A stretch of DNA of 50,304 nucleotides from Candidatus Zixiibacteriota bacterium (GCA_026397505.1 JAPLUR010000042.1:1-50304), one strand, 5' to 3'. Counted from the first letter of the stretch, positions 1 through 50,304 are shown. Notes: generated by a model not told the origin, from the sequence alone. A program made the numbers and translations.

Positions 1-1478
1 TGGCCGATTGTCAATTTGCGGATATCCGAAGATACCGCCGAAGGAAATATCGACAACGGCGCCCATCCGTTTTCCTGTTCGGCTTTGACCACTTTGACCT
101 GCTCTCCATATTGCCTTGCAAGATATTCAAAATCGGCGCCATCGGCAAGACGCCCTCCAACCTCCTGAGCCTTGACCGAATCAATTACGGCCATTCGATC
201 TAGCAGAAACTGTTCCGGCTCCCGAAAACTGTCCGGGTTCTGTTTATAATATGTTTCGAATTCGGCCCGGCTGAATTTTATCTGCGATACTATGGTCTCT
301 TTAAGATACGCTTCCAGCAGCATACTATCAAGACTCTTTTTGAAGGCTGCCACAACCAGAGGATTATTCGCGTACCCGGCTTTATCAGTCGCGGCGGAAA
401 GGATTATCTGATCTCGGGCGCGGGAGGAGACGCTCTCTAAAATGCTGTCGAAAGACCGATTTTGCACCGACATCGCCGCCTTGGATAACATCGTCCTGAA
501 TTCCTCATCCGTCATTTTATCTTTATCATTTACATGAAAAATAACGGCGCCTGAACTCTTAATGAAATCCTGGGTATATAGCTTGGCCGAATCGCTTTGA
601 ATATTCGCCCATCCGGTTGAATCTGTGGTCACGGGAAACATGGTCCCGAGATTTTTGACATATATATTCCAGGCCGCTTCATTTTTCTGCGACTTCAGGA
701 GCTCGGTAATAATTCTTTTAAAAAGCGGCATTTCCGTCGTGTCGGCCGGCTGAAACAGCTCGAGCCTGAGAAACGCATATGCCTGCTCATAACGGAATGG
801 CGGCGACAGCTCACCCGGCTTTAGTTTCAGGGCCTGATTACGCAGAACTTCTTCAATGCTGACTCTGTGCATTATGCTATGAAGACCGCCCCGGAATCTG
901 TATGTATCAAGCGATACCGCATTGGCAATGCTGTCCATGGAAGCGCCCCGCTTTATCGCGCCGATCAGATTCTGCGCCTCGTCGATGGTCTTCACCGCCA
1001 CGGTTCGTATCTGTATCTTATCATAATTCTTCAGAAAATAGGCAAGAATCTCACTCTCGCTGATATCCAGATTCGGTTTGTAATTGTCAGCCAGATAGCG
1101 GCGGATAGCATTATCACGCCGGATTTTTTCCATCTGTTTGATAAGCCAGGCCTCTTTATCCATTCCCAGATTGATGGCTTCCTGAATGATAAGGCGGTCA
1201 TTCACCAGTTTATTGAGAATCTTCCGGTAATCAAACTCCTCCCGCTTTTCCTGATCGATATTTGAATGGAATGTTATCAGGGCGGAGTCAAGATCGGAAG
1301 CGAATATGGTGTCGGCATTGACGACCACCAGAGCCTCCCGCAGGGTATGCGCCGGTTGGACGGTAAGTGCTTTTTCCTGTGCCGACGCGCTCATAAACGT
1401 AAGTAACAAAATAGCCATGCAATCGAAAGCGGCACCGCGAAATTTCCTTGCAAAATGGAATCTATTTCTCAAAGACAT
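1..1478 (-). CDS. SurA/PpiC-like periplasmic peptidyl-prolyl isomerase (C-terminus off the window)
   Basis: The reading frame stays open from an ATG at 1478 to the window edge (492 codons), so the C-terminus is missing. A signal peptide (residues about 15-33, ending ASA before QEKA) points to the periplasm. Residues about 50-135 resemble the SurA N-terminal chaperone domain, with the stretch ILNKLVNDRLIIQEA. Two parvulin-like rotamase domains follow, at about 150-245 and from about 430 onward. The family isomerises Xaa-Pro bonds and escorts outer-membrane proteins. The start lies 17 nt inside the upstream CsgG-like gene, so the two are translationally coupled. As the last visible gene of an envelope operon beginning with a beta-barrel, it probably folds or escorts those partners. 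The domain call is by eye; the family is fairly sure, the client proteins are inferred. Confidence 0.8.
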   Translation of the reverse strand, partial: MSLRNRFHFARKFRGAAFDCMAILLLTFMSASAQEKALTVQPAHTLREALVVVNADTIFASDLDSALITFHSNIDQEKREEFDYRKILNKLVNDRLIIQEAINLGMDKEAWLIKQMEKIRRDNAIRRYLADNYKPNLDISESEILAYFLKNYDKIQIRTVAVKTIDEAQNLIGAIKRGASMDSIANAVSLDTYRFRGGLHSIMHRVSIEEVLRNQALKLKPGELSPPFRYEQAYAFLRLELFQPADTTEMPLFKRIITELLKSQKNEAAWNIYVKNLGTMFPVTTDSTGWANIQSDSAKLYTQDFIKSSGAVIFHVNDKDKMTDEEFRTMLSKAAMSVQNRSFDSILESVSSRARDQIILSAATDKAGYANNPLVVAAFKKSLDSMLLEAYLKETIVSQIKFSRAEFETYYKQNPDSFREPEQFLLDRMAVIDSVKAQEVGGRLADGADFEYLARQYGEQVKVVKAEQENGWAPLSIFPSAVSSDIRKLTIG

Positions 1479-2532
1479 GTAACTTCTCCAGCAAAAGATG
1501 AGTTGCGTTCCTCGTCAGTTTCCCCAGCGAGCGGGTGATGCCCAGTCTGAATATTGTTTCCGAATCGGTGCCGCGGCAGCTTAATTCGGCGGCCGCCAAT
1601 ACTTTTCCCGTGGCGGCATCAAGATACCGGCCGCCCAATTCAATCTCCGGAGTCGATGTTTCTCCCCCCGCCGGCGCAGGCAGGAAGAGATCGACGCTAC
1701 CGGTGATAACCCGCTCAACCTTGAACCTCTCATGCAGCTGTTTGAGAAGAGTCAAGTCCACTTCGCCTCTGGGGAACTGTCCGTTTTGGCGGAATAATTC
1801 CAGCGCGGCTCCGGGTTCGAGGATGCGGATATTATTCGCCGCCAGATCAGATATCGCCGTCATGGTAATGATATCACCGGCATGTTTGTCTGTCGAGAGA
1901 TTGTCAAAAACCACCAGGGCATGCAATGGGCCGACGCTGCGTGCCGGATCCTGCGCCAGGCGATAAATCATTCGAGAATTGAAATCGCCCAGAGATTCTT
2001 CGGTCAATTGCCGCGCCAATTGCTCCATAGATGTAATCCGTCCGATACCAAGCATCCCAACATAATCCTGACCGCTTGCCCCGGTCGATGTGGCCCATAA
2101 TATGGACATATCGCCGGCATCGACAATCCTGAGGGATATTGCGGCCTCCGGAATCTGATCCGGGAGAAAAATATCGATTGAGCCCAGCATGAAATAGTCG
2201 ATCCCCAAATCACCGGCCATCCTGGCCGCGTCTTCGAAACCAATCGTCGCTGTCGAACGTATCCGGTATTTCCGGAGCTCGCGGTCAAGACTCCCCGAAT
2301 CTATCAGCGTAAATTCTCCGCGCGAGATATAGTCGTTAATAAGAGGAGAAAAGACTGTTACCGCTTCGGCACGACCGCAGTAGTTAACCAACGGCAATAC
2401 GGCGAGCCGAACAGACGGTAAAATGGCGGAGTCAGCAGAGAACATTTTGCCATCGTCGGCCGCACCGACAACGGAACATATAAACGTCATAATCAAGAAA
2501 GTATGGATGAGAAATTTACTCTGTGCAATCAT
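1462..2532 (-). CDS. Secreted protein with two tandem CsgG/LpoB/FlgO-like domains
   Basis: The 356-residue protein has a signal peptide (about 1-24, ending VVGAA). Two similar halves are visible. The first (about 42-125) starts LAVLPLVNYCG and ends GIDYFMLGSIDIFLP. The second (about 205-290) starts HALVVFDNLS and ends KVERVITGSVDLFLP. The pattern of a beta strand, then a helix, then LGSIDxFLP is that of CsgG/TolB-N/LpoB-type alpha/beta domains, used in curli export, flagellar assembly and penicillin-binding-protein activation. It begins 4 nt after the upstream lipoprotein stop and overlaps the downstream isomerase gene. No lipobox is seen, so it is probably periplasmic. No Shine-Dalgarno motif precedes the ATG, as expected for reinitiation. 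The fold call is moderate; the function is not known. Confidence 0.6.
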   Translation of the reverse strand: MIAQSKFLIHTFLIMTFICSVVGAADDGKMFSADSAILPSVRLAVLPLVNYCGRAEAVTVFSPLINDYISRGEFTLIDSGSLDRELRKYRIRSTATIGFEDAARMAGDLGIDYFMLGSIDIFLPDQIPEAAISLRIVDAGDMSILWATSTGASGQDYVGMLGIGRITSMEQLARQLTEESLGDFNSRMIYRLAQDPARSVGPLHALVVFDNLSTDKHAGDIITMTAISDLAANNIRILEPGAALELFRQNGQFPRGEVDLTLLKQLHERFKVERVITGSVDLFLPAPAGGETSTPEIELGGRYLDAATGKVLAAAELSCRGTDSETIFRLGITRSLGKLTRNATHLLLEKLHVFEK

Positions 2533-2536
2533 ATAG

Positions 2537-3106
2537 CTATTTTATCAAAGTCATCAAAACACCATCCACACAGGCGCGAATGGCCTCTGTCTGCGTTTTC
2601 CCGCCGCCGCCGAACAAAGACGCCCAGAAACCTCGTTTACCCGCCGAATGCGTCGCCGACCAAATCGTCGTCCCTTTCTCCGTCTCAATCAGGCGCACCA
2701 CCAGAGTCACAATATTAGTTGTGGAACTGCCGCTGCGAAGCTCCGATAATTCCGTGACCGAGCCCACGAAGATTCCCTGTACTTTCAGATCTTTGCCGAT
2801 ATTAAGAATCTGTTCCTGCGTCATTTCGCTGAAACGCCCGCCGGCTGTGAATTTTTCGATGGCGCGGGTCACTTCGCCCGGTTCAACCACATCAAATGAC
2901 TCCATGGCCAGAAGCCGGGAGATAAAAATCCGCGTGGCGCGCGGCCCGGCCCCCTGATTATCCGACAGATTGTCAAAGGGAACCACTGCCACCCGCTCAA
3001 GATATTGATAATTGTAATCGCGATTTAAAAATACGGTCGGACCGCCGGCGCACCCGCACAGCAGAAGAGCCGGCAACACCAACGTAATCAATAATATTAT
3101 CTTCAT
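2537..3106 (-). CDS. CsgG/LpoB/GNA1162-like outer-membrane lipoprotein
   Basis: A 189-residue lipoprotein with signal sequence MKIILLITLVLPALLLCGC; the lipobox LCGC gives a lipidated Cys19 followed by Ala, not Asp, which favours the outer membrane. The body has the CsgG/LpoB-like pattern: YLERVAVVPFDNLSD, then RIFISRLLAMESFDVVEPGEV, then VQGIFVGSVTELSE and VVRLIETEKGTTIWSATHSAGKRG. It matches one half of the duplicated protein encoded just downstream. A GAGG motif lies 10 nt before the ATG. It starts 17 nt after the beta-barrel gene. Members of this family form oligomeric secretion gates (CsgG) or activate cell-wall synthases (LpoB); which applies here cannot be told from sequence alone. Confidence 0.7.
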   Translation of the reverse strand: MKIILLITLVLPALLLCGCAGGPTVFLNRDYNYQYLERVAVVPFDNLSDNQGAGPRATRIFISRLLAMESFDVVEPGEVTRAIEKFTAGGRFSEMTQEQILNIGKDLKVQGIFVGSVTELSELRSGSSTTNIVTLVVRLIETEKGTTIWSATHSAGKRGFWASLFGGGGKTQTEAIRACVDGVLMTLIK

Positions 3107-3123
3107 CTTATGCAGTCCTCAAT

Positions 3124-5271
3124 TTAGAATCCCGTATTCAATCCTACCTGTATGAAACTTATCCGGCCCCCGTCACTCAGGGAGGTATTGCTTCTGGAAT
3201 AATTGGCAAAGGCCGTGGTTCGGGGACTGAATTGGAAGTTTATCTGTGCATTGCTCCGCTCATAGCGAACGCCGTTTCGGCTGTCATTTATGGCATAACC
3301 GCCCCCAACCGTAATCTTTTCACTCATCGTCCAGCTTAGATTGTAATCCTGCGAATAAAATATATTCTTGGTTTCATAATTGGCGGCCAGCGCGCCGGAA
3401 AAATGGATATTTGTCGTCACCCGATAGTTGATGCCGAGACGGTACTGGCGTCGAATGCGAAAATCATCGGTCTGGTGCACCGACGTCGATTGATACACGA
3501 AAGCAAAACTGGCGGCGAGAGAACGCGATACGGCGCCGCTGGTAGAAAAATGATATGTCCAGGTGTCGAACCGATTATGAGAATCAAACAGATTATTGCG
3601 GCTGAATCCGACATCATGGGACACGGTTAGGGCGTCCAGTAAATTCGCCTTTGTCAAGAAAAACAGGCTATTGCTCTCTTGTGTTTTCACCCGATTAATA
3701 TAATTCGAGCGCGTCAGAGCCACAAATGAAAATTCCACCGTTTTTATCGGACTTACTTTGAGATTATAGGTAAGATTGGTACTCGTATTGCGCATATTCG
3801 TGGCCTTGAAATTCTCTGTTCCCCCCTGGAATCGAATATCCTGGGTCAGGGTGGCTTTCGGATTGTGCCGCAGCGCCAGATTATAAAAGAATTGGTTGCG
3901 GCTGTCCGAGAATTCTCCCTTTGGCTCCAGACGGTAGGAAATATCTGCCGATGAAGTCAATACTTTCGAGAGTACATAGGCGCTGCCCAGATTGATATTA
4001 TGCGATGTTTGATGGATCTTTTCCTGAGACGACTCGCTGAATAAGTCCCAGGCCTCGATTTCGGTCACCAGCGCCAATGGCACATCGTTGGCGCCGTAAT
4101 TTACCGCCTTTATATAACGGGCTTTCTGCTCCGTGAATTCGATCTCATATCGACCGAAACTGGTATTGAATACCGTAATAACATTCCCTTCAATCATGTC
4201 CCAGGTCAGATTATCACCGGAAATATAAACACTCCAGCCCAACCCGGAACCTGAGGGGCGATCGGTATAAATATACAGGGCGCTCACTGCCCGGGGAAAT
4301 CCAAAATCAACTCCGATATTGCGGTCAAGCAGGGCCTTGCCGATATCAATCTCCGGCGTAACCGGAGAGGAGTTGTTACCATCCGCGAGCGTGGGAAGAG
4401 TATCCAGTTGGCCCAGATCAGGAGTCGGGTCGTAGGCATACAGGGCCGCCACAAAGGGAATTGGCCGCAGCACCGCGGCGGTGGGCGGCCGGCTCGTCTC
4501 CTGAGACCGATATATGAAATTATACGAGGAATTGAGCTTAAGATGCTTGCCTATCGCTATACTTGTTTGATTCCAGCGGAATTGATGCTGCCGGTTGATA
4601 ATTTTGAGACCGGTGACAAGATCGTTATTCTTATTGCGCCCCATGCTGTAATAAAAATCCCGGTTCTTCCAGGAATAGCTTAATGCCGCCTGCCAGAGTC
4701 TCCGACGCGTATTCCGGGCATTGCCGCCGGTTGGGGTCTCATCAGTAGTACCCTCGATGACCGTATTTACCTCACTAAAAGAATGATCCCATTGATAACG
4801 GAATTTTAGAACCGGATATGATACGGCCCGGGTCGCAAATGCGACCGATGAATTATTTTGAATCAGATTCGTGGTGGCGTCGTTGCTGGTGGATTTTTGA
4901 TGGATCAGATTTCCGTTGATCGTATAAACCGGATGATTCCAGAACAATTCTCCCTGAGGCTGAAACTCCCGGCGCCACATATGTGTCCCTTGTATTTCAT
5001 CCACGCCAATATTGTAATAGTGCAAGGAGGCGCGAGTGCCCAGGTATGAAATCAGGTTCTTTGACCAATTGACCGTATAATCCTGCCCAAGCGATTTTGT
5101 CCTGCCGTCCGAAGAATTCAATTGCAACCCCGAAATCTGAGCGTTGCCGTGCAAATTATTTGACAGAAGAGCGCCCGCTGGAATAGCGCCCCCAAAGAAA
5201 AGGAGGCTTAGAGCTATCAACGCCGTTTCAAAATGTGTCATTCGGCTATGCCGACTTCTGTATCTCTGCAT
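3124..5271 (-). CDS. Outer-membrane beta-barrel protein with a central discoidin-like (F5/8 type C) domain
   Basis: I place the start at the ATG at 5271 (peptide MQRYRSRHSR), because AGGAG lies 3 nt upstream; an earlier in-frame ATG at 5331 has no such motif. This gives 715 residues with a hydrophobic signal at about 14-30 (LIALSLLFFGGAIPAGA). Most of the protein is alternating amphipathic strands rich in Tyr, Ser and Asn, and it ends in Phe (QVGLNTGF), the usual signal for BAM insertion. Residues about 305-405 look like a discoidin domain: NIGVDFGFPRAVSALYIYT, a central WSVYISGDNLTWD, then ARYIKAVNYGAND and TEIEAWD. Such domains bind glycans or lipids. It heads the four-gene envelope operon and follows the cytochrome gene. 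Inference: it may be the porin or export channel for the cytochrome. Confidence 0.7.
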   Translation of the reverse strand: MQRYRSRHSRMTHFETALIALSLLFFGGAIPAGALLSNNLHGNAQISGLQLNSSDGRTKSLGQDYTVNWSKNLISYLGTRASLHYYNIGVDEIQGTHMWRREFQPQGELFWNHPVYTINGNLIHQKSTSNDATTNLIQNNSSVAFATRAVSYPVLKFRYQWDHSFSEVNTVIEGTTDETPTGGNARNTRRRLWQAALSYSWKNRDFYYSMGRNKNNDLVTGLKIINRQHQFRWNQTSIAIGKHLKLNSSYNFIYRSQETSRPPTAAVLRPIPFVAALYAYDPTPDLGQLDTLPTLADGNNSSPVTPEIDIGKALLDRNIGVDFGFPRAVSALYIYTDRPSGSGLGWSVYISGDNLTWDMIEGNVITVFNTSFGRYEIEFTEQKARYIKAVNYGANDVPLALVTEIEAWDLFSESSQEKIHQTSHNINLGSAYVLSKVLTSSADISYRLEPKGEFSDSRNQFFYNLALRHNPKATLTQDIRFQGGTENFKATNMRNTSTNLTYNLKVSPIKTVEFSFVALTRSNYINRVKTQESNSLFFLTKANLLDALTVSHDVGFSRNNLFDSHNRFDTWTYHFSTSGAVSRSLAASFAFVYQSTSVHQTDDFRIRRQYRLGINYRVTTNIHFSGALAANYETKNIFYSQDYNLSWTMSEKITVGGGYAINDSRNGVRYERSNAQINFQFSPRTTAFANYSRSNTSLSDGGRISFIQVGLNTGF

Positions 5272-5470
5272 ATTCTCCTGCGGCCGAGAAATCATTAATT
5301 TGACGCGGCGGCTCGATACCGGCTTTTCCATCTTTTGTCAGCGGAGAACATATCAAATTGAAGAGGAAAACCGTATTTATCCATTTTATCGTGCCTTAAT
5401 ATATCTTTCCTGCGACATGACATCCAGTATTATCTCTTCAAACTCACAATTTACTTTCATGCCTGTCATC

Positions 5471-5498
5471 AAAACGCCCGGGTATCAAACCCGGGCGT
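5471..5498 (-). terminator. Rho-independent terminator after the hexaheme cytochrome gene
   Basis: A perfect 10-bp GC-rich stem (5474-5483 with 5489-5498, arm ACGCCCGGGT) and a 5-nt loop are followed on the minus strand by TTTT. It sits 67 bp after the cytochrome stop codon and before the beta-barrel gene, so it separates NHL-cytochrome transcription from the downstream envelope genes, at least partly. Confidence 0.8.
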
Positions 5499-5564
5499 CT
5501 TGAATCTCATTATTCTAATGACTCAATGTGCCGTCAGAGTGAGGACATTAGAATCAATATTTCA

Positions 5565-6617
5565 TTAAAATGTCAGCGCGTCACCAACATCCTTGTTGTG
5601 GCATTTGTTGCAAAGCGAACGCTGTTTCACTCCGGCCATCGTATATGGGCTTGGAATGGCATAGGTGCCGGATCTCACACCGTCCGCATCAAGCGTGCCG
5701 ACAATGAAATCCCAGCGACCGGCATCGGGAGCCGAGGAAGCGTGGGCGCGATGGCAGGTCAGGCACATTACCTGGCTGGAAGCGGTCGGGCCGGTCGTCG
5801 AAGTAGTGTCCATGGTCGGATCTTCAAACGGTACCAGTTCCAGGAAAGCAGTTGCCTGAACACCACCGGTCTGGTCGCCGGTACCATTATAACGATTGTA
5901 TGTACCGGCGATGGTACCACCCAGCGTCATTCCGGAAGGGTGAATCAGCTTGGTGTTATTGTTGTGGAAATCGCCGTGGCAGTTGCCGCACCAGGCGCTC
6001 ATGCCGCTATGATAGGCGGTGTGTTTGACATTGGAGACGGTGTCATCATATGACACCCCCTCCGCAAGCGGGGCGGCATTCGTGAATGTGAACAGGCCAT
6101 CCTGGATAGAGCCGATGCCATAAAGCATACGGAAATTGGTGTTACCATGCGGGTCATGGCAACTGGAGCATCCGAGGTCCGAAGACGGGAAGGCGATCGC
6201 GCCGTGGCCCGGAGCATCCAGAACCGTTCCATCAGCGGCAAGAGCATAACCGGGAGCCACAATGTTGTGGCCGGCGGTTCTGCCGGGGTAACTGCCGCTG
6301 CGCCCATCATTAAGATTGGCAGCCGTCAAGAAGATGAAACTGCCGGCCGCAGTCTGCGGCGGCGGATTCAGCGGAGTGCCGGTGAATTCGTTGCCGTGGG
6401 TGACAGCATGACATGACAGACAGACGTCACTCGGGGTGGCGTCTTTCAGCAGCCACGGATTGCCGTTGGGGCTGTTGGCATCAACCAGAGCATTATTCTG
6501 GCTGTTGTGCATGGTATGGCAACCACTACACCGGGCAACACCCTCGTCGTGGAATGCATAGGCGGTGCCGCCGAGCACAAACAACACTCCGGCTGCAAGC
6601 AGTAGGAGCTTACGCAT
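5565..6617 (-). CDS. omcS: Hexaheme c-type cytochrome, OmcS-like (putative nanowire subunit)
   Basis: The start at 6617 (MRKLLLL) is set by GGAGG 8 nt upstream. The 350-residue precursor has a signal peptide cut after GTAYA, leaving mature FHDEGVARC. Six CxxCH heme sites begin at Cys30, 66, 150, 210, 285 and 336, and eleven further His can serve as axial ligands. Compared with Geobacter OmcS as I remember it, the matches run in order: CxGCHTMHNS, GHNIVA, CSSCHDPHG, MSxWCxNCH, TIAGxYNxY, AFLELVPFED against AYLSLAPFEE, CLxCHRAHAS, and a C-terminal LCNKCHxKD. His37 is His16 of the mature chain, the position that in OmcS ligates a heme of the next subunit in the filament. The mature chain (329 residues) is shorter than OmcS. 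It overlaps the NHL gene by 8 nt. The family call is strong; filament formation is inferred. Confidence 0.88.
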   Translation of the reverse strand: MRKLLLLAAGVLFVLGGTAYAFHDEGVARCSGCHTMHNSQNNALVDANSPNGNPWLLKDATPSDVCLSCHAVTHGNEFTGTPLNPPPQTAAGSFIFLTAANLNDGRSGSYPGRTAGHNIVAPGYALAADGTVLDAPGHGAIAFPSSDLGCSSCHDPHGNTNFRMLYGIGSIQDGLFTFTNAAPLAEGVSYDDTVSNVKHTAYHSGMSAWCGNCHGDFHNNNTKLIHPSGMTLGGTIAGTYNRYNGTGDQTGGVQATAFLELVPFEDPTMDTTSTTGPTASSQVMCLTCHRAHASSAPDAGRWDFIVGTLDADGVRSGTYAIPSPYTMAGVKQRSLCNKCHNKDVGDALTF

Positions 6618-7704
6618 GAAAAATACCTCCAAAATGTTGATAGTTGTTTATGGCCGCAAAGGTTGTCTTCCGCGACCTATTATCCAGTATCTGCCCGGTC
6701 TGGTTGTCAGAACCGTTCAGCGACTTTTCTTGTATATTGTTGTCATTAATAATCTTAGTTTGACGCTCGCGAATACGCTCCGGCATCCGGCAGACCTGAA
6801 TCTTATTATTGAAAATCTGACCAATATATATCAGACCATTGCCGTCAACCGCCAGCCAGGTGGGATGATAAAACCATCCCGGACTGACTCCTTTGCCCCC
6901 AAACTCACCCAGGAATTGGCCATCGCCGGTATAGCAGGATACGTTGTAGCGATGTTTATCAAGAACCAGAACCGTCCTATCGGGAGCGACGGCCACCGCC
7001 ACGGGGAAATTCAATTCGCCCGCCTGAGTGCCAAAATAACCGATCTCCCGAATCTTATTCCCCTCCAGATCCAGACAATAGACCGTCCCGATGGAACTGA
7101 CCGGAAGGTAAATGGTGTCGCTGCTGATCGCCATAGCTCCATAAGAAACGTCGCGCAGAAGATTCCCTGTCAGGTCGGAAGTCGCCGGGAATTCCTTATC
7201 TATCAGGCCATTATCTGAAAATCTCAGAATTCGCTTGCCACGCCCATCAGTTACATATAGTCTCTGCCGGCTGTCAAAAGCAATCGCCCCTATTTTGGCA
7301 TTGGCGATTAAGGAATCGGAGGTGAACTGGCGTAAAAAAATGCCATTATAGTCATACTCAAATATGCCCTGTCCCGAGTTGTTTGTCCCCAGCACAAAAA
7401 CATGACCGGCGGAGTCGACCGCTATATCTGTCGGCGCCCCACACTGTTCTGATGTTGAAAACTCGAATTTATACAGCCCATCCTGATTCATTATCACAAT
7501 TCTGTCATTACCGGCGTCCGCCAAATAGATTTCGCTGACTCTATTATCCGCCAATATCCTGGACGGACGCAAAAAGTGATTTACTGCCCCCGGAAGCTTC
7601 AACTCGCGAACAAGGTCGGCCGGGACCGAAATCAATTCCTGCGATGAAAGATAGGACGGAGTGAAAATGCCAAATATCATCAGAAAATATGCAATTATGA
7701 CCAT
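6610..7704 (-). CDS. Secreted NHL-repeat beta-propeller protein
   Basis: I choose the ATG at 7704 (MVIIAYFLMIFGIF), which opens directly with a signal peptide ending near YLSSQE. A longer in-frame start at 7869 would translate through three operator palindromes, giving spurious CENVH/CENFH repeats. The 364-residue product carries about six NHL blades, for example IYLADAGNDRIVIMNQDG, HVFVLGTNNSGQGIFEYDYNG, LYVTDGRGKRILRFSDNG, VLVLDKHRYNVSCYTGDGQFLGEFG and IYIGQIFNNKIQV. The family makes periplasmic or surface propellers for protein-protein contact. The stop overlaps the start of the OmcS-like cytochrome, so the two are coupled. NHL proteins are, as I recall, regular neighbours of nanowire cytochromes. 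The ribosome-binding site is weak (GGA only), so the exact start is uncertain. Confidence 0.82.
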   Translation of the reverse strand: MVIIAYFLMIFGIFTPSYLSSQELISVPADLVRELKLPGAVNHFLRPSRILADNRVSEIYLADAGNDRIVIMNQDGLYKFEFSTSEQCGAPTDIAVDSAGHVFVLGTNNSGQGIFEYDYNGIFLRQFTSDSLIANAKIGAIAFDSRQRLYVTDGRGKRILRFSDNGLIDKEFPATSDLTGNLLRDVSYGAMAISSDTIYLPVSSIGTVYCLDLEGNKIREIGYFGTQAGELNFPVAVAVAPDRTVLVLDKHRYNVSCYTGDGQFLGEFGGKGVSPGWFYHPTWLAVDGNGLIYIGQIFNNKIQVCRMPERIRERQTKIINDNNIQEKSLNGSDNQTGQILDNRSRKTTFAAINNYQHFGGIFHA

Positions 7705-7742
7705 TCCGAAACATCGACGCCCACGAGAGAACAGGGTACCCG

Positions 7743-7836
7743 TGTGAAAATTTTCACAAGAATTGATACGCGATGAAGGCAAGTGAACATTTTCACAAAC
7801 TTCCGTGTGCGAAAAAAGCGCGTGAACTATTTCACA
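7743..7836. promoter_or_regulatory. Three CRP/FNR-type operators spaced exactly 39 bp apart
   Basis: Three 16-bp sites of the form NGTGA-N6-TCACA lie at 7743-7758 (TGTGAAAATTTTCACA, a full palindrome), 7782-7797 and 7821-7836. Centres are 7750.5, 7789.5 and 7828.5, that is 46, 85 and 124 bp before the NHL start codon. TGTGA-N6-TCACA is the CRP consensus, also close to sites of other CRP/FNR-family regulators such as HcpR. The spacer sequences of the first two units are also partly alike (GCGA then AAGC or GAAGGC), so the array may be a decayed 39-bp tandem repeat. A fourth site of this kind lies before hdrC. No regulator gene is visible in the window. Confidence 0.75.
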
Positions 7837-8400
7837 AGTATTCATATTCAAAGCTAATTCCGTTATCACTCATCTATTCTACGCAAGTAATCAGGACAGT
7901 AAAGGTATTTTCTCTCATGTTTTGCTCCAAATCTAATATAAAACAGGAGAATGTCAAGTGAATTTATCCTGATTTCATGCATTTTTTTTGAAGCCCCATA
8001 TGTTTGGGGGAATTATAACATTAACAATGGGTTAGAGAACATTATCATTTATAGGTTTCGTGTCAATGGCACTAATTTATTCGCGAATCTAAATAATGCC
8101 AGACTTTATTACTCATGATTGGCAATTCAATTGTGGGCAAAAATGGTCGAAATTGTTGTTATTTAATATGATAGCCTGAATGTCATGGAATCCTGATTAT
8201 ATTCCTCGCCCGGCTGGCAAATTATAAGGAAAATGATACCACCCTGAATCAGGATCGGGGTATGGATAGCATGGCAAAAAACATCATCCCCATGCAGAAT
8301 TGTCCAATTATTCAGCTTCGTTTGCCCCCAATGGCATAATTTGCTCTCTATTCCAATATAGCCCGGCTGAGTTCCACGGTACCCCGAAATGCCTGCAATG
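7837..8400. other. Intergenic stretch without a recognised gene
   Basis: This stretch lies between the operator array and the terminator of the Tricorn-like gene. It is AT-rich around 7925-8170, with a T8 run near 7982. I see no convincing coding sequence. An open frame of 82 codons on the minus strand (8163-8411) runs into the terminator hairpin, lacks a ribosome-binding site and shows no recognisable motif. Nothing else was recognised. Confidence 0.5.
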
Positions 8401-8433
8401 AAAAGGCCCAATGATTACTGGAACCATTGGGCC
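8401..8433 (-). terminator. Rho-independent terminator of the Tricorn-like gene
   Basis: A 9-bp stem (GGCCCAATG at 8405-8413 with CATTGGGCC at 8425-8433) and an 11-nt loop are followed on the minus strand by TTTT (8404-8401). It lies about 50 bp after the stop at 8482. Confidence 0.75.
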
Positions 8434-8481
8434 AAACAGCTAAGAAAGAGATATTGGGAAGATTCCTGCCGGTCCTAAACC

Positions 8482-11400
8482 TTACCTTGGCGTCGGCGGG
8501 GCCGGACGCGGCGGCAATTTTCTGGGCTCTTCCTTGATCTTTTTCTGCAAATATTCAATAGCCCTATCCAACTGGTCATCATGCCCTTGTATTAGGCGTC
8601 CGGGAAGATTATCCACCTCCATATCCGGCTGAACGCCAACATTTTCCATCACCCACTCGCCCTTCATATTGTAAATCGTCCCCTCCGGCACCGTGAAATA
8701 CCCACCATCGAGGAGCGGCGGAAATCCCCCGATGCCGACTACACCGCCCCAGGTGCGCTTCCCCAGAAGTGGGCCAAGTTTGTTTTCGCGGAAGAAATAG
8801 GAGAAATAATCGCCGTCGGAACAGGAAAATTCATTACACATGGTGATCATATGGGCATTAAGACCGGTGGGCACCACCACCGTATCCCGGCCGACTCCCA
8901 TCGCCTGCACCGGCTGCCTAAGTCTCTGCATGATAAGATCGGAGACAAAACCGCCACCGTTATATCTGACATCAATAATCAACCCCTCTTTGCGGGTCTG
9001 ATGATAGAACATTTTCATGAAGCGGACCAGGCCATAACTACCCATATCCGGTATCTGAATATAACCGATTTTACCCCCTGAAACCATATCGACATACTGC
9101 CGATTCTTATCTACCCAGTTATAGTACCGCAGAGCTTCCTCGGAGGCAATCGGTTTGACTGTCACCTCGCGTGAACTCTCCATAGAAGGTCGGCTATTGA
9201 TTGTCAAGGTGACAGTTTTGCCCACTGTATTGACCGTGAGCAGATATGGGTCAATCTCACCGGTCACCTGATGCCCGTCAATGGCCAAAAGATAGTCGCC
9301 CGGTTTAACTTCTATGCCGGGTTCGGTCAAAGGCGAACGAAGTTCATTGTCCCAGTTCTCACCCTTGAGAATTTTCGCAATCCGAATTCGATTGCTTGCC
9401 TTATCAAGTTCAAAATCAGCCCCCAGAAGGCCGGTATTGCTGGGATTGATAGGGGGCATATCACCGCCCCCAACATAAGTATGAGAACAGCAGAGTTCGC
9501 CAAGCATCTCGCCCAATATATAGGTGAAATCGAACCGGTTGATAACATAGGGGAGAAGGACTTCATATTTATCATGAATCTTCTTCCAGTTGACCCCATG
9601 CATATTGGGATCGTAGAAGAAATCTCTCTCCATCCGCCAGGTTTCATCGTACATCTGACGGTACTCGACCATATGATCCACCAGCATTTCCATCCGGGAT
9701 AGATCCAGCCGGTTATCCTCAAGTTCGGCCTTCTTGCCACCCGTTTCGGCTATGAAATAATCATTCCCCTTCTTAAGGAGAGTCTTTTTTCCGTCCGGGA
9801 CCAGAGCATAGTCGGTGACACCGCCGGCAAATTCATAATCTTTTCTGTCTTCAAGGATATATTTGTGCAGAACCTCATCCTCTTTGCCGACTTTTCCCAT
9901 CAGTCCGCGCATCGGTCGGCTGATATAGAAAACCGCACCCTGCATAGCGGCGAGACCGTAATATTCGCCTGCCGGGAGATCAAAGGCTACCTCGCGGTCA
10001 TATATGCCGTCAAAATCGATTTTAACGTCGACCGGCTTCTTCTCTTCTCCTTTGCCTTCTTTTTCTCCCCCCTTGGCGCTGTCGGCTTTCCCTTCTTTCT
10101 TATCCATTACAGTGACTTCATCACTCTTCGGCGCAAAGGGAGAGGGGCCGGTCGCAGAAAGGACAATCAGATAGAGATTCGTAATGGCATTGTTAACCGA
10201 CGAGAATTCATAGGTGCTTAAGATCGGGTTGAAATTTCTTTCCGAAAGAAAATAGAGATATTTGCCGTCGGGATCGAAAGCGGGCGAATAATCATCGGTG
10301 TATCCGGGGGTCACCTGATGTATCGAGCCGTCGGCGAAAGAATAAATATATATCGCTCTGATATCGTTCTGACCTGCTTTAACATAAGCCAGATACTTGC
10401 TGTCCGGCGACCATGAGAAGCCGCGCACATCGCTCCGTGGCGAGAAATCTATCTTGGCCTGCTTCTTGGTGGCGATATCGATGTAGTACACATTCTTATC
10501 TCTATCCGAAAAAACCAGCTTCTTGCTGTCGGGCGACCATTGTGGTTCGAACTTACGGCAGTGACCGTCGGTGGTCAGCCGAATTTTCTCTTTGCCGTCC
10601 TGCGACACCAGATAGAGTTCCTCCTCGCCGGTGCTGTCGGAATTAAAGGCGAGCCACTTGCCGTCGGGCGACCAGCGCGGGACAACCTCCTTGGAGCCGG
10701 TCAGATTGGTCAGGTTACGCGTGTTACCTTCCTTGGCCGGCACGGTGAATATATCGCCGCGCCCCGAGAAAACTGCCCGTTTACCGTCTGGGGAGATATC
10801 GAAATCATATAACCGGTCAAAGGCTTTCACTATCTCGGGACGAACCGTATGCCGGTCGGTGATCAGACTGACCGCAACTTTGCTCACCTGTTCCGAAGGC
10901 AGTTCCAGTAGATAAACATATCCGGCATTTTCAAAAGCGATGGCATCGGCGCCAAGACTCGGCCAGCGAACATCAAAGTCGGTAAAATTGGTCACCTGAT
11001 GAATCTGCCTGGTTTTGGTGTCATAACAGAAAAGATTGAGCGTCCCGGCGCTGTCCGGTTTTGAGGTGCGATCGGAGTTGAAATAAATTTTATCGCCGTA
11101 CCACATCGGAATATTGTCGGTGCCGACCCAGTCGGTGATTTTCTCAGAACTGAAATCTTTCAGGTCGAATATCCAGACATCCTGCGCCATGCCCCCTTTG
11201 TATCGTTTCCAGGTGCGAAAATCGCGGGAAATAGGGCAATAGGCGACCTTCTTGCCATCCGGCGAAAAACTGGTAAATCCCGCCGAAACCATCGGCAACG
11301 GCTCGGATAGCCCACCCTTTACATCCACCAGATAGGCCCGCCCCTCCCACCAACTCATCGCTTCCTTGCGCGAGCGATAAAGAACTTTCTTGCCGTCGTT

Positions 11401-11793
11401 AGACCACCCCAGCGTCATATTCTCCGGGCCAAACCGCTCGGCCGTATGCGCAATACCGGGGTGAAAAGTCAGTTGTTTCGGCTCGCCGCCGACAGTCGGC
11501 ATGACATAAATCGACATCTCGCCGTCGTATTGCCCGCTGAATGCAATCATGCTGCCGTCAGGGGAGAAGCGCGGGAACAGCTCCAATCCCTCGTGGCTGG
11601 TCAAGCGCGCCGCCTGCCCGCCGGCACGCGGGGCGGTGTAGATATCGCCGCCATAAGAGAAAACGATCTTGTCTTTGGAGACATTCGGGAAACGCAGCAG
11701 CCGCGCCTCACCCGAATTTGCCGCCGGCTGGGCTGGGGCAACATTGCTCAATAGGAATAAACCGAGCAACGCCGTTAGCATCAGTTTTTTCAT
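8482..11793 (-). CDS. Tricorn-like S41 family protease with TolB/PD40 propellers and a PDZ domain
   Basis: The 1103-residue protein has a signal peptide (MKKLMLTALLGLFLLSNVAPAQ) and GGAG 5 nt before the ATG. Residues about 30-330 and 330-560 hold repeated PD40 blades (FSPDGSMIAFSG, WSPDGKWLAFNSDS, WSPDSKKLVFSD), forming two propellers. A charged Lys/Glu-rich linker follows near 575-600. A PDZ domain (about 790-875) and an S41 protease domain complete it. Tricorn catalytic signatures are present: Ser-His in CCSHTYVGG near 769-770, Ser-Asp in FSCSDGD near 990, and Glu in MENVGVQPD. Tricorn trims peptides into di- to tetrapeptides. The signal peptide places this one outside the cytoplasm, unlike archaeal Tricorn. 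It is a single-gene unit with its own terminator, and ends in a Pro-rich tail. Confidence 0.9.
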   Translation of the reverse strand: MKKLMLTALLGLFLLSNVAPAQPAANSGEARLLRFPNVSKDKIVFSYGGDIYTAPRAGGQAARLTSHEGLELFPRFSPDGSMIAFSGQYDGEMSIYVMPTVGGEPKQLTFHPGIAHTAERFGPENMTLGWSNDGKKVLYRSRKEAMSWWEGRAYLVDVKGGLSEPLPMVSAGFTSFSPDGKKVAYCPISRDFRTWKRYKGGMAQDVWIFDLKDFSSEKITDWVGTDNIPMWYGDKIYFNSDRTSKPDSAGTLNLFCYDTKTRQIHQVTNFTDFDVRWPSLGADAIAFENAGYVYLLELPSEQVSKVAVSLITDRHTVRPEIVKAFDRLYDFDISPDGKRAVFSGRGDIFTVPAKEGNTRNLTNLTGSKEVVPRWSPDGKWLAFNSDSTGEEELYLVSQDGKEKIRLTTDGHCRKFEPQWSPDSKKLVFSDRDKNVYYIDIATKKQAKIDFSPRSDVRGFSWSPDSKYLAYVKAGQNDIRAIYIYSFADGSIHQVTPGYTDDYSPAFDPDGKYLYFLSERNFNPILSTYEFSSVNNAITNLYLIVLSATGPSPFAPKSDEVTVMDKKEGKADSAKGGEKEGKGEEKKPVDVKIDFDGIYDREVAFDLPAGEYYGLAAMQGAVFYISRPMRGLMGKVGKEDEVLHKYILEDRKDYEFAGGVTDYALVPDGKKTLLKKGNDYFIAETGGKKAELEDNRLDLSRMEMLVDHMVEYRQMYDETWRMERDFFYDPNMHGVNWKKIHDKYEVLLPYVINRFDFTYILGEMLGELCCSHTYVGGGDMPPINPSNTGLLGADFELDKASNRIRIAKILKGENWDNELRSPLTEPGIEVKPGDYLLAIDGHQVTGEIDPYLLTVNTVGKTVTLTINSRPSMESSREVTVKPIASEEALRYYNWVDKNRQYVDMVSGGKIGYIQIPDMGSYGLVRFMKMFYHQTRKEGLIIDVRYNGGGFVSDLIMQRLRQPVQAMGVGRDTVVVPTGLNAHMITMCNEFSCSDGDYFSYFFRENKLGPLLGKRTWGGVVGIGGFPPLLDGGYFTVPEGTIYNMKGEWVMENVGVQPDMEVDNLPGRLIQGHDDQLDRAIEYLQKKIKEEPRKLPPRPAPPTPR

Positions 11794-12075
11794 AGAGACT
11801 CCGGAATATTATGTGATAAGAAATTCAGCATCTTTCCCAGAAAAGTTCATGGCCTTATATACGTCACTGCTCTAAAATCAGTTTCTTTTCTTTATAGCTT
11901 GGTGAATTTATGCTAAAATGCCGGTTTAGGCAAGGACAACAATTTGGGCTGGCGGATGACCCCTGATATTATTTTCCGTAGGGGTGGCCTGCATGTTGAC
12001 CCCGTTTTACTCCGCCAAATAAATCCATAAATGTCTCGCCCAAGAATCGTATATTTTCCAAAAAAGGAGAAATCT

Positions 12076-12459
12076 ATGCCCAGAGTTGTACACTTTGAAA
12101 TTCATGCCGATAACCCCGAAAGGGCGGCAAAATTCTATACCGATTCCTTCGGCTGGAAAATCCAGAAATGGAACGGGCCGGTCGAGTACTGGATGGTTAT
12201 GACCGGCGAGCCGGGCAAGCCGGGGATCAACGGCGGTTTGATGCGCCGCCACGGCACTGTCACCGGCGATTCCGTGATAGCCTTTGTCTGCACCCTCGAT
12301 GTTCCCTCGGTGGATGATTATGTCAAAAAAGTAATTGCCGCCGGAGGGACGATCGTGATGCCGAAATCGGCGGTGCCGGGTATCGGCTGGATGGCCTACG
12401 GCAAGGATACCGAGGGGAACATCTTTGGTCTGATGCAGGAAGACCCCAACGCCCGTTAG
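12076..12459 (+). CDS. VOC-family (glyoxalase/bleomycin-resistance fold) protein
   Basis: The start at 12076 (MPRVVHFEIHADNPERAAKFY) follows AAGGAG with a 6-nt spacer; an upstream ATG at 12031 has no such site. The 127-residue protein has two beta-alpha-beta-beta-beta units, with VVHFEIHADNPERAAKFYTDSFGWKIQKW in the first and AFVCTLDVPSVDDYVKKVIAAGG in the second, ending DTEGNIFGLMQED. The metal ligands His (FEIHAD) and Glu (TEGNIFGLMQED) look present, but the substrate cannot be told. It is a lone plus-strand gene between minus-strand units, cytoplasmic by its lack of a signal. The sequence resembles small stand-alone VOC proteins of unknown role. Confidence 0.85.
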   Translation: MPRVVHFEIHADNPERAAKFYTDSFGWKIQKWNGPVEYWMVMTGEPGKPGINGGLMRRHGTVTGDSVIAFVCTLDVPSVDDYVKKVIAAGGTIVMPKSAVPGIGWMAYGKDTEGNIFGLMQEDPNAR

Positions 12460-12664
12460 TCAGAGATTTTACTTCTCGTATGGATCGACCGACAGGGGCT
12501 GTCCGGTAAGTACTGTGATTGGCGGATTCTCAAACCCGCCATCGGCGGAAGTGTGACCCGTCACATATTGCATCTATCCTATCTTAAATGCGCCAGCCCT
12601 CTAATTATAAAAAGCAATTCCTTCTGATCCTGAGAAGCACTGCACGCCGTCGAAAAGAAAAGAC

Positions 12665-13708
12665 TTATCTGTTTATATTTGGTTTAACTTCCAGCGCCGT
12701 CTTATAAAGGCATAGCGGAAACGAAGCTTTGATATCGCCGGTATGGGCCAGCGTCGCCCCCCGGCAGGCTCCGCGGCAGTTAGTAAAATTGTCGCATGAC
12801 CCGCACTCCCCGTGAATCTCCTCCCGTGGAACAATCGACATTGCCCGCATCTCCGGCAAATTCCATATCTCTTCCAGCGGGCGCTGGCGGAGATTGCCGA
12901 CTTTAAACCTTTTATCCATCAGAGCCGTACAAGGATATATATCGCCGTTGCCTTTCAGGTAGAACGTCTCCACCCCTGCGATGCATTTATGAAATCCGTA
13001 TTCGGGCGGACACGGGCCGAAACTGACATCAAAGGACGTCACAAGTGAATTATTAGCCTGCGCCTCTTCGACAAAGCGAAGCAGACCCGCCAGCTCATCG
13101 GTCAGATTCAGTCGCTCATTGACATTACCGTGCTTCCCTCTTCCGACCGGCGCAAATCCGCAGAATCGGATCGTATCCACCCCTTCTCTACCGGCCAGTT
13201 TCATCATCTCGGGGATATCGCCCAGATTCTCTTTTCCAATCAAGGTCGCCAGTATCACTCTTGTGCCGAGGCCTTTGCTGATACGGATTGCCTCAATGAT
13301 TTTATGAAATTCCTCGGCGCTCGCCCCCCGCATCCGGTGGTTCATCTCCGGCGTGGAACCGTCGAGACTGATCTGAATCGCGCGAATGCCGCCCTCTATC
13401 AAACGCGCCGCCCGCGTTTGGTTTAGAAGAATGCCATTGGTGGTAATATTCGACTTGATCCCCTTCGCCCAGGCATACTCCGTCAGTTCTTCGAGGTCTT
13501 CTCTCAGAAGCGGTTCGCCGCCGGTCCAGCCGATCATCTTGACCCCGATTCCCGCCATGGCGTCGATAACCCCTTTGCATTCATCCGTATTCATCTCATC
13601 ATGCGGTCGTCGGGCGGCGGCGCTGTAACAATGAGGGCAGGAAAGATTACATTGATTGGTTATCTCCCAGCCGACAATTTCCGGTATTCGTTCCGATTGA
13701 TCTGTCAT
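12665..13708 (-). CDS. Radical SAM/SPASM enzyme, second maturase of the RiPP locus
   Basis: The 347-residue enzyme carries the radical SAM cluster motif CNLSCPHC at Cys20, 24 and 27, a GGEPLLR motif near 64-70, and an ISLDGSTPEMNHRMRG segment typical of PqqE/NirJ/AlbA-like enzymes. A C-terminal SPASM domain (about 240-340) supplies cysteines for auxiliary [4Fe-4S] clusters: CIAG, PCTAL, ECGSCDNFTNCRGACRG, then LCLYK. It starts 37 bp after the first radical SAM gene and shares its strand, so it is probably co-transcribed. The family forms thioether or carbon-carbon links in peptides, or acts on heme precursors (NirJ/AhbC). The adjacent peptide genes favour peptide modification. It lacks the N-terminal extension of its neighbour. 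A weak T-rich hairpin follows at about 12620-12636. Confidence 0.85.
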   Translation of the reverse strand: MTDQSERIPEIVGWEITNQCNLSCPHCYSAAARRPHDEMNTDECKGVIDAMAGIGVKMIGWTGGEPLLREDLEELTEYAWAKGIKSNITTNGILLNQTRAARLIEGGIRAIQISLDGSTPEMNHRMRGASAEEFHKIIEAIRISKGLGTRVILATLIGKENLGDIPEMMKLAGREGVDTIRFCGFAPVGRGKHGNVNERLNLTDELAGLLRFVEEAQANNSLVTSFDVSFGPCPPEYGFHKCIAGVETFYLKGNGDIYPCTALMDKRFKVGNLRQRPLEEIWNLPEMRAMSIVPREEIHGECGSCDNFTNCRGACRGATLAHTGDIKASFPLCLYKTALEVKPNINR

Positions 13709-13745
13709 AGTATTTTAAGCCTGCTGATGTTGCGCCGGTGCAATT

Positions 13746-15077
13746 TCATTCCGCGGCCGCCTGTCTTGCGGCGCCGGAATGGGCAAGTGCAAGCATCTCC
13801 TTGAAGTTGTATTTCCAAGATGAACATACTCCGTGAGGTACTTCAGGATTCTGTATGCTCCGCATCGGGCAGCCCCCCATGCAGACAGGGAAGATTTTGC
13901 ATTCCCGGCATTCCGCCAATTTAAACGGATCCCAGGCCGTGTAAGTCTCCAGATTTTTCCTCTGCATATCGTCGGGAGTCAGTGCCGTGAGATGACCGAT
14001 TGACTTGGCCGGATCAAGCGCCAGATCCTCCCAGCAACGGAACAGATGCCCGGTCGGAGAAACGACAAAATGCCCTTCGCATATCGCCCCGCAGGTGGCG
14101 CCGGTCATTACGTGAGGATAATCAACCTGTCTCATGCCCATGTCAAACAGCCTCTGGTATATCAATACCAGAGTTTCCGAAAACTCCTTGTCGTCATAAC
14201 ATCTGTCACGAATATTGGAGCAGGCGGCTCCCGATGATGTCACTTGCGCGAAGTAGACCTTAATCTTGGGAAGAATCCCGCGCTGCTGCAGCTGCTCCGC
14301 AACCTCGCAGGCCGAATCGACATTTTCTTTATCCACATTTATGCGCACGTTTATGTTAAGAATGTCGGCCGTCACCGAAAGGTTGTCGATAATCCTGTTG
14401 AATGTTCCCCGGCCGTTACGGAGCTTGCGGCGGCTGTCGTGCACCGCCGCAGGGCCATCGATCGTTATCTGGGCCTGGGCAATGCTCAAATCCTTGAGAC
14501 GCCGCGCCATTGCCTCATCCAGCAGATAGCCGTTGGTGATAATCGCGCCGGGCATAATATTGACACGATGCTTTTCGGCCAGTTCCAACAGCTTGCTCTG
14601 AAGCCGCTCGAGAATAGAAAAGCAGAGAGTCGGTTCACCGCCGAACCAGCAGATACGCAGCGCCGCGGCTCGAGTCAGATAGCGATCGGTGAATTTCAGG
14701 AGTGCATCTTGTGTATCTTCGGCCATCCGGACATTCGAGTGCGATTCAAAGCAGTAATCACAATCGAAATTGCAGGCGAGCGTCGGCGCGATAGTAAGTG
14801 TCAAAGTATTACCCTCAAGCCGGGTGGAGCGCGCCCTGGTTTTCAATGCCGCCGTCTGGTCGACAGCGTCGGCAATCAGGAATCCACCGTCCTTTAAACA
14901 ATGCATAAACTCTCTATCCTGCTCTGTCTCGGCTCCGTCGGGATGAGCCAGCAGATGCTGCACGCGGGGATAGTGTTGTTTCTCGATCTCGGCCATGGCG
15001 CCGGTATAGCTGTTGAAAGCCAGAATCATGCTGCCGTCTTTGGCATCGAAGAAATGGTTGTAAGGTGATGGTTTCAT
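13746..15077 (-). CDS. Radical SAM/SPASM peptide maturase with N-terminal leader-binding-like region
   Basis: The 443-residue enzyme begins with a region of about 95 residues of the type often seen in RiPP radical SAM enzymes (SPYNHFFDAKDGSMILAFNS, then YTGAMAEIEK), a candidate leader-recognition part. The radical SAM motif CNFDCDYC has its cysteines at 102, 106 and 109, followed by WFGGEPTLCF. ITIDGPAAVHDSRR lies mid-barrel. The SPASM part (about 310-425) has CGAIC, RCWEDL, CRECKIFPVCMGGCPMRS and GVCSSWKY. Enzymes of this build make sactionine, ranthionine or other cross-links using S-adenosylmethionine and two auxiliary Fe-S clusters. It lies 104 bp after precursor peptide 1, separated by a 14-bp hairpin. 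The family call is firm; the reaction on these peptides is unknown. Confidence 0.88.
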   Translation of the reverse strand: MKPSPYNHFFDAKDGSMILAFNSYTGAMAEIEKQHYPRVQHLLAHPDGAETEQDREFMHCLKDGGFLIADAVDQTAALKTRARSTRLEGNTLTLTIAPTLACNFDCDYCFESHSNVRMAEDTQDALLKFTDRYLTRAAALRICWFGGEPTLCFSILERLQSKLLELAEKHRVNIMPGAIITNGYLLDEAMARRLKDLSIAQAQITIDGPAAVHDSRRKLRNGRGTFNRIIDNLSVTADILNINVRINVDKENVDSACEVAEQLQQRGILPKIKVYFAQVTSSGAACSNIRDRCYDDKEFSETLVLIYQRLFDMGMRQVDYPHVMTGATCGAICEGHFVVSPTGHLFRCWEDLALDPAKSIGHLTALTPDDMQRKNLETYTAWDPFKLAECRECKIFPVCMGGCPMRSIQNPEVPHGVCSSWKYNFKEMLALAHSGAARQAAAE

Positions 15078-15133
15078 GTTTGTCTTTCGGCGATGTGGCC
15101 TGTCATTGTTACAAAATCATCTTTTCTGTCGGC

Positions 15134-15164
15134 CGTGCGCCGGTGATTTTATCACCGGCGCACG
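15134..15164 (-). terminator. Strong hairpin between precursor peptide 1 and the radical SAM genes
   Basis: A perfect 14-bp stem (CGTGCGCCGGTGAT at 15134-15147 with its complement at 15151-15164) and a 3-nt loop sit 17 bp after the peptide 1 stop. No U-run follows on the minus strand. It is therefore more likely a partial terminator or a 3-prime RNA stabiliser than a full stop. Such an element would allow peptide messages to exceed enzyme messages. Confidence 0.55.
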
Positions 15165-15181
15165 AAAAAACTGCCTGATTA

Positions 15182-15286
15182 TTACGGTTTATACTTGCGG
15201 CAGACCGGCGGCTCATTAATCATGCAAATGATGTAGTAAGGAGACTGCGGATTAATCTGGAGCTGTGGGAAATTAATTAGTTTCAC
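15182..15286 (-). CDS. Putative RiPP precursor peptide 1 (34 aa)
   Basis: A GTG start at 15286 follows an ideal AAGGAGGTGA ribosome-binding site with a 7-nt spacer, and two TAA stops end the frame. The peptide begins MKLINFPQLQINPQS and ends CMINEPPVCRKYKP. The N-terminal block MKL(I/V)-x-(F/L)-x-Q-(L/M)-(Q/E)-I is shared with the two other small genes upstream, and the C-terminal 14 residues match peptide 3 at 13 positions. Two cysteines (21 and 29) are seven residues apart. In the aligned 14 codons, peptides 1 and 3 differ by four silent changes and one amino-acid change, which indicates selection on the peptide. It is the copy nearest to the radical SAM genes. The product class is not known. 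Confidence 0.8.
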   Translation of the reverse strand: MKLINFPQLQINPQSPYYIICMINEPPVCRKYKP

Positions 15287-15429
15287 TATTTCACCTCCTT
15301 TCGGTTCCATGTGAGGGTCTCTTATTCCATTACATGCTTACGCATGCTCTAAGAAAGGATCTTTGTTCTCAATTCGACTGTGCTGCGGCATTACTTCAAC
15401 CGATACGCGTCGCTCTGTCCCCATGACCA

Positions 15430-15528
15430 TTATTTGTAGTTCTTACATATGATAAAAAGAGGACATTTGGAAATGCAGAGATTCGGCTTGCCCACAATTT
15501 CCATCTGCGGCAATGTGATTAGTTTCAC
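15430..15528 (-). CDS. Putative RiPP precursor peptide 2 (32 aa), divergent core
   Basis: A GTG start at 15528 is preceded by GAGGAGGTGGAAGA, the same ribosome-binding layout as its two neighbours. The leader MKLITLPQMEIVGKPN aligns with theirs, but the core differs: CISKCPLFIICKNYK has three cysteines (18, 22 and 28), lacks the NEPPVC block, and keeps only the terminal (K/N)YK. The leader-conserved, core-variable pattern is what RiPP precursor families show. No strong hairpin follows it. It could be a second substrate of the same enzymes. No database family was recognised. Confidence 0.75.
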   Translation of the reverse strand: MKLITLPQMEIVGKPNLCISKCPLFIICKNYK

Positions 15529-15623
15529 TCTTCCACCTCCTCTTCGCCTTAGGGGGTAACTTCAATCTTCATAACTCTAGAATTGCCCAAGCTGCGCTCG
15601 TTGAGTCTTGCATAACGGCAAGC

Positions 15624-15655
15624 AATGCGCCGACAAGAATTCCTGCCGGCGCATT
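15624..15655 (-). terminator. Hairpin following precursor peptide 3
   Basis: A 9-bp stem (AATGCGCCG at 15624-15632 with CGGCGCATT at 15647-15655) with a 14-nt, partly pairing loop starts 17 bp after the peptide 3 stop on the minus strand. It has no U-run. Its arm resembles that of the hairpin after peptide 1 (TGCGCCGG), and the distance from the stop is the same. This suggests that gene plus hairpin was duplicated as a unit. Confidence 0.5.
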
Positions 15656-15672
15656 CACTTTTTGCCAAGAAA

Positions 15673-15792
15673 TTACGGTTTGTACTTACGGCAAACCGGC
15701 GGCTCGTTATTCATGCAAACGATGGGGAAAGGCCCGATAATGGGTAACGGCCTATTGGCGATTTCAAGCTGTGACAATACGACTAGCTTCAC
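15673..15792 (-). CDS. Putative RiPP precursor peptide 3 (39 aa)
   Basis: A GTG start at 15792 follows AAGGAGGTGGAATA. The leader is MKLVVLSQLEIANRP, the middle contains PLPIIGPFPIV, and the end is CMNNEPPVCRKYKP, nearly identical to peptide 1, with the same Cys-x7-Cys spacing (26 and 34). It is the first of the three small genes in transcription order and lies farthest from the enzymes. The Pro-rich middle segment is absent from the other two. Its role as modified peptide precursor is inferred from the repeated family, the ribosome-binding sites and the adjacent radical SAM/SPASM genes. Confidence 0.8.
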   Translation of the reverse strand: MKLVVLSQLEIANRPLPIIGPFPIVCMNNEPPVCRKYKP

Positions 15793-15983
15793 TATTCCAC
15801 CTCCTTTCGTCAGTTAAAGGATTTTGCGCGATAATTAGAGAATTCCCATTTGACAGAGAGACTCCGATATGGAATCTATTCTGCTCTTCGCCGGAAAAGG
15901 AAATTGTCCTCATAGTCTATCAGAGTAACCGTAAGAAATTCCAGACATCCTTACCTCTGGGAAATCCTTCCACCATTAGTTGT

Positions 15984-16011
15984 AATTTAATGGCCGCAAG
16001 CCAAATGTCAA
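15984..16011 (-). promoter_or_regulatory. Candidate promoter of the RiPP locus
   Basis: On the minus strand a consensus -35 TTGACA (16011-16006) is followed after 16 bp by TAAATT (15989-15984), four of six matches to a -10 box. Transcription would start near 15977, about 185 nt before peptide 3. The rest of the 15793-16159 gap shows no gene; this is the best promoter candidate in it. The call is weak, and promoter preferences of this lineage are unknown. Confidence 0.3.
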
Positions 16012-16159
16012 TATAAATCGGTTCAAAATGTTAACGCCCCGATATCTAAATCGCCCACTGGCAGGGCAGATGACAGATACGGAACCGAATGGGTAATATC
16101 AATCTATTATCTGACTTTTGCCCGATTCCTGCGCCGATATGCAGCCCCTTCGGGCTATC

Positions 16160-16180
16160 TGCCTTCCCCCTCGGAAGGCA
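16160..16180 (-). terminator. Hairpin after the serine hydrolase gene
   Basis: An 8-bp stem (TGCCTTCC with GGAAGGCA) and a 5-nt loop lie just after the stop of the serine hydrolase at 16189. A second small hairpin (AGCCC with GGGCT) follows at 16143-16155. Neither has a U-run, so termination efficiency is doubtful. Confidence 0.4.
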
Positions 16181-16188
16181 CCTCATTT

Positions 16189-17649
16189 CTACTTCGCAAC
16201 CCGTGTCAGCCACTGTCGGGCCAGCGCCGCGACCCGACCAGCATTGGGCGGGTCATAATTCCCCACTACGACCACCGTGTAACCAGTCGAAAAATCCGCC
16301 TCCAGAGCCGCATTAATTCCCGGGGCGCCGCCGGCCACCCCGATTCCTCGCGGCGGAACGATGCCGGCCGGCCCAGATGCTGCTGGCTTTGCCGTTCCGG
16401 GGCGCTCATCGGTGAGAAGCCATTCGGCATAGGCGGGCGAAAGGAGAATGTTCTCTTGCAGGGCAATGGTGAATTTGAGCAGATCTTCGGCCGTGGAATA
16501 ACCGCCGCCCGCGGCGCTTCCTCGGGCCGGACGTGAGTAAATATTTTTCCGCCGGGGCGCCTCTTTTTCACCCTCCGGACGAGTATATCCTTCGGCCAGG
16601 TTGGCCACCGGCATATCCGCCTCATAGGAATCGCTGTTGGTCATCCCGGCCGGCCGATAGATATTGTCCCGTATGTAGTCATAGTACTCCTGTCCCGATG
16701 CCGCCTCAATGATAGCGCCGAGCAAAATATACCCGCCGTTGGAGTACTGGTTTCGACTTCCCGGTTCAAAAGCCAGGGGAAGACTGTCGAACATCGGCAG
16801 AAAATCATTGTTCGTGCGGAAACGATCCTTGGGAGTGTTGTCGTACTTTTCCCCGAAAAAATCGCCGATTCCGGCCGTCATATTGAGCAAATGATCGACC
16901 GTTACTTTACTTCGCGCCTCAGGATTGGGATAATCGGGAAGAAACCTCCCCAGCGTATCCTCAAACTTTATTTTCCCCTTCTGAATCAATTGCCCGATAG
17001 CTACTTTGGTAAATAGCTTATTGATCGAACCCAGATTGAACTTCGTATCTATGCGATTGGGCACCCCGAATTCCTTGTTAGCCAGCCCATATGCCTTCTG
17101 GAAAATCGGTACATTCTTCTTCGCGACCAGCACCACTCCCGAAAACTCATCATTCTGCGCCATTTTGTCCAGACGATTACCCAGCGAATCAAGAAACTCC
17201 TGTTCGGCCATAGGTGTTGCCGGCTGATCGACAATTGTCGGATCGGCCTCTTCAATCCTTATGCCGAGCAATTTAAATGGCGGCAAAGCCTCAAATTGGA
17301 ACGAAAACGTAAACCAGGTTTTGTCTCCGCTTTCCACCAATATGGTCGCCGTGGCACTATCCGCTCTGACCACACGGTCCGGCCGCAGTTGACCAAAATC
17401 CCTTTGCATATTGCGATACATTTCCAGCCGTTGCTCCATTGTTCTCTGCTTCAGCGATTGTTCGGCAATGCATTCGAGGATGAATCCTTTCATCGCCCCT
17501 TCACCGCCGTTAAAGGCCTCAAAATAGTCGGCAACGCATTTGCCGCCGGGGATGTTAGGTGGGTCAAACGCCATTCCGCTCGAAATGCCGATAGTCCCAA
17601 TGGCCGCCAGAACCAGAAATATTATCCGGGAATTAACTCTGGAAAACAT
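16189..17649 (-). CDS. Secreted penicillin-binding-like serine hydrolase (beta-lactamase class C fold)
   Basis: GGAGG lies 4-5 nt before the ATG. The 486-residue protein has a signal peptide (about 8-27). An N-terminal region (about 35-140) resembles the accessory domain often fused to such hydrolases, and the catalytic domain follows. The SxxK motif is Ser208-Ile-Asn-Lys211, and the YxN motif is Tyr302-Ser-Asn304. A Gly-rich GVAGGAPG near the end stands where the third motif (KTG/HxG) is expected. The family hydrolyses or transfers peptides and esters, including D-amino-acid peptides. It lies upstream of the RiPP locus on the same strand, but hairpins and a gap of about 400 bp separate them, so a shared role is unproven. 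Confidence 0.88.
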   Translation of the reverse strand: MFSRVNSRIIFLVLAAIGTIGISSGMAFDPPNIPGGKCVADYFEAFNGGEGAMKGFILECIAEQSLKQRTMEQRLEMYRNMQRDFGQLRPDRVVRADSATATILVESGDKTWFTFSFQFEALPPFKLLGIRIEEADPTIVDQPATPMAEQEFLDSLGNRLDKMAQNDEFSGVVLVAKKNVPIFQKAYGLANKEFGVPNRIDTKFNLGSINKLFTKVAIGQLIQKGKIKFEDTLGRFLPDYPNPEARSKVTVDHLLNMTAGIGDFFGEKYDNTPKDRFRTNNDFLPMFDSLPLAFEPGSRNQYSNGGYILLGAIIEAASGQEYYDYIRDNIYRPAGMTNSDSYEADMPVANLAEGYTRPEGEKEAPRRKNIYSRPARGSAAGGGYSTAEDLLKFTIALQENILLSPAYAEWLLTDERPGTAKPAASGPAGIVPPRGIGVAGGAPGINAALEADFSTGYTVVVVGNYDPPNAGRVAALARQWLTRVAK

Positions 17650-17790
17650 GCATCCTCCCTATGGGAATGTTTCTATATTCGATTGAGATTTTACAGGAGA
17701 TTATACGTCCAGTTTGGAATTTTGTTCCTTTTGGAGGGGCCGGGTGGCCCACCAGCCTTTGGATTGCATCTGAATTATATATTCAAAATA

Positions 17791-17810
17791 GGGTTTGATT
17801 AATCAATCCC
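17791..17810 (-). terminator. Candidate terminator of the hdr-mvh-hyp operon
   Basis: An inverted repeat (GGGTTTGATT then AATCAATCCC, one mismatch) can form a short hairpin. On the minus strand it is followed by TATTTTGAATATA. It lies about 65 bp after the hypB stop and is the only hairpin of note in the 17650-17874 gap. Confidence 0.4.
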
Positions 17811-17874
17811 CATCGTCTGTTTCTTGTGTTCTATCTGATACACCGGCAAGGTGTGGTCGCATGACGGTCGGCTT

Positions 17875-18555
17875 TTACAGTTTCTTTCCGGCGACCAATT
17901 CCTTGAGCCATTCATACCAGGACTCAAGCCCGGCTCCGGTACGGCAAGACGTTTCGAATATCTTCAGATTGCCGTTTATCTGAAGCGCATTCTTCTTCAC
18001 CCGCTCGATATCGAAATCAGAAAGCCCCAGCAAATCAATCTTGTTTATTACCATCGCCGAGGCCCGGCGAAACATCGCCGGATATTTGAGCGGTTTGTCG
18101 TCCCCCTCGGTCGTACTTATCAGCGCCACCTTCATATCCTCACCCAAATCATAGCTGGAGGGGCAAACCAGATTTCCCACATTCTCGATAAAGAGTATTT
18201 CAATCCGGTCGATATCCATTTCATCCAGTACACGAGTGATCATCCGCGCATCGAGGTGGCAGGCGCCGCCAGTGACAATCGGCCGCACCGCCTTGCCGCC
18301 CGCTTTAATGAGACGGTTGGCATCGTTCTCCGTCTGCACGTCACCGGCAATCAGCGCCATATTGATTTCATCGCTAAGAGAACCCAGCGTCCGCTCCAGA
18401 AGCGAAGTTTTGCCGGAGCCGGGGGAACTGACCAAATTGAGCGAGACAATCCGCCTAGCCGCCAGTTTCTTCCTTATCTCCGCCGCCAGACGGTCGTTCT
18501 CGGAAAGAACTTTTTCCTCAATATTAATTTTCTTCGTCATCTTACTTTCCGTCAT
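17875..18555 (-). CDS. hypB: HypB, GTPase for nickel insertion into [NiFe]-hydrogenase
   Basis: The 226-residue GTPase has the Walker A loop SSPGSGKTSLLE near 43-54. The metal-binding G-domain segment is TGGACHLDARM with FIENVGNLVCPSSYDLGE, and NKIDLLGLSDFD gives guanine specificity. HypB hydrolyses GTP to drive Ni(II) delivery with HypA. It lacks a His-rich N-terminal nickel-storage tail. A second in-frame ATG five codons in (MTKKINIEEKV) is a possible start. It ends the operon, 35 bp after hypA. HypC, D, E and F, needed for the Fe(CN)2CO part, are not in the window and must lie elsewhere. Confidence 0.95.
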   Translation of the reverse strand: MTESKMTKKINIEEKVLSENDRLAAEIRKKLAARRIVSLNLVSSPGSGKTSLLERTLGSLSDEINMALIAGDVQTENDANRLIKAGGKAVRPIVTGGACHLDARMITRVLDEMDIDRIEILFIENVGNLVCPSSYDLGEDMKVALISTTEGDDKPLKYPAMFRRASAMVINKIDLLGLSDFDIERVKKNALQINGNLKIFETSCRTGAGLESWYEWLKELVAGKKL

Positions 18556-18590
18556 TTATCCGAGCCGAACCCAACCTGCATCCCCAGAAT

Positions 18591-18932
18591 CTACTCCGTC
18601 TCCAAGTAGGCAATATCCAACTCCTCACCCTGCGTCACCTCAATATCACCCGAAAAGCAATGCGGGCAAACAAAAACAAATTCTGCAACCTCAAAATCCT
18701 CTTTGCAGGCCCGGCAGATTCCCTTGACCGGCACCTCCTCAATCACCAGTTTTGCGCCGGAGAGTTTCGTATCGACTGTAATCGCCTGAAAGCCGAATTC
18801 CAGTGCATCCGGATTCACCCCCGAGAGCGCGCCGACCCGCAATCCAATCGCCGAAATAGCCGCCAGATTTCGATTATCCATCTCCTTCAGTGCAATATTC
18901 ATCACCGATTCGGCAATCCGCAGTTCATGCAT
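18591..18932 (-). CDS. hypA: HypA, nickel metallochaperone
   Basis: The 113-residue protein starts MHELRIAES, whose N-terminal Met-His-Glu binds nickel. It carries the structural zinc site as two CxxC pairs, CRAC near 73-76 and CPHC near 89-92. The length is the family norm. HypA takes nickel and, with HypB, passes it to the hydrogenase large subunit. It begins 7 nt after the maturation protease stop within the Hdr-Mvh operon, so the cofactor machinery is made together with the enzyme. Confidence 0.95.
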   Translation of the reverse strand: MHELRIAESVMNIALKEMDNRNLAAISAIGLRVGALSGVNPDALEFGFQAITVDTKLSGAKLVIEEVPVKGICRACKEDFEVAEFVFVCPHCFSGDIEVTQGEELDIAYLETE

Positions 18933-18939
18933 GACGGGT

Positions 18940-19398
18940 CTAATCTTTCCAGATTTCCAGTTGCTGTTTGACTTTCTGCACCAGTTCTTTTATACCTTGC
19001 TCGGCCTTTTCGCTCAGGCCGCCTCCTACAGTATACGGGTCAACCACTTCCAGCGCAAAAATTTTTATTTTCCAGGGAAATTCCAACTGCAACTCGCGGG
19101 CCAGAGCCAGCATTTCCGGGAGGCCGGCATAGTGAGGGGAGGGGGCGAACACTTCACCCAGGTCCTCGGGACTCAGATCGAGAATTGTCCCCGCCGGATG
19201 TTTCCCCGTCTTGATGGCATCCAGAACAATGGCGCGCTCATACCCGACAAATAAATCAAGAAGGGCCAGGCCGGAGAGGGAGCTTTCCACGATCTCGGCC
19301 TGACCCTTTATTTCATCTCTGAGCGCCCGTGCCGCCAGTATACCGACTGCATCATCGGCCAGCAGCTCGTTACCCAAACCCAGCACGAGCGTTTTCAT
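18940..19398 (-). CDS. [NiFe]-hydrogenase maturation protease (HyaD/HycI family)
   Basis: The 152-residue endopeptidase opens MKTLVLGLGNELLADDAVG, the family signature, with Glu at the first nickel-sensing position. The other ligands are expected in AIVLDAIKTG (Asp) and SPHYAGLPE (His). The enzyme removes the C-terminal tail of the large subunit once nickel is in place. It lies 5 nt after mvhA, whose product has such a tail of 26 residues. The partner assignment is therefore secure by position. Some naming schemes would call it FrcD or HoxW-like; I leave the symbol open. Confidence 0.9.
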   Translation of the reverse strand: MKTLVLGLGNELLADDAVGILAARALRDEIKGQAEIVESSLSGLALLDLFVGYERAIVLDAIKTGKHPAGTILDLSPEDLGEVFAPSPHYAGLPEMLALARELQLEFPWKIKIFALEVVDPYTVGGGLSEKAEQGIKELVQKVKQQLEIWKD

Positions 19399-19403
19399 AT
19401 CAG

Positions 19404-20867
19404 CTAATCGCGGCGAATCTCTTTGACCAGCTCATGCTGTGCATCATAAACCCTTACGATTAAAGGGGTCTGCCCCGGCAAGGCGTGCGTGGCGCATCCG
19501 TGACAGGGGTCATAGGCCCGGAAACCCATCTCGACCATATTGAGCAGGCCGTCGTTCACCTGGCCGCCTTTGATCAGGCCGCGCGCCGCCTTGTCGACCG
19601 ACATGGCTATCCTGGCGGCATTGTTTTGCGTCGCCACGATCAGGTTGGCCATGGTGATAACACCTTTCTCGTTGGTCTGGTAGTGATGGAACAACGTTCC
19701 GCGCGGCGCCTCGACCACACCGATACCCTCTTTGGGAATCTCTTTTGGTATGGTGCGAACATTGGGGCTGACAATTTCGGGATCCTTGGCCAGTTCCACC
19801 GACCGTTCGGCCGCATAGAGCAATTCAATCAGACGCGCCCAGTGGTTGGCCAGCGTGTGATGCACCGGTTTGCCGCCGAGTGTCTTGTAAAACAACTCGT
19901 AAGCCGCCTGCGCTTTGGGAGTGGCCATACCGTCGGCGGCATTCAGCCGCGCCAGCGGAGCGACCGCATATACGCCGCTATCGGGGCCGTCCTCAAAACC
20001 TTTCCAGCCGACATCCTTTAAATAGCAGAACTTGATATAGCTCCATGGTTCAACATGCTCGGCGACATGCTTGAGATAATCCTGTGCCTTGAATTTCAGG
20101 AACTCTTTGCCGTCCGGCTTGACTACCCGCAGAAGGCCGTCATAGAAATTGACCTTATTGTTGGCATCTACCTGACCCATGTAGTATGTCTTGTGCGTGT
20201 ACATATCGGAGAGGATATAATCGACATACTGCTTATTCTTCAGAACGATGTCATTGAACACGCTAAGAGAGAATTCTGCGAACTTGACCGCATGTTCCGC
20301 GCCGGCAATAAACTTCTGCTGATCGTCCTTGTTTATCGGCTTGGCAATTCCGCCCGGCAATCCAAAAACCGGATGGATTACCTTCCCGGCCGCCAGGATA
20401 ATCAACTCCCGAATTTGCTTGCGCAATCCGATGACTTCCTTGCCGATATCCAAGCCGACTTTCCCCAAAACACCGAGAATATTCCTCTCCGCTTTGGGTG
20501 CGGTTGGACCGACAACAAAATCGGGGCCGCCCAAGAAGAAGAAATGAAGAGCATGATCTTCGACATAGAAAAGGCTGTAAACCAACTCTCTGATCTTCTT
20601 GGCCGCCGACGGCGGATCAACCTTGTACAGGTCATCCAGCGCTTTGGTGGCGGCCATATGATGCGCCGTGGGGCAGACCCCGCAGATACGTGATGTAATC
20701 TGCGGCATATCCTCTGCCGGACGTCCTTCGGCAAACTTCTCGAATCCGCGCAGTTCCGGTATCTGAAGGTAGGCGCGCTCGACATCCCCTTTATCATTCA
20801 GGAAAATGTCAATCTTTCCGTGCCCTTCAAGTCTGGTGATAGGATCTATAAGTATTTCACGAGCCAT
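19404..20867 (-). CDS. mvhA: MvhA, large subunit of group 3-type [NiFe]-hydrogenase
   Basis: The start at 20867 (MAREILIDPITRLEGHGKI) has GGAGG 9 nt upstream; a GTG two codons earlier is less likely. The 487-residue subunit holds the Ni-Fe site: RICGVC (Cys62, Cys65) near the N-terminus and DPCHGCATH (Cys455, Cys458) near the C-terminus. After His461 a 26-residue tail remains, the substrate of the adjacent protease. In Hdr-Mvh complexes this subunit oxidises H2 and feeds electrons to the flavin bifurcation site in HdrA through MvhG and MvhD. No signal peptide is present, so it is cytoplasmic. It starts 2 nt after mvhG. Group 3c is the likely class from gene context. Confidence 0.93.
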   Translation of the reverse strand: MAREILIDPITRLEGHGKIDIFLNDKGDVERAYLQIPELRGFEKFAEGRPAEDMPQITSRICGVCPTAHHMAATKALDDLYKVDPPSAAKKIRELVYSLFYVEDHALHFFFLGGPDFVVGPTAPKAERNILGVLGKVGLDIGKEVIGLRKQIRELIILAAGKVIHPVFGLPGGIAKPINKDDQQKFIAGAEHAVKFAEFSLSVFNDIVLKNKQYVDYILSDMYTHKTYYMGQVDANNKVNFYDGLLRVVKPDGKEFLKFKAQDYLKHVAEHVEPWSYIKFCYLKDVGWKGFEDGPDSGVYAVAPLARLNAADGMATPKAQAAYELFYKTLGGKPVHHTLANHWARLIELLYAAERSVELAKDPEIVSPNVRTIPKEIPKEGIGVVEAPRGTLFHHYQTNEKGVITMANLIVATQNNAARIAMSVDKAARGLIKGGQVNDGLLNMVEMGFRAYDPCHGCATHALPGQTPLIVRVYDAQHELVKEIRRD

Positions 20868-20869
20868 TA

Positions 20870-21853
20870 TCACTTACCTCCTTCTTTCGCCGGCTGGTAA
20901 GTCCGATGCAGCAGCGAGGCCGGCAGGCTGTAGCGGAAAAATGTCCCGCCGGGATCGGCGATTTTGTCCAAAATGGCCGCAATCTCCGCTTCATCGTTGG
21001 AACCGACCAGCGAGGCGATGGACGAGAGTGCTTTGGCGCCGTAGTCGATCACATGGCTGGTCGGGCCAAGGCATCCGGTGCAGGGCATATTGCCGTTGAT
21101 ACAAACCGAACCGCAACCGCTGCGGGTCACCGCACCAAGGCAGAGAAGCCCCTGCGCCAGAAGGCACTTATCGGTCTCGATCAAAATCTCATGCGGCCGC
21201 TTGAACTCCTTAATAGCCAGTTTCTCCGGCTTGGACTCTTTGCGCGGGCAATCCTGACAGAGAGCCTTATCGGGCGCCAGCACCGTACCTTTCGCGGGAA
21301 GTTTCCCCTCAAGTATCGCGCCCAGCGCCTTATTGATTAAATCGACCGGCGGCGGACACCCGGGTAAATAGTAATCGACATCAACCACCTGATCGAGCGT
21401 CTTGACCGTCTTCCAGAGCGAGGGGAGAGTGAGCGTACCCTCTTTCACTTTAAATGATTCCTGAGGCAGCGTCTTCTCCGGATTAACCGTGCTGGGCGTC
21501 TGACTATAAGAATTTTCAAGAATCGCTTCTTTGGTCGTAAAATTGGCCAGGCCGGGAATGCCGCCCATATGAGAACAGCTTCCAAAGGCGATCAGAACGC
21601 CGGCCTTCTTGCGAAGAAGCTTGGCCATTTCGCCCTGCTCCGAAGAGCGGACAGCGCCATTGACAAAGCAGACCGCCATCTCTTTGTCCTGCATCTTTTC
21701 AACATCTTCTTTCTTGAAATCGAGCGCCACCGGCCAGAAGACGATATCCACCGCATCAACCACTTTCAGAATATCCTCATTGAGATCGACTATGGCTTCT
21801 TCGCATCCGCCGCAGGCGGCGCACCAGTAAAACCCGACTTTAGGTTTGCTCAT
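20870..21853 (-). CDS. mvhG: MvhG, small Fe-S subunit of the hydrogenase
   Basis: The 327-residue subunit starts MSKPKVGFYWCAACGGCEEAI, with cysteines of the proximal [4Fe-4S] cluster, and continues with GSCSHMGGIPG and LPGCPPPVD as in small subunits of group 3 enzymes. More cysteines follow (LCQDCPRKES; CLLAQGLLCLGAVTRSGCGS; MPCTGCLGP) for further clusters. No Tat signal is present, in line with a cytoplasmic enzyme. It overlaps mvhD by 4 nt and is followed after 2 nt by mvhA. It carries electrons between the Ni-Fe site and MvhD. Confidence 0.93.
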   Translation of the reverse strand: MSKPKVGFYWCAACGGCEEAIVDLNEDILKVVDAVDIVFWPVALDFKKEDVEKMQDKEMAVCFVNGAVRSSEQGEMAKLLRKKAGVLIAFGSCSHMGGIPGLANFTTKEAILENSYSQTPSTVNPEKTLPQESFKVKEGTLTLPSLWKTVKTLDQVVDVDYYLPGCPPPVDLINKALGAILEGKLPAKGTVLAPDKALCQDCPRKESKPEKLAIKEFKRPHEILIETDKCLLAQGLLCLGAVTRSGCGSVCINGNMPCTGCLGPTSHVIDYGAKALSSIASLVGSNDEAEIAAILDKIADPGGTFFRYSLPASLLHRTYQPAKEGGK

Positions 21854-22338
21854 ACCGGCGCTCCTTGCCGGGCCGCCCCGGCGCCATGGGCCGCCATGGC
21901 GGCTGCTTTCGGCTCAAGGTGAAGCGGGCCCAGTTTCCGGATATGCTCCGTCATCTCATTCATCACTTTCTGAACCCGATCTCCCTCGGAGGCGGCGATC
22001 CACTCCATGCGGACTCGCTCCGGCTCGATACCCATTTCGTCCAAAAGCCGTTTCAACAGAGTGAAACGACGCAGGGCCTTGTAATTCCCCTCCTGATAGT
22101 GGCAGTCGCCCGGATGACAGCCGCCGATAAGAACGCCATCGGCGCCCTCACGAAGGGCCGTCAGGATGAACTGCGGATCCAGTCTTCCCGAACACATGAT
22201 CCGTATTACCCGGGCATTGGGGGCATAAACCATTCGTGCCGTTCCGGCCAGGTCGGCGGCCGTGTAAGTGCACCAGTTGCAGAAAAAGGCAATTATCCGG
22301 GGCTCCCACGGCTTATTGGTATTCAATTTATCAGACAT
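21850..22338 (-). CDS. mvhD: MvhD, [2Fe-2S] linker subunit between hydrogenase and HdrA
   Basis: The 162-residue protein has the MvhD/FlpD signature: IIAFFCNWCTYTAADLAG, then IRIMCSGRLDPQFILTALREGADGVLIGGCHPGDCHYQEGN written here in two parts for its conserved cysteines, then RRFTLLKRLLDEMGI. The five cysteines bind a [2Fe-2S] cluster that hands electrons from MvhAG to HdrA. An Ala/Gly-rich tail ends the chain. It overlaps hdrA by 8 nt and mvhG by 4 nt, showing translational coupling. Confidence 0.93.
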   Translation of the reverse strand: MSDKLNTNKPWEPRIIAFFCNWCTYTAADLAGTARMVYAPNARVIRIMCSGRLDPQFILTALREGADGVLIGGCHPGDCHYQEGNYKALRRFTLLKRLLDEMGIEPERVRMEWIAASEGDRVQKVMNEMTEHIRKLGPLHLEPKAAAMAAHGAGAARQGAPV

Positions 22339-24334
22339 AACTGATTACTCCCTTGATTTCATCATATATCTGTTCATCGGTGAAGAGATTCTGCTGGAGA
22401 GCGCCCGATGGGCAGGCCGCCACGCAGGTCCCGCACCCCTTGCAGAGAGCGCCGTTAACCGAGGCGATATTCTTGTCGGCAACAAAGCTGATTGCACTAT
22501 AAGGGCAAAGCCCGATACAGGTCTTGCAGCCGGAGCAGAACTCATCCTGGATATAGGCGGTGTTCGGCTCCAGTTCGACAAAACCCTTATCAATCAGCGC
22601 CAGCGCTTCCGCCGCTGCGGCGCCGGCCTGGGCAACCGTATCAGGGATATCTTTGGGGCCCTGACAGGCTCCCGCCAGCGAAACGCCATCGGTGAAAGTT
22701 GATACCGGCGCCAGTTTGGGATGTCTTTCCAGGAACCACCCTTCGGCGCCGCAGCTGATATTGAACACGCGGCGCACATCTTCGGCATCGGCCTGAGCCT
22801 CCAGCCCCGTGGCTAAAACCACCATATCGACCGGAATTCGCCGTACCACGCCAATCAGTGTATCTTCGGCCCGGATGATCAGTTTCCCTTCTTCTTCAGG
22901 TGTCGTGGCCCAGTCGGAAATCTCGGCCACCCTTCCGCGGATAAAATGGACACCTTCCGCAAGCAGGCGATCATAGAACTCCTCATATCCCTTGCCGGCG
23001 GCCCGCATATCGATGTAGAAATTGTAAACTTCAGCCTCGGTCCGTTCATGGATGAGATGCGCCAGCTTCAGCGAAGCCATGCAGCAGACACGCGAGCAAT
23101 AGCGGTTGGTGTTTTCATCACGGCTTCCGACACAGTGGACGACAGCGACCGATTTTGGTTTCTTGCCGTCACGAAGCAGCACCTCGCCGCCCGTCGGCCC
23201 CGAAGCATTGACCAGCCGTTCCACTTCCATAGCCGTATAGACATTGGGATATTTCCCATAGCCATATCGCGGAATCCGTTTGGCATCGAAAGTCTTGTAG
23301 CCGGTCGCCAGGATAATGGCGCCGACCTCGATTTCCTTGATCTCCTCTTTTTGATTGAAATCAATTGCATTTCTCTCGCAGGCTTCAGCGCAGGTCTTCT
23401 TGCACTTCCCGCCGCGGAATTCGGCGCAGGTCTCCGGGTCGATCAGGGCCACCAGCGGCGTCGCCTGCGGAAATGGAATGTAAACCGGCTTCCGAAGATT
23501 CAATCCCTGGTTGAACTCATCCGGGAATTTCGGCTTCTTGAAGATACACTTGTCGATACATTCATAACATCCCACGCAGAGAGTCTCATCGACATAACGC
23601 GGTTTCCGCCTGACTTTCACCTTGAAATTCCCCACATATCCCTCCACCTGGCTGACTTCGGAATAGCTCCAGAGAATGATATTGGGGTGCGACCTGACCG
23701 CCGACATCTTCGGCGTGAGAATGCAGGCGGCGCAGTCAAGCGTCGGGAAAGTCTTATCGAACTGGGCCATATGCCCGCCGATCGTAGGTTCCCGCTCCAC
23801 CAGATAAACTTTCTTACCGGAATCAGCCAGCGTCAGAGCGGCATGAATTCCGGCGATACCGCCTCCTACCACCAGAACATCCGGATTTACCGGGACCCTG
23901 GTTCTCTCGAGTGACTTATGATGGGCCACCCGATGCACGGCGCCCGCAATCAGCGCCTTGGCCTTAATGGTGGCCATCGCCTTGTCGGTTGTAACCCAAC
24001 TGACATGCTCGCGGATATTGGCCATCTGGAAGAAATATGGATTCTCGCCGCCGGCCTTGGTCGCCTTGCGGAAAGTATTTTCATGCATCAGGGGAGAGCA
24101 CGAGGCCACCACGACCCGATTAATCTTGCCGTCGCGGATATCCTGCTGAATAAGCTCCTGGCCGGGATCGGAACAAATGAATTTGTACTCCCGGGCGACC
24201 GTAACATTGGGAAGCGTTTTGGCAAACTCCACCGCCCCCGCCACATCAATCTTGCCGGCGATATTGATACCGCAATGACAGACATAAACGCCGATCTTAG
24301 GAGCGCCATTCTGTTTGCTGTCACTTGCTGACAT
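22331..24334 (-). CDS. hdrA: HdrA, flavin-containing electron-bifurcating subunit
   Basis: The 667-residue protein has an N-terminal Cys region (VCHCGINIAGKID; FICSDPGQ; VVASCSPLMHENTF) and the FAD loop VVGGGIAGIHAA at about 155-166. A mid-chain ferredoxin-like insertion contains CVGCYECIDKC, and a further cysteine cluster holds CKKTCAEACE. Two C-terminal [4Fe-4S] motifs complete it (Cys600, 603, 606, 610 and Cys631, 634, 637, 641). HdrA splits electron pairs from H2: one path goes to HdrBC, the other to ferredoxin. It overlaps hdrB by 14 nt and mvhD by 8 nt. It is a single-length HdrA with no fused MvhD domain. Confidence 0.95.
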   Translation of the reverse strand: MSASDSKQNGAPKIGVYVCHCGINIAGKIDVAGAVEFAKTLPNVTVAREYKFICSDPGQELIQQDIRDGKINRVVVASCSPLMHENTFRKATKAGGENPYFFQMANIREHVSWVTTDKAMATIKAKALIAGAVHRVAHHKSLERTRVPVNPDVLVVGGGIAGIHAALTLADSGKKVYLVEREPTIGGHMAQFDKTFPTLDCAACILTPKMSAVRSHPNIILWSYSEVSQVEGYVGNFKVKVRRKPRYVDETLCVGCYECIDKCIFKKPKFPDEFNQGLNLRKPVYIPFPQATPLVALIDPETCAEFRGGKCKKTCAEACERNAIDFNQKEEIKEIEVGAIILATGYKTFDAKRIPRYGYGKYPNVYTAMEVERLVNASGPTGGEVLLRDGKKPKSVAVVHCVGSRDENTNRYCSRVCCMASLKLAHLIHERTEAEVYNFYIDMRAAGKGYEEFYDRLLAEGVHFIRGRVAEISDWATTPEEEGKLIIRAEDTLIGVVRRIPVDMVVLATGLEAQADAEDVRRVFNISCGAEGWFLERHPKLAPVSTFTDGVSLAGACQGPKDIPDTVAQAGAAAAEALALIDKGFVELEPNTAYIQDEFCSGCKTCIGLCPYSAISFVADKNIASVNGALCKGCGTCVAACPSGALQQNLFTDEQIYDEIKGVISYV

Positions 24335-25223
24335 GAGCGCCTCCTTCCGCCATCGTCACTTTCGCTTTTGGCGGCACAAACAGCCGTTGCATGCCGAGCT
24401 TCTTGTCGGCGATGTTCATCGCCCGGCCCATTAATTGCGTGAAATAGGCCACCGGCAGATTTATGTTTTCCTTGTATTCACTGCTCATCGGGCTCTGGTA
24501 GCATTCAAGATTGAACTGGCAGAGAGGGCAGGCGGTGACAACCACATCGGCGCCGCGCTTCTTTGCCTCTTTCAGAAGCAGGTAACTCAATCGCATCCCG
24601 ACATCCTGCACCGTACCGGTAAGTGACCCTCCGCAACAGCGGGTCTTAAGCGGCCATTCAATAGTGGTGGCCCCCAATGCCTGTATCAGACGATCCATGA
24701 TAATGGGATTGTGCTGATCGTCAAAATCGGCATAGGGGCGTACTATCTGGCAGCCGTAGTAGCAGGCAACTTTGAGACCTTTAAGCGGATTTCTCACCTG
24801 CTGCGAGATCTTTTCCAGACCGATATCATTGACCAACACATCAAGTGGATGTCTGGCTCGGATCGTCCCGCTATAGCTCAAATTCGCCGACTTAAGAGCA
24901 TCATTAATTTGATGACTGACTTTCGGATAATCTTTGAGATAACGCTGAGCCTTGTTAAGCCCCAGGAAACAGGCGGCGCAGGGGACTACCATGTCGGTGC
25001 TGCCGATTTTGGCTGCCTGCTTTTCCGCCAGAGCCAGATTCCGCGCCGAAAGCCCGAATGCTTTCAATTCGCTGATGGCCATATAGGCCGTGGCGCCGCA
25101 GCAGTTCCAGTCTTCAAGTTCAGTAAGACCGACACCCAGGTTTTTAAAGACAGAGAGGATTGATTCCTCATATGCCCTGCCGGTCCCTTTCAGGGAACAG
25201 CCGGGGTAATAGAGATAATTCAT
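24321..25223 (-). CDS. hdrB: HdrB, CCG-domain catalytic subunit of heterodisulfide reductase
   Basis: The 300-residue subunit has two CCG domains. The first runs from MNYLYYPGCSLKG to DWNCCGATAY with PCAACFLGLNKAQ between. The second runs from CYYGCQIVRPYADFDD to TRCCGGSLTGT and ACPLCQFNLECYQ. These bind the two unusual [4Fe-4S] clusters that cleave disulfides such as CoM-S-S-CoB in methanogens. Bacteria lack that substrate, so the acceptor here is unknown (another thiol pair, DsrC-like trisulfide or similar). The start overlaps the hdrC stop by 4 nt. Confidence 0.94.
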   Translation of the reverse strand: MNYLYYPGCSLKGTGRAYEESILSVFKNLGVGLTELEDWNCCGATAYMAISELKAFGLSARNLALAEKQAAKIGSTDMVVPCAACFLGLNKAQRYLKDYPKVSHQINDALKSANLSYSGTIRARHPLDVLVNDIGLEKISQQVRNPLKGLKVACYYGCQIVRPYADFDDQHNPIIMDRLIQALGATTIEWPLKTRCCGGSLTGTVQDVGMRLSYLLLKEAKKRGADVVVTACPLCQFNLECYQSPMSSEYKENINLPVAYFTQLMGRAMNIADKKLGMQRLFVPPKAKVTMAEGGAHVSK

Positions 25224-25864
25224 AACCCCTCCTTTACCGGGATTCTTTTTCTGGCCTTGCTTTCTTCATCCTCGACTTTATCGAGGGTCCGAAGTATCGT
25301 TTGAAGTTCGCTCTTTTTCTCAATCGATTCGGCGCCCAAACCGATTCTCCCCTGCGACCACAGCCTTAGACCCATACCGGCCAGCTTCAGAGCGCTGAAT
25401 GGATTTGTTTTCAAATAAAGCCTCATAATAAGGCGACCCTCACTGCTCCGTCCTTTACTTTCGACTGAATTGAAAAACTCGCGGGCCAGAACTGAAACCG
25501 GGAACCGCTTGGGAGCAACCCCCTCCCGAATCGCCAGCCGCTTGGTGGCATACATGATGTCGGTAATCTTGATCTTCTTCGGACATTCCACGGCGCAGGA
25601 ATAACAGGAAGCGCATAACCAGCTCGTATAACTGTTTAGCACTTCACTTCGGAATCCTCCCCGAATCATGGCAATAATCCTTCGGGGAGTGAAATCCATC
25701 TCGGGACTCAAAGGGCACATGCCGCTACAAGTTCCGCATTGGATACAGTTGAAAAGTGTCTCTCCTCCGGGTATCGAAGCTATCTCAGCTGCAAACCCGG
25801 GATCGAGTTCAGCCTCATATTGTTCACCTTCCGGGCAGCAATCAAAATAGTATTTTTTAGCCAT
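25220..25864 (-). CDS. hdrC: HdrC, [4Fe-4S] subunit of heterodisulfide reductase
   Basis: I choose the ATG at 25864 (MAKKYYFDCCPEGEQYE). A longer frame from 25978 would translate across the promoter and operator. The 214-residue protein carries two [4Fe-4S] motifs, CIQCGTCSGMCP and CASCYSCAVECP, followed by KRLAIREGVAPKRFP, which is typical of HdrC. It passes electrons from HdrA to HdrB. It is the first gene of the operon. The start codon has no clear ribosome-binding site and sits 4 bp from a CRP/FNR-type palindrome, so regulation at initiation is likely. A rare ATT start 8 nt after GGAGG upstream cannot be excluded. Confidence 0.92.
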   Translation of the reverse strand: MAKKYYFDCCPEGEQYEAELDPGFAAEIASIPGGETLFNCIQCGTCSGMCPLSPEMDFTPRRIIAMIRGGFRSEVLNSYTSWLCASCYSCAVECPKKIKITDIMYATKRLAIREGVAPKRFPVSVLAREFFNSVESKGRSSEGRLIMRLYLKTNPFSALKLAGMGLRLWSQGRIGLGAESIEKKSELQTILRTLDKVEDEESKARKRIPVKEGL

Positions 25865-25867
25865 ATA

Positions 25868-25883
25868 TGTGAAATAATTCACA
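25868..25883. promoter_or_regulatory. CRP/FNR-type operator at the hdrC start
   Basis: TGTGAAATAATTCACA matches TGTGA-N6-TCACA exactly and is of the same kind as the three sites before the NHL-cytochrome genes. Its centre is 11 bp before the hdrC ATG, downstream of the candidate promoter. A bound protein here would block transcription or translation, which suggests repression; activation from this position would be unusual. Confidence 0.65.
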
Positions 25884-25943
25884 AGGAAAATGATAATAAA
25901 AAATCCCTCCGCATAGGATGTGATATAAGTCCAGCGGGAAGGG

Positions 25944-25972
25944 TATATATGACAATCACAAGCCTGGCTCAA
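25944..25972 (-). promoter_or_regulatory. Candidate promoter of the hdr-mvh operon
   Basis: On the minus strand TTGAGC (25972-25967) is followed after 17 bp by TATATA (25949-25944), each about four of six matches to the sigma-70 boxes. The start would be near 25937, giving a leader of about 73 nt that contains the palindrome. Confidence 0.4.
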
Positions 25973-26418
25973 CTGCACAATCCTTTCTATGGACTCGAAT
26001 CTATAAGAAGTGGACCTTCATGTCAAGGAAAACCTGACATAATAAAGGGCATATTTGCAGAATGAAAAATAGATGGTAAATGGATTGCATCATACGGGGC
26101 AAATATTGTCCTGATTTGCTGGCATCACGCAGTAAATCATCATGCAATTCAAAGCCCTCAATATGAGTTACAAAATCTGTGTCCACTAAGCAATTAATAC
26201 CAGACATTTATTCTCATAATTACTTATCGGCTGGAATTATCGAAATGTAACCTCGCTCTGTTTCTGTTATTCCAAATCGGCTGTCTATTGTCTTGTTTTA
26301 CATCGACTTGTGTGGGGGCGGTTTGCTGCCGGAAGCCCAGGTAGCTCGATTTTTTCTTGGCGCTTGTTAGCGAAATGTCGTATTTTGGAACGTACCTTGG
26401 ATTCTGGATAGACTGTTT
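25973..26418. other. Divergent intergenic region between hdrC and the CDF gene
   Basis: No convincing gene is seen. Short open frames on the minus strand (26001-26207 and 26224-26547) lack ribosome-binding sites, and the second runs antisense into the CDF gene. The plus-strand promoter of the CDF gene should lie here, but no clear boxes were found. Confidence 0.4.
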
Positions 26419-27354
26419 ATGAATATAGACCAGAAGAAAAAATTCGCCGCCGGCCTGTCTATCGTGTCGAACACCATTCTCGTCGCCGGCAAATTTATCG
26501 TCGGCATCTTGATAAACTCCGTCAGCGTCATCAGCGAGGCGGTTCATTCCGCCATTGATTTAATAGCGGCAATCGTGGCTTTTATTGCCGTGCGGGAATC
26601 ATGCAAGCCGCCCGATAAAAAACATCCCTTCGGTCACGGCAAAGCAGAGGGACTGTCGGGCGCCTTCGAAGGCCTTCTAATCTTTGTCGCCATTGCTATC
26701 ATTGTCTATAAAGCGATTCTCAAAATTATTCAAGGGGCGGAAGTAGAAAGAGTCGATATGGGGCTGGTCATAATGGGGATCTCGGCTCTGATGAACATCA
26801 TTGTCTCCAGACAATTATTTAAAGTCGCCAAAAAAGCCGATTCGCTGGCTCTCGAGGCTGATGCCCTGCATTTGTCCACCGATGTTTTTACATCGCTGGG
26901 CGTTTTTGCCGGGCTCCTTCTTCTGAAACTGACCGGCTTTCATCTGCTCGACCCTCTTATCGCTCTGGGCGTGGCAATCGTGATCGGCCATGCCGCTTTT
27001 GGCATTATGCGCCGTTCTTTCCGGGACCTGATGGATGAGAGACTCTCCGATATCGAACTGGAAGAAGTTGAGCAGGTTCTTGATGAGCACCGCCCCATTT
27101 TTGTCGGCTTTCACGATCTCCGCTCCCGCAAAGCGGGGAATCAGCGCGAAATCGACCTGCATCTGGTGCAATGCCGCGACATAAATGTGGGTGACGCTCA
27201 TAAAGTCTGCGACCATCTGGAAGAGGAAATGAAGAAGAAAATCCCCCGGGCCCATGTCGTCATTCATGTCGAACCTTGTGATCATAAGTGCGAGGATAAC
27301 GGAACTCCTTGCGCTCTTTTTAAAAAAACACCCGAATCCGATCTACCCGGATGA
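26419..27354 (+). CDS. Cation diffusion facilitator (CDF/FieF-like) metal exporter
   Basis: The 311-residue protein has about six membrane helices in its first 210 residues and a cytoplasmic C-terminal domain. The transport site of the family is visible as H43-x3-D47 (SEAVHSAIDL) and H151-x3-D155 (LHLSTDVFTS), the His/Asp set linked to zinc. KKHPFGHGKAE is the signature between TM2 and TM3. The C-terminal domain has HVVIHVEPCDHKCED and a Cys-rich end (CDHKC, CALF), which could bind metal. It exchanges Zn2+ or a like ion for protons. It stands alone, divergent from hdrC, with a weak ribosome-binding site. Confidence 0.9.
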   Translation: MNIDQKKKFAAGLSIVSNTILVAGKFIVGILINSVSVISEAVHSAIDLIAAIVAFIAVRESCKPPDKKHPFGHGKAEGLSGAFEGLLIFVAIAIIVYKAILKIIQGAEVERVDMGLVIMGISALMNIIVSRQLFKVAKKADSLALEADALHLSTDVFTSLGVFAGLLLLKLTGFHLLDPLIALGVAIVIGHAAFGIMRRSFRDLMDERLSDIELEEVEQVLDEHRPIFVGFHDLRSRKAGNQREIDLHLVQCRDINVGDAHKVCDHLEEEMKKKIPRAHVVIHVEPCDHKCEDNGTPCALFKKTPESDLPG

Positions 27355-27661
27355 AAAACAGTGACCCTCTGTATAAATCAGGTGTGACCGGCCCCATCAC
27401 GACGATGTACAATCTGGGGTATGGCGCCTTTTGTTATCTTGCGCAATAATAATCATTTAAAAGGAATTTGCTCAATTGACTTTGAAGCGCGCTGAAGTGC
27501 CTCTTGAATAAAGCGACAGAATTAGTTATACTGGACTAATTATTCTGATTTGATAGTGAGATAGATGAACTGATGATGATATTTGGCGCTGTATTAAAAT
27601 CGCGGCTTGGCTATTTCGTTGAACCATAAATCTTCTCGAAAATGAGAGAATCGCAGTCGGT
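27355..27661. other. Intergenic stretch between the CDF and P-type ATPase genes
   Basis: About 300 bp without a gene, terminator hairpin or clear promoter that I can support. The last 150 bp is AT-rich and probably carries the ATPase promoter. Confidence 0.35.
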
Positions 27662-30235
27662 ATGACCGGAAAAAATACCCTTTTTGGCCAGCTTGATTCA
27701 AACACTGTCGCCGGCCTTTCCGAGGAGGAAGCCCAAAAAAGACTTCAGGAGGAGGGATATAATGAACTCCCTTCGACCAAGAAGCGAAGTGTCCTGACCA
27801 TCGCCCTGGATGTGGTCAAGGAACCGATGTTCCTCCTTCTGGTTGCCTGCGGCACCCTATATCTGTTTTTGGGTGATTTTCAGGAAGCGATCATGCTTCT
27901 GGGGTTTGTCCTGGTCGTGATGGGCATCACTCTGTACCAGGAAAGGAAAACCGAACGCGCCCTCGAAGCGCTCCGCGACCTTTCCAGCCCGCGGGCGCTG
28001 GTAATTCGTGACGGCAGGCAGAAACGTATCGCCGGAAGGGAAGTCGTCAGGGGTGACATTCTGGTTATCAGAGAGGGGGATCGGGTGCCGGCTGATGCCG
28101 CGGTTCTATCCTGCATCAACCTCTCCGCCGATGAATCTCTTTTGACCGGCGAATCGGTGTCGGTCAGGAAAATGATCTGGGACGGGAAGCAGGAAGCCGT
28201 CCAGCCGGGAGGCGATGATCTGCCGTTTATATATTCCGGGACTATGATTGTGCAGGGGCAGGGAATCGCCCGTGCCTATGCCACCGGAATCAGGACCGAA
28301 ATCGGGAAAATAGGCAAGGCGCTCCAGTCGGTTGTAGAGGAGGAAACCCTTCTGCAGAAAGAGACCGGCCGCCTCGTGCGCAATCTGGCGATTCTCGGAG
28401 TTTCTCTCTGCGCCCTGGTCGTAATCGTCTATGGCTTGACCAGAAGTGACTGGCTGCATGGACTGCTGGCGGGTATTACGCTCGCGATGGCCACCCTTCC
28501 CGAGGAATTCCCCGTGGTGCTGACCATTTTCCTGGCTCTCGGCGCCTGGCGCCTTTCACAAAAACAGGTGCTCACCCGCCGCGTTCCTGCGGTCGAAACT
28601 CTGGGTTCGGCCACTGTTCTCTGTGTCGATAAAACCGGTACCCTTACTCAAAACCGGATGACCATCACAAAAATATCCGCCAATGGGAAATCATACGATA
28701 CGGATTCTCTTTCGCAGGAAACCCTCCCCGAAGCTTTTCATGAAATTGTTGAATTTGGCATTCTGGCCAGTAAAAGAGACCCCTTCGATCCAATGGAAAA
28801 AGCCTTCAAGCATCTCGGCGATATGCATCTGGCCCAAACCGAACATCTGCACGGTGATTGGGAGCTGGTACAGGAATACCCGCTTTCAAGGGAACTCCTG
28901 GCGCTGTCGCATGTCTGGAAGTCCCCCTCAGGAGAAGACTATATCATTGCCGCCAAAGGGGCCCCGGAGGCAATTGCCGATCTCTGCCATCTCGGCCCCC
29001 AGGATATGGAAAATCTCAACCGGAATGTCAGCCTCATGGCCGATGAGGGTCTCCGCGTCCTCGGTGTCGCCCGCGCCGCTTTTAAACATACCGAGCTGCC
29101 TCTGGAGCAGCATGATTTTGTCTTCAAGTTTCTTGGATTAATCGGCTTGGCCGACCCGGTCCGACCCACCGTGCCCGGGGCCATTCAGGAGTGTTATGCC
29201 GCGGGCATCCGCGTCGTCATGATCACCGGCGATTACCCCGGCACGGCTCAAAGTATCGCCCGCCGGATCGGCCTGATACCGACCGACAAATTTATCACCG
29301 GATCGGAACTCAACCGGATTTCGGATGAGGAACTCCGATCTCGCATCAAAGATGTAAATATTTTCGCCCGGGTGATTCCCGAGCAAAAACTTCGCCTGGT
29401 CGAGGCTCTTAAAACCAACCGCGAGATCGTCGCCATGACCGGCGATGGTGTGAACGATGCTCCCGCTTTGAAATCAGCACACATCGGCGTGGCCATGGGC
29501 GGGCGCGGCACCGATGTGGCCCGCGAATCTTCCTCGCTCGTGCTTCTTGATGATGATTTCTCTTCCATTGTTCGGGCGGTCAGATTGGGCCGCCGCATCT
29601 TCGACAATATCAAGAAAGCGATGGCCTATATATTCGCCATCCATGTGCCGATTGCAGGCATGTCGCTCATTCCGGTTATTATGCAATGGCCTCTCGTTCT
29701 CCTTCCGGTGCATATCGTATTTCTGGAACTGATTATCGATCCGGCTTGCTCCGTTGTTTTTGAGGCCGAGGCGGAGGAGGCAAATGTCATGAAACGACCG
29801 CCCCGAAATCCGAAGGAACCGCTTTTTGGTAAACGCACCATCATTCTCAGTGTCTTGCAGGGGCTTTGGGTACTGGCCATCATACTGGCTGTCTTCGTCA
29901 TGGTCCGGCAAAGAGGCGGAAGTGCCGAAGAGGCCCGAGCACTCACCTTTACCACCCTCATTTTTGCCAATATTGGGTTGATTCTGACCAATCGCTCCTG
30001 GACCAGAAATATCTGGACCATCCTGCGCTCCCGCAATGCCGCCCTCTGGTGGGTTCTCGGCGGCGCCTTTGTCTTTCTTGGTCTGGTTCTGTATGTCCCC
30101 TTCCTTCGCCGCCTTTTCCAGTTGTCACCGATTCATGTCGGCGATATCTTCATCTGTCTCGCCTGCGGTATCATCAGTATCCTCTGGTTTGAGGGACTCA
30201 AACTCTTCTGGGGCCATAGAGAAGCTCGCTCCTGA
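27662..30235 (+). CDS. P2-type cation-transporting ATPase with a PEEFP motif in TM4
   Basis: The 857-residue pump has the full P-type set: actuator loop TGES (162-165), phosphorylated Asp323 in DKTGT, nucleotide site KGAPEA, and the hinge TGDGVNDAP near 592-602. About ten membrane helices are seen. The ion-site helix M4 has PEEFP (280-284) where SERCA has PEGLP, so a Glu matches the calcium ligand with an extra Glu beside it. M6 has FLELIIDP, with acidic residues where SERCA has Asn and Asp. It therefore belongs near Ca2+ and Na+/K+ pumps, but the ion is uncertain. The upstream ribosome-binding site is weak. It lies next to the CDF exporter, which suggests a metal or ion homeostasis pair, though a 300-bp gap separates them. 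Confidence 0.88.
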   Translation: MTGKNTLFGQLDSNTVAGLSEEEAQKRLQEEGYNELPSTKKRSVLTIALDVVKEPMFLLLVACGTLYLFLGDFQEAIMLLGFVLVVMGITLYQERKTERALEALRDLSSPRALVIRDGRQKRIAGREVVRGDILVIREGDRVPADAAVLSCINLSADESLLTGESVSVRKMIWDGKQEAVQPGGDDLPFIYSGTMIVQGQGIARAYATGIRTEIGKIGKALQSVVEEETLLQKETGRLVRNLAILGVSLCALVVIVYGLTRSDWLHGLLAGITLAMATLPEEFPVVLTIFLALGAWRLSQKQVLTRRVPAVETLGSATVLCVDKTGTLTQNRMTITKISANGKSYDTDSLSQETLPEAFHEIVEFGILASKRDPFDPMEKAFKHLGDMHLAQTEHLHGDWELVQEYPLSRELLALSHVWKSPSGEDYIIAAKGAPEAIADLCHLGPQDMENLNRNVSLMADEGLRVLGVARAAFKHTELPLEQHDFVFKFLGLIGLADPVRPTVPGAIQECYAAGIRVVMITGDYPGTAQSIARRIGLIPTDKFITGSELNRISDEELRSRIKDVNIFARVIPEQKLRLVEALKTNREIVAMTGDGVNDAPALKSAHIGVAMGGRGTDVARESSSLVLLDDDFSSIVRAVRLGRRIFDNIKKAMAYIFAIHVPIAGMSLIPVIMQWPLVLLPVHIVFLELIIDPACSVVFEAEAEEANVMKRPPRNPKEPLFGKRTIILSVLQGLWVLAIILAVFVMVRQRGGSAEEARALTFTTLIFANIGLILTNRSWTRNIWTILRSRNAALWWVLGGAFVFLGLVLYVPFLRRLFQLSPIHVGDIFICLACGIISILWFEGLKLFWGHREARS

Positions 30236-30390
30236 TTTCTTCCATAAGTTCAATTCCCCCGGATAATCGTTTAAATTTGCTCTTCTGAAAGTGCCTCATT
30301 ATATTATCCACAGAGTTTCCAACATAGCGCGTCAATGACAATAGTGCCGTAAGGGATTCTACTTTCTGGAACAAATAAAGGAGGTCGGTT

Positions 30391-30687
30391 ATGAAAACCT
30401 TCGTGCTGATGACCAAACTTTCACCCGAAGTGGGAAGACAGATTAAGGATCGGGCGAAATTGGGACGAGCCTGGCTGGATCAGGTGAGGAATAAATGCCC
30501 CGAGGTTAAATTCGTGGCGCATTATGCGCTTCTGGGCGGATTCGATTTCATGGATATCTATGAGGCCCCCGATGAGGAAACCGCCGCCAAAGTATCAATG
30601 ATCAGTCTGGCCAACGGCGCCTTCGAGGCCCAGAGCTGGACCGCTATACCATACAAGCGGTTTGTCGAACTGACCGAGGAAATCTGA
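30391..30687 (+). CDS. GYD-domain small protein
   Basis: AAGGAGG lies 7 nt before the ATG. The 98-residue protein has the GYD pattern: MKTFVLMTKLSPE at the start, VKFVAHYALLGGFDFMDIYEAPDEETAAKVSM in the centre (written for its G-G-F-D-F-M-D signature) and AQSWTAIPYKRFVEL at the end. The family forms small dimeric ferredoxin-like folds of unknown function. The patatin gene starts 32 bp later, so they probably form one unit. Confidence 0.85.
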   Translation: MKTFVLMTKLSPEVGRQIKDRAKLGRAWLDQVRNKCPEVKFVAHYALLGGFDFMDIYEAPDEETAAKVSMISLANGAFEAQSWTAIPYKRFVELTEEI

Positions 30688-30719
30688 AAAAATTGCAAGT
30701 TTGACCATAGGAGGAAATA

Positions 30720-31745
30720 GTGGCCTATCATTTCAAAAATCTGGTCTTTGAAGGCGGCGGTGTAAAGGGAATCGCTTACGCCGGGGCGCTCGAGGAACTG
30801 CAAAAAAGGGAAATCCTGGGCGCCATCGAGCGGGTAGGAGGAGCCTCTGCCGGAGCCATCATGGCCGTTCTGGTCGGGCTGAATTATTCCCCGGAGGAAA
30901 TCCGAAAAATCCTCTGGGCGCTTAATTTCAACAATTTCCTTGATGACTCCTGGGGTATATTTATTGACGCCAAACGGCTGCTTAATGATTTTGGCTGGTA
31001 CAAGGGAGATTTTTTCCGGAACTGGATCGGCTCAATTATTAAAGCCAGGACCGGCAACAGCGAATCGACTTTCGGCGATATCAACAGCAAGAAGAAAGAA
31101 AGGAAATTCAAAGATATCTATCTCATGGGAACCAATCTTTCCACCCATTTCAGCGAGGTTTTCTCATTCGAGCATACGCCCCGAGTCTGCCTTGCCGATG
31201 CCGTTCGGATTTCGATGTCGATACCTCTTTTCTTCGCCGCCAAACGGAGTGCGCGGGGTGATGTTTACGTCGATGGCGGCGTCCTGGCCAACTATCCGGT
31301 AAAATTGTTCGACCGGGAAAAATATCTATTCAAAGCCAAAAATAGTCGTGAACCGGCTTACTACAAGAACCATAATAATGGCCTTAAAAAAGCCGGCCTG
31401 CCGATCAGCAAATATATCTATAATAAAGAGACACTCGGATTCAGACTTGATTCCGCCAAAGAAATCGCCATGTATCGCGACCAGGCCGAACCGCCACGCG
31501 AAAAGATCGATGATTTCTTTTCCTACGGCTGGGCGCTGGTGCACACCATCCTCGAAAATCAGCAGAATACGCACCTTCATGATGATGACTGGCAGCGCAC
31601 CATTTATATCGATTCGCTGGGCGTCAAGACGACCGAGTTTGACCTCTCCGATGGCAGGAAGAATAAATTGGTCGTTTCCGGTCGTAAAGGCGTAACCGAA
31701 TATTTCAGGTGGTATGACACCAAACCGGCCATTAATAAACCATGA
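30720..31745 (+). CDS. Patatin-like phospholipase
   Basis: A GTG start (read MAYHFKNLVFEGGGVKG) follows AGGAGG with a 6-nt spacer. The catalytic features are the oxyanion loop GGGVKG (12-17), the nucleophile Ser43 in GASAG, and the Asp of VDGGVLANYP near 185. The length (341) and the single N-terminal patatin domain fit bacterial cytoplasmic lipases of this type. The C-terminal 120 residues (KEIAMYRDQAEPPREK and onward) are an accessory region. No signal peptide is present. The family cleaves acyl groups from phospholipids. It follows the GYD gene closely. Confidence 0.9.
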   Translation: MAYHFKNLVFEGGGVKGIAYAGALEELQKREILGAIERVGGASAGAIMAVLVGLNYSPEEIRKILWALNFNNFLDDSWGIFIDAKRLLNDFGWYKGDFFRNWIGSIIKARTGNSESTFGDINSKKKERKFKDIYLMGTNLSTHFSEVFSFEHTPRVCLADAVRISMSIPLFFAAKRSARGDVYVDGGVLANYPVKLFDREKYLFKAKNSREPAYYKNHNNGLKKAGLPISKYIYNKETLGFRLDSAKEIAMYRDQAEPPREKIDDFFSYGWALVHTILENQQNTHLHDDDWQRTIYIDSLGVKTTEFDLSDGRKNKLVVSGRKGVTEYFRWYDTKPAINKP

Positions 31746-31851
31746 CCGCTGGCCCACCAATAGCTGATTGTTTGCAGCCGTAAAATTCGAAGCGGTGGAC
31801 TTTTTGGCAATGTCAGATTTTGAAGACTTTTAACCTTTTGCGGAGGCAACT

Positions 31852-32436
31852 ATGCGTATCTTAATCAGCGTTATTTCTGTCTTCTTTGTTATTTCTTTCT
31901 GCGGCCCGACATCGGCGCAGGAATTGTCACATTATTACACCCCCAATGGCTTTTCCATGCCGATGCTGGAAGGCGGCGAGTATTCCATTTCTCTAAGGGG
32001 ATATTATGATCGCGGTCTGGGGAATTCCAGCGCGGAAAACCCATTTTATGGTAATTATGATCAAGATAGCAGAAACTACTATTTATCAGTTGGCGGAACT
32101 ATAGCGGTGAATCGGCAATTCCTGATAAGGGGAGAATTATCATATTATCCCCGTCAGACCGCCGGCGACTATAAATATCATTATGCCTTTATTTTCCCCT
32201 TTGACACCAGCATATCCGATTATCAACGGCTTGTAAAGCAGAAAATATCACTCCAGCCGCAGCTCTTGTTGGCTTATCGTCCCTTACAAAATCTGGAAAT
32301 ATCAATTGGAGCCCGGTACTCTTCCGTTACTTCTGATATCATGAATCTGCCGACTGTTGACCTTTCCGACGATGTCAGAAGTAAATGGGAAATGCAAACG
32401 TTCTATTTCAATGTGACCTATTTGGGGAAATTATAA
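31852..32436 (+). CDS. Small outer-membrane beta-barrel-like protein of unknown function
   Basis: GGAGG lies 6 nt before the ATG. The 194-residue product has a signal peptide ending TSAQE near residue 24. The rest is alternating strands rich in Tyr and Ser (SISLRGYYDRGLGNSS, YYLSVGGTIAVNRQFLIRGEL, LEISIGARYSSVTSD, TFYFNVTYLGKL), as expected for an eight-strand barrel. The terminal residue is Leu rather than Phe. I recognise no named family. It may be co-transcribed with the patatin gene 106 bp upstream. Confidence 0.6.
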   Translation: MRILISVISVFFVISFCGPTSAQELSHYYTPNGFSMPMLEGGEYSISLRGYYDRGLGNSSAENPFYGNYDQDSRNYYLSVGGTIAVNRQFLIRGELSYYPRQTAGDYKYHYAFIFPFDTSISDYQRLVKQKISLQPQLLLAYRPLQNLEISIGARYSSVTSDIMNLPTVDLSDDVRSKWEMQTFYFNVTYLGKL

Positions 32437-32443
32437 AGGCTCC

Positions 32444-32472
32444 GGCGCCCCGATTAATCAAGATCGGGCGCC
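32444..32472 (+). terminator. Hairpin after the small barrel gene
   Basis: A stem of GGCGCC(C)CGAT with ATCGGGCGCC and an 8-nt loop, with one bulged base, begins 8 nt after the stop. There is no U-run. It is a likely but incomplete terminator. Confidence 0.45.
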
Positions 32473-32626
32473 TGACCTCATAAATTAGTCTGACCCGTTT
32501 CTTGGAGAGAGGGAGAGCAAATTGGTGTTATCTCTCTTTATTCCGTGGCTCCGAGATTCGGCCTATTCCGTGGCCGTTAAGACCCTGGAGGGCATCGGCA
32601 TGGGCGGAATTGAAGCTAAATTTCCC

Positions 32627-32655
32627 TTGACAAGAGAAAATATGTTTTATAAATT
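32627..32655 (+). promoter_or_regulatory. Candidate promoter of the TPR-like and Gly-rich lipoprotein genes
   Basis: Consensus TTGACA (32627-32632) is followed by an AT-rich segment with TATAAA at 15 bp or TAAATT at 17 bp spacing. Transcription would begin near 32662, some 32 nt before the next start codon. Confidence 0.5.
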
Positions 32656-32693
32656 AACTGCACGACGCCAAATTTTTATGCAGTAGGGATTAT

Positions 32694-33554
32694 ATGGATA
32701 AAATGAACTATGAAGGTAGCCACCCTTTTAAAAAAGGTAATTTTCTCCATTTATGGGGATTAGTCCTTTTGGCCGCATTTGTTTTCTGCTATCCGGTTCC
32801 GGCCCGGTCGGCAGAGTGCAAATTCGACCGCAAGAACCCCAACATCACCAACGCTCGTATTAATTTCAAAACCCTGAACTATGAATGTGCCGAAGAGGAA
32901 CTGGGACTTCTCTTGAGAGATACCACGCTCAGCTATCAGGATAAGGCCAATGCTCACGTTCTTCTGGCCGCCGTCTACTACGCCCGCCTCAAGAATGACT
33001 CTGATATGAAAACCAGAGTCATTGACCAGTTCAAGGAAGCGTTCCGTACTTATCGAAACTGGCGCGGAGAACTGGATATCAAATCGACTGATTTCGAGGA
33101 TCTCATGAATGAAGCCCGGCAGCAGCTGGATCAAGAGCCTGCTATTCCGGTCACCGAAACCCCCGAAACTAAACCGGCCGAGAAACCCCCCGTAATCAAG
33201 GAATCAAAGCCGGCGGGACCGTCTGCTACCGTGCCTCTGATCACCACTGGAATCACCGCCGCTTCTGCCGTCTTCTACATCCTAAGCGCCGGTAAGGCCT
33301 CCGACAAATGGGATGACTACGTCAATGGAGGCGCCACAAGCACTCTCTATGACTCCTATAAGAGCGCCAATAACACGAAAAAAATCGCCGCCGGCGTAAC
33401 TATCGGCTCCGCCGTGGTATCAGGATATTTCTGGTTCAAATATTTCCGTGACAAAGGTAAAAACCAGGAGGCTCCTTCGGCTGATATTTATAATAACGGC
33501 TTAAATCTGGCCGCAAACAGTAAAGGTCTGGTACTAATATATAGATTCAAATAA
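32694..33554 (+). CDS. Exported protein of unknown function with helical N-terminal domain and two hydrophobic segments
   Basis: The 286-residue protein has a signal peptide (hydrophobic core LWGLVLLAAFVFCYPV, ending ARSAE near 40). Residues about 45-140 are helical with TPR-like spacing (FKTLNYECAEEELGLLL, ANAHVLLAAVYYARLKND, KTRVIDQFKEAFRTY). A Pro/Glu/Lys-rich linker follows (about 145-175). Two hydrophobic stretches come next (TVPLITTGITAASAVFYILS and IAAGVTIGSAVVSGYFWFKYF). The build is common in FCB-group genomes for proteins that tether to a surface complex. It lies 45 bp before the glycine-rich lipoprotein gene, which suggests a pair. I do not recognise a named family. Confidence 0.6.
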   Translation: MDKMNYEGSHPFKKGNFLHLWGLVLLAAFVFCYPVPARSAECKFDRKNPNITNARINFKTLNYECAEEELGLLLRDTTLSYQDKANAHVLLAAVYYARLKNDSDMKTRVIDQFKEAFRTYRNWRGELDIKSTDFEDLMNEARQQLDQEPAIPVTETPETKPAEKPPVIKESKPAGPSATVPLITTGITAASAVFYILSAGKASDKWDDYVNGGATSTLYDSYKSANNTKKIAAGVTIGSAVVSGYFWFKYFRDKGKNQEAPSADIYNNGLNLAANSKGLVLIYRFK

Positions 33555-33599
33555 TAAATCAAATTTGCATTACATTCCCGATTGGGAGGTTAAATCATT

Positions 33600-35309
33600 A
33601 TGCGCAAAGTAGACCAATTTTGCTTTTATGGCGTCGTGGCAATGTTCCTGTTGTCCCTGGTAATGCTCTCCTGCAGTACAAAGTCCCCGGTCGAACCGAC
33701 AACCGTGATTTGCAGTAAGGACTTTGATGCTTCCGGAGGCGAATTTACCTGCGGAGGGGCGACTATAGTTGTCGCGCCGGGAGCCCTGGACTCCGTCCTC
33801 ACGGTCAAGATCACCCAGATCCTGAAGCCGGCAAATCCACCTTCAAATTATTCTTTCCCGGAACCCGGTTATATCATTGAGCCGCACGATTACAGTTTCC
33901 AGGATTCAATAGCCATTCGCATCAATTATGCAAACGATGCGGCCGTTCACACTTTGTTTTATCTCGAGAATGCGACCGACACACTCTGGGATACTCTGTC
34001 CGGGGTAACCTATAATAGCGGAATAGTAACAATCGTTACCGATCACTTATCCTTTTTTGCGATCGGGAGATTTTCTCCGCTAACGGCAGTCTATGTCTCC
34101 AATTCCTCGCGTGGCATAGCTGCTGCCGGCACCGCAAAAGACCCTCTCCCTTCAGTCAATCTCGGCATTATCGCCGCCCTTGGCGCCGGAACCCCTTATC
34201 CGTCCGTTTATGTTGCTGAAGGCACTTATCAGGAGGATGTCACTTTTTTGGATGGAATCACTGTTCGGGGAGGATATGATCCCGTCAGTTGGGCAAAAAA
34301 AGCCGGTGCCTATTCAACTATTGAACTGAAAACAACCGCCGCCCGGGCATCTCTGATCAGTTCACCCACGACCATCTCGGCCCTGAAAATCATTGCCGGT
34401 TATCCGTTGGATCCGTCCGCAAATTCAATCGCCCTGCGTGCCGATTCCTGCACCAATAGTCTGGTTTTTGACTCCTGCTGGATCGAAGCCGGCAACGGAA
34501 GTGAAGGAAATGCCGGGTCAAGCGGCCTGAATGGAGGTCTTGGTTCCATAGGTACTCAAGGCACTGGATTGGCTAGCGGTAGAGGCGGACCGGGCTGCTA
34601 TTTGGGAGGCAATGGTGGACTTGGCACAGGAAGTGGCAGTAATGGCGCGGGGCCCCAAGGAGGCTCTGGCGGATCTTATAATAATTCAGGTGGAAACGGC
34701 GGGAATGGCCCATATGGTAATAATGGAGCGGGTGGCGCTATTGGCAGTCTTATAGCCGGTAATTGGGTAGCCGGTAACGGCGCCTCCGGTAATGACGGAA
34801 TCTGTGGTTCAGGCGGCGGCGGTGGCGGTGGTGGGTACTTCCTGTTTTGGTCTTCCGGTGGCGGCGGCGGCGGCGGCGGTGGATATGGCGGCAAGCTCGG
34901 GTTCGGCGGGAAAGGTGGCGGTGGTTCATTCGCAGTTTATCTCTGCAAATCATCTCCAATCTTTGAGGATTGCATATTTAAGGGCGGAACTGCTGGAAAT
35001 GGCGGTAACGGTGGCGATGGCGGTAAGGGGGGCGCAGGCGGCACAGGAGGTGCCGGTGGCTATAATAGTGGCGCGACCGGTGGCAATGGCGGCAGAGCCG
35101 GAATCGGCGGCCATGGGGGCGGCGGACAGGGTGGAGCAGGCGGTATAAGTTATTGTGTATTTAACGTTCTGAATAGCGTCCCTGCCTTGGTTCGCACAAC
35201 TTATAATGTCGGTCTGCCCGGTTCTGCCGGCGTTGGTGGAAAACAGGGGGTTGATGGAACACAAGCAGACAGCGGCGTGGCTGGTACAGCCGGCGAAATC
35301 GGACCATAA
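33600..35309 (+). CDS. Lipoprotein with ZU5-like domain, beta-helix segment and long glycine-rich C-terminal region
   Basis: The 569-residue protein has a lipoprotein-type signal with Cys25 (LVMLSCS). Residues about 40-160 resemble a ZU5 domain (GGEFTCGGATIVVAPGALDS, VLTVKITQ), used in surface proteins. Residues about 165-300 resemble a right-handed beta-helix of the DUF1565 type (AAGTAKDPLPSVNLGIIAAL, VYVAEGTYQEDVTFLDGITVRGGYDP). Residues about 300-560 are dominated by Gly, Ser, Asn and Ala with GGNGG and GGAGG repeats and two runs of eight to ten Gly. The Gly-rich part is interrupted by YLCKSSPIFEDCIFKGGTAG, a further beta-helix rung. Gly-rich tracts may be loops between helix rungs. It is probably exposed on the cell surface. 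The DNA is GGC/GGT repeat-rich and prone to slippage. Confidence 0.7.
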   Translation: MRKVDQFCFYGVVAMFLLSLVMLSCSTKSPVEPTTVICSKDFDASGGEFTCGGATIVVAPGALDSVLTVKITQILKPANPPSNYSFPEPGYIIEPHDYSFQDSIAIRINYANDAAVHTLFYLENATDTLWDTLSGVTYNSGIVTIVTDHLSFFAIGRFSPLTAVYVSNSSRGIAAAGTAKDPLPSVNLGIIAALGAGTPYPSVYVAEGTYQEDVTFLDGITVRGGYDPVSWAKKAGAYSTIELKTTAARASLISSPTTISALKIIAGYPLDPSANSIALRADSCTNSLVFDSCWIEAGNGSEGNAGSSGLNGGLGSIGTQGTGLASGRGGPGCYLGGNGGLGTGSGSNGAGPQGGSGGSYNNSGGNGGNGPYGNNGAGGAIGSLIAGNWVAGNGASGNDGICGSGGGGGGGGYFLFWSSGGGGGGGGGYGGKLGFGGKGGGGSFAVYLCKSSPIFEDCIFKGGTAGNGGNGGDGGKGGAGGTGGAGGYNSGATGGNGGRAGIGGHGGGGQGGAGGISYCVFNVLNSVPALVRTTYNVGLPGSAGVGGKQGVDGTQADSGVAGTAGEIGP

Positions 35310-35333
35310 TTGCCGACCGCTTTGCAAATAAAA

Positions 35334-35359
35334 AAGGGCACGCCCGATGGCGTGCCCTT
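35334..35359. terminator. Bidirectional rho-independent terminator between convergent genes
   Basis: An 11-bp stem (AAGGGCACGCC with GGCGTGCCCTT) and a CGAT loop are followed by CTTCTTAATTT on the plus strand and by TTTTATTT on the minus strand. It separates the Gly-rich lipoprotein gene from the convergent serine hydrolase gene. Confidence 0.88.
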
Positions 35360-35377
35360 CTTAATTTATGCTCAAAT

Positions 35378-37498
35378 CTATTTCTTTCTCGTCGCCGTAA
35401 AAATCCCATTCGGCTGCTTGAAAACCGCCGAAATTGCTTTGCCCTCTTTGTCCAGAATAAACTCGACACTGAAACCGGATAATCCCTTTAAATTAAATTC
35501 ATTCCCCTTGTAAGGGGTCAGGTCATAAGGCGGCTGCCCGGTAACGGTCAGCACCAGAGCACTATCTCTCTTCAAATCAAATCGGGATATCTGACCCATG
35601 ATTTCATATTCTCCTACAAACTTGGCCAGAAATTTCGGGTTTTTCATCTCCGGCGAGGCTTTCCGCACAAAGGCAATTTCGCTTACCGTCGGCTCCAGCG
35701 GAACCAGAAGCCGGTCAATATCCCCCTTGGTATTGGTCTGGAAATTGAACAATAAATTGGCGTTTTCAACTTCCTTAACGTTGGCGCGAAAAATGTCATA
35801 GTGCCAGTGTTCCAGCAAGGCCGTTATGCCGTTGAAAACGGCGGAGAGATTCTTGCCGTCATAGCTGACTTCAAGCAACCCGTACCCCGAATTTTCGTAC
35901 TCCCCGGCGTAATCCTCCATCTTATGCGAGGGTTTTGTCCCCGGTTTCCGTTCCTGCGCGATATCACTTTTCTTCTGAGCCTCTTTAATCTGAATGTACT
36001 GCATCCTTAAGCGGGAATTCCAGTCCACCGGCTCCATTCCCAGCATCAGATCGGCGGCATGGTCGGCCGCAATGCTTACCTCCGGGGTTCCATCCATATT
36101 GGTCAGGACAACAATCCCCAGGTTGTCCTGCGGATAAAGCGAAACGAGCGAGGAAAAACCGTCGATATTCCCCCCATGGTGCACCCGGTTGTGCCCGCGA
36201 TAGTCATCAATCATCCACCCCAATCCGTAAGCGGAATGCGAAAGCTCCGTGTACTGGAGAGGCGCGGCAATTGTCATATATGGAAGCTGCATCTGGGCAA
36301 AGCCGGCCGGAGAAATCAACTGAATATCCCCGACTTTCCCCTTATTCAGATGAAACTTAACCCATTTGGTCATATCCGCCAGATTGGAATTGATCGAACC
36401 GGCCGGCCCGATCAAATCAAGATTTCTGAACGGTATCTCCTTCACCAATGAATCTTCTTCCCGGTACGGCCGTGCGAAATCCGCCGCCTGCTGCGATTCG
36501 GCCACCGAGCAATTGCTTCCGGTCATCCCCAGCGGTGCAAAAATCAGCGTGCGAATATTTTCCTCCCAGCTTTTCCCGGTCGCCTGTTCCACCGCATAAC
36601 CGGCCGTGGCAAACATCAGATTCTGATACTGGAAATCGGTGCGGAAATCTTTATTCGGTTCCAGATACTGCAGGCGCTCAACCAGCTCTTTTCGGGAGAT
36701 GGAATTATTGCCGTACCATACCATGTCGTGACGCGGCAGCCCGGAGCGGTGCGTCACCAGGTCGCGCAGCGTCATCCGCTCGGATGCAAATTGATCTTTC
36801 AATTTGAAATTGGGAATATAAGTTCGGACCGTTTTATCCCAGTCGACCTTGCCGCTGTCGGCCAGAATCCCGATCACCATCGTCGTGAAAGCTTTGGTGG
36901 CCGAGCCGATGGCAAAAACTGTAATTGGCGTCACCGGCAGACTGTCTTTGACATTACGCTTTCCGTATCCTTCGCTGAAAAGAACCATGCCGTCCTTGAC
37001 TATCGCCATCGCCAGCCCGGGGACTTTCCAGATTTTCATCGTGGAATCGATAAAAGCACGGAGGGCGATCAGTTTCTCATTGAGCGATTTGGCCTGCTGC
37101 TCAATTTCAGTCTTTCCTTTTCTGCTGAGACTGAATGAATATGTCTGCCCGCTCTGGGTAAAATTCCCGGTGATACTATCCCCATCCGGTTCGACTACCC
37201 CTTTAAAAGTCGGCGCCCCCGGTACATTCACGATTTCAAATGTGACATTGTCCCCCTCAACCGTGATATTCTTCAAAGGCAGCCCTTTGGCCCCCTGAAG
37301 CGGTATATCGATCGCTCCTTTCAGGCCTCCGGAACTGTCCCGCGAGAAATCAACAGTAATCCCCAATTCCATCCCTGGAAGATTGATAGCGCCATTCCAG
37401 AGACCGGTTAAATCGGTAACTCTCGCTGCCGCCATTAATGGTATTTGGCTACCGACAATCAGGGCCAAAATAAAGACAAGAATCCAATTCTTTTTCAT
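35378..37498 (-). CDS. Secreted beta-lactamase-related serine hydrolase with DUF3471-like C-terminal domains
   Basis: The start at 37498 (MKKNWILVFILALIVGS) follows AAGGAGGAGTGAA; an earlier in-frame ATG at 37549 is less likely. The 706-residue protein has a signal peptide and an N-terminal beta domain (about 28-128: LTGLWNGAINL, ITVDFSRDSSG). The catalytic domain carries Ser199-Ala-Thr-Lys202 and Tyr291-Gln-Asn293, with HHGGNIDGF near 410 as third motif. Two beta domains of the DUF3471 type follow. The family acts on D-peptides, esters or amides; many members have no known substrate. The small membrane protein gene lies just upstream on the same strand (69 bp), and both are divergent from an ECF sigma factor gene. 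Confidence 0.88.
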   Translation of the reverse strand: MKKNWILVFILALIVGSQIPLMAAARVTDLTGLWNGAINLPGMELGITVDFSRDSSGGLKGAIDIPLQGAKGLPLKNITVEGDNVTFEIVNVPGAPTFKGVVEPDGDSITGNFTQSGQTYSFSLSRKGKTEIEQQAKSLNEKLIALRAFIDSTMKIWKVPGLAMAIVKDGMVLFSEGYGKRNVKDSLPVTPITVFAIGSATKAFTTMVIGILADSGKVDWDKTVRTYIPNFKLKDQFASERMTLRDLVTHRSGLPRHDMVWYGNNSISRKELVERLQYLEPNKDFRTDFQYQNLMFATAGYAVEQATGKSWEENIRTLIFAPLGMTGSNCSVAESQQAADFARPYREEDSLVKEIPFRNLDLIGPAGSINSNLADMTKWVKFHLNKGKVGDIQLISPAGFAQMQLPYMTIAAPLQYTELSHSAYGLGWMIDDYRGHNRVHHGGNIDGFSSLVSLYPQDNLGIVVLTNMDGTPEVSIAADHAADLMLGMEPVDWNSRLRMQYIQIKEAQKKSDIAQERKPGTKPSHKMEDYAGEYENSGYGLLEVSYDGKNLSAVFNGITALLEHWHYDIFRANVKEVENANLLFNFQTNTKGDIDRLLVPLEPTVSEIAFVRKASPEMKNPKFLAKFVGEYEIMGQISRFDLKRDSALVLTVTGQPPYDLTPYKGNEFNLKGLSGFSVEFILDKEGKAISAVFKQPNGIFTATRKK

Positions 37499-37567
37499 TT
37501 CACTCCTCCTTGATTGTCGGAAAGTAGCCAAATCTCGGCTTGAATTCAATCGGAAATTTATCCCCGA

Positions 37568-37930
37568 CTATTGCATGAGATTTTCATCTTTACCCTTCTT
37601 CATCATCCGGGCGGCAATAAAATAGTAGATAACCAGCGCCAGACCGCTTAAGATAAGCATTGCTGAGATCGTGAGTTCAGCCTGCGTCTCCTCGGGCGCG
37701 GATAGTCCAATCAGTGCGCCCAGACCCAGAGCCACCAGAACCATTCCCCATTTCAGCGAGGTGGGCACACCCAGGCCGGGAAGATCCGAATAGAGATGTT
37801 TGACACTGTCGTCAAGCTTCCCTTTTTCGATCAATTCCTTCTTGATCTTATAATCCAGAGATATTTTGACAATATACCCCGCCGCGCCGAAAACCGCGAT
37901 TATCGGGAAAATCTCCCAAAAATGTTCCAT
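37568..37930 (-). CDS. Small two- to three-helix membrane protein (DUF6249-like)
   Basis: The start at 37930 (MEHFWEIFPIIAVFGAAGYIV) has AAGGAG 7 nt upstream. The 120-residue product has an N-terminal helix (about 7-24), a charged segment with KIKKELIEKGKLDD, and two more helices (about 57-78 and 85-108). Its end is basic (ARMMKKGKDENLMQ). Proteins of this DUF6249-like type often sit next to ECF sigma factors. Here it is divergent from one, with 125 bp between them. The function is unknown; a link to sigma signalling is by association only. Confidence 0.7.
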   Translation of the reverse strand: MEHFWEIFPIIAVFGAAGYIVKISLDYKIKKELIEKGKLDDSVKHLYSDLPGLGVPTSLKWGMVLVALGLGALIGLSAPEETQAELTISAMLILSGLALVIYYFIAARMMKKGKDENLMQ

Positions 37931-38055
37931 CACAAACTCCTTTCTTTTGGTTTTTGTCTCATTAGACCATTTCTGCCCTGACAATGTTGCAGTAAACCAG
38001 AAATTCCTGCAACATTCCGCTGCCTCCGGCGGTCAAATCAGATAGGATTAATTAG

Positions 38056-38628
38056 ATGATAGAGTCCCGCCATCTGATAGACAGGATCATTTCCGGCGAC
38101 CGGGAGGCTTTCCGACTGTTTGTCGAGCAATACCAGCGCTTGGTGGGGCATATTGTCTTCCGAATGGTCGACTGCAAAGATGACCGGGAAGATATCTGTC
38201 AGGAGGTCTTTCTTAAAGTGTATCAGAACCTCTCTGAATTTCGATCTCAATCGCGGCTTTCCACGTGGATTGGGGCTGTCGCCTACAATACCTGCGTGAA
38301 TTACCTGCAGAAAAAGAAACACCAGCCGCTTGATATTCTTCATAATGATGAGGGAGAGGCCGATGATCTTGGCACCCTCGAAACGCCCCCCGATGACCGG
38401 ATGGAACAATTCGACCTTTCCTTCAATCTGCATCGCGAGATTGAGAAAATTCCACCGCACTACCGAACCGTCCTGACTTTATACCATCTTGATGAAATGA
38501 CCTACAGTGAAATTGGTTTGATCATGAAAATGCCCGAGGGAACAGTCAAAAGCTATTTATTCCGCGCCAGAAAGATCCTTAAAGAAAGACTTCTGGCCAA
38601 ATATACTCAGGAGGATTTATGCCGTTGA
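38056..38628 (+). CDS. ECF-type RNA polymerase sigma factor
   Basis: The 190-residue protein has region 2 (about 8-75: LIDRIISGDREAFRLFVEQYQ, DREDICQEVFLKVYQNL, FRSQSRLSTWIGAVAYNTCVNYLQ) and region 4 (about 130-180: IPPHYRTVLTLYHLDEMTYSEIGLIMKMPEGTVKS, given for its helix-turn-helix). It lacks region 3, as ECF factors do. Its stop overlaps the start of a zinc-finger anti-sigma gene by 10 nt, so the two are made in fixed ratio. It likely controls its own promoter and perhaps the divergent hydrolase unit. Confidence 0.93.
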   Translation: MIESRHLIDRIISGDREAFRLFVEQYQRLVGHIVFRMVDCKDDREDICQEVFLKVYQNLSEFRSQSRLSTWIGAVAYNTCVNYLQKKKHQPLDILHNDEGEADDLGTLETPPDDRMEQFDLSFNLHREIEKIPPHYRTVLTLYHLDEMTYSEIGLIMKMPEGTVKSYLFRARKILKERLLAKYTQEDLCR

Positions 38629-39095
38629 GACATCTCACCGATGACCGGCTTCAGGAATATCTTGATAGAAATACCGCCAAACAGGATATGGAACTGATTG
38701 TTCATCTCAGAACCTGTGACCAATGCCGCAGGAAACTCGATACTTACCGGCTCCTGTACGGCGAGTTAAGACACCTGCCCGAGCCCGATCTCCCTCCCGA
38801 TTTTGCCGCTTCCACCGCCGCGCTTCTGCCGATAGGGCAGAAAAGAGCGCCGGCACACAATCTGCCGGGTTACTTGCTCCCCATCCTGGGCGGAGCGGCC
38901 TCTTTGGTGCTGACATCATATTTTGTCGATCTGAAGTCTCTGGGAAAGTGGCTGGTCGAGATTTTTGCCCCTCTGACCAGACTGCCCGCCGTTTTGAATG
39001 GAAGTATGAACCTGCTGATATACACCGGTCTGATTCTCCTGCTGTTGTTTCTGGTCGATTCTTTTATCATTCATCCGCGGCACAAAACCTCTTAA
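38619..39095 (+). CDS. Zinc-finger (zf-HC2) membrane anti-sigma factor
   Basis: The 158-residue protein has the HxxxCxxC zinc motif in VHLRTCDQCRRKL near residues 28-36, the usual sigma-binding N-terminal domain. Two hydrophobic segments follow (PILGGAASLVLTSYF near 88-102 and LLIYTGLILLLLFLVDSFII near 132-151). The family holds its ECF partner at the membrane until a signal arrives. The gene overlaps that partner. The periplasmic loop is short, so the signal may be sensed in the membrane or through another protein such as the DUF6249-like neighbour. Confidence 0.9.
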   Translation: MPLRHLTDDRLQEYLDRNTAKQDMELIVHLRTCDQCRRKLDTYRLLYGELRHLPEPDLPPDFAASTAALLPIGQKRAPAHNLPGYLLPILGGAASLVLTSYFVDLKSLGKWLVEIFAPLTRLPAVLNGSMNLLIYTGLILLLLFLVDSFIIHPRHKTS

Positions 39096-39211
39096 ACCGA
39101 GCCTGCCTCCAAATCCTTCAAACCGGCGGCGGCGCCTTTCCTAAAAACCATTTGCATAAATCAGACATATATCTGTACTTTCAGACTATTCAGTAGATTA
39201 AGAGAGTAAAG

Positions 39212-40309
39212 ATGAAAAAATATCTTATCCCGGCCGCCATTTTTCTCTGTTTTGTCGGGCTGTATCTCGGCTATTCGAATATAAAAAACAGCAATTATAT
39301 CTTTCTACCGGTCTGGGATATCCGGCATTACATCGATATCTCCGAAATCGGGTATCAGGTCTATCCTTGCACGCCGGGCGTAGAATATCCGGCCGGAAAA
39401 ATATGCGGCAATGCCGGCTGGTATCCCTTCTGGCCGATAGTGGCAAAGCTCATCCGCCCGCTGACCGGCGGTTCCTCGCAGATTACCTTTATCGGCCTGG
39501 CTTTTCTTTTCACTTTCCTTTCCTTCCTGACACTCTTTCGCTTCATGGAAAAGAATTTCGGCCTCAAAGAAGCGGTAATCTCCACTCTGGCTCTTGCCTT
39601 CGGCCCCGGCTCTTTTTATTTCCTGACTGGTTTTCCTTATGCTCTTTTTATTTTTCTTTTTATTCTCTATCTCTTTCTCCTGTATCGCCCGCCGGATCTC
39701 AACCGCGATATCGGCCTCTTTGCCGTCGCCCTGGCCATCTCTCTAACCTACCCCAGCGGGGCTCTCCTCGTGATTATCCCTTTCCTTTGGTACATCGTCT
39801 CAAAGCATCGCGAAAAAATCTCTCTCCGTACCCCGGGCTACTGGTTGGGTTTGGCCAAATATGTCTTACCCTTTATCCTCGGGCCGCTGCTTCTCTGGAG
39901 CTATTTCTATTTCAAATTTGATGATTTTTTTCTGCAGTTGCATTTCCAGGCCAAATATCAGCGTACCTGGGCCGTACCTTTCTGGATCATTTTTAAGAGC
40001 CTTACGCAAGATCCCATCTTCAGCCCCAAGAACGCCGTAATTCTGTGGTATGGACTGACCTTTCTTCTCTACATCCCCTATAGAATCAGAACCGAACTTT
40101 GGGTGTCGGCTCTGGTGCTCTATCTCTTTTCTCCCGCCACCGGAACAACCATGTCAATTTATCGGCACTATCTCATCCTGCTTCCGTGCTACATGATTAT
40201 CGGCGCCTCGCCGCGCCCACGCTGGTTCAAACTCGCCTTTGTCCTGGCTGGACTGGTTCTGGCCATCACCGTTCTGTTCCCGCTTTTTATTAGCAATCGA
40301 CTGATTTGA
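39212..40309 (+). CDS. Polytopic mannosyltransferase-like membrane protein (PIG-V/Gpi18-like, GT-C fold)
   Basis: The 365-residue protein has about nine to ten membrane helices. The first extracytoplasmic loop holds WDIRHYIDISEIGYQ, the WD-x-x-HY signature of PIG-V/Gpi18-type mannosyltransferases, and NAGWYPFWPIVAKL follows, matching their FFPLYP-type segment. Such enzymes use a lipid-linked sugar on the outer face of the membrane. A cluster of Cys (YPCTPG, KICGNAG) in the same loop is unusual. There is no neighbouring glycan operon, so the acceptor is unknown. It lies 116 bp after the anti-sigma gene. Confidence 0.8.
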   Translation: MKKYLIPAAIFLCFVGLYLGYSNIKNSNYIFLPVWDIRHYIDISEIGYQVYPCTPGVEYPAGKICGNAGWYPFWPIVAKLIRPLTGGSSQITFIGLAFLFTFLSFLTLFRFMEKNFGLKEAVISTLALAFGPGSFYFLTGFPYALFIFLFILYLFLLYRPPDLNRDIGLFAVALAISLTYPSGALLVIIPFLWYIVSKHREKISLRTPGYWLGLAKYVLPFILGPLLLWSYFYFKFDDFFLQLHFQAKYQRTWAVPFWIIFKSLTQDPIFSPKNAVILWYGLTFLLYIPYRIRTELWVSALVLYLFSPATGTTMSIYRHYLILLPCYMIIGASPRPRWFKLAFVLAGLVLAITVLFPLFISNRLI

Positions 40310-40439
40310 GAGCTATTTAGCAGTTGCTATGACCGCCCCGAGCGGGAAAACCACTCATCGCTGTTGAAATAGAAGCGGGATTGTATTATCTTGACAGGCA
40401 ATTCATTGTATAAATAGGAAAATTGACAGAGGAATAAAT

Positions 40440-42773
40440 ATGTCGAGAATCGGCCCTTATATCATGGCCCTGGCTGTTCTTTTTCTTTCAGTTACAGGAT
40501 ATTCCCAAACACCAAAAAAAATCTGCCGCATCGCCTATCTTGAAGCCGGTAATTACCTGGTACAAAAGGCAACGATGAACGTGCTGCGCGACGATCTCGA
40601 CCTGCTGGCGGGCGATTCTATCGATATTCAATTCCTGCCCGATGCCTATCTCACGGCCGAATGGAAAAGGGACATCTCAAGGGCGATGGCCGGCGACCTG
40701 GCAAAAAATAAAAATGTTGACCTGGTTATTGCAGCCGGCCCCTGGGTCGTGAGCGACCTGCTTGAAGCCGGCTTCAAGAAACCTATTGTCGCCATCGGCC
40801 AATTTGATCCCGAAATAATGGGGCTCTGCGATAGTCTCGGGCGCCCCATAGCGAGCAATTTAACGGTCAACTACAGCCCGAACAAGATTAGGAACGATAT
40901 CGCCGCACTGGAGAAGGTTTTTCCCTCCCGCAAAATCGGCCTGCTCTACTTCCCCTCGGGGGATGAATCCGAAAAACTAAGGGATCGAGTTTATGCCGCT
41001 GCCGGGCAGTTCGGCGCCACCGTCCATACCGCGAAAGAGTTCACGCCGGTCGGGAAATACACTTTTTTCAACTCCTTCCAAAAAATCAGCCGGCAGATTG
41101 ATGTCCTGTATCTTCCCGCCCTCTGGGGAATGGAGCTTGACCAGATAAAGCAATTCTTTTATGAAACACAGAACGCCCGGGTGCCGACCTTTGTCGCCGA
41201 GGGGATTCTTCTGGTGGAGAAAGATGCCGTCGCCGCCAATTGCCTTCGGCCATATAAATCAATGGCTCGTTTTTCGGCCTATAAGATCATAAATATCATC
41301 CGTGGCGCCGAACCGGCCTCTTTACCGACCCGCCTCGATGAATTCGAGGAACTCTGCCTCAATCTCGATGCCGCTGCCAAAGTGGGCGTTGCCTTTCCCC
41401 GCAAAGTAATGAATGATGCTAAGCTTTTACCGGCCTTACCGGCTGATACCGTCGCCACTTATTCTCTTCCCCGCGCGATCGAACAGGCCCTGGCCGAAAA
41501 TGCTGGCTTCCAGGCCAACAGCCTCATCTATGACCGCGCCGTGGCTGAGGCGAAAAATGCCTATGTCGGCTTCTATCCCCGGGTTGATCTCACCATGTCC
41601 GCCGCATCCACCGATAATGAAACCGCCGTCACCCATTTTGAGTCTCTTTTCAATCGCGAATCTCAGGTAGGCCTTACCGTGGAGCAGAAACTCTTTTCCT
41701 TTCCGGCCCTCAAAGCGGTTCAAATCGCCAGGAAAAATATGGCTCTCAAAGATGTTGATCGGCATCAGGCCGAAATGGATCTCAGGCAATCTGTTGTCGC
41801 GGCCTACTTGTCGGTTATGGAAAAGGAGGATTTGGTCGCGGGCCTTGAGGAAATCATGGATCGCCTCCGCGATATCCGCGATTATTCGGCCACCGGCGTC
41901 AGACTTGGCCTGGCCGATTCCAGTGAAATTCCTCTTATCGAGGAGCGGCTGGTAAAAGCCAAAATTGAACTCTTCAATGCCAAAAGCGACCAACGTATTG
42001 CTCGTGTCATATTCAATGTTCTGGTTGACCGCCCGGGCGATTATGATTTCCTCCTTGACAGGGGCGAGTTTACCCCCGAAGTCATGGCGGCGATGGTGCG
42101 AAAGCTGGATGAATATATCGCCACCGGCGCCAAAGAAAAAAAATTCGAGCAGTACCTGTTGGATGTCGGCGTAAGGAATTCCACCGCCATGGCCATGGCC
42201 GACCTGAATATCGGGATTCAGCGGGATCTCCTTTCGCGCCACAAAGCGCGATATCTTCCCGAATTGAGCTTGCAGGCGGGATATTCCTACGGCCGCCAGT
42301 TTTCTCCGGCGGTGAGTGACAAGAATCACTATTGGATCTTCGGCGGCCTGCTGAAATTCCCCCTTTTCCCGGGAGATCGGACCCACAGCGGCAAAGCGCT
42401 TCAGATCGGCATGGATGCGGTGCTTTATAAAAAAGATGCGGCGCGCTATGAAAAAATGCGCGAGGTTTTATCCGAGAAGAATGAACTGGCCGCCCTGATG
42501 AGCACCCTGCCTCTCGATTATTTCGCCCGCAACATTTCCTCGCTCAACCTCGATGCTGCCCGCCGGGAATATAACGCCGGCAAACTCTCTTTAAGAGAAC
42601 TGCTGTCCCAGGAGGAAAGGAGTTCCGCTCAGGCGGTAAGTACCGTCGAGAATAGATATCTTTTTTTTCTGACTTACGCTGAACTTCTTTATTCCTGCGG
42701 CGTCGGCTATTTGATTCACAGCACCCCTCAGGAAAATGATTTCTACAGAAATCTCGAGAACTACTTGAAGTAA
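40440..42773 (+). CDS. Fusion of an ABC-type substrate-binding domain with a TolC-like outer-membrane channel
   Basis: The 777-residue protein has a signal peptide (about 1-22, ending GYSQT). Residues about 25-330 match the ABC_sub_bind (TrpX-like) fold: ICRIAYLEAGNY, DLVIAAGPWVVSDLLEAGFKKPIVAIGQFDP, FPSRKIGLLYFPSGDE, QIDVLYLPALWGMELDQI and VPTFVAEGILLVEKDAVAA (split here for key positions). Residues about 345-770 are a TolC/OEP region with paired long helices: AIEQALAENAGFQANSL, then VVAAYLSVMEKEDLVAG, GVRLGLADSSEIPLIEERL, LPELSLQAGYSYG and YNAGKLSLRELL. Stand-alone TolC forms trimeric export channels. A binding module ahead of it could load a ligand or gate the channel. The open frame is continuous, so the fusion is real in this sequence. 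No pump genes adjoin it. Confidence 0.85.
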   Translation: MSRIGPYIMALAVLFLSVTGYSQTPKKICRIAYLEAGNYLVQKATMNVLRDDLDLLAGDSIDIQFLPDAYLTAEWKRDISRAMAGDLAKNKNVDLVIAAGPWVVSDLLEAGFKKPIVAIGQFDPEIMGLCDSLGRPIASNLTVNYSPNKIRNDIAALEKVFPSRKIGLLYFPSGDESEKLRDRVYAAAGQFGATVHTAKEFTPVGKYTFFNSFQKISRQIDVLYLPALWGMELDQIKQFFYETQNARVPTFVAEGILLVEKDAVAANCLRPYKSMARFSAYKIINIIRGAEPASLPTRLDEFEELCLNLDAAAKVGVAFPRKVMNDAKLLPALPADTVATYSLPRAIEQALAENAGFQANSLIYDRAVAEAKNAYVGFYPRVDLTMSAASTDNETAVTHFESLFNRESQVGLTVEQKLFSFPALKAVQIARKNMALKDVDRHQAEMDLRQSVVAAYLSVMEKEDLVAGLEEIMDRLRDIRDYSATGVRLGLADSSEIPLIEERLVKAKIELFNAKSDQRIARVIFNVLVDRPGDYDFLLDRGEFTPEVMAAMVRKLDEYIATGAKEKKFEQYLLDVGVRNSTAMAMADLNIGIQRDLLSRHKARYLPELSLQAGYSYGRQFSPAVSDKNHYWIFGGLLKFPLFPGDRTHSGKALQIGMDAVLYKKDAARYEKMREVLSEKNELAALMSTLPLDYFARNISSLNLDAARREYNAGKLSLRELLSQEERSSAQAVSTVENRYLFFLTYAELLYSCGVGYLIHSTPQENDFYRNLENYLK

Positions 42774-42777
42774 ATAA

Positions 42778-42806
42778 AAGGGCGGACCGTTAAGCAGTCC
42801 GCCCTT
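42778..42806. terminator. Bidirectional terminator between the TolC fusion and the HtrA pair
   Basis: A 10-bp stem (AAGGGCGGAC with GTCCGCCCTT) and a 9-nt loop begin 5 nt after the TolC-fusion stop. On the minus strand it is followed by TTATTTA, giving a better U-run for the convergent protease operon. Confidence 0.8.
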
Positions 42807-42933
42807 ACAGATTTCAGTCGCAATTTTCGATTGCCCTGGTTCCTGCGCAAGGCCCACGGAGCGTACGAACCAACGCTTTATATCGTACTATCTCCGCAAT
42901 CCTGCCGATCGGAGCTCGGTATCCCCATAGAAT

Positions 42934-44352
42934 CTACCATTCAGTCTTCACATTTACAAATGTCGTCTTATTGTCCCGCCAGATAAAGAAAACCACTTCC
43001 TTTGGTTTATTGGCGGCAACCTCCGTAAGAATCGTCCGGGCATCCGTAACCGAGGATATCTTTTGCCCACCGATCGCCTGAATAATATCACCCGGCATTA
43101 TTTCGCCCACCGATGCCCAGCCGCCGGCTTCCACTTCCTTGACCACCACACCGTTGAATTCACGGCGGTCCAGATTGTAAAGATTGTAATCGGCGAAAGC
43201 CATATCGCGCACTATTAGTGAAAAATTGCTGTCTTCATAGCTGGAAACCTCGGACGGCGTGAGCGGGGCGCGGGCCAACACCGCCCTCAAATCCAGCGTA
43301 TCCACCTTGCCGTCATTGCGTCGAAGCACCTCAAAGGCGACATGCGCGCCGGCGCCCATATCGACAATCTCCCTCTGGAAAACCGGGAGATTCTCTTCCT
43401 TGTTGATATTAATTGCTTTATCGTTCATGCGAGCGATAATATCTCCGGTTTTAAAACCGGCCGAATCCGCAGGCGACTCCTTGGCAACCTCATTAATAAT
43501 AATTCCGCCGCTCGTTTTTATTCCCCAGAAATCGGCGATGTCGGGCGTCAATGCCTGCAGGTACACCCCCAGCCAGCCGCGATCGATTTTCCCCGGCGTC
43601 GGCGGGTCCTTAATCAGTCTTTCCAGTTTGTCCGCCCCAATCAGCCCCAGAAGCGGCAAGTATTGTTCTGACTGTGAAAATGACGGCATCCGTGACGCAT
43701 CAAGGCTCCCCATCCCGCCATTATCCAACTGACCCAGAACACCCACCGGGTTTCCATCACGATCGTATAGAACCGAGGACAATTGATTTTCGTTGAACCC
43801 GACCGTCAGGACAAAATTCTCCGGTACCTTTATGAGCGAGGAAACCATGCCGATATCCGATGCCAACGGCGGATCGACAAACTCCGGCATCAGGGAGTAC
43901 AATGTCAGCCATTCGCCAACCCGGATATTATCTCGTTTCTTGAAAACAACCGATCTAAAATTAATCTTCCTCTCCGCTTTTATTTTGCAAAACCCGATTT
44001 TCGTGAATTTATCCACCCCGACAAATTCCGCCGGGTATTTTGTACCGTCCATCATGGTGATTTCGATGCTTTTCGGCTTGGTATTGATCTGCATCCCCGC
44101 CATCATCGAAAAAGGGTTGTCGCTGTCCAGCGGTATGCCGTCGAATAACACCAGTCCCTCGGAACTCACTAACGTGCCGATACTGCGGCTCTGGGCCTCG
44201 GTCGTCTGTGTCCCCAGCGAAATCTCCATCTTGATATTGATGATGACTGTATAAGCCACCGCTTCCTTCGAAATCTTCTCATAATTCATCTGCTGGCCGT
44301 AAACGACCCCCGCTGTCAGAAGAATAGCCAGTAGGAAAGAAATATTTTTCAC
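42934..44352 (-). CDS. HtrA-like pseudoprotease with two PDZ domains
   Basis: A GTG start (MKNISFLLAILLTAGVVYGQQ) has AAGGAG 7 nt upstream and overlaps the upstream HtrA stop by 4 nt. The 472-residue protein has a signal peptide, a trypsin-like barrel (about 25-225) and two PDZ domains (about 260-355 and 385-465: WLGVYLQALTPDIADFWGI, SAGFKTGDIIARMND; then VVVKEVEAGGWASVGEIMPGD). The catalytic triad is missing: LVLFDGIPLDS stands where NYHV is expected, and YDRDGNPVG where GNSGGP is expected. It therefore probably binds rather than cuts unfolded envelope proteins, or regulates its neighbour. Family by fold is likely; the role is inferred. Confidence 0.8.
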   Translation of the reverse strand: MKNISFLLAILLTAGVVYGQQMNYEKISKEAVAYTVIINIKMEISLGTQTTEAQSRSIGTLVSSEGLVLFDGIPLDSDNPFSMMAGMQINTKPKSIEITMMDGTKYPAEFVGVDKFTKIGFCKIKAERKINFRSVVFKKRDNIRVGEWLTLYSLMPEFVDPPLASDIGMVSSLIKVPENFVLTVGFNENQLSSVLYDRDGNPVGVLGQLDNGGMGSLDASRMPSFSQSEQYLPLLGLIGADKLERLIKDPPTPGKIDRGWLGVYLQALTPDIADFWGIKTSGGIIINEVAKESPADSAGFKTGDIIARMNDKAININKEENLPVFQREIVDMGAGAHVAFEVLRRNDGKVDTLDLRAVLARAPLTPSEVSSYEDSNFSLIVRDMAFADYNLYNLDRREFNGVVVKEVEAGGWASVGEIMPGDIIQAIGGQKISSVTDARTILTEVAANKPKEVVFFIWRDNKTTFVNVKTEW

Positions 44353-45740
44353 TCTTCCACTCCTTGTTTCCCGGATTCCGTGGCCCTGGCGCCGTCAACC
44401 CGGATCAGGATAAATTTGGTGCTGCCGAAACGCTTGACCGTGAATAATATCCGCTCCGCCCCGGAGGTCGTCAACTCAATATAACGATCAGAGAATTCTC
44501 TGAAAGTATTAATCGGTTTCTCATTGATTCCTTTGATCACATCGCCCGGATGCAGCCCGCCTTCACCCGCGGCGCCGACCCTCTGCACTCCGGATACATA
44601 TACTCCCAACGTGTCCTCAAGCTGATTATCGACCGCCATTTGCTTGGTGAGACCCTTGACAGTGAAGCTCCAGTCCTTACAGTCAAGGTCCTCGCCCAGA
44701 GCATCTCCCAGCTCGCGGGTGGCAACCTCAATATTGACCGGTTTGTTGCCGCGCAGCATCGAGAGCCTGATATTGGTTCCGGCCGGATAATCGGCAATCA
44801 TTTTATAGAAAGCGGGTAATTCCTCGGCAAAACGAGCCGAGACAGGCTTCCCGTCAACTTTCAGGATAATATCGCCTGACTGAAGGCCGGCCTCTTCCGC
44901 CGGCGATTTCGGGTCAACCGAGGCAATCAGGACACCTTCATTGAGCGCCGTTCCAAACCACCCTTCCAGATTCTGAAGTTCCTGGCAGTTTACCCCGATC
45001 CAGCTCCGCACCACCTTTCCCTGAGACAAAATGCTCTCTACCACATGCTTGACTATATTGATCGGGATGGCAAAACCGATGGTGTTGGCAAACATCGTCG
45101 CCCGCGAATTGATGCCGACTACCTTCCCGCTAAGGTCCACCAGCGGCCCACCCGAGTTTCCCGGATTGATCGCCGCATCGGTCTGGATCCAGTTGTTATA
45201 CATGCCGGTTTTCTCGCCGGAGGGAAGCCGCACATCACCTGAAAAATTGCGGTCGGTGGTCGAAACCACCCCGCACGATACCGAACGGGAAAGCGCCAGG
45301 GGAGACCCCATTGCCAAAACGTACTGGCCCACCTGAAGCGAATCAGAGTTGCCGAATTCGGCCATCGGCAAATTCCCCTTATATTCCTTGAGATCCAATT
45401 TTATTATGGCGATATCAGTCAGCGGGTCGCCGCCGATCAGCGTCGCCCTGACCTGCTCCTTACTGTTAAGCGTGCAAATAATCCGTTCCGCTTTGCCGGC
45501 CACATGATAATTGGTGACTACATAACCGTCCTTATTAAAAATAACCCCCGAACCAACCACCGATTGCTTAATCATCTTGCCCGTGCGGTAATCGGTGATC
45601 ACCGGCTGGATATGAACCAGAGCGGGGAGAACCTTGTCCCGAGCCAGGAATATTTCCTGTTGCAGGGGGGGAATTTGCACGGCCCCGGCCGCCAGTCTCA
45701 TAAATATAACTAGAATCAGTACCCAAAAAGCTTTTCGCAT
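44349..45740 (-). CDS. HtrA/DegP-like periplasmic serine protease with two PDZ domains
   Basis: The start at 45740 (MRKAFWVLIL) has GAGGTG 7 nt upstream; a TTG four codons earlier is a weaker choice. The 463-residue protease has a signal peptide (about 5-20). Its catalytic triad is His79 (VVTNYHVAG), Asp109 (LTDIAII) and Ser196 (INPGNSGGPL). PDZ domains lie at about 250-340 (GVLIASVDPKSPAEEAGLQSGDI) and about 370-445 (VGAAGEGGLHPGDVIKGINE). The family degrades or refolds damaged envelope proteins. It is translationally coupled to an inactive relative. It probably has its own promoter in the 45741-45874 gap, where no clear boxes were found. Confidence 0.93.
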   Translation of the reverse strand: MRKAFWVLILVIFMRLAAGAVQIPPLQQEIFLARDKVLPALVHIQPVITDYRTGKMIKQSVVGSGVIFNKDGYVVTNYHVAGKAERIICTLNSKEQVRATLIGGDPLTDIAIIKLDLKEYKGNLPMAEFGNSDSLQVGQYVLAMGSPLALSRSVSCGVVSTTDRNFSGDVRLPSGEKTGMYNNWIQTDAAINPGNSGGPLVDLSGKVVGINSRATMFANTIGFAIPINIVKHVVESILSQGKVVRSWIGVNCQELQNLEGWFGTALNEGVLIASVDPKSPAEEAGLQSGDIILKVDGKPVSARFAEELPAFYKMIADYPAGTNIRLSMLRGNKPVNIEVATRELGDALGEDLDCKDWSFTVKGLTKQMAVDNQLEDTLGVYVSGVQRVGAAGEGGLHPGDVIKGINEKPINTFREFSDRYIELTTSGAERILFTVKRFGSTKFILIRVDGARATESGKQGVEE

Positions 45741-45874
45741 CCAACACCTCAAAAAGTTTTCCGTTATGGAGATCAGAAATCTCCCAATCTTGCCGTAAGA
45801 GAATAATCAAAACCACATCTTACAACAAGCCCTTATTTAACACTTCATCGGGTCAGAAGTTCGCTCTTTCGCGC

Positions 45875-45912
45875 CACAAAAAAACCATCCCGCTTGGGAT
45901 GGTTTTTTTGTG
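45875..45912. terminator. Very strong bidirectional terminator
   Basis: A perfect 17-bp stem (45875-45891 with 45896-45912) closes on a GCTT loop. The core CCATCCC/GGGATGG is flanked by A7 and T7, so it works on both strands. It ends the sigma-DUF4097-toast-rack operon and insulates it from the HtrA pair. Confidence 0.92.
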
Positions 45913-45927
45913 ACAAATCATATGATT

Positions 45928-46779
45928 TCAATCTACCCAGACTATCTCAACCTTGCCCAGACTCACATCAATTTTAATGTCCAATCCGACCGGTGAGTCA
46001 TGGAAATCTTTCGATTCGCAATATACATCCTCGATATCAAAACGCCCGGCATTCTTGAAATCGACCGAGGATAAAAAATTATCCTCCGCTTCGATCCTGA
46101 TCGGCAGGCCCGAGGGAATATAGATAGTCGCCTTTCCCAGACCGATCGAGATCCTTGCCCGCGCCTTGGTCTTGTATTCTCCCGCGAAATCAATAATAAA
46201 TTCCCCTACGCCGCCGTCAAGGGTCAGATATTCGAAATTGGCGTTCCCCAGTTTTTCTATCTCAAAACTGGACGCCCCGGCATCGATGGAAATATCACAT
46301 GTCGCCGGATTGGGAGAACTGAAAACCAAATGCCCTTTGGCCGCACCGATGCTTAATTTCAAAAAAGTCAATGGTATGCCTCCCAAATCCAGGTCGGCAT
46401 CGCAGGCCCCGATATCTATTTTCAATTCCGTCTGGTACTGTTTGGATAAGATTATGTTCCAGCGATTATCTTCCGTATCCATATGGGTATGACTTTGAAC
46501 CTCACTGCCGACTTCCAGATAGCCGGTTTTTCCCCGCTTCTCATAATCAGAATAAACCTCAATATTTTTGGGATCATACTCTACGTCGGCGCTGACTATC
46601 GCCTTGGTAGTATCTCCCGGCCTCAGGTTGATTTCCCCTGCTCCGATATCGAAATTGGCTTCCAGACGGCTGATTTCGTCGGGCGGGAAAATTATCTGCT
46701 TGCTCCTCAGGCTGCCCGCCTCAGATTTCCCGCCGCAGAATGTCACGGCGATCAGACAAAATAATAGAACTTTATACAT
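45928..46779 (-). CDS. Secreted toast-rack/LiaF-like beta-repeat protein
   Basis: The 283-residue protein has a signal peptide (MYKVLLFCLIAVTFCGG, ending SEAGS). The rest is regular short strands of a beta-solenoid: LEANFDIGAGEINLRPG, TELKIDIGACDADLDLGG, LKLSIGAAKGHLVF, CDISIDAGASSFEIEKLG, LTLDGGVGEFIIDFAGE, and ISIGLGKATIYIPSGLPIRIEAED. The repeated xIxIGAGxxxL pattern is that of toast-rack N-terminal and LiaF C-terminal domains, found in envelope-stress systems. It is the last gene of an ECF sigma operon, 26 bp after the polymer-forming protein gene. The role is unknown; envelope sensing is inferred from fold and context. Confidence 0.7.
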   Translation of the reverse strand: MYKVLLFCLIAVTFCGGKSEAGSLRSKQIIFPPDEISRLEANFDIGAGEINLRPGDTTKAIVSADVEYDPKNIEVYSDYEKRGKTGYLEVGSEVQSHTHMDTEDNRWNIILSKQYQTELKIDIGACDADLDLGGIPLTFLKLSIGAAKGHLVFSSPNPATCDISIDAGASSFEIEKLGNANFEYLTLDGGVGEFIIDFAGEYKTKARARISIGLGKATIYIPSGLPIRIEAEDNFLSSVDFKNAGRFDIEDVYCESKDFHDSPVGLDIKIDVSLGKVEIVWVD

Positions 46780-46805
46780 ACTACTCTTTCGTTATAAAAT
46801 TTAGA

Positions 46806-48044
46806 TTAAGCGCCGCCTTCGTCCGATTTCAGGGGCGGAGGTGAGGGGGGCGGAGGCGAAGGTACAACTTCCAGTCTTATTGATATTTTTTTCGCCCGGC
46901 TGCAATCCCGGCTTCCAAATCTGGTAAGCACGACCGATCCAAGCCCGGCCGTAACACCAATCGAACCGACAATAATCGCGATCACCATAAATACCGTGGA
47001 AAAACCGTGGCTGACCGGCGATGGGGAAATTTTGAGAAGCGACATGAATATCGATGGCGAGGAAAGAAGCGCCAACCCGGCGATAACCTGGGGCATCTGT
47101 CTATTCGGCTGACCCCCGAAATACTTGCCGGCCCATTCCCCGAACGTTTGTCCCAGAGCGACGATTCCCAGAATCAGCGCCAGCACCAGAGCGATCGGAA
47201 GGGCAAAAATGGCGATGGGAATACCTATGATAGTCAGACAGAGAAGAGCGAACAGCGGCGCAAAGAGAATCCAGACCAGAAATCCGGTCAAAAATGATTT
47301 CAGGAAACGCGTCTGCATGCAGTCATGAAGACGACCGATGGGTTTCGGCATGATGGCTGTCGCCAGAAAACCGCAAAAAAGAAGTACGGAGAGAATAACG
47401 AGATTGATGATCAAGGCGCTGTATGATGTCTCTTGAAATATATCGATCTGCGGTATCTTGGGAAGATCGGTCTCATAACGCCTGCCGCCGATAACGCCCC
47501 CTCTCATTTTTACTATTTCCGGCGCGCGGGCATCACCCGTGATCTCTCCGGTCTCCGTCACCGTAATTTTCTTATAAGATATGACATCCCCGTCAACCAA
47601 TCCCTCAACCGTTATCGGCCCTACCGCCACCAGCGGCCCGTCAACCTTCTCTCCCGGCCCAATCTCGATTGCCCCCAACTGCAGCCCCTTTATCCTCTTG
47701 ATAGCCGAATAGATCTCTTTTTTGGCGGAATCCGTATCCCTGATAATATCCGTTTCCGACTTGCGGAATACCGTCCTGGTCCCTTCCGTCTTCACTTTCC
47801 CTTTGACAAAATGGCCCTGGCTGAAATCATATTCCCATTCCGCGCCGCCGGAATCAACTCCGTAAACCCCCTCTGATGAAAGATGCAGTTCCTCCAACGT
47901 GGTATCCTCGCTGGCCGCCGAATCAGCGGAAGAACCCTTGGTGGGCGATGGTCCGATCGCCATCGCCGCTCTATCCGCCTGCAATGACAGCATCAGCAGA
48001 AAAGCCAGACCTGTTAGCAGAGTGTATGGGACAATTTTTTTCAT
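46806..48044 (-). CDS. Membrane protein with bactofilin-like (polymer-forming) domain and C-terminal helices
   Basis: AGGA lies before the ATG. The 412-residue protein has a signal peptide (about 5-29) and a charged, Ser-rich segment. A short right-handed beta segment of the bactofilin/polymer-forming type follows at about 120-185: LGAIEIGPGEKVDGPLVAVGP, then ITVEGLVDGDVISYKKITVT, then GEITGDARAPEIVKMRGGVIGG. Five to six membrane helices lie at about 205-370, and a Pro-rich tail (VPSPPPPSPPPLKSDEGGA) ends the chain. Similar proteins are named polymer-forming cytoskeletal or DUF8173-like. The domain would be periplasmic here. It starts 4 nt after the DUF4097 gene. The function is unknown. Confidence 0.7.
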   Translation of the reverse strand: MKKIVPYTLLTGLAFLLMLSLQADRAAMAIGPSPTKGSSADSAASEDTTLEELHLSSEGVYGVDSGGAEWEYDFSQGHFVKGKVKTEGTRTVFRKSETDIIRDTDSAKKEIYSAIKRIKGLQLGAIEIGPGEKVDGPLVAVGPITVEGLVDGDVISYKKITVTETGEITGDARAPEIVKMRGGVIGGRRYETDLPKIPQIDIFQETSYSALIINLVILSVLLFCGFLATAIMPKPIGRLHDCMQTRFLKSFLTGFLVWILFAPLFALLCLTIIGIPIAIFALPIALVLALILGIVALGQTFGEWAGKYFGGQPNRQMPQVIAGLALLSSPSIFMSLLKISPSPVSHGFSTVFMVIAIIVGSIGVTAGLGSVVLTRFGSRDCSRAKKISIRLEVVPSPPPPSPPPLKSDEGGA

Positions 48045-48048
48045 AATC

Positions 48049-49113
48049 CTAATATGATTCCAGCGTGATGTCTCCCGAGAAGGTCGAAAGGGAAATTTTC
48101 GGGCCGCCTTCGCCGAAATTTCCCGCCATCCGATGTTTGCTCCGGCTCTTATTATCCAGAGACAGCTCCGTTATGATTCTGCCGGTGCCTGTTTCCATCC
48201 GAATTGTACCCGCTGATGACTGCGGAACGGCAAAAATAATCGTCCCCGAGGTCGTTTCGACATAGTAATCCTTCGGGGAATCAAGCTTCGTTTGTATCTC
48301 CACGTCCCCGGAATAAGTCACGATGTCGATGGCGCCCGATTCCTGCCGGACAACTATATCCCCCGAAGTCGATTTCAGCCTTAAATCTCCGCTTAGCCCG
48401 GTCAGCCTGACATCTCCCGAAGTTTGGGTCAATGAGACCGAGCCGTTAATCTTCGTCCCGCGCAAATCACCCGAGGTCGAGCGAATATCGACCATACCGT
48501 TAATGGAATCGAGCCTCATATCGGAACTGGTCGAGGAAATATCAATATCTCCTTTGATATCCGCCATATCGAGGTCTCCCGAAACCGTGGAAATCTCTAT
48601 CATCCCCTGAATGGTGCGCAGGCTGATATCGCCGGAAGTACTGCCTATATCGATATCGCTTTTGATATCGGATATGGCCATATCGCCCGAAACCGATTCC
48701 ACCTCAACCTGGCAATCGGGCGGGACACTTATCGTGTAGTCAACCGACCCGTAGGAATCAAAATTGGAGCCGAACAGCTTCTCCCAGAACGACCGGGGAC
48801 GCTTCGACTCCTTGAGATAATTGGTCGCGACATCTATATGGTTGCCGGTCTTCTTTACCTCAATTTCAATCAATCCGGCTTTCTCTTCGGCTTCCGAGGC
48901 CTTATCGGCCTGGATTATCTTTATCGCCCGGATAAGAACCTTTTCCCCCGGAACCCCCATAATTTCTATGCCGCCGGATATATTGGATAAGGTCAGCGAG
49001 GACTTTTCAGTCACCGCAATTTCTTTCTGATATTCAAAACGGTAGTCTTTGCCGTAAGAGACGGCGGCAACTATTAGAAAAACGACTGACAGACAGAGAA
49101 TTGTTTTTTTCAT
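48049..49113 (-). CDS. DUF4097-family secreted beta-solenoid protein
   Basis: The start at 49113 (MKKTILCLSVVFLIVAAVSYG) has GGAG 9 nt upstream; the ATG at 49128 is too close to its purine run. The 354-residue protein has a signal peptide. Residues about 125-345 form repeats of about 20 residues with the core SGD: VESVSGDMAISDIKSDIDIG, STSGDISLRTIQGMIEI, STVSGDLDMADIKGDIDI, and others up to LSTFSGDITLESY. DUF4097 repeats build a right-handed beta-helix found in envelope-stress loci, often next to sigma factors. It starts 19 nt after the ECF sigma stop, in the slot that anti-sigma factors usually hold. The function is not established. Confidence 0.85.
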   Translation of the reverse strand: MKKTILCLSVVFLIVAAVSYGKDYRFEYQKEIAVTEKSSLTLSNISGGIEIMGVPGEKVLIRAIKIIQADKASEAEEKAGLIEIEVKKTGNHIDVATNYLKESKRPRSFWEKLFGSNFDSYGSVDYTISVPPDCQVEVESVSGDMAISDIKSDIDIGSTSGDISLRTIQGMIEISTVSGDLDMADIKGDIDISSTSSDMRLDSINGMVDIRSTSGDLRGTKINGSVSLTQTSGDVRLTGLSGDLRLKSTSGDIVVRQESGAIDIVTYSGDVEIQTKLDSPKDYYVETTSGTIIFAVPQSSAGTIRMETGTGRIITELSLDNKSRSKHRMAGNFGEGGPKISLSTFSGDITLESY

Positions 49114-49132
49114 GGCCGGTTTCTCCATCCCT

Positions 49133-49696
49133 TTAAACTGATTTCAGCTTTTTCTTCAGCAATTCGCGGGCGCGGAATATCCTCGCTTTGACCGTCCCGA
49201 TAGGGATACCGAGCGCCTCCGCGATTTCCTCATACGAGCGGTCGTCCTTATGCCGATACATGATAACAATCCGGTATTTCTCCGGGAGCGAGTCGATCGC
49301 ATCCTGAATCGAAATCCGCCTTTCGCGCTCCTCCAGCTCTCTTTCCGGATGATATGATAGGTCGGCTACATCCATCGTGGCCGAGTTTTCCTCGTCGTCG
49401 GAATGAGAATCGAGCGAAAGCGTGTGAATCCGCTGTTTGCGAAGGTAGTCTATGGCCGAGTTGGCCGCAATGCGGTAGAGCCAGGTGGAGAACTTGTATT
49501 CCGAACGATATGTTTCGAGCGACGCAAAAGCTTTCATAAAAGTCTCCTGTACCAAATCGGCGCTGGCCTCTTTTTCCCGAACGAACTTGAAGACGATGTG
49601 AAATATCGCCGGGCGGTGGCGTTCCATCAACTCCCGGTATGCATCCTGGTTCCCCGAGAGAGCGCTGGCGATCAGATTCTTGTCAAGTTCCGGCAA
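49133..49696 (-). CDS. ECF-type RNA polymerase sigma factor heading a beta-repeat protein operon
   Basis: The start is a TTG at 49696 (read MPELDKNLIASALSGNQDA) with AAAGG 5-6 nt upstream; the first in-frame ATG lies inside region 2. The 187-residue protein has region 2 (about 10-80: DAYRELMERHRPAIFHIVF, ASADLVQETFMKAFASLETY, YKFSTWLYRIAANSAIDYLRK) and region 4 (about 130-180: LPEKYRIVIMYRHKDDRSYEEIAEALG, IPIGTVKARIFRARELL). The operon shows no zinc-finger anti-sigma gene; DUF4097, bactofilin-like and toast-rack genes follow instead. A rare start codon may keep its level low. Confidence 0.92.
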   Translation of the reverse strand: MPELDKNLIASALSGNQDAYRELMERHRPAIFHIVFKFVREKEASADLVQETFMKAFASLETYRSEYKFSTWLYRIAANSAIDYLRKQRIHTLSLDSHSDDEENSATMDVADLSYHPERELEERERRISIQDAIDSLPEKYRIVIMYRHKDDRSYEEIAEALGIPIGTVKARIFRARELLKKKLKSV

Positions 49697-50166
49697 CTCG
49701 GCCTTTCAGTACAGGTTACGTTACTTCAGCCTGGCAGTTTCAAAACGGCTTAAAAGATAATAAGAAAGGCTCATTTAATAAATAGAAAAATACAGCTTCT
49801 TATCGACCAGACCAGCCCGCCCATTGTGCGCTTTTTGCACACCCCGGATAACCCCTTAGAGAGTTATGACTTGGTTGGAATGCGCCCCGTGGGGGCAACC
49901 ATTGCGGTCCCCCTTTTCTCCGCGCGGCCAGTCCGCTCTATCCGTTCGGGCAGGTCCTGATTCCGCACAAGCGGAATTGTGACCTGCCCGCAACTCGTCT
50001 TGGATTTGCGCTGGGTCTTGCCGAGAACAGCGTTCGAGGTGTGACCCAGCGCGTTCCCATGCCGATGGTCACGCCTTGCCGACTAAAGCTCGTAGCTTGT
50101 AGCGCAAAATCCCGAAGGGTTTTGCGAAACCGATTGGGTGTTATTCCCTGTAGGGGCGAACCGAAG
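49697..50166. other. Non-coding region with three successive stem-loops
   Basis: No gene is seen in these 470 bp. Three hairpins follow one another. At 49947-49990 a 10-bp stem (CGGGCAGGTC) encloses a second 7-bp stem (ATTCCGC) with an ACAA loop. At 50008-50052 a 10-bp stem (GCGCTGGGTC) has a 25-nt loop. At 50103-50126 CGCAAAATCCC folds on GGGTTTTGCG with a GAA loop. The phrases CCCGTGGGGGCAACC and GTAGGGGCGAACC resemble dispersed intergenic repeats seen in some uncultured-phylum genomes. It could be a REP- or MITE-like array or a structured RNA. It directly precedes the putative insertion sequence. Confidence 0.5.
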
Positions 50167-50304
50167 GAGGCTGTCCCATAAGTTTTGGTTGATTGGCATT
50201 GATGGAGCGATTAATATGGTGGTGAATTGGAGGAAGAGAGATGATATATCGTCGCGAGGATGTTAATCAATTGGGGTTTTCCTGTCTTCATGATGAGGTT
50301 GCGG
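50167..50304 (+). mobile_element. Probable left end of an insertion sequence (continues past the window)
   Basis: GAGGCTGTCCCATAAGT at 50167-50183 looks like the terminal inverted repeat of IS1182-like elements (typically GAGGCTGTCxCAxAAGT), and an open frame with a strong ribosome-binding site follows 58 bp later. The other end lies outside the window, so neither the matching repeat nor a target duplication can be checked. The call rests on the terminus motif and the layout. Confidence 0.5.
50241..50304 (+). CDS. Possible transposase N-terminus (cut by the window end)
   Basis: An ATG at 50241 follows GGAGG with a 7-nt spacer and opens a frame of 21 codons to the window end: MIYRREDVNQLGFSCLHDEV and onward. 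The fragment is too short for a family call by itself. Its place just inside an insertion-sequence-like terminus suggests a transposase, perhaps of the IS1182 or IS5 type. Confidence 0.4.
   Translation, partial: MIYRREDVNQLGFSCLHDEVA

Follow-up and report, generated by a model that had tools for sequence, protein, structure and literature searches.

Three very small genes stand ahead of two genes for radical SAM/SPASM enzymes in a 50,304-nucleotide stretch of DNA from a Candidatus Zixiibacteriota bacterium (the whole stretch is called the window below). Do the small genes encode substrates of the enzymes in a RiPP pathway, and, if so, is that pathway of a known kind? A sequence-only reading of the window had proposed three GTG-started mini-genes of 39, 32 and 34 codons, each behind a ribosome site and followed by two SPASM radical SAM genes. 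All of these are found, on the minus strand, the second enzyme gene lying outside the interval which that reading delimited.

Precursor genes and enzymes of the window

Peptide 1 (15673–15792, minus strand; 39 codons, GTG start; MKLVVLSQLEIANRPLPIIGPFPIVCMNNEPPVCRKYKP) has the leader MKLVVLSQLEIANRP and a core composed of a PFPIVC box and a second unit, EPPVC. Peptide 2 (15430–15528, minus strand; 32 codons, GTG start; MKLITLPQMEIVGKPNLCISKCPLFIICKNYK) is 32 aa long (CISKCPLFIICKNYK), and peptide 3 (15182–15286, minus strand; 34 codons from GTG; MKLINFPQLQINPQSPYYIICMINEPPVCRKYKP) 34 aa (PYYIICMINEPPVCRKYKP). The site AGGAGGTG is located 5–6 bases ahead of the GTG in each of the three genes; because it sits ahead of the GTG, a longer reading of peptide 3 from an in-frame ATG at 15310 is less likely. 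The leader consensus, a short MKL[IV]x[LF]xQ..., and the peptide endings are exactly as first described. Each peptide contains two to three cysteines, with no five-residue Cys spacing, and none of the three is recognised by the NCBIfam or Pfam models. Peptides 1 and 3 have a common 14-codon tail that differs by four silent changes and one replacement, over approximately 7.8 synonymous and 34.2 non-synonymous sites (Fisher p 0.003). Purifying selection on this tail, already suspected in the sequence-only reading, is therefore supported, although the sample is small.

Enzyme A (13746–15077, minus strand, 443 aa) is a putative maturase composed of an RRE (residues 1–90 in the predicted structure), a radical SAM domain with a CX3CX2C motif (C102/C106/C109) and a SPASM domain with its complete set of cysteines. 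These cluster cysteines are invariant among the 25 A homologues compared. The best curated model is the Clo7bot maturase TIGR04334, at 321.6 bits against a cut-off of 600, followed by TIGR04463 (300.7, cut-off 525), CefB (212.5, cut-off 600), FlmE/OhkG (189, cut-off 500) and the geopeptide maturase (155.9, cut-off 400); the SCIFF maturase TIGR03974 scores 68.5 (cut-off 425). The nearest NCBIfam models serve peptides carrying Cys, and on these sequence scores A is placed as a distant member of the Clo7bot/TIGR04463/CefB/geopeptide superfamily of Cys-peptide maturases.

In the AlphaFold model of A (pLDDT 89.9, pTM 0.87), residues 1–90 are predicted to fold as b-b-b-a-a-a, which is the RRE topology, and align with the RRE part of CteB; the model thus points to a leader-recognition domain. 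The closest structure is CteB (5WGG/5WHY), with a Foldseek E of 1e-18 and a Z of 27 across residues 4–437, at a low sequence identity of 18% in the alignment. TigE (8VPO) also aligns over the full length, from residue 1, with a Z of 22.8. For AnSME, SuiB and ChlB the alignment starts no earlier than about residue 83–91, and EpeE and SuiB are poorer matches, from residue 83 or later and without the RRE.

Enzyme B (12665–13708, minus strand, 347 aa), the second radical SAM/SPASM enzyme, would lack such a domain: no RRE is seen in its predicted structure (pLDDT 89.1), whose alignments begin at residue 94 with SuiB and at residue 85 with CteB, and whose first Foldseek match is PqqE (6C8V). The CX3CX2C and the complete set of SPASM cysteines are near-invariant among 21 B homologues compared. 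The best curated models—AhbD, mycofactocin MftC, StsB and NirJ2—score 169–177 bits, all below cut-off; MftC is second with 172 of 265, the sactipeptide enzyme StsB reaches 170 of 625, and PqqE 137 of 381. B thus belongs to a SPASM branch other than that of A.

Recurrence of the cassette in other genomes

We surveyed 132 whole genomes of the phylum and found A homologues at E < 1e-50 in 37 of them. The nearest A/B pairs occur in G062, G020, G037 and G018 (57–59% identity for A, 57–63% for B), and the A of G042 is 55% identical to that of the window. The sequence-only reading had called for homologous peptides with varied cores beside orthologous enzymes and would have taken the lack of homologous small genes there as a refutation; the RiPP reading withstands this check, since such peptides indeed accompany orthologous A and B in these five genomes, with a kept leader (MK[LIF]I..P) and a PxxIIC core: MKLIRLPNDLMVKRPHYIICKVNGPLKIICGVW in G037, MKIITMPGIEPILKPYLIICGVKGPLRIICGHY in G062, MKLITVTPTTLVKKPHFIICMDRH in G042 and MKFIEKPQMKKTDRPCPCYKMFFPIICSAD in G018, the fifth being the G020 peptide described below. 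Precursors with a kept leader and a varied core thus adjoin tailoring enzymes, the arrangement by which a RiPP is recognised. In G042 the peptide lies beside A, of which its contig holds only the first 43 codons before it ends; the rest of A, together with B, is on another short contig. The G018 locus (5290–9187 of L047) is a natural hybrid, where two A genes in tandem are combined with one B and a lone peptide.

The fifth precursor was found blind. In G020 the contig with A and B starts 121 bases ahead of A, so the precursor is missing there. A model built from six peptides gave a single new strong match in the 132 genomes (E 2.2e-6), the G020 peptide MKLISLPGFGTAVKPPPCIGKGPYYIICGKYKDE, located less than 100 bases from the end of contig C2; all remaining matches outside the training set had E 0.005 or worse. 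The six training peptides are recovered by construction, with E 1e-10 to 1e-16 at their own source loci (1.5e-12 for peptide 1, itself a training-set member), and G020 is the independent test. The layout of peptide 2 is closest to that of the G020 peptide (CIGKGPYYIICGKYKDE). The start of the A contig in G020 resembles the 3' end of a further peptide copy (KYNDE), and such a copy may be the cause of the assembly break.

A search with the leader pattern returned only loci already known. A scan of genome contigs with A found seven distant relatives, and none of the four examined had similar peptides. Two outlying A homologues deserve mention. A contig of an archaeal MAG (Methanothrix, JAPKYA010000031.1, L038) carries at its end an A fragment of 37% identity, which could be either a transfer or a mis-binned sequence. 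In G004 (C68, 4091–4987, L057) an A homologue disrupted by several in-frame stops is followed by near-identical repeated stretches, suggesting that the cassette was lost in this lineage.

Peptide types and enzyme clades

Five types of peptide were distinguished in the phylum, the window peptides representing type III. Type II peptides (MK.IEKP...KPCPCYxxLFLILPPW, with a divergent form, IIb) mostly lie between A and B. Type I peptides (MIYLIDP...C..C..KPLYGI) occur with another second enzyme, B2, which has 26–30% identity to B; no second enzyme is encoded near the peptides of type IV (CefA-like, MDFLIQP) or type V (MNWLVEP). Nearly all peptides of the five types begin with a hydrophobic stretch, M-x-x-[LIV]-[IVE], and each of the 66 peptides collected contains at least one Cys. 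The motif PxxI[IV]C is present in all seven pure type III peptides, with a chance per peptide of 0.002–0.016 under shuffling. The single peptide of the G018 hybrid combines the CPCY motif of type II with the IIC (PIIC) motif of type III; this locus would be well suited to show which bond each enzyme makes.

The C-terminal part of the peptide changes with the second enzyme. Of the 27 type II and III peptides, which travel with B, 25 have a box I-[ILVQY]-[CP], although this loose pattern also matches 8 of 30 type I peptides. The motif P[LCMI]YG is found in 28 of the 30 type I peptides, which travel with B2, and both motifs are missing from the nine peptides of types IV and V. The trees of both enzymes keep the peptide types apart: the type label changes six times on the A tree (minimum five) and four times on the B tree (minimum four), and none of 200 shuffles was as low in either case. 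A and B clades therefore track peptide type, but the link between box and B is confounded because B clade and peptide type may simply share ancestry. Because a change of enzyme clade goes with a change of core motif, these loci offer a natural experiment on residue choice by radical SAM enzymes, and the C-terminal box leads directly to a prediction of what a second SPASM enzyme does.

Several distinct maturase and peptide types coexist in the genome of the window, which has four further A paralogue loci of the same superfamily. A second cassette (C125, 39000–51000, L052) has an A of 45% and a B of 52% identity with the peptide MKTIQKGCDARRPCWCYQKLWIIYPVCSID between them. C69 (6000–20000, L060) has a row of about seven different precursors of the form MIYLVDP...C...KPLYGI, behind which lie a related maturase and a second radical SAM enzyme of a different kind. 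Peptides of this type I family are found again in many genomes across the phylum; the members tested match no NCBIfam peptide model. The maturase loci on C108 (L061) and C10 (L059) have no second radical SAM enzyme, and their Cys-rich peptides are of the CefA-like (MDFLIQP, GCGC) and MNWLVEP kinds.

Relation to known systems

Of the described systems, Clo7bot (TIGR04334/TIGR04333) offers several points of likeness. A aligns with its maturase model end to end (1–433 of 440), its peptides are short, Cys-bearing and often several in a row, and weak sub-threshold matches to its peptides occur beside type I maturases. By contrast, A scores far below the maturase cut-off, the present cassette includes a second radical SAM enzyme, and the Clo7bot peptide model TIGR04333 (cut-off 31 bits) has no match above cut-off in any of the 132 genomes and none at E 1 in the genome of the window. 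TIGR04463, the radical SAM/SPASM maturase of a Cys-rich peptide, and CefB, that of the Cys-every-fifth peptide CefA, are of the same superfamily, but A is below both cut-offs and the window peptides lack the five-residue spacing; CefA was rejected on cut-off and motif, and its model gave one sub-threshold match (E 0.055) among peptides of types I, IV and V. Other relatives of the window peptides likewise gave only sub-threshold, noise-level matches to family models.

The ranthipeptides of the SCIFF/CteB kind share the layout of RRE, radical SAM and SPASM domains with predicted A over its full length. SCIFF peptides, however, have six Cys in forty-five residues, and this cassette has B in addition; SCIFF was rejected on the two to three Cys of the window peptides and the low TIGR03974 score. 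Thuricin CD resembles the locus in having two radical SAM enzymes (TrnC/TrnD) and more than one short precursor (PMC12093266), but it is a two-peptide sactibiotic, whereas here no export gene is kept, and the predicted RRE is confined to A, with B from another radical SAM branch. MftC and PqqE are similar only to B, as radical SAM/SPASM enzymes without an RRE. Mycofactocin was rejected on the MftC score and the lack of an MftA-like C-terminal Val-Tyr; PQQ on the PqqE score and the lack of ExxxY (the Glu/Tyr motif) in the window peptides, and no partner genes of either were noticed. Streptide was rejected as well: the three window peptides contain no Trp, hence no Lys-Trp pair.

The sequence-only reading described the locus as an undescribed RiPP locus, a description that stands, and held that it fits no known RiPP class. 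The latter holds for the peptides, which match no NCBIfam or Pfam model, but not for A, a distant member of the known Clo7bot-like superfamily; the claim should be softened to an undescribed subfamily in that superfamily, with a second enzyme. The cassette recurs with changed peptides in distant relatives and is therefore real, and its known maturase superfamily and radical SAM RiPP logic place it within a known kind of natural-product pathway, of which it forms an undescribed branch. The literature searched, with subscription papers outside its scope, has no mention of Clo7bot, TIGR04334, TIGR04463, Cys-every-fifth or geopeptide, which is weak evidence of novelty. The cassette adds a precursor family recognised by no public model and tied to phylum-wide RRE–radical SAM maturases.

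A proposed mechanism and its alternatives

Radical SAM/SPASM folds of one shape are known to make thioethers, C–C bonds, epimers and decarboxylations. The window peptides are very probably cross-linked or otherwise reshaped by the two radical enzymes, and we are highly confident that the system is a RiPP with A as the maturase. In the model that we favour as reasonably probable, A binds the leader and makes the Cys cross-links, and B modifies the C-terminal box as a second step. Strong ribosome sites would ensure a surplus of the three paralogous precursors. A would grip the short leader through its N-terminal RRE, much as the RRE of CteB, a thioether enzyme, holds the leader in strand form (PMC8326336). 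A 5'-deoxyadenosyl radical and the SPASM auxiliary clusters of A would then link the core Cys to a carbon atom in a residue close by, which would yield a thioether of the kind seen in ranthipeptides; for this chemistry the balance tips only slightly in favour. In ranthipeptides the Cys sulfur is attached to a non-alpha carbon, in sactipeptides to the alpha carbon. The aromatic, Asp or Thr residues that serve as acceptors in other systems are not conserved in these peptides. The kept residues sit N-terminal of the Cys, which would, as a guess, make P, I and I/V of PxxI[IV]C the likelier acceptors.

B, with no RRE of its own, would act on the same peptide, either alone after A or in an A–B complex. 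Its target might be the C-terminal box I-[IVL]-[CP] common to the peptides that travel with B, an assignment that we hold only tentatively and consider rather doubtful. Proteases encoded outside the cassette would then remove the leader. More speculatively, the phylum might possess a modular class of RiPPs with two radical enzymes, where an RRE-bearing A acts on Cys and a swappable second enzyme without an RRE reads the C-terminal box (I-[IVL]-[CP] for B, P[LCM]YG for B2), and combinations such as the G018 hybrid would give new bicyclic peptides with an undescribed bond type at Ile/Pro. Taken as a whole, we regard this extension as unlikely.

A and B could instead form an obligate heterodimeric maturase that makes one kind of thioether, with B as a helper. 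The precedent is TrnC/TrnD of thuricin CD, where neither enzyme is effective alone, the two bind each other tightly, and only one of the radical activities is strictly needed (PMC12093266). Wherever a type II or III locus is complete, both A and B are present, and the RRE is predicted in A alone. The cluster-binding cysteines of B are nevertheless kept across its homologues, and the second enzyme, B or B2, changes with the C-terminal box of the peptide; therefore a substrate site of its own is suggested for the second enzyme, and we consider the obligate heterodimer unlikely.

Slightly less likely, in our estimate, is that both enzymes, or B alone, form C–C bonds or epimerise Ile, Val or aromatic residues in the manner of cyclophane enzymes, TigE or EpeE, leaving Cys for uses such as metal binding or disulfides. 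Ile-Ile is as constant as Cys in PxxI[IV]C, TigE matches A over the full length, and EpeE epimerises Val and Ile residues (PMC8326336). The units PLKIIC and PLRIIC, however, are free of the aromatics that three-residue cyclophanes need, and EpeE and SuiB match A less well, beyond the RRE only.

The pathway might also yield a small redox cofactor or signal like PQQ or mycofactocin, for which B would change a C-terminal Tyr, Trp or His and the product would be excised and used in the cell. The ranking of the mycofactocin maturase and PqqE among the matches of B, the lack of an exporter in the cassette, and the many peptides that end near such a residue (YKP, YK, VW, HY, PPW) are consistent with this. 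But B is below both cut-offs, the C-terminal residue varies across the set (SAD, MDRH, YKDE, GPK, LQD), no partner gene of mycofactocin or PQQ was seen in the neighbourhood, and the constant of the core is Cys rather than Tyr, which renders a cofactor quite improbable. Short ORFs are common, and the mechanical ORF list contains many, but to read the peptides as chance ORFs beside radical SAM genes with other substrates has a negligible probability and was rejected, given the ideal ribosome sites, the common leader, the silent-biased tail differences, the peptide model matches and the occurrence of homologues only beside orthologous enzymes, G020 included.

Cassette limits, hairpins and neighbouring genes

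Just three kinds of part make up the cassette. Among type II and III loci, the A/B pair (42–59% identity for A, 47–63% for B) and the peptide are kept together, and all other neighbours differ between loci. No conserved exporter or protease was found among the neighbours of the compared loci, and, as these vary, none can be assigned to the cassette.

Two G+C-rich hairpins without a T tract behind them lie on the minus strand of the window: a 14-bp stem after peptide 1 (15624–15655), a length reached by none of 200 shuffles, and a 15-bp stem between peptide 3 and A (15133–15165). Similar G+C-rich hairpins without a T tract occupy the gap between precursor and next gene in G037, G062, G018 and G033. 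Including those of the window, these stems measure 12–16 bp, lengths matched by zero or one of 200 shuffles, and a G042 hairpin with one mismatch was seen by eye. The type II loci of G010, G012 and the second cassette on C125 have no outstanding stem. Hairpins of this kind could fit a role in partial read-through or in mRNA protection, by which precursor would come to outnumber enzyme.

The gene just downstream of B (8482–11793, minus strand) encodes an S41 protease of the Tricorn type, in which beta-propeller and PDZ domains are present; it could trim the peptides, but is not kept in the other loci. Immediately upstream of the peptides lies a gene for a serine hydrolase of the beta-lactamase family (16189–17649, minus strand), which is not kept elsewhere. 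Farther out, a hydrogenase cluster (17875–24334, minus strand) includes a NiFe large subunit match (19404–20873), a maturation protease-like frame, HypA/HypB-like frames recognised by eye and an FAD/ferredoxin-domain protein. A multihaem cytochrome with doubled CXXCH motifs adjoins an NHL-repeat protein (5565–7869, minus strand), and in a 777-aa frame on the plus strand (40440–42773) an ABC substrate-binding domain (PF04392) is, unusually, joined to an outer-membrane efflux domain (PF02321) within one protein.
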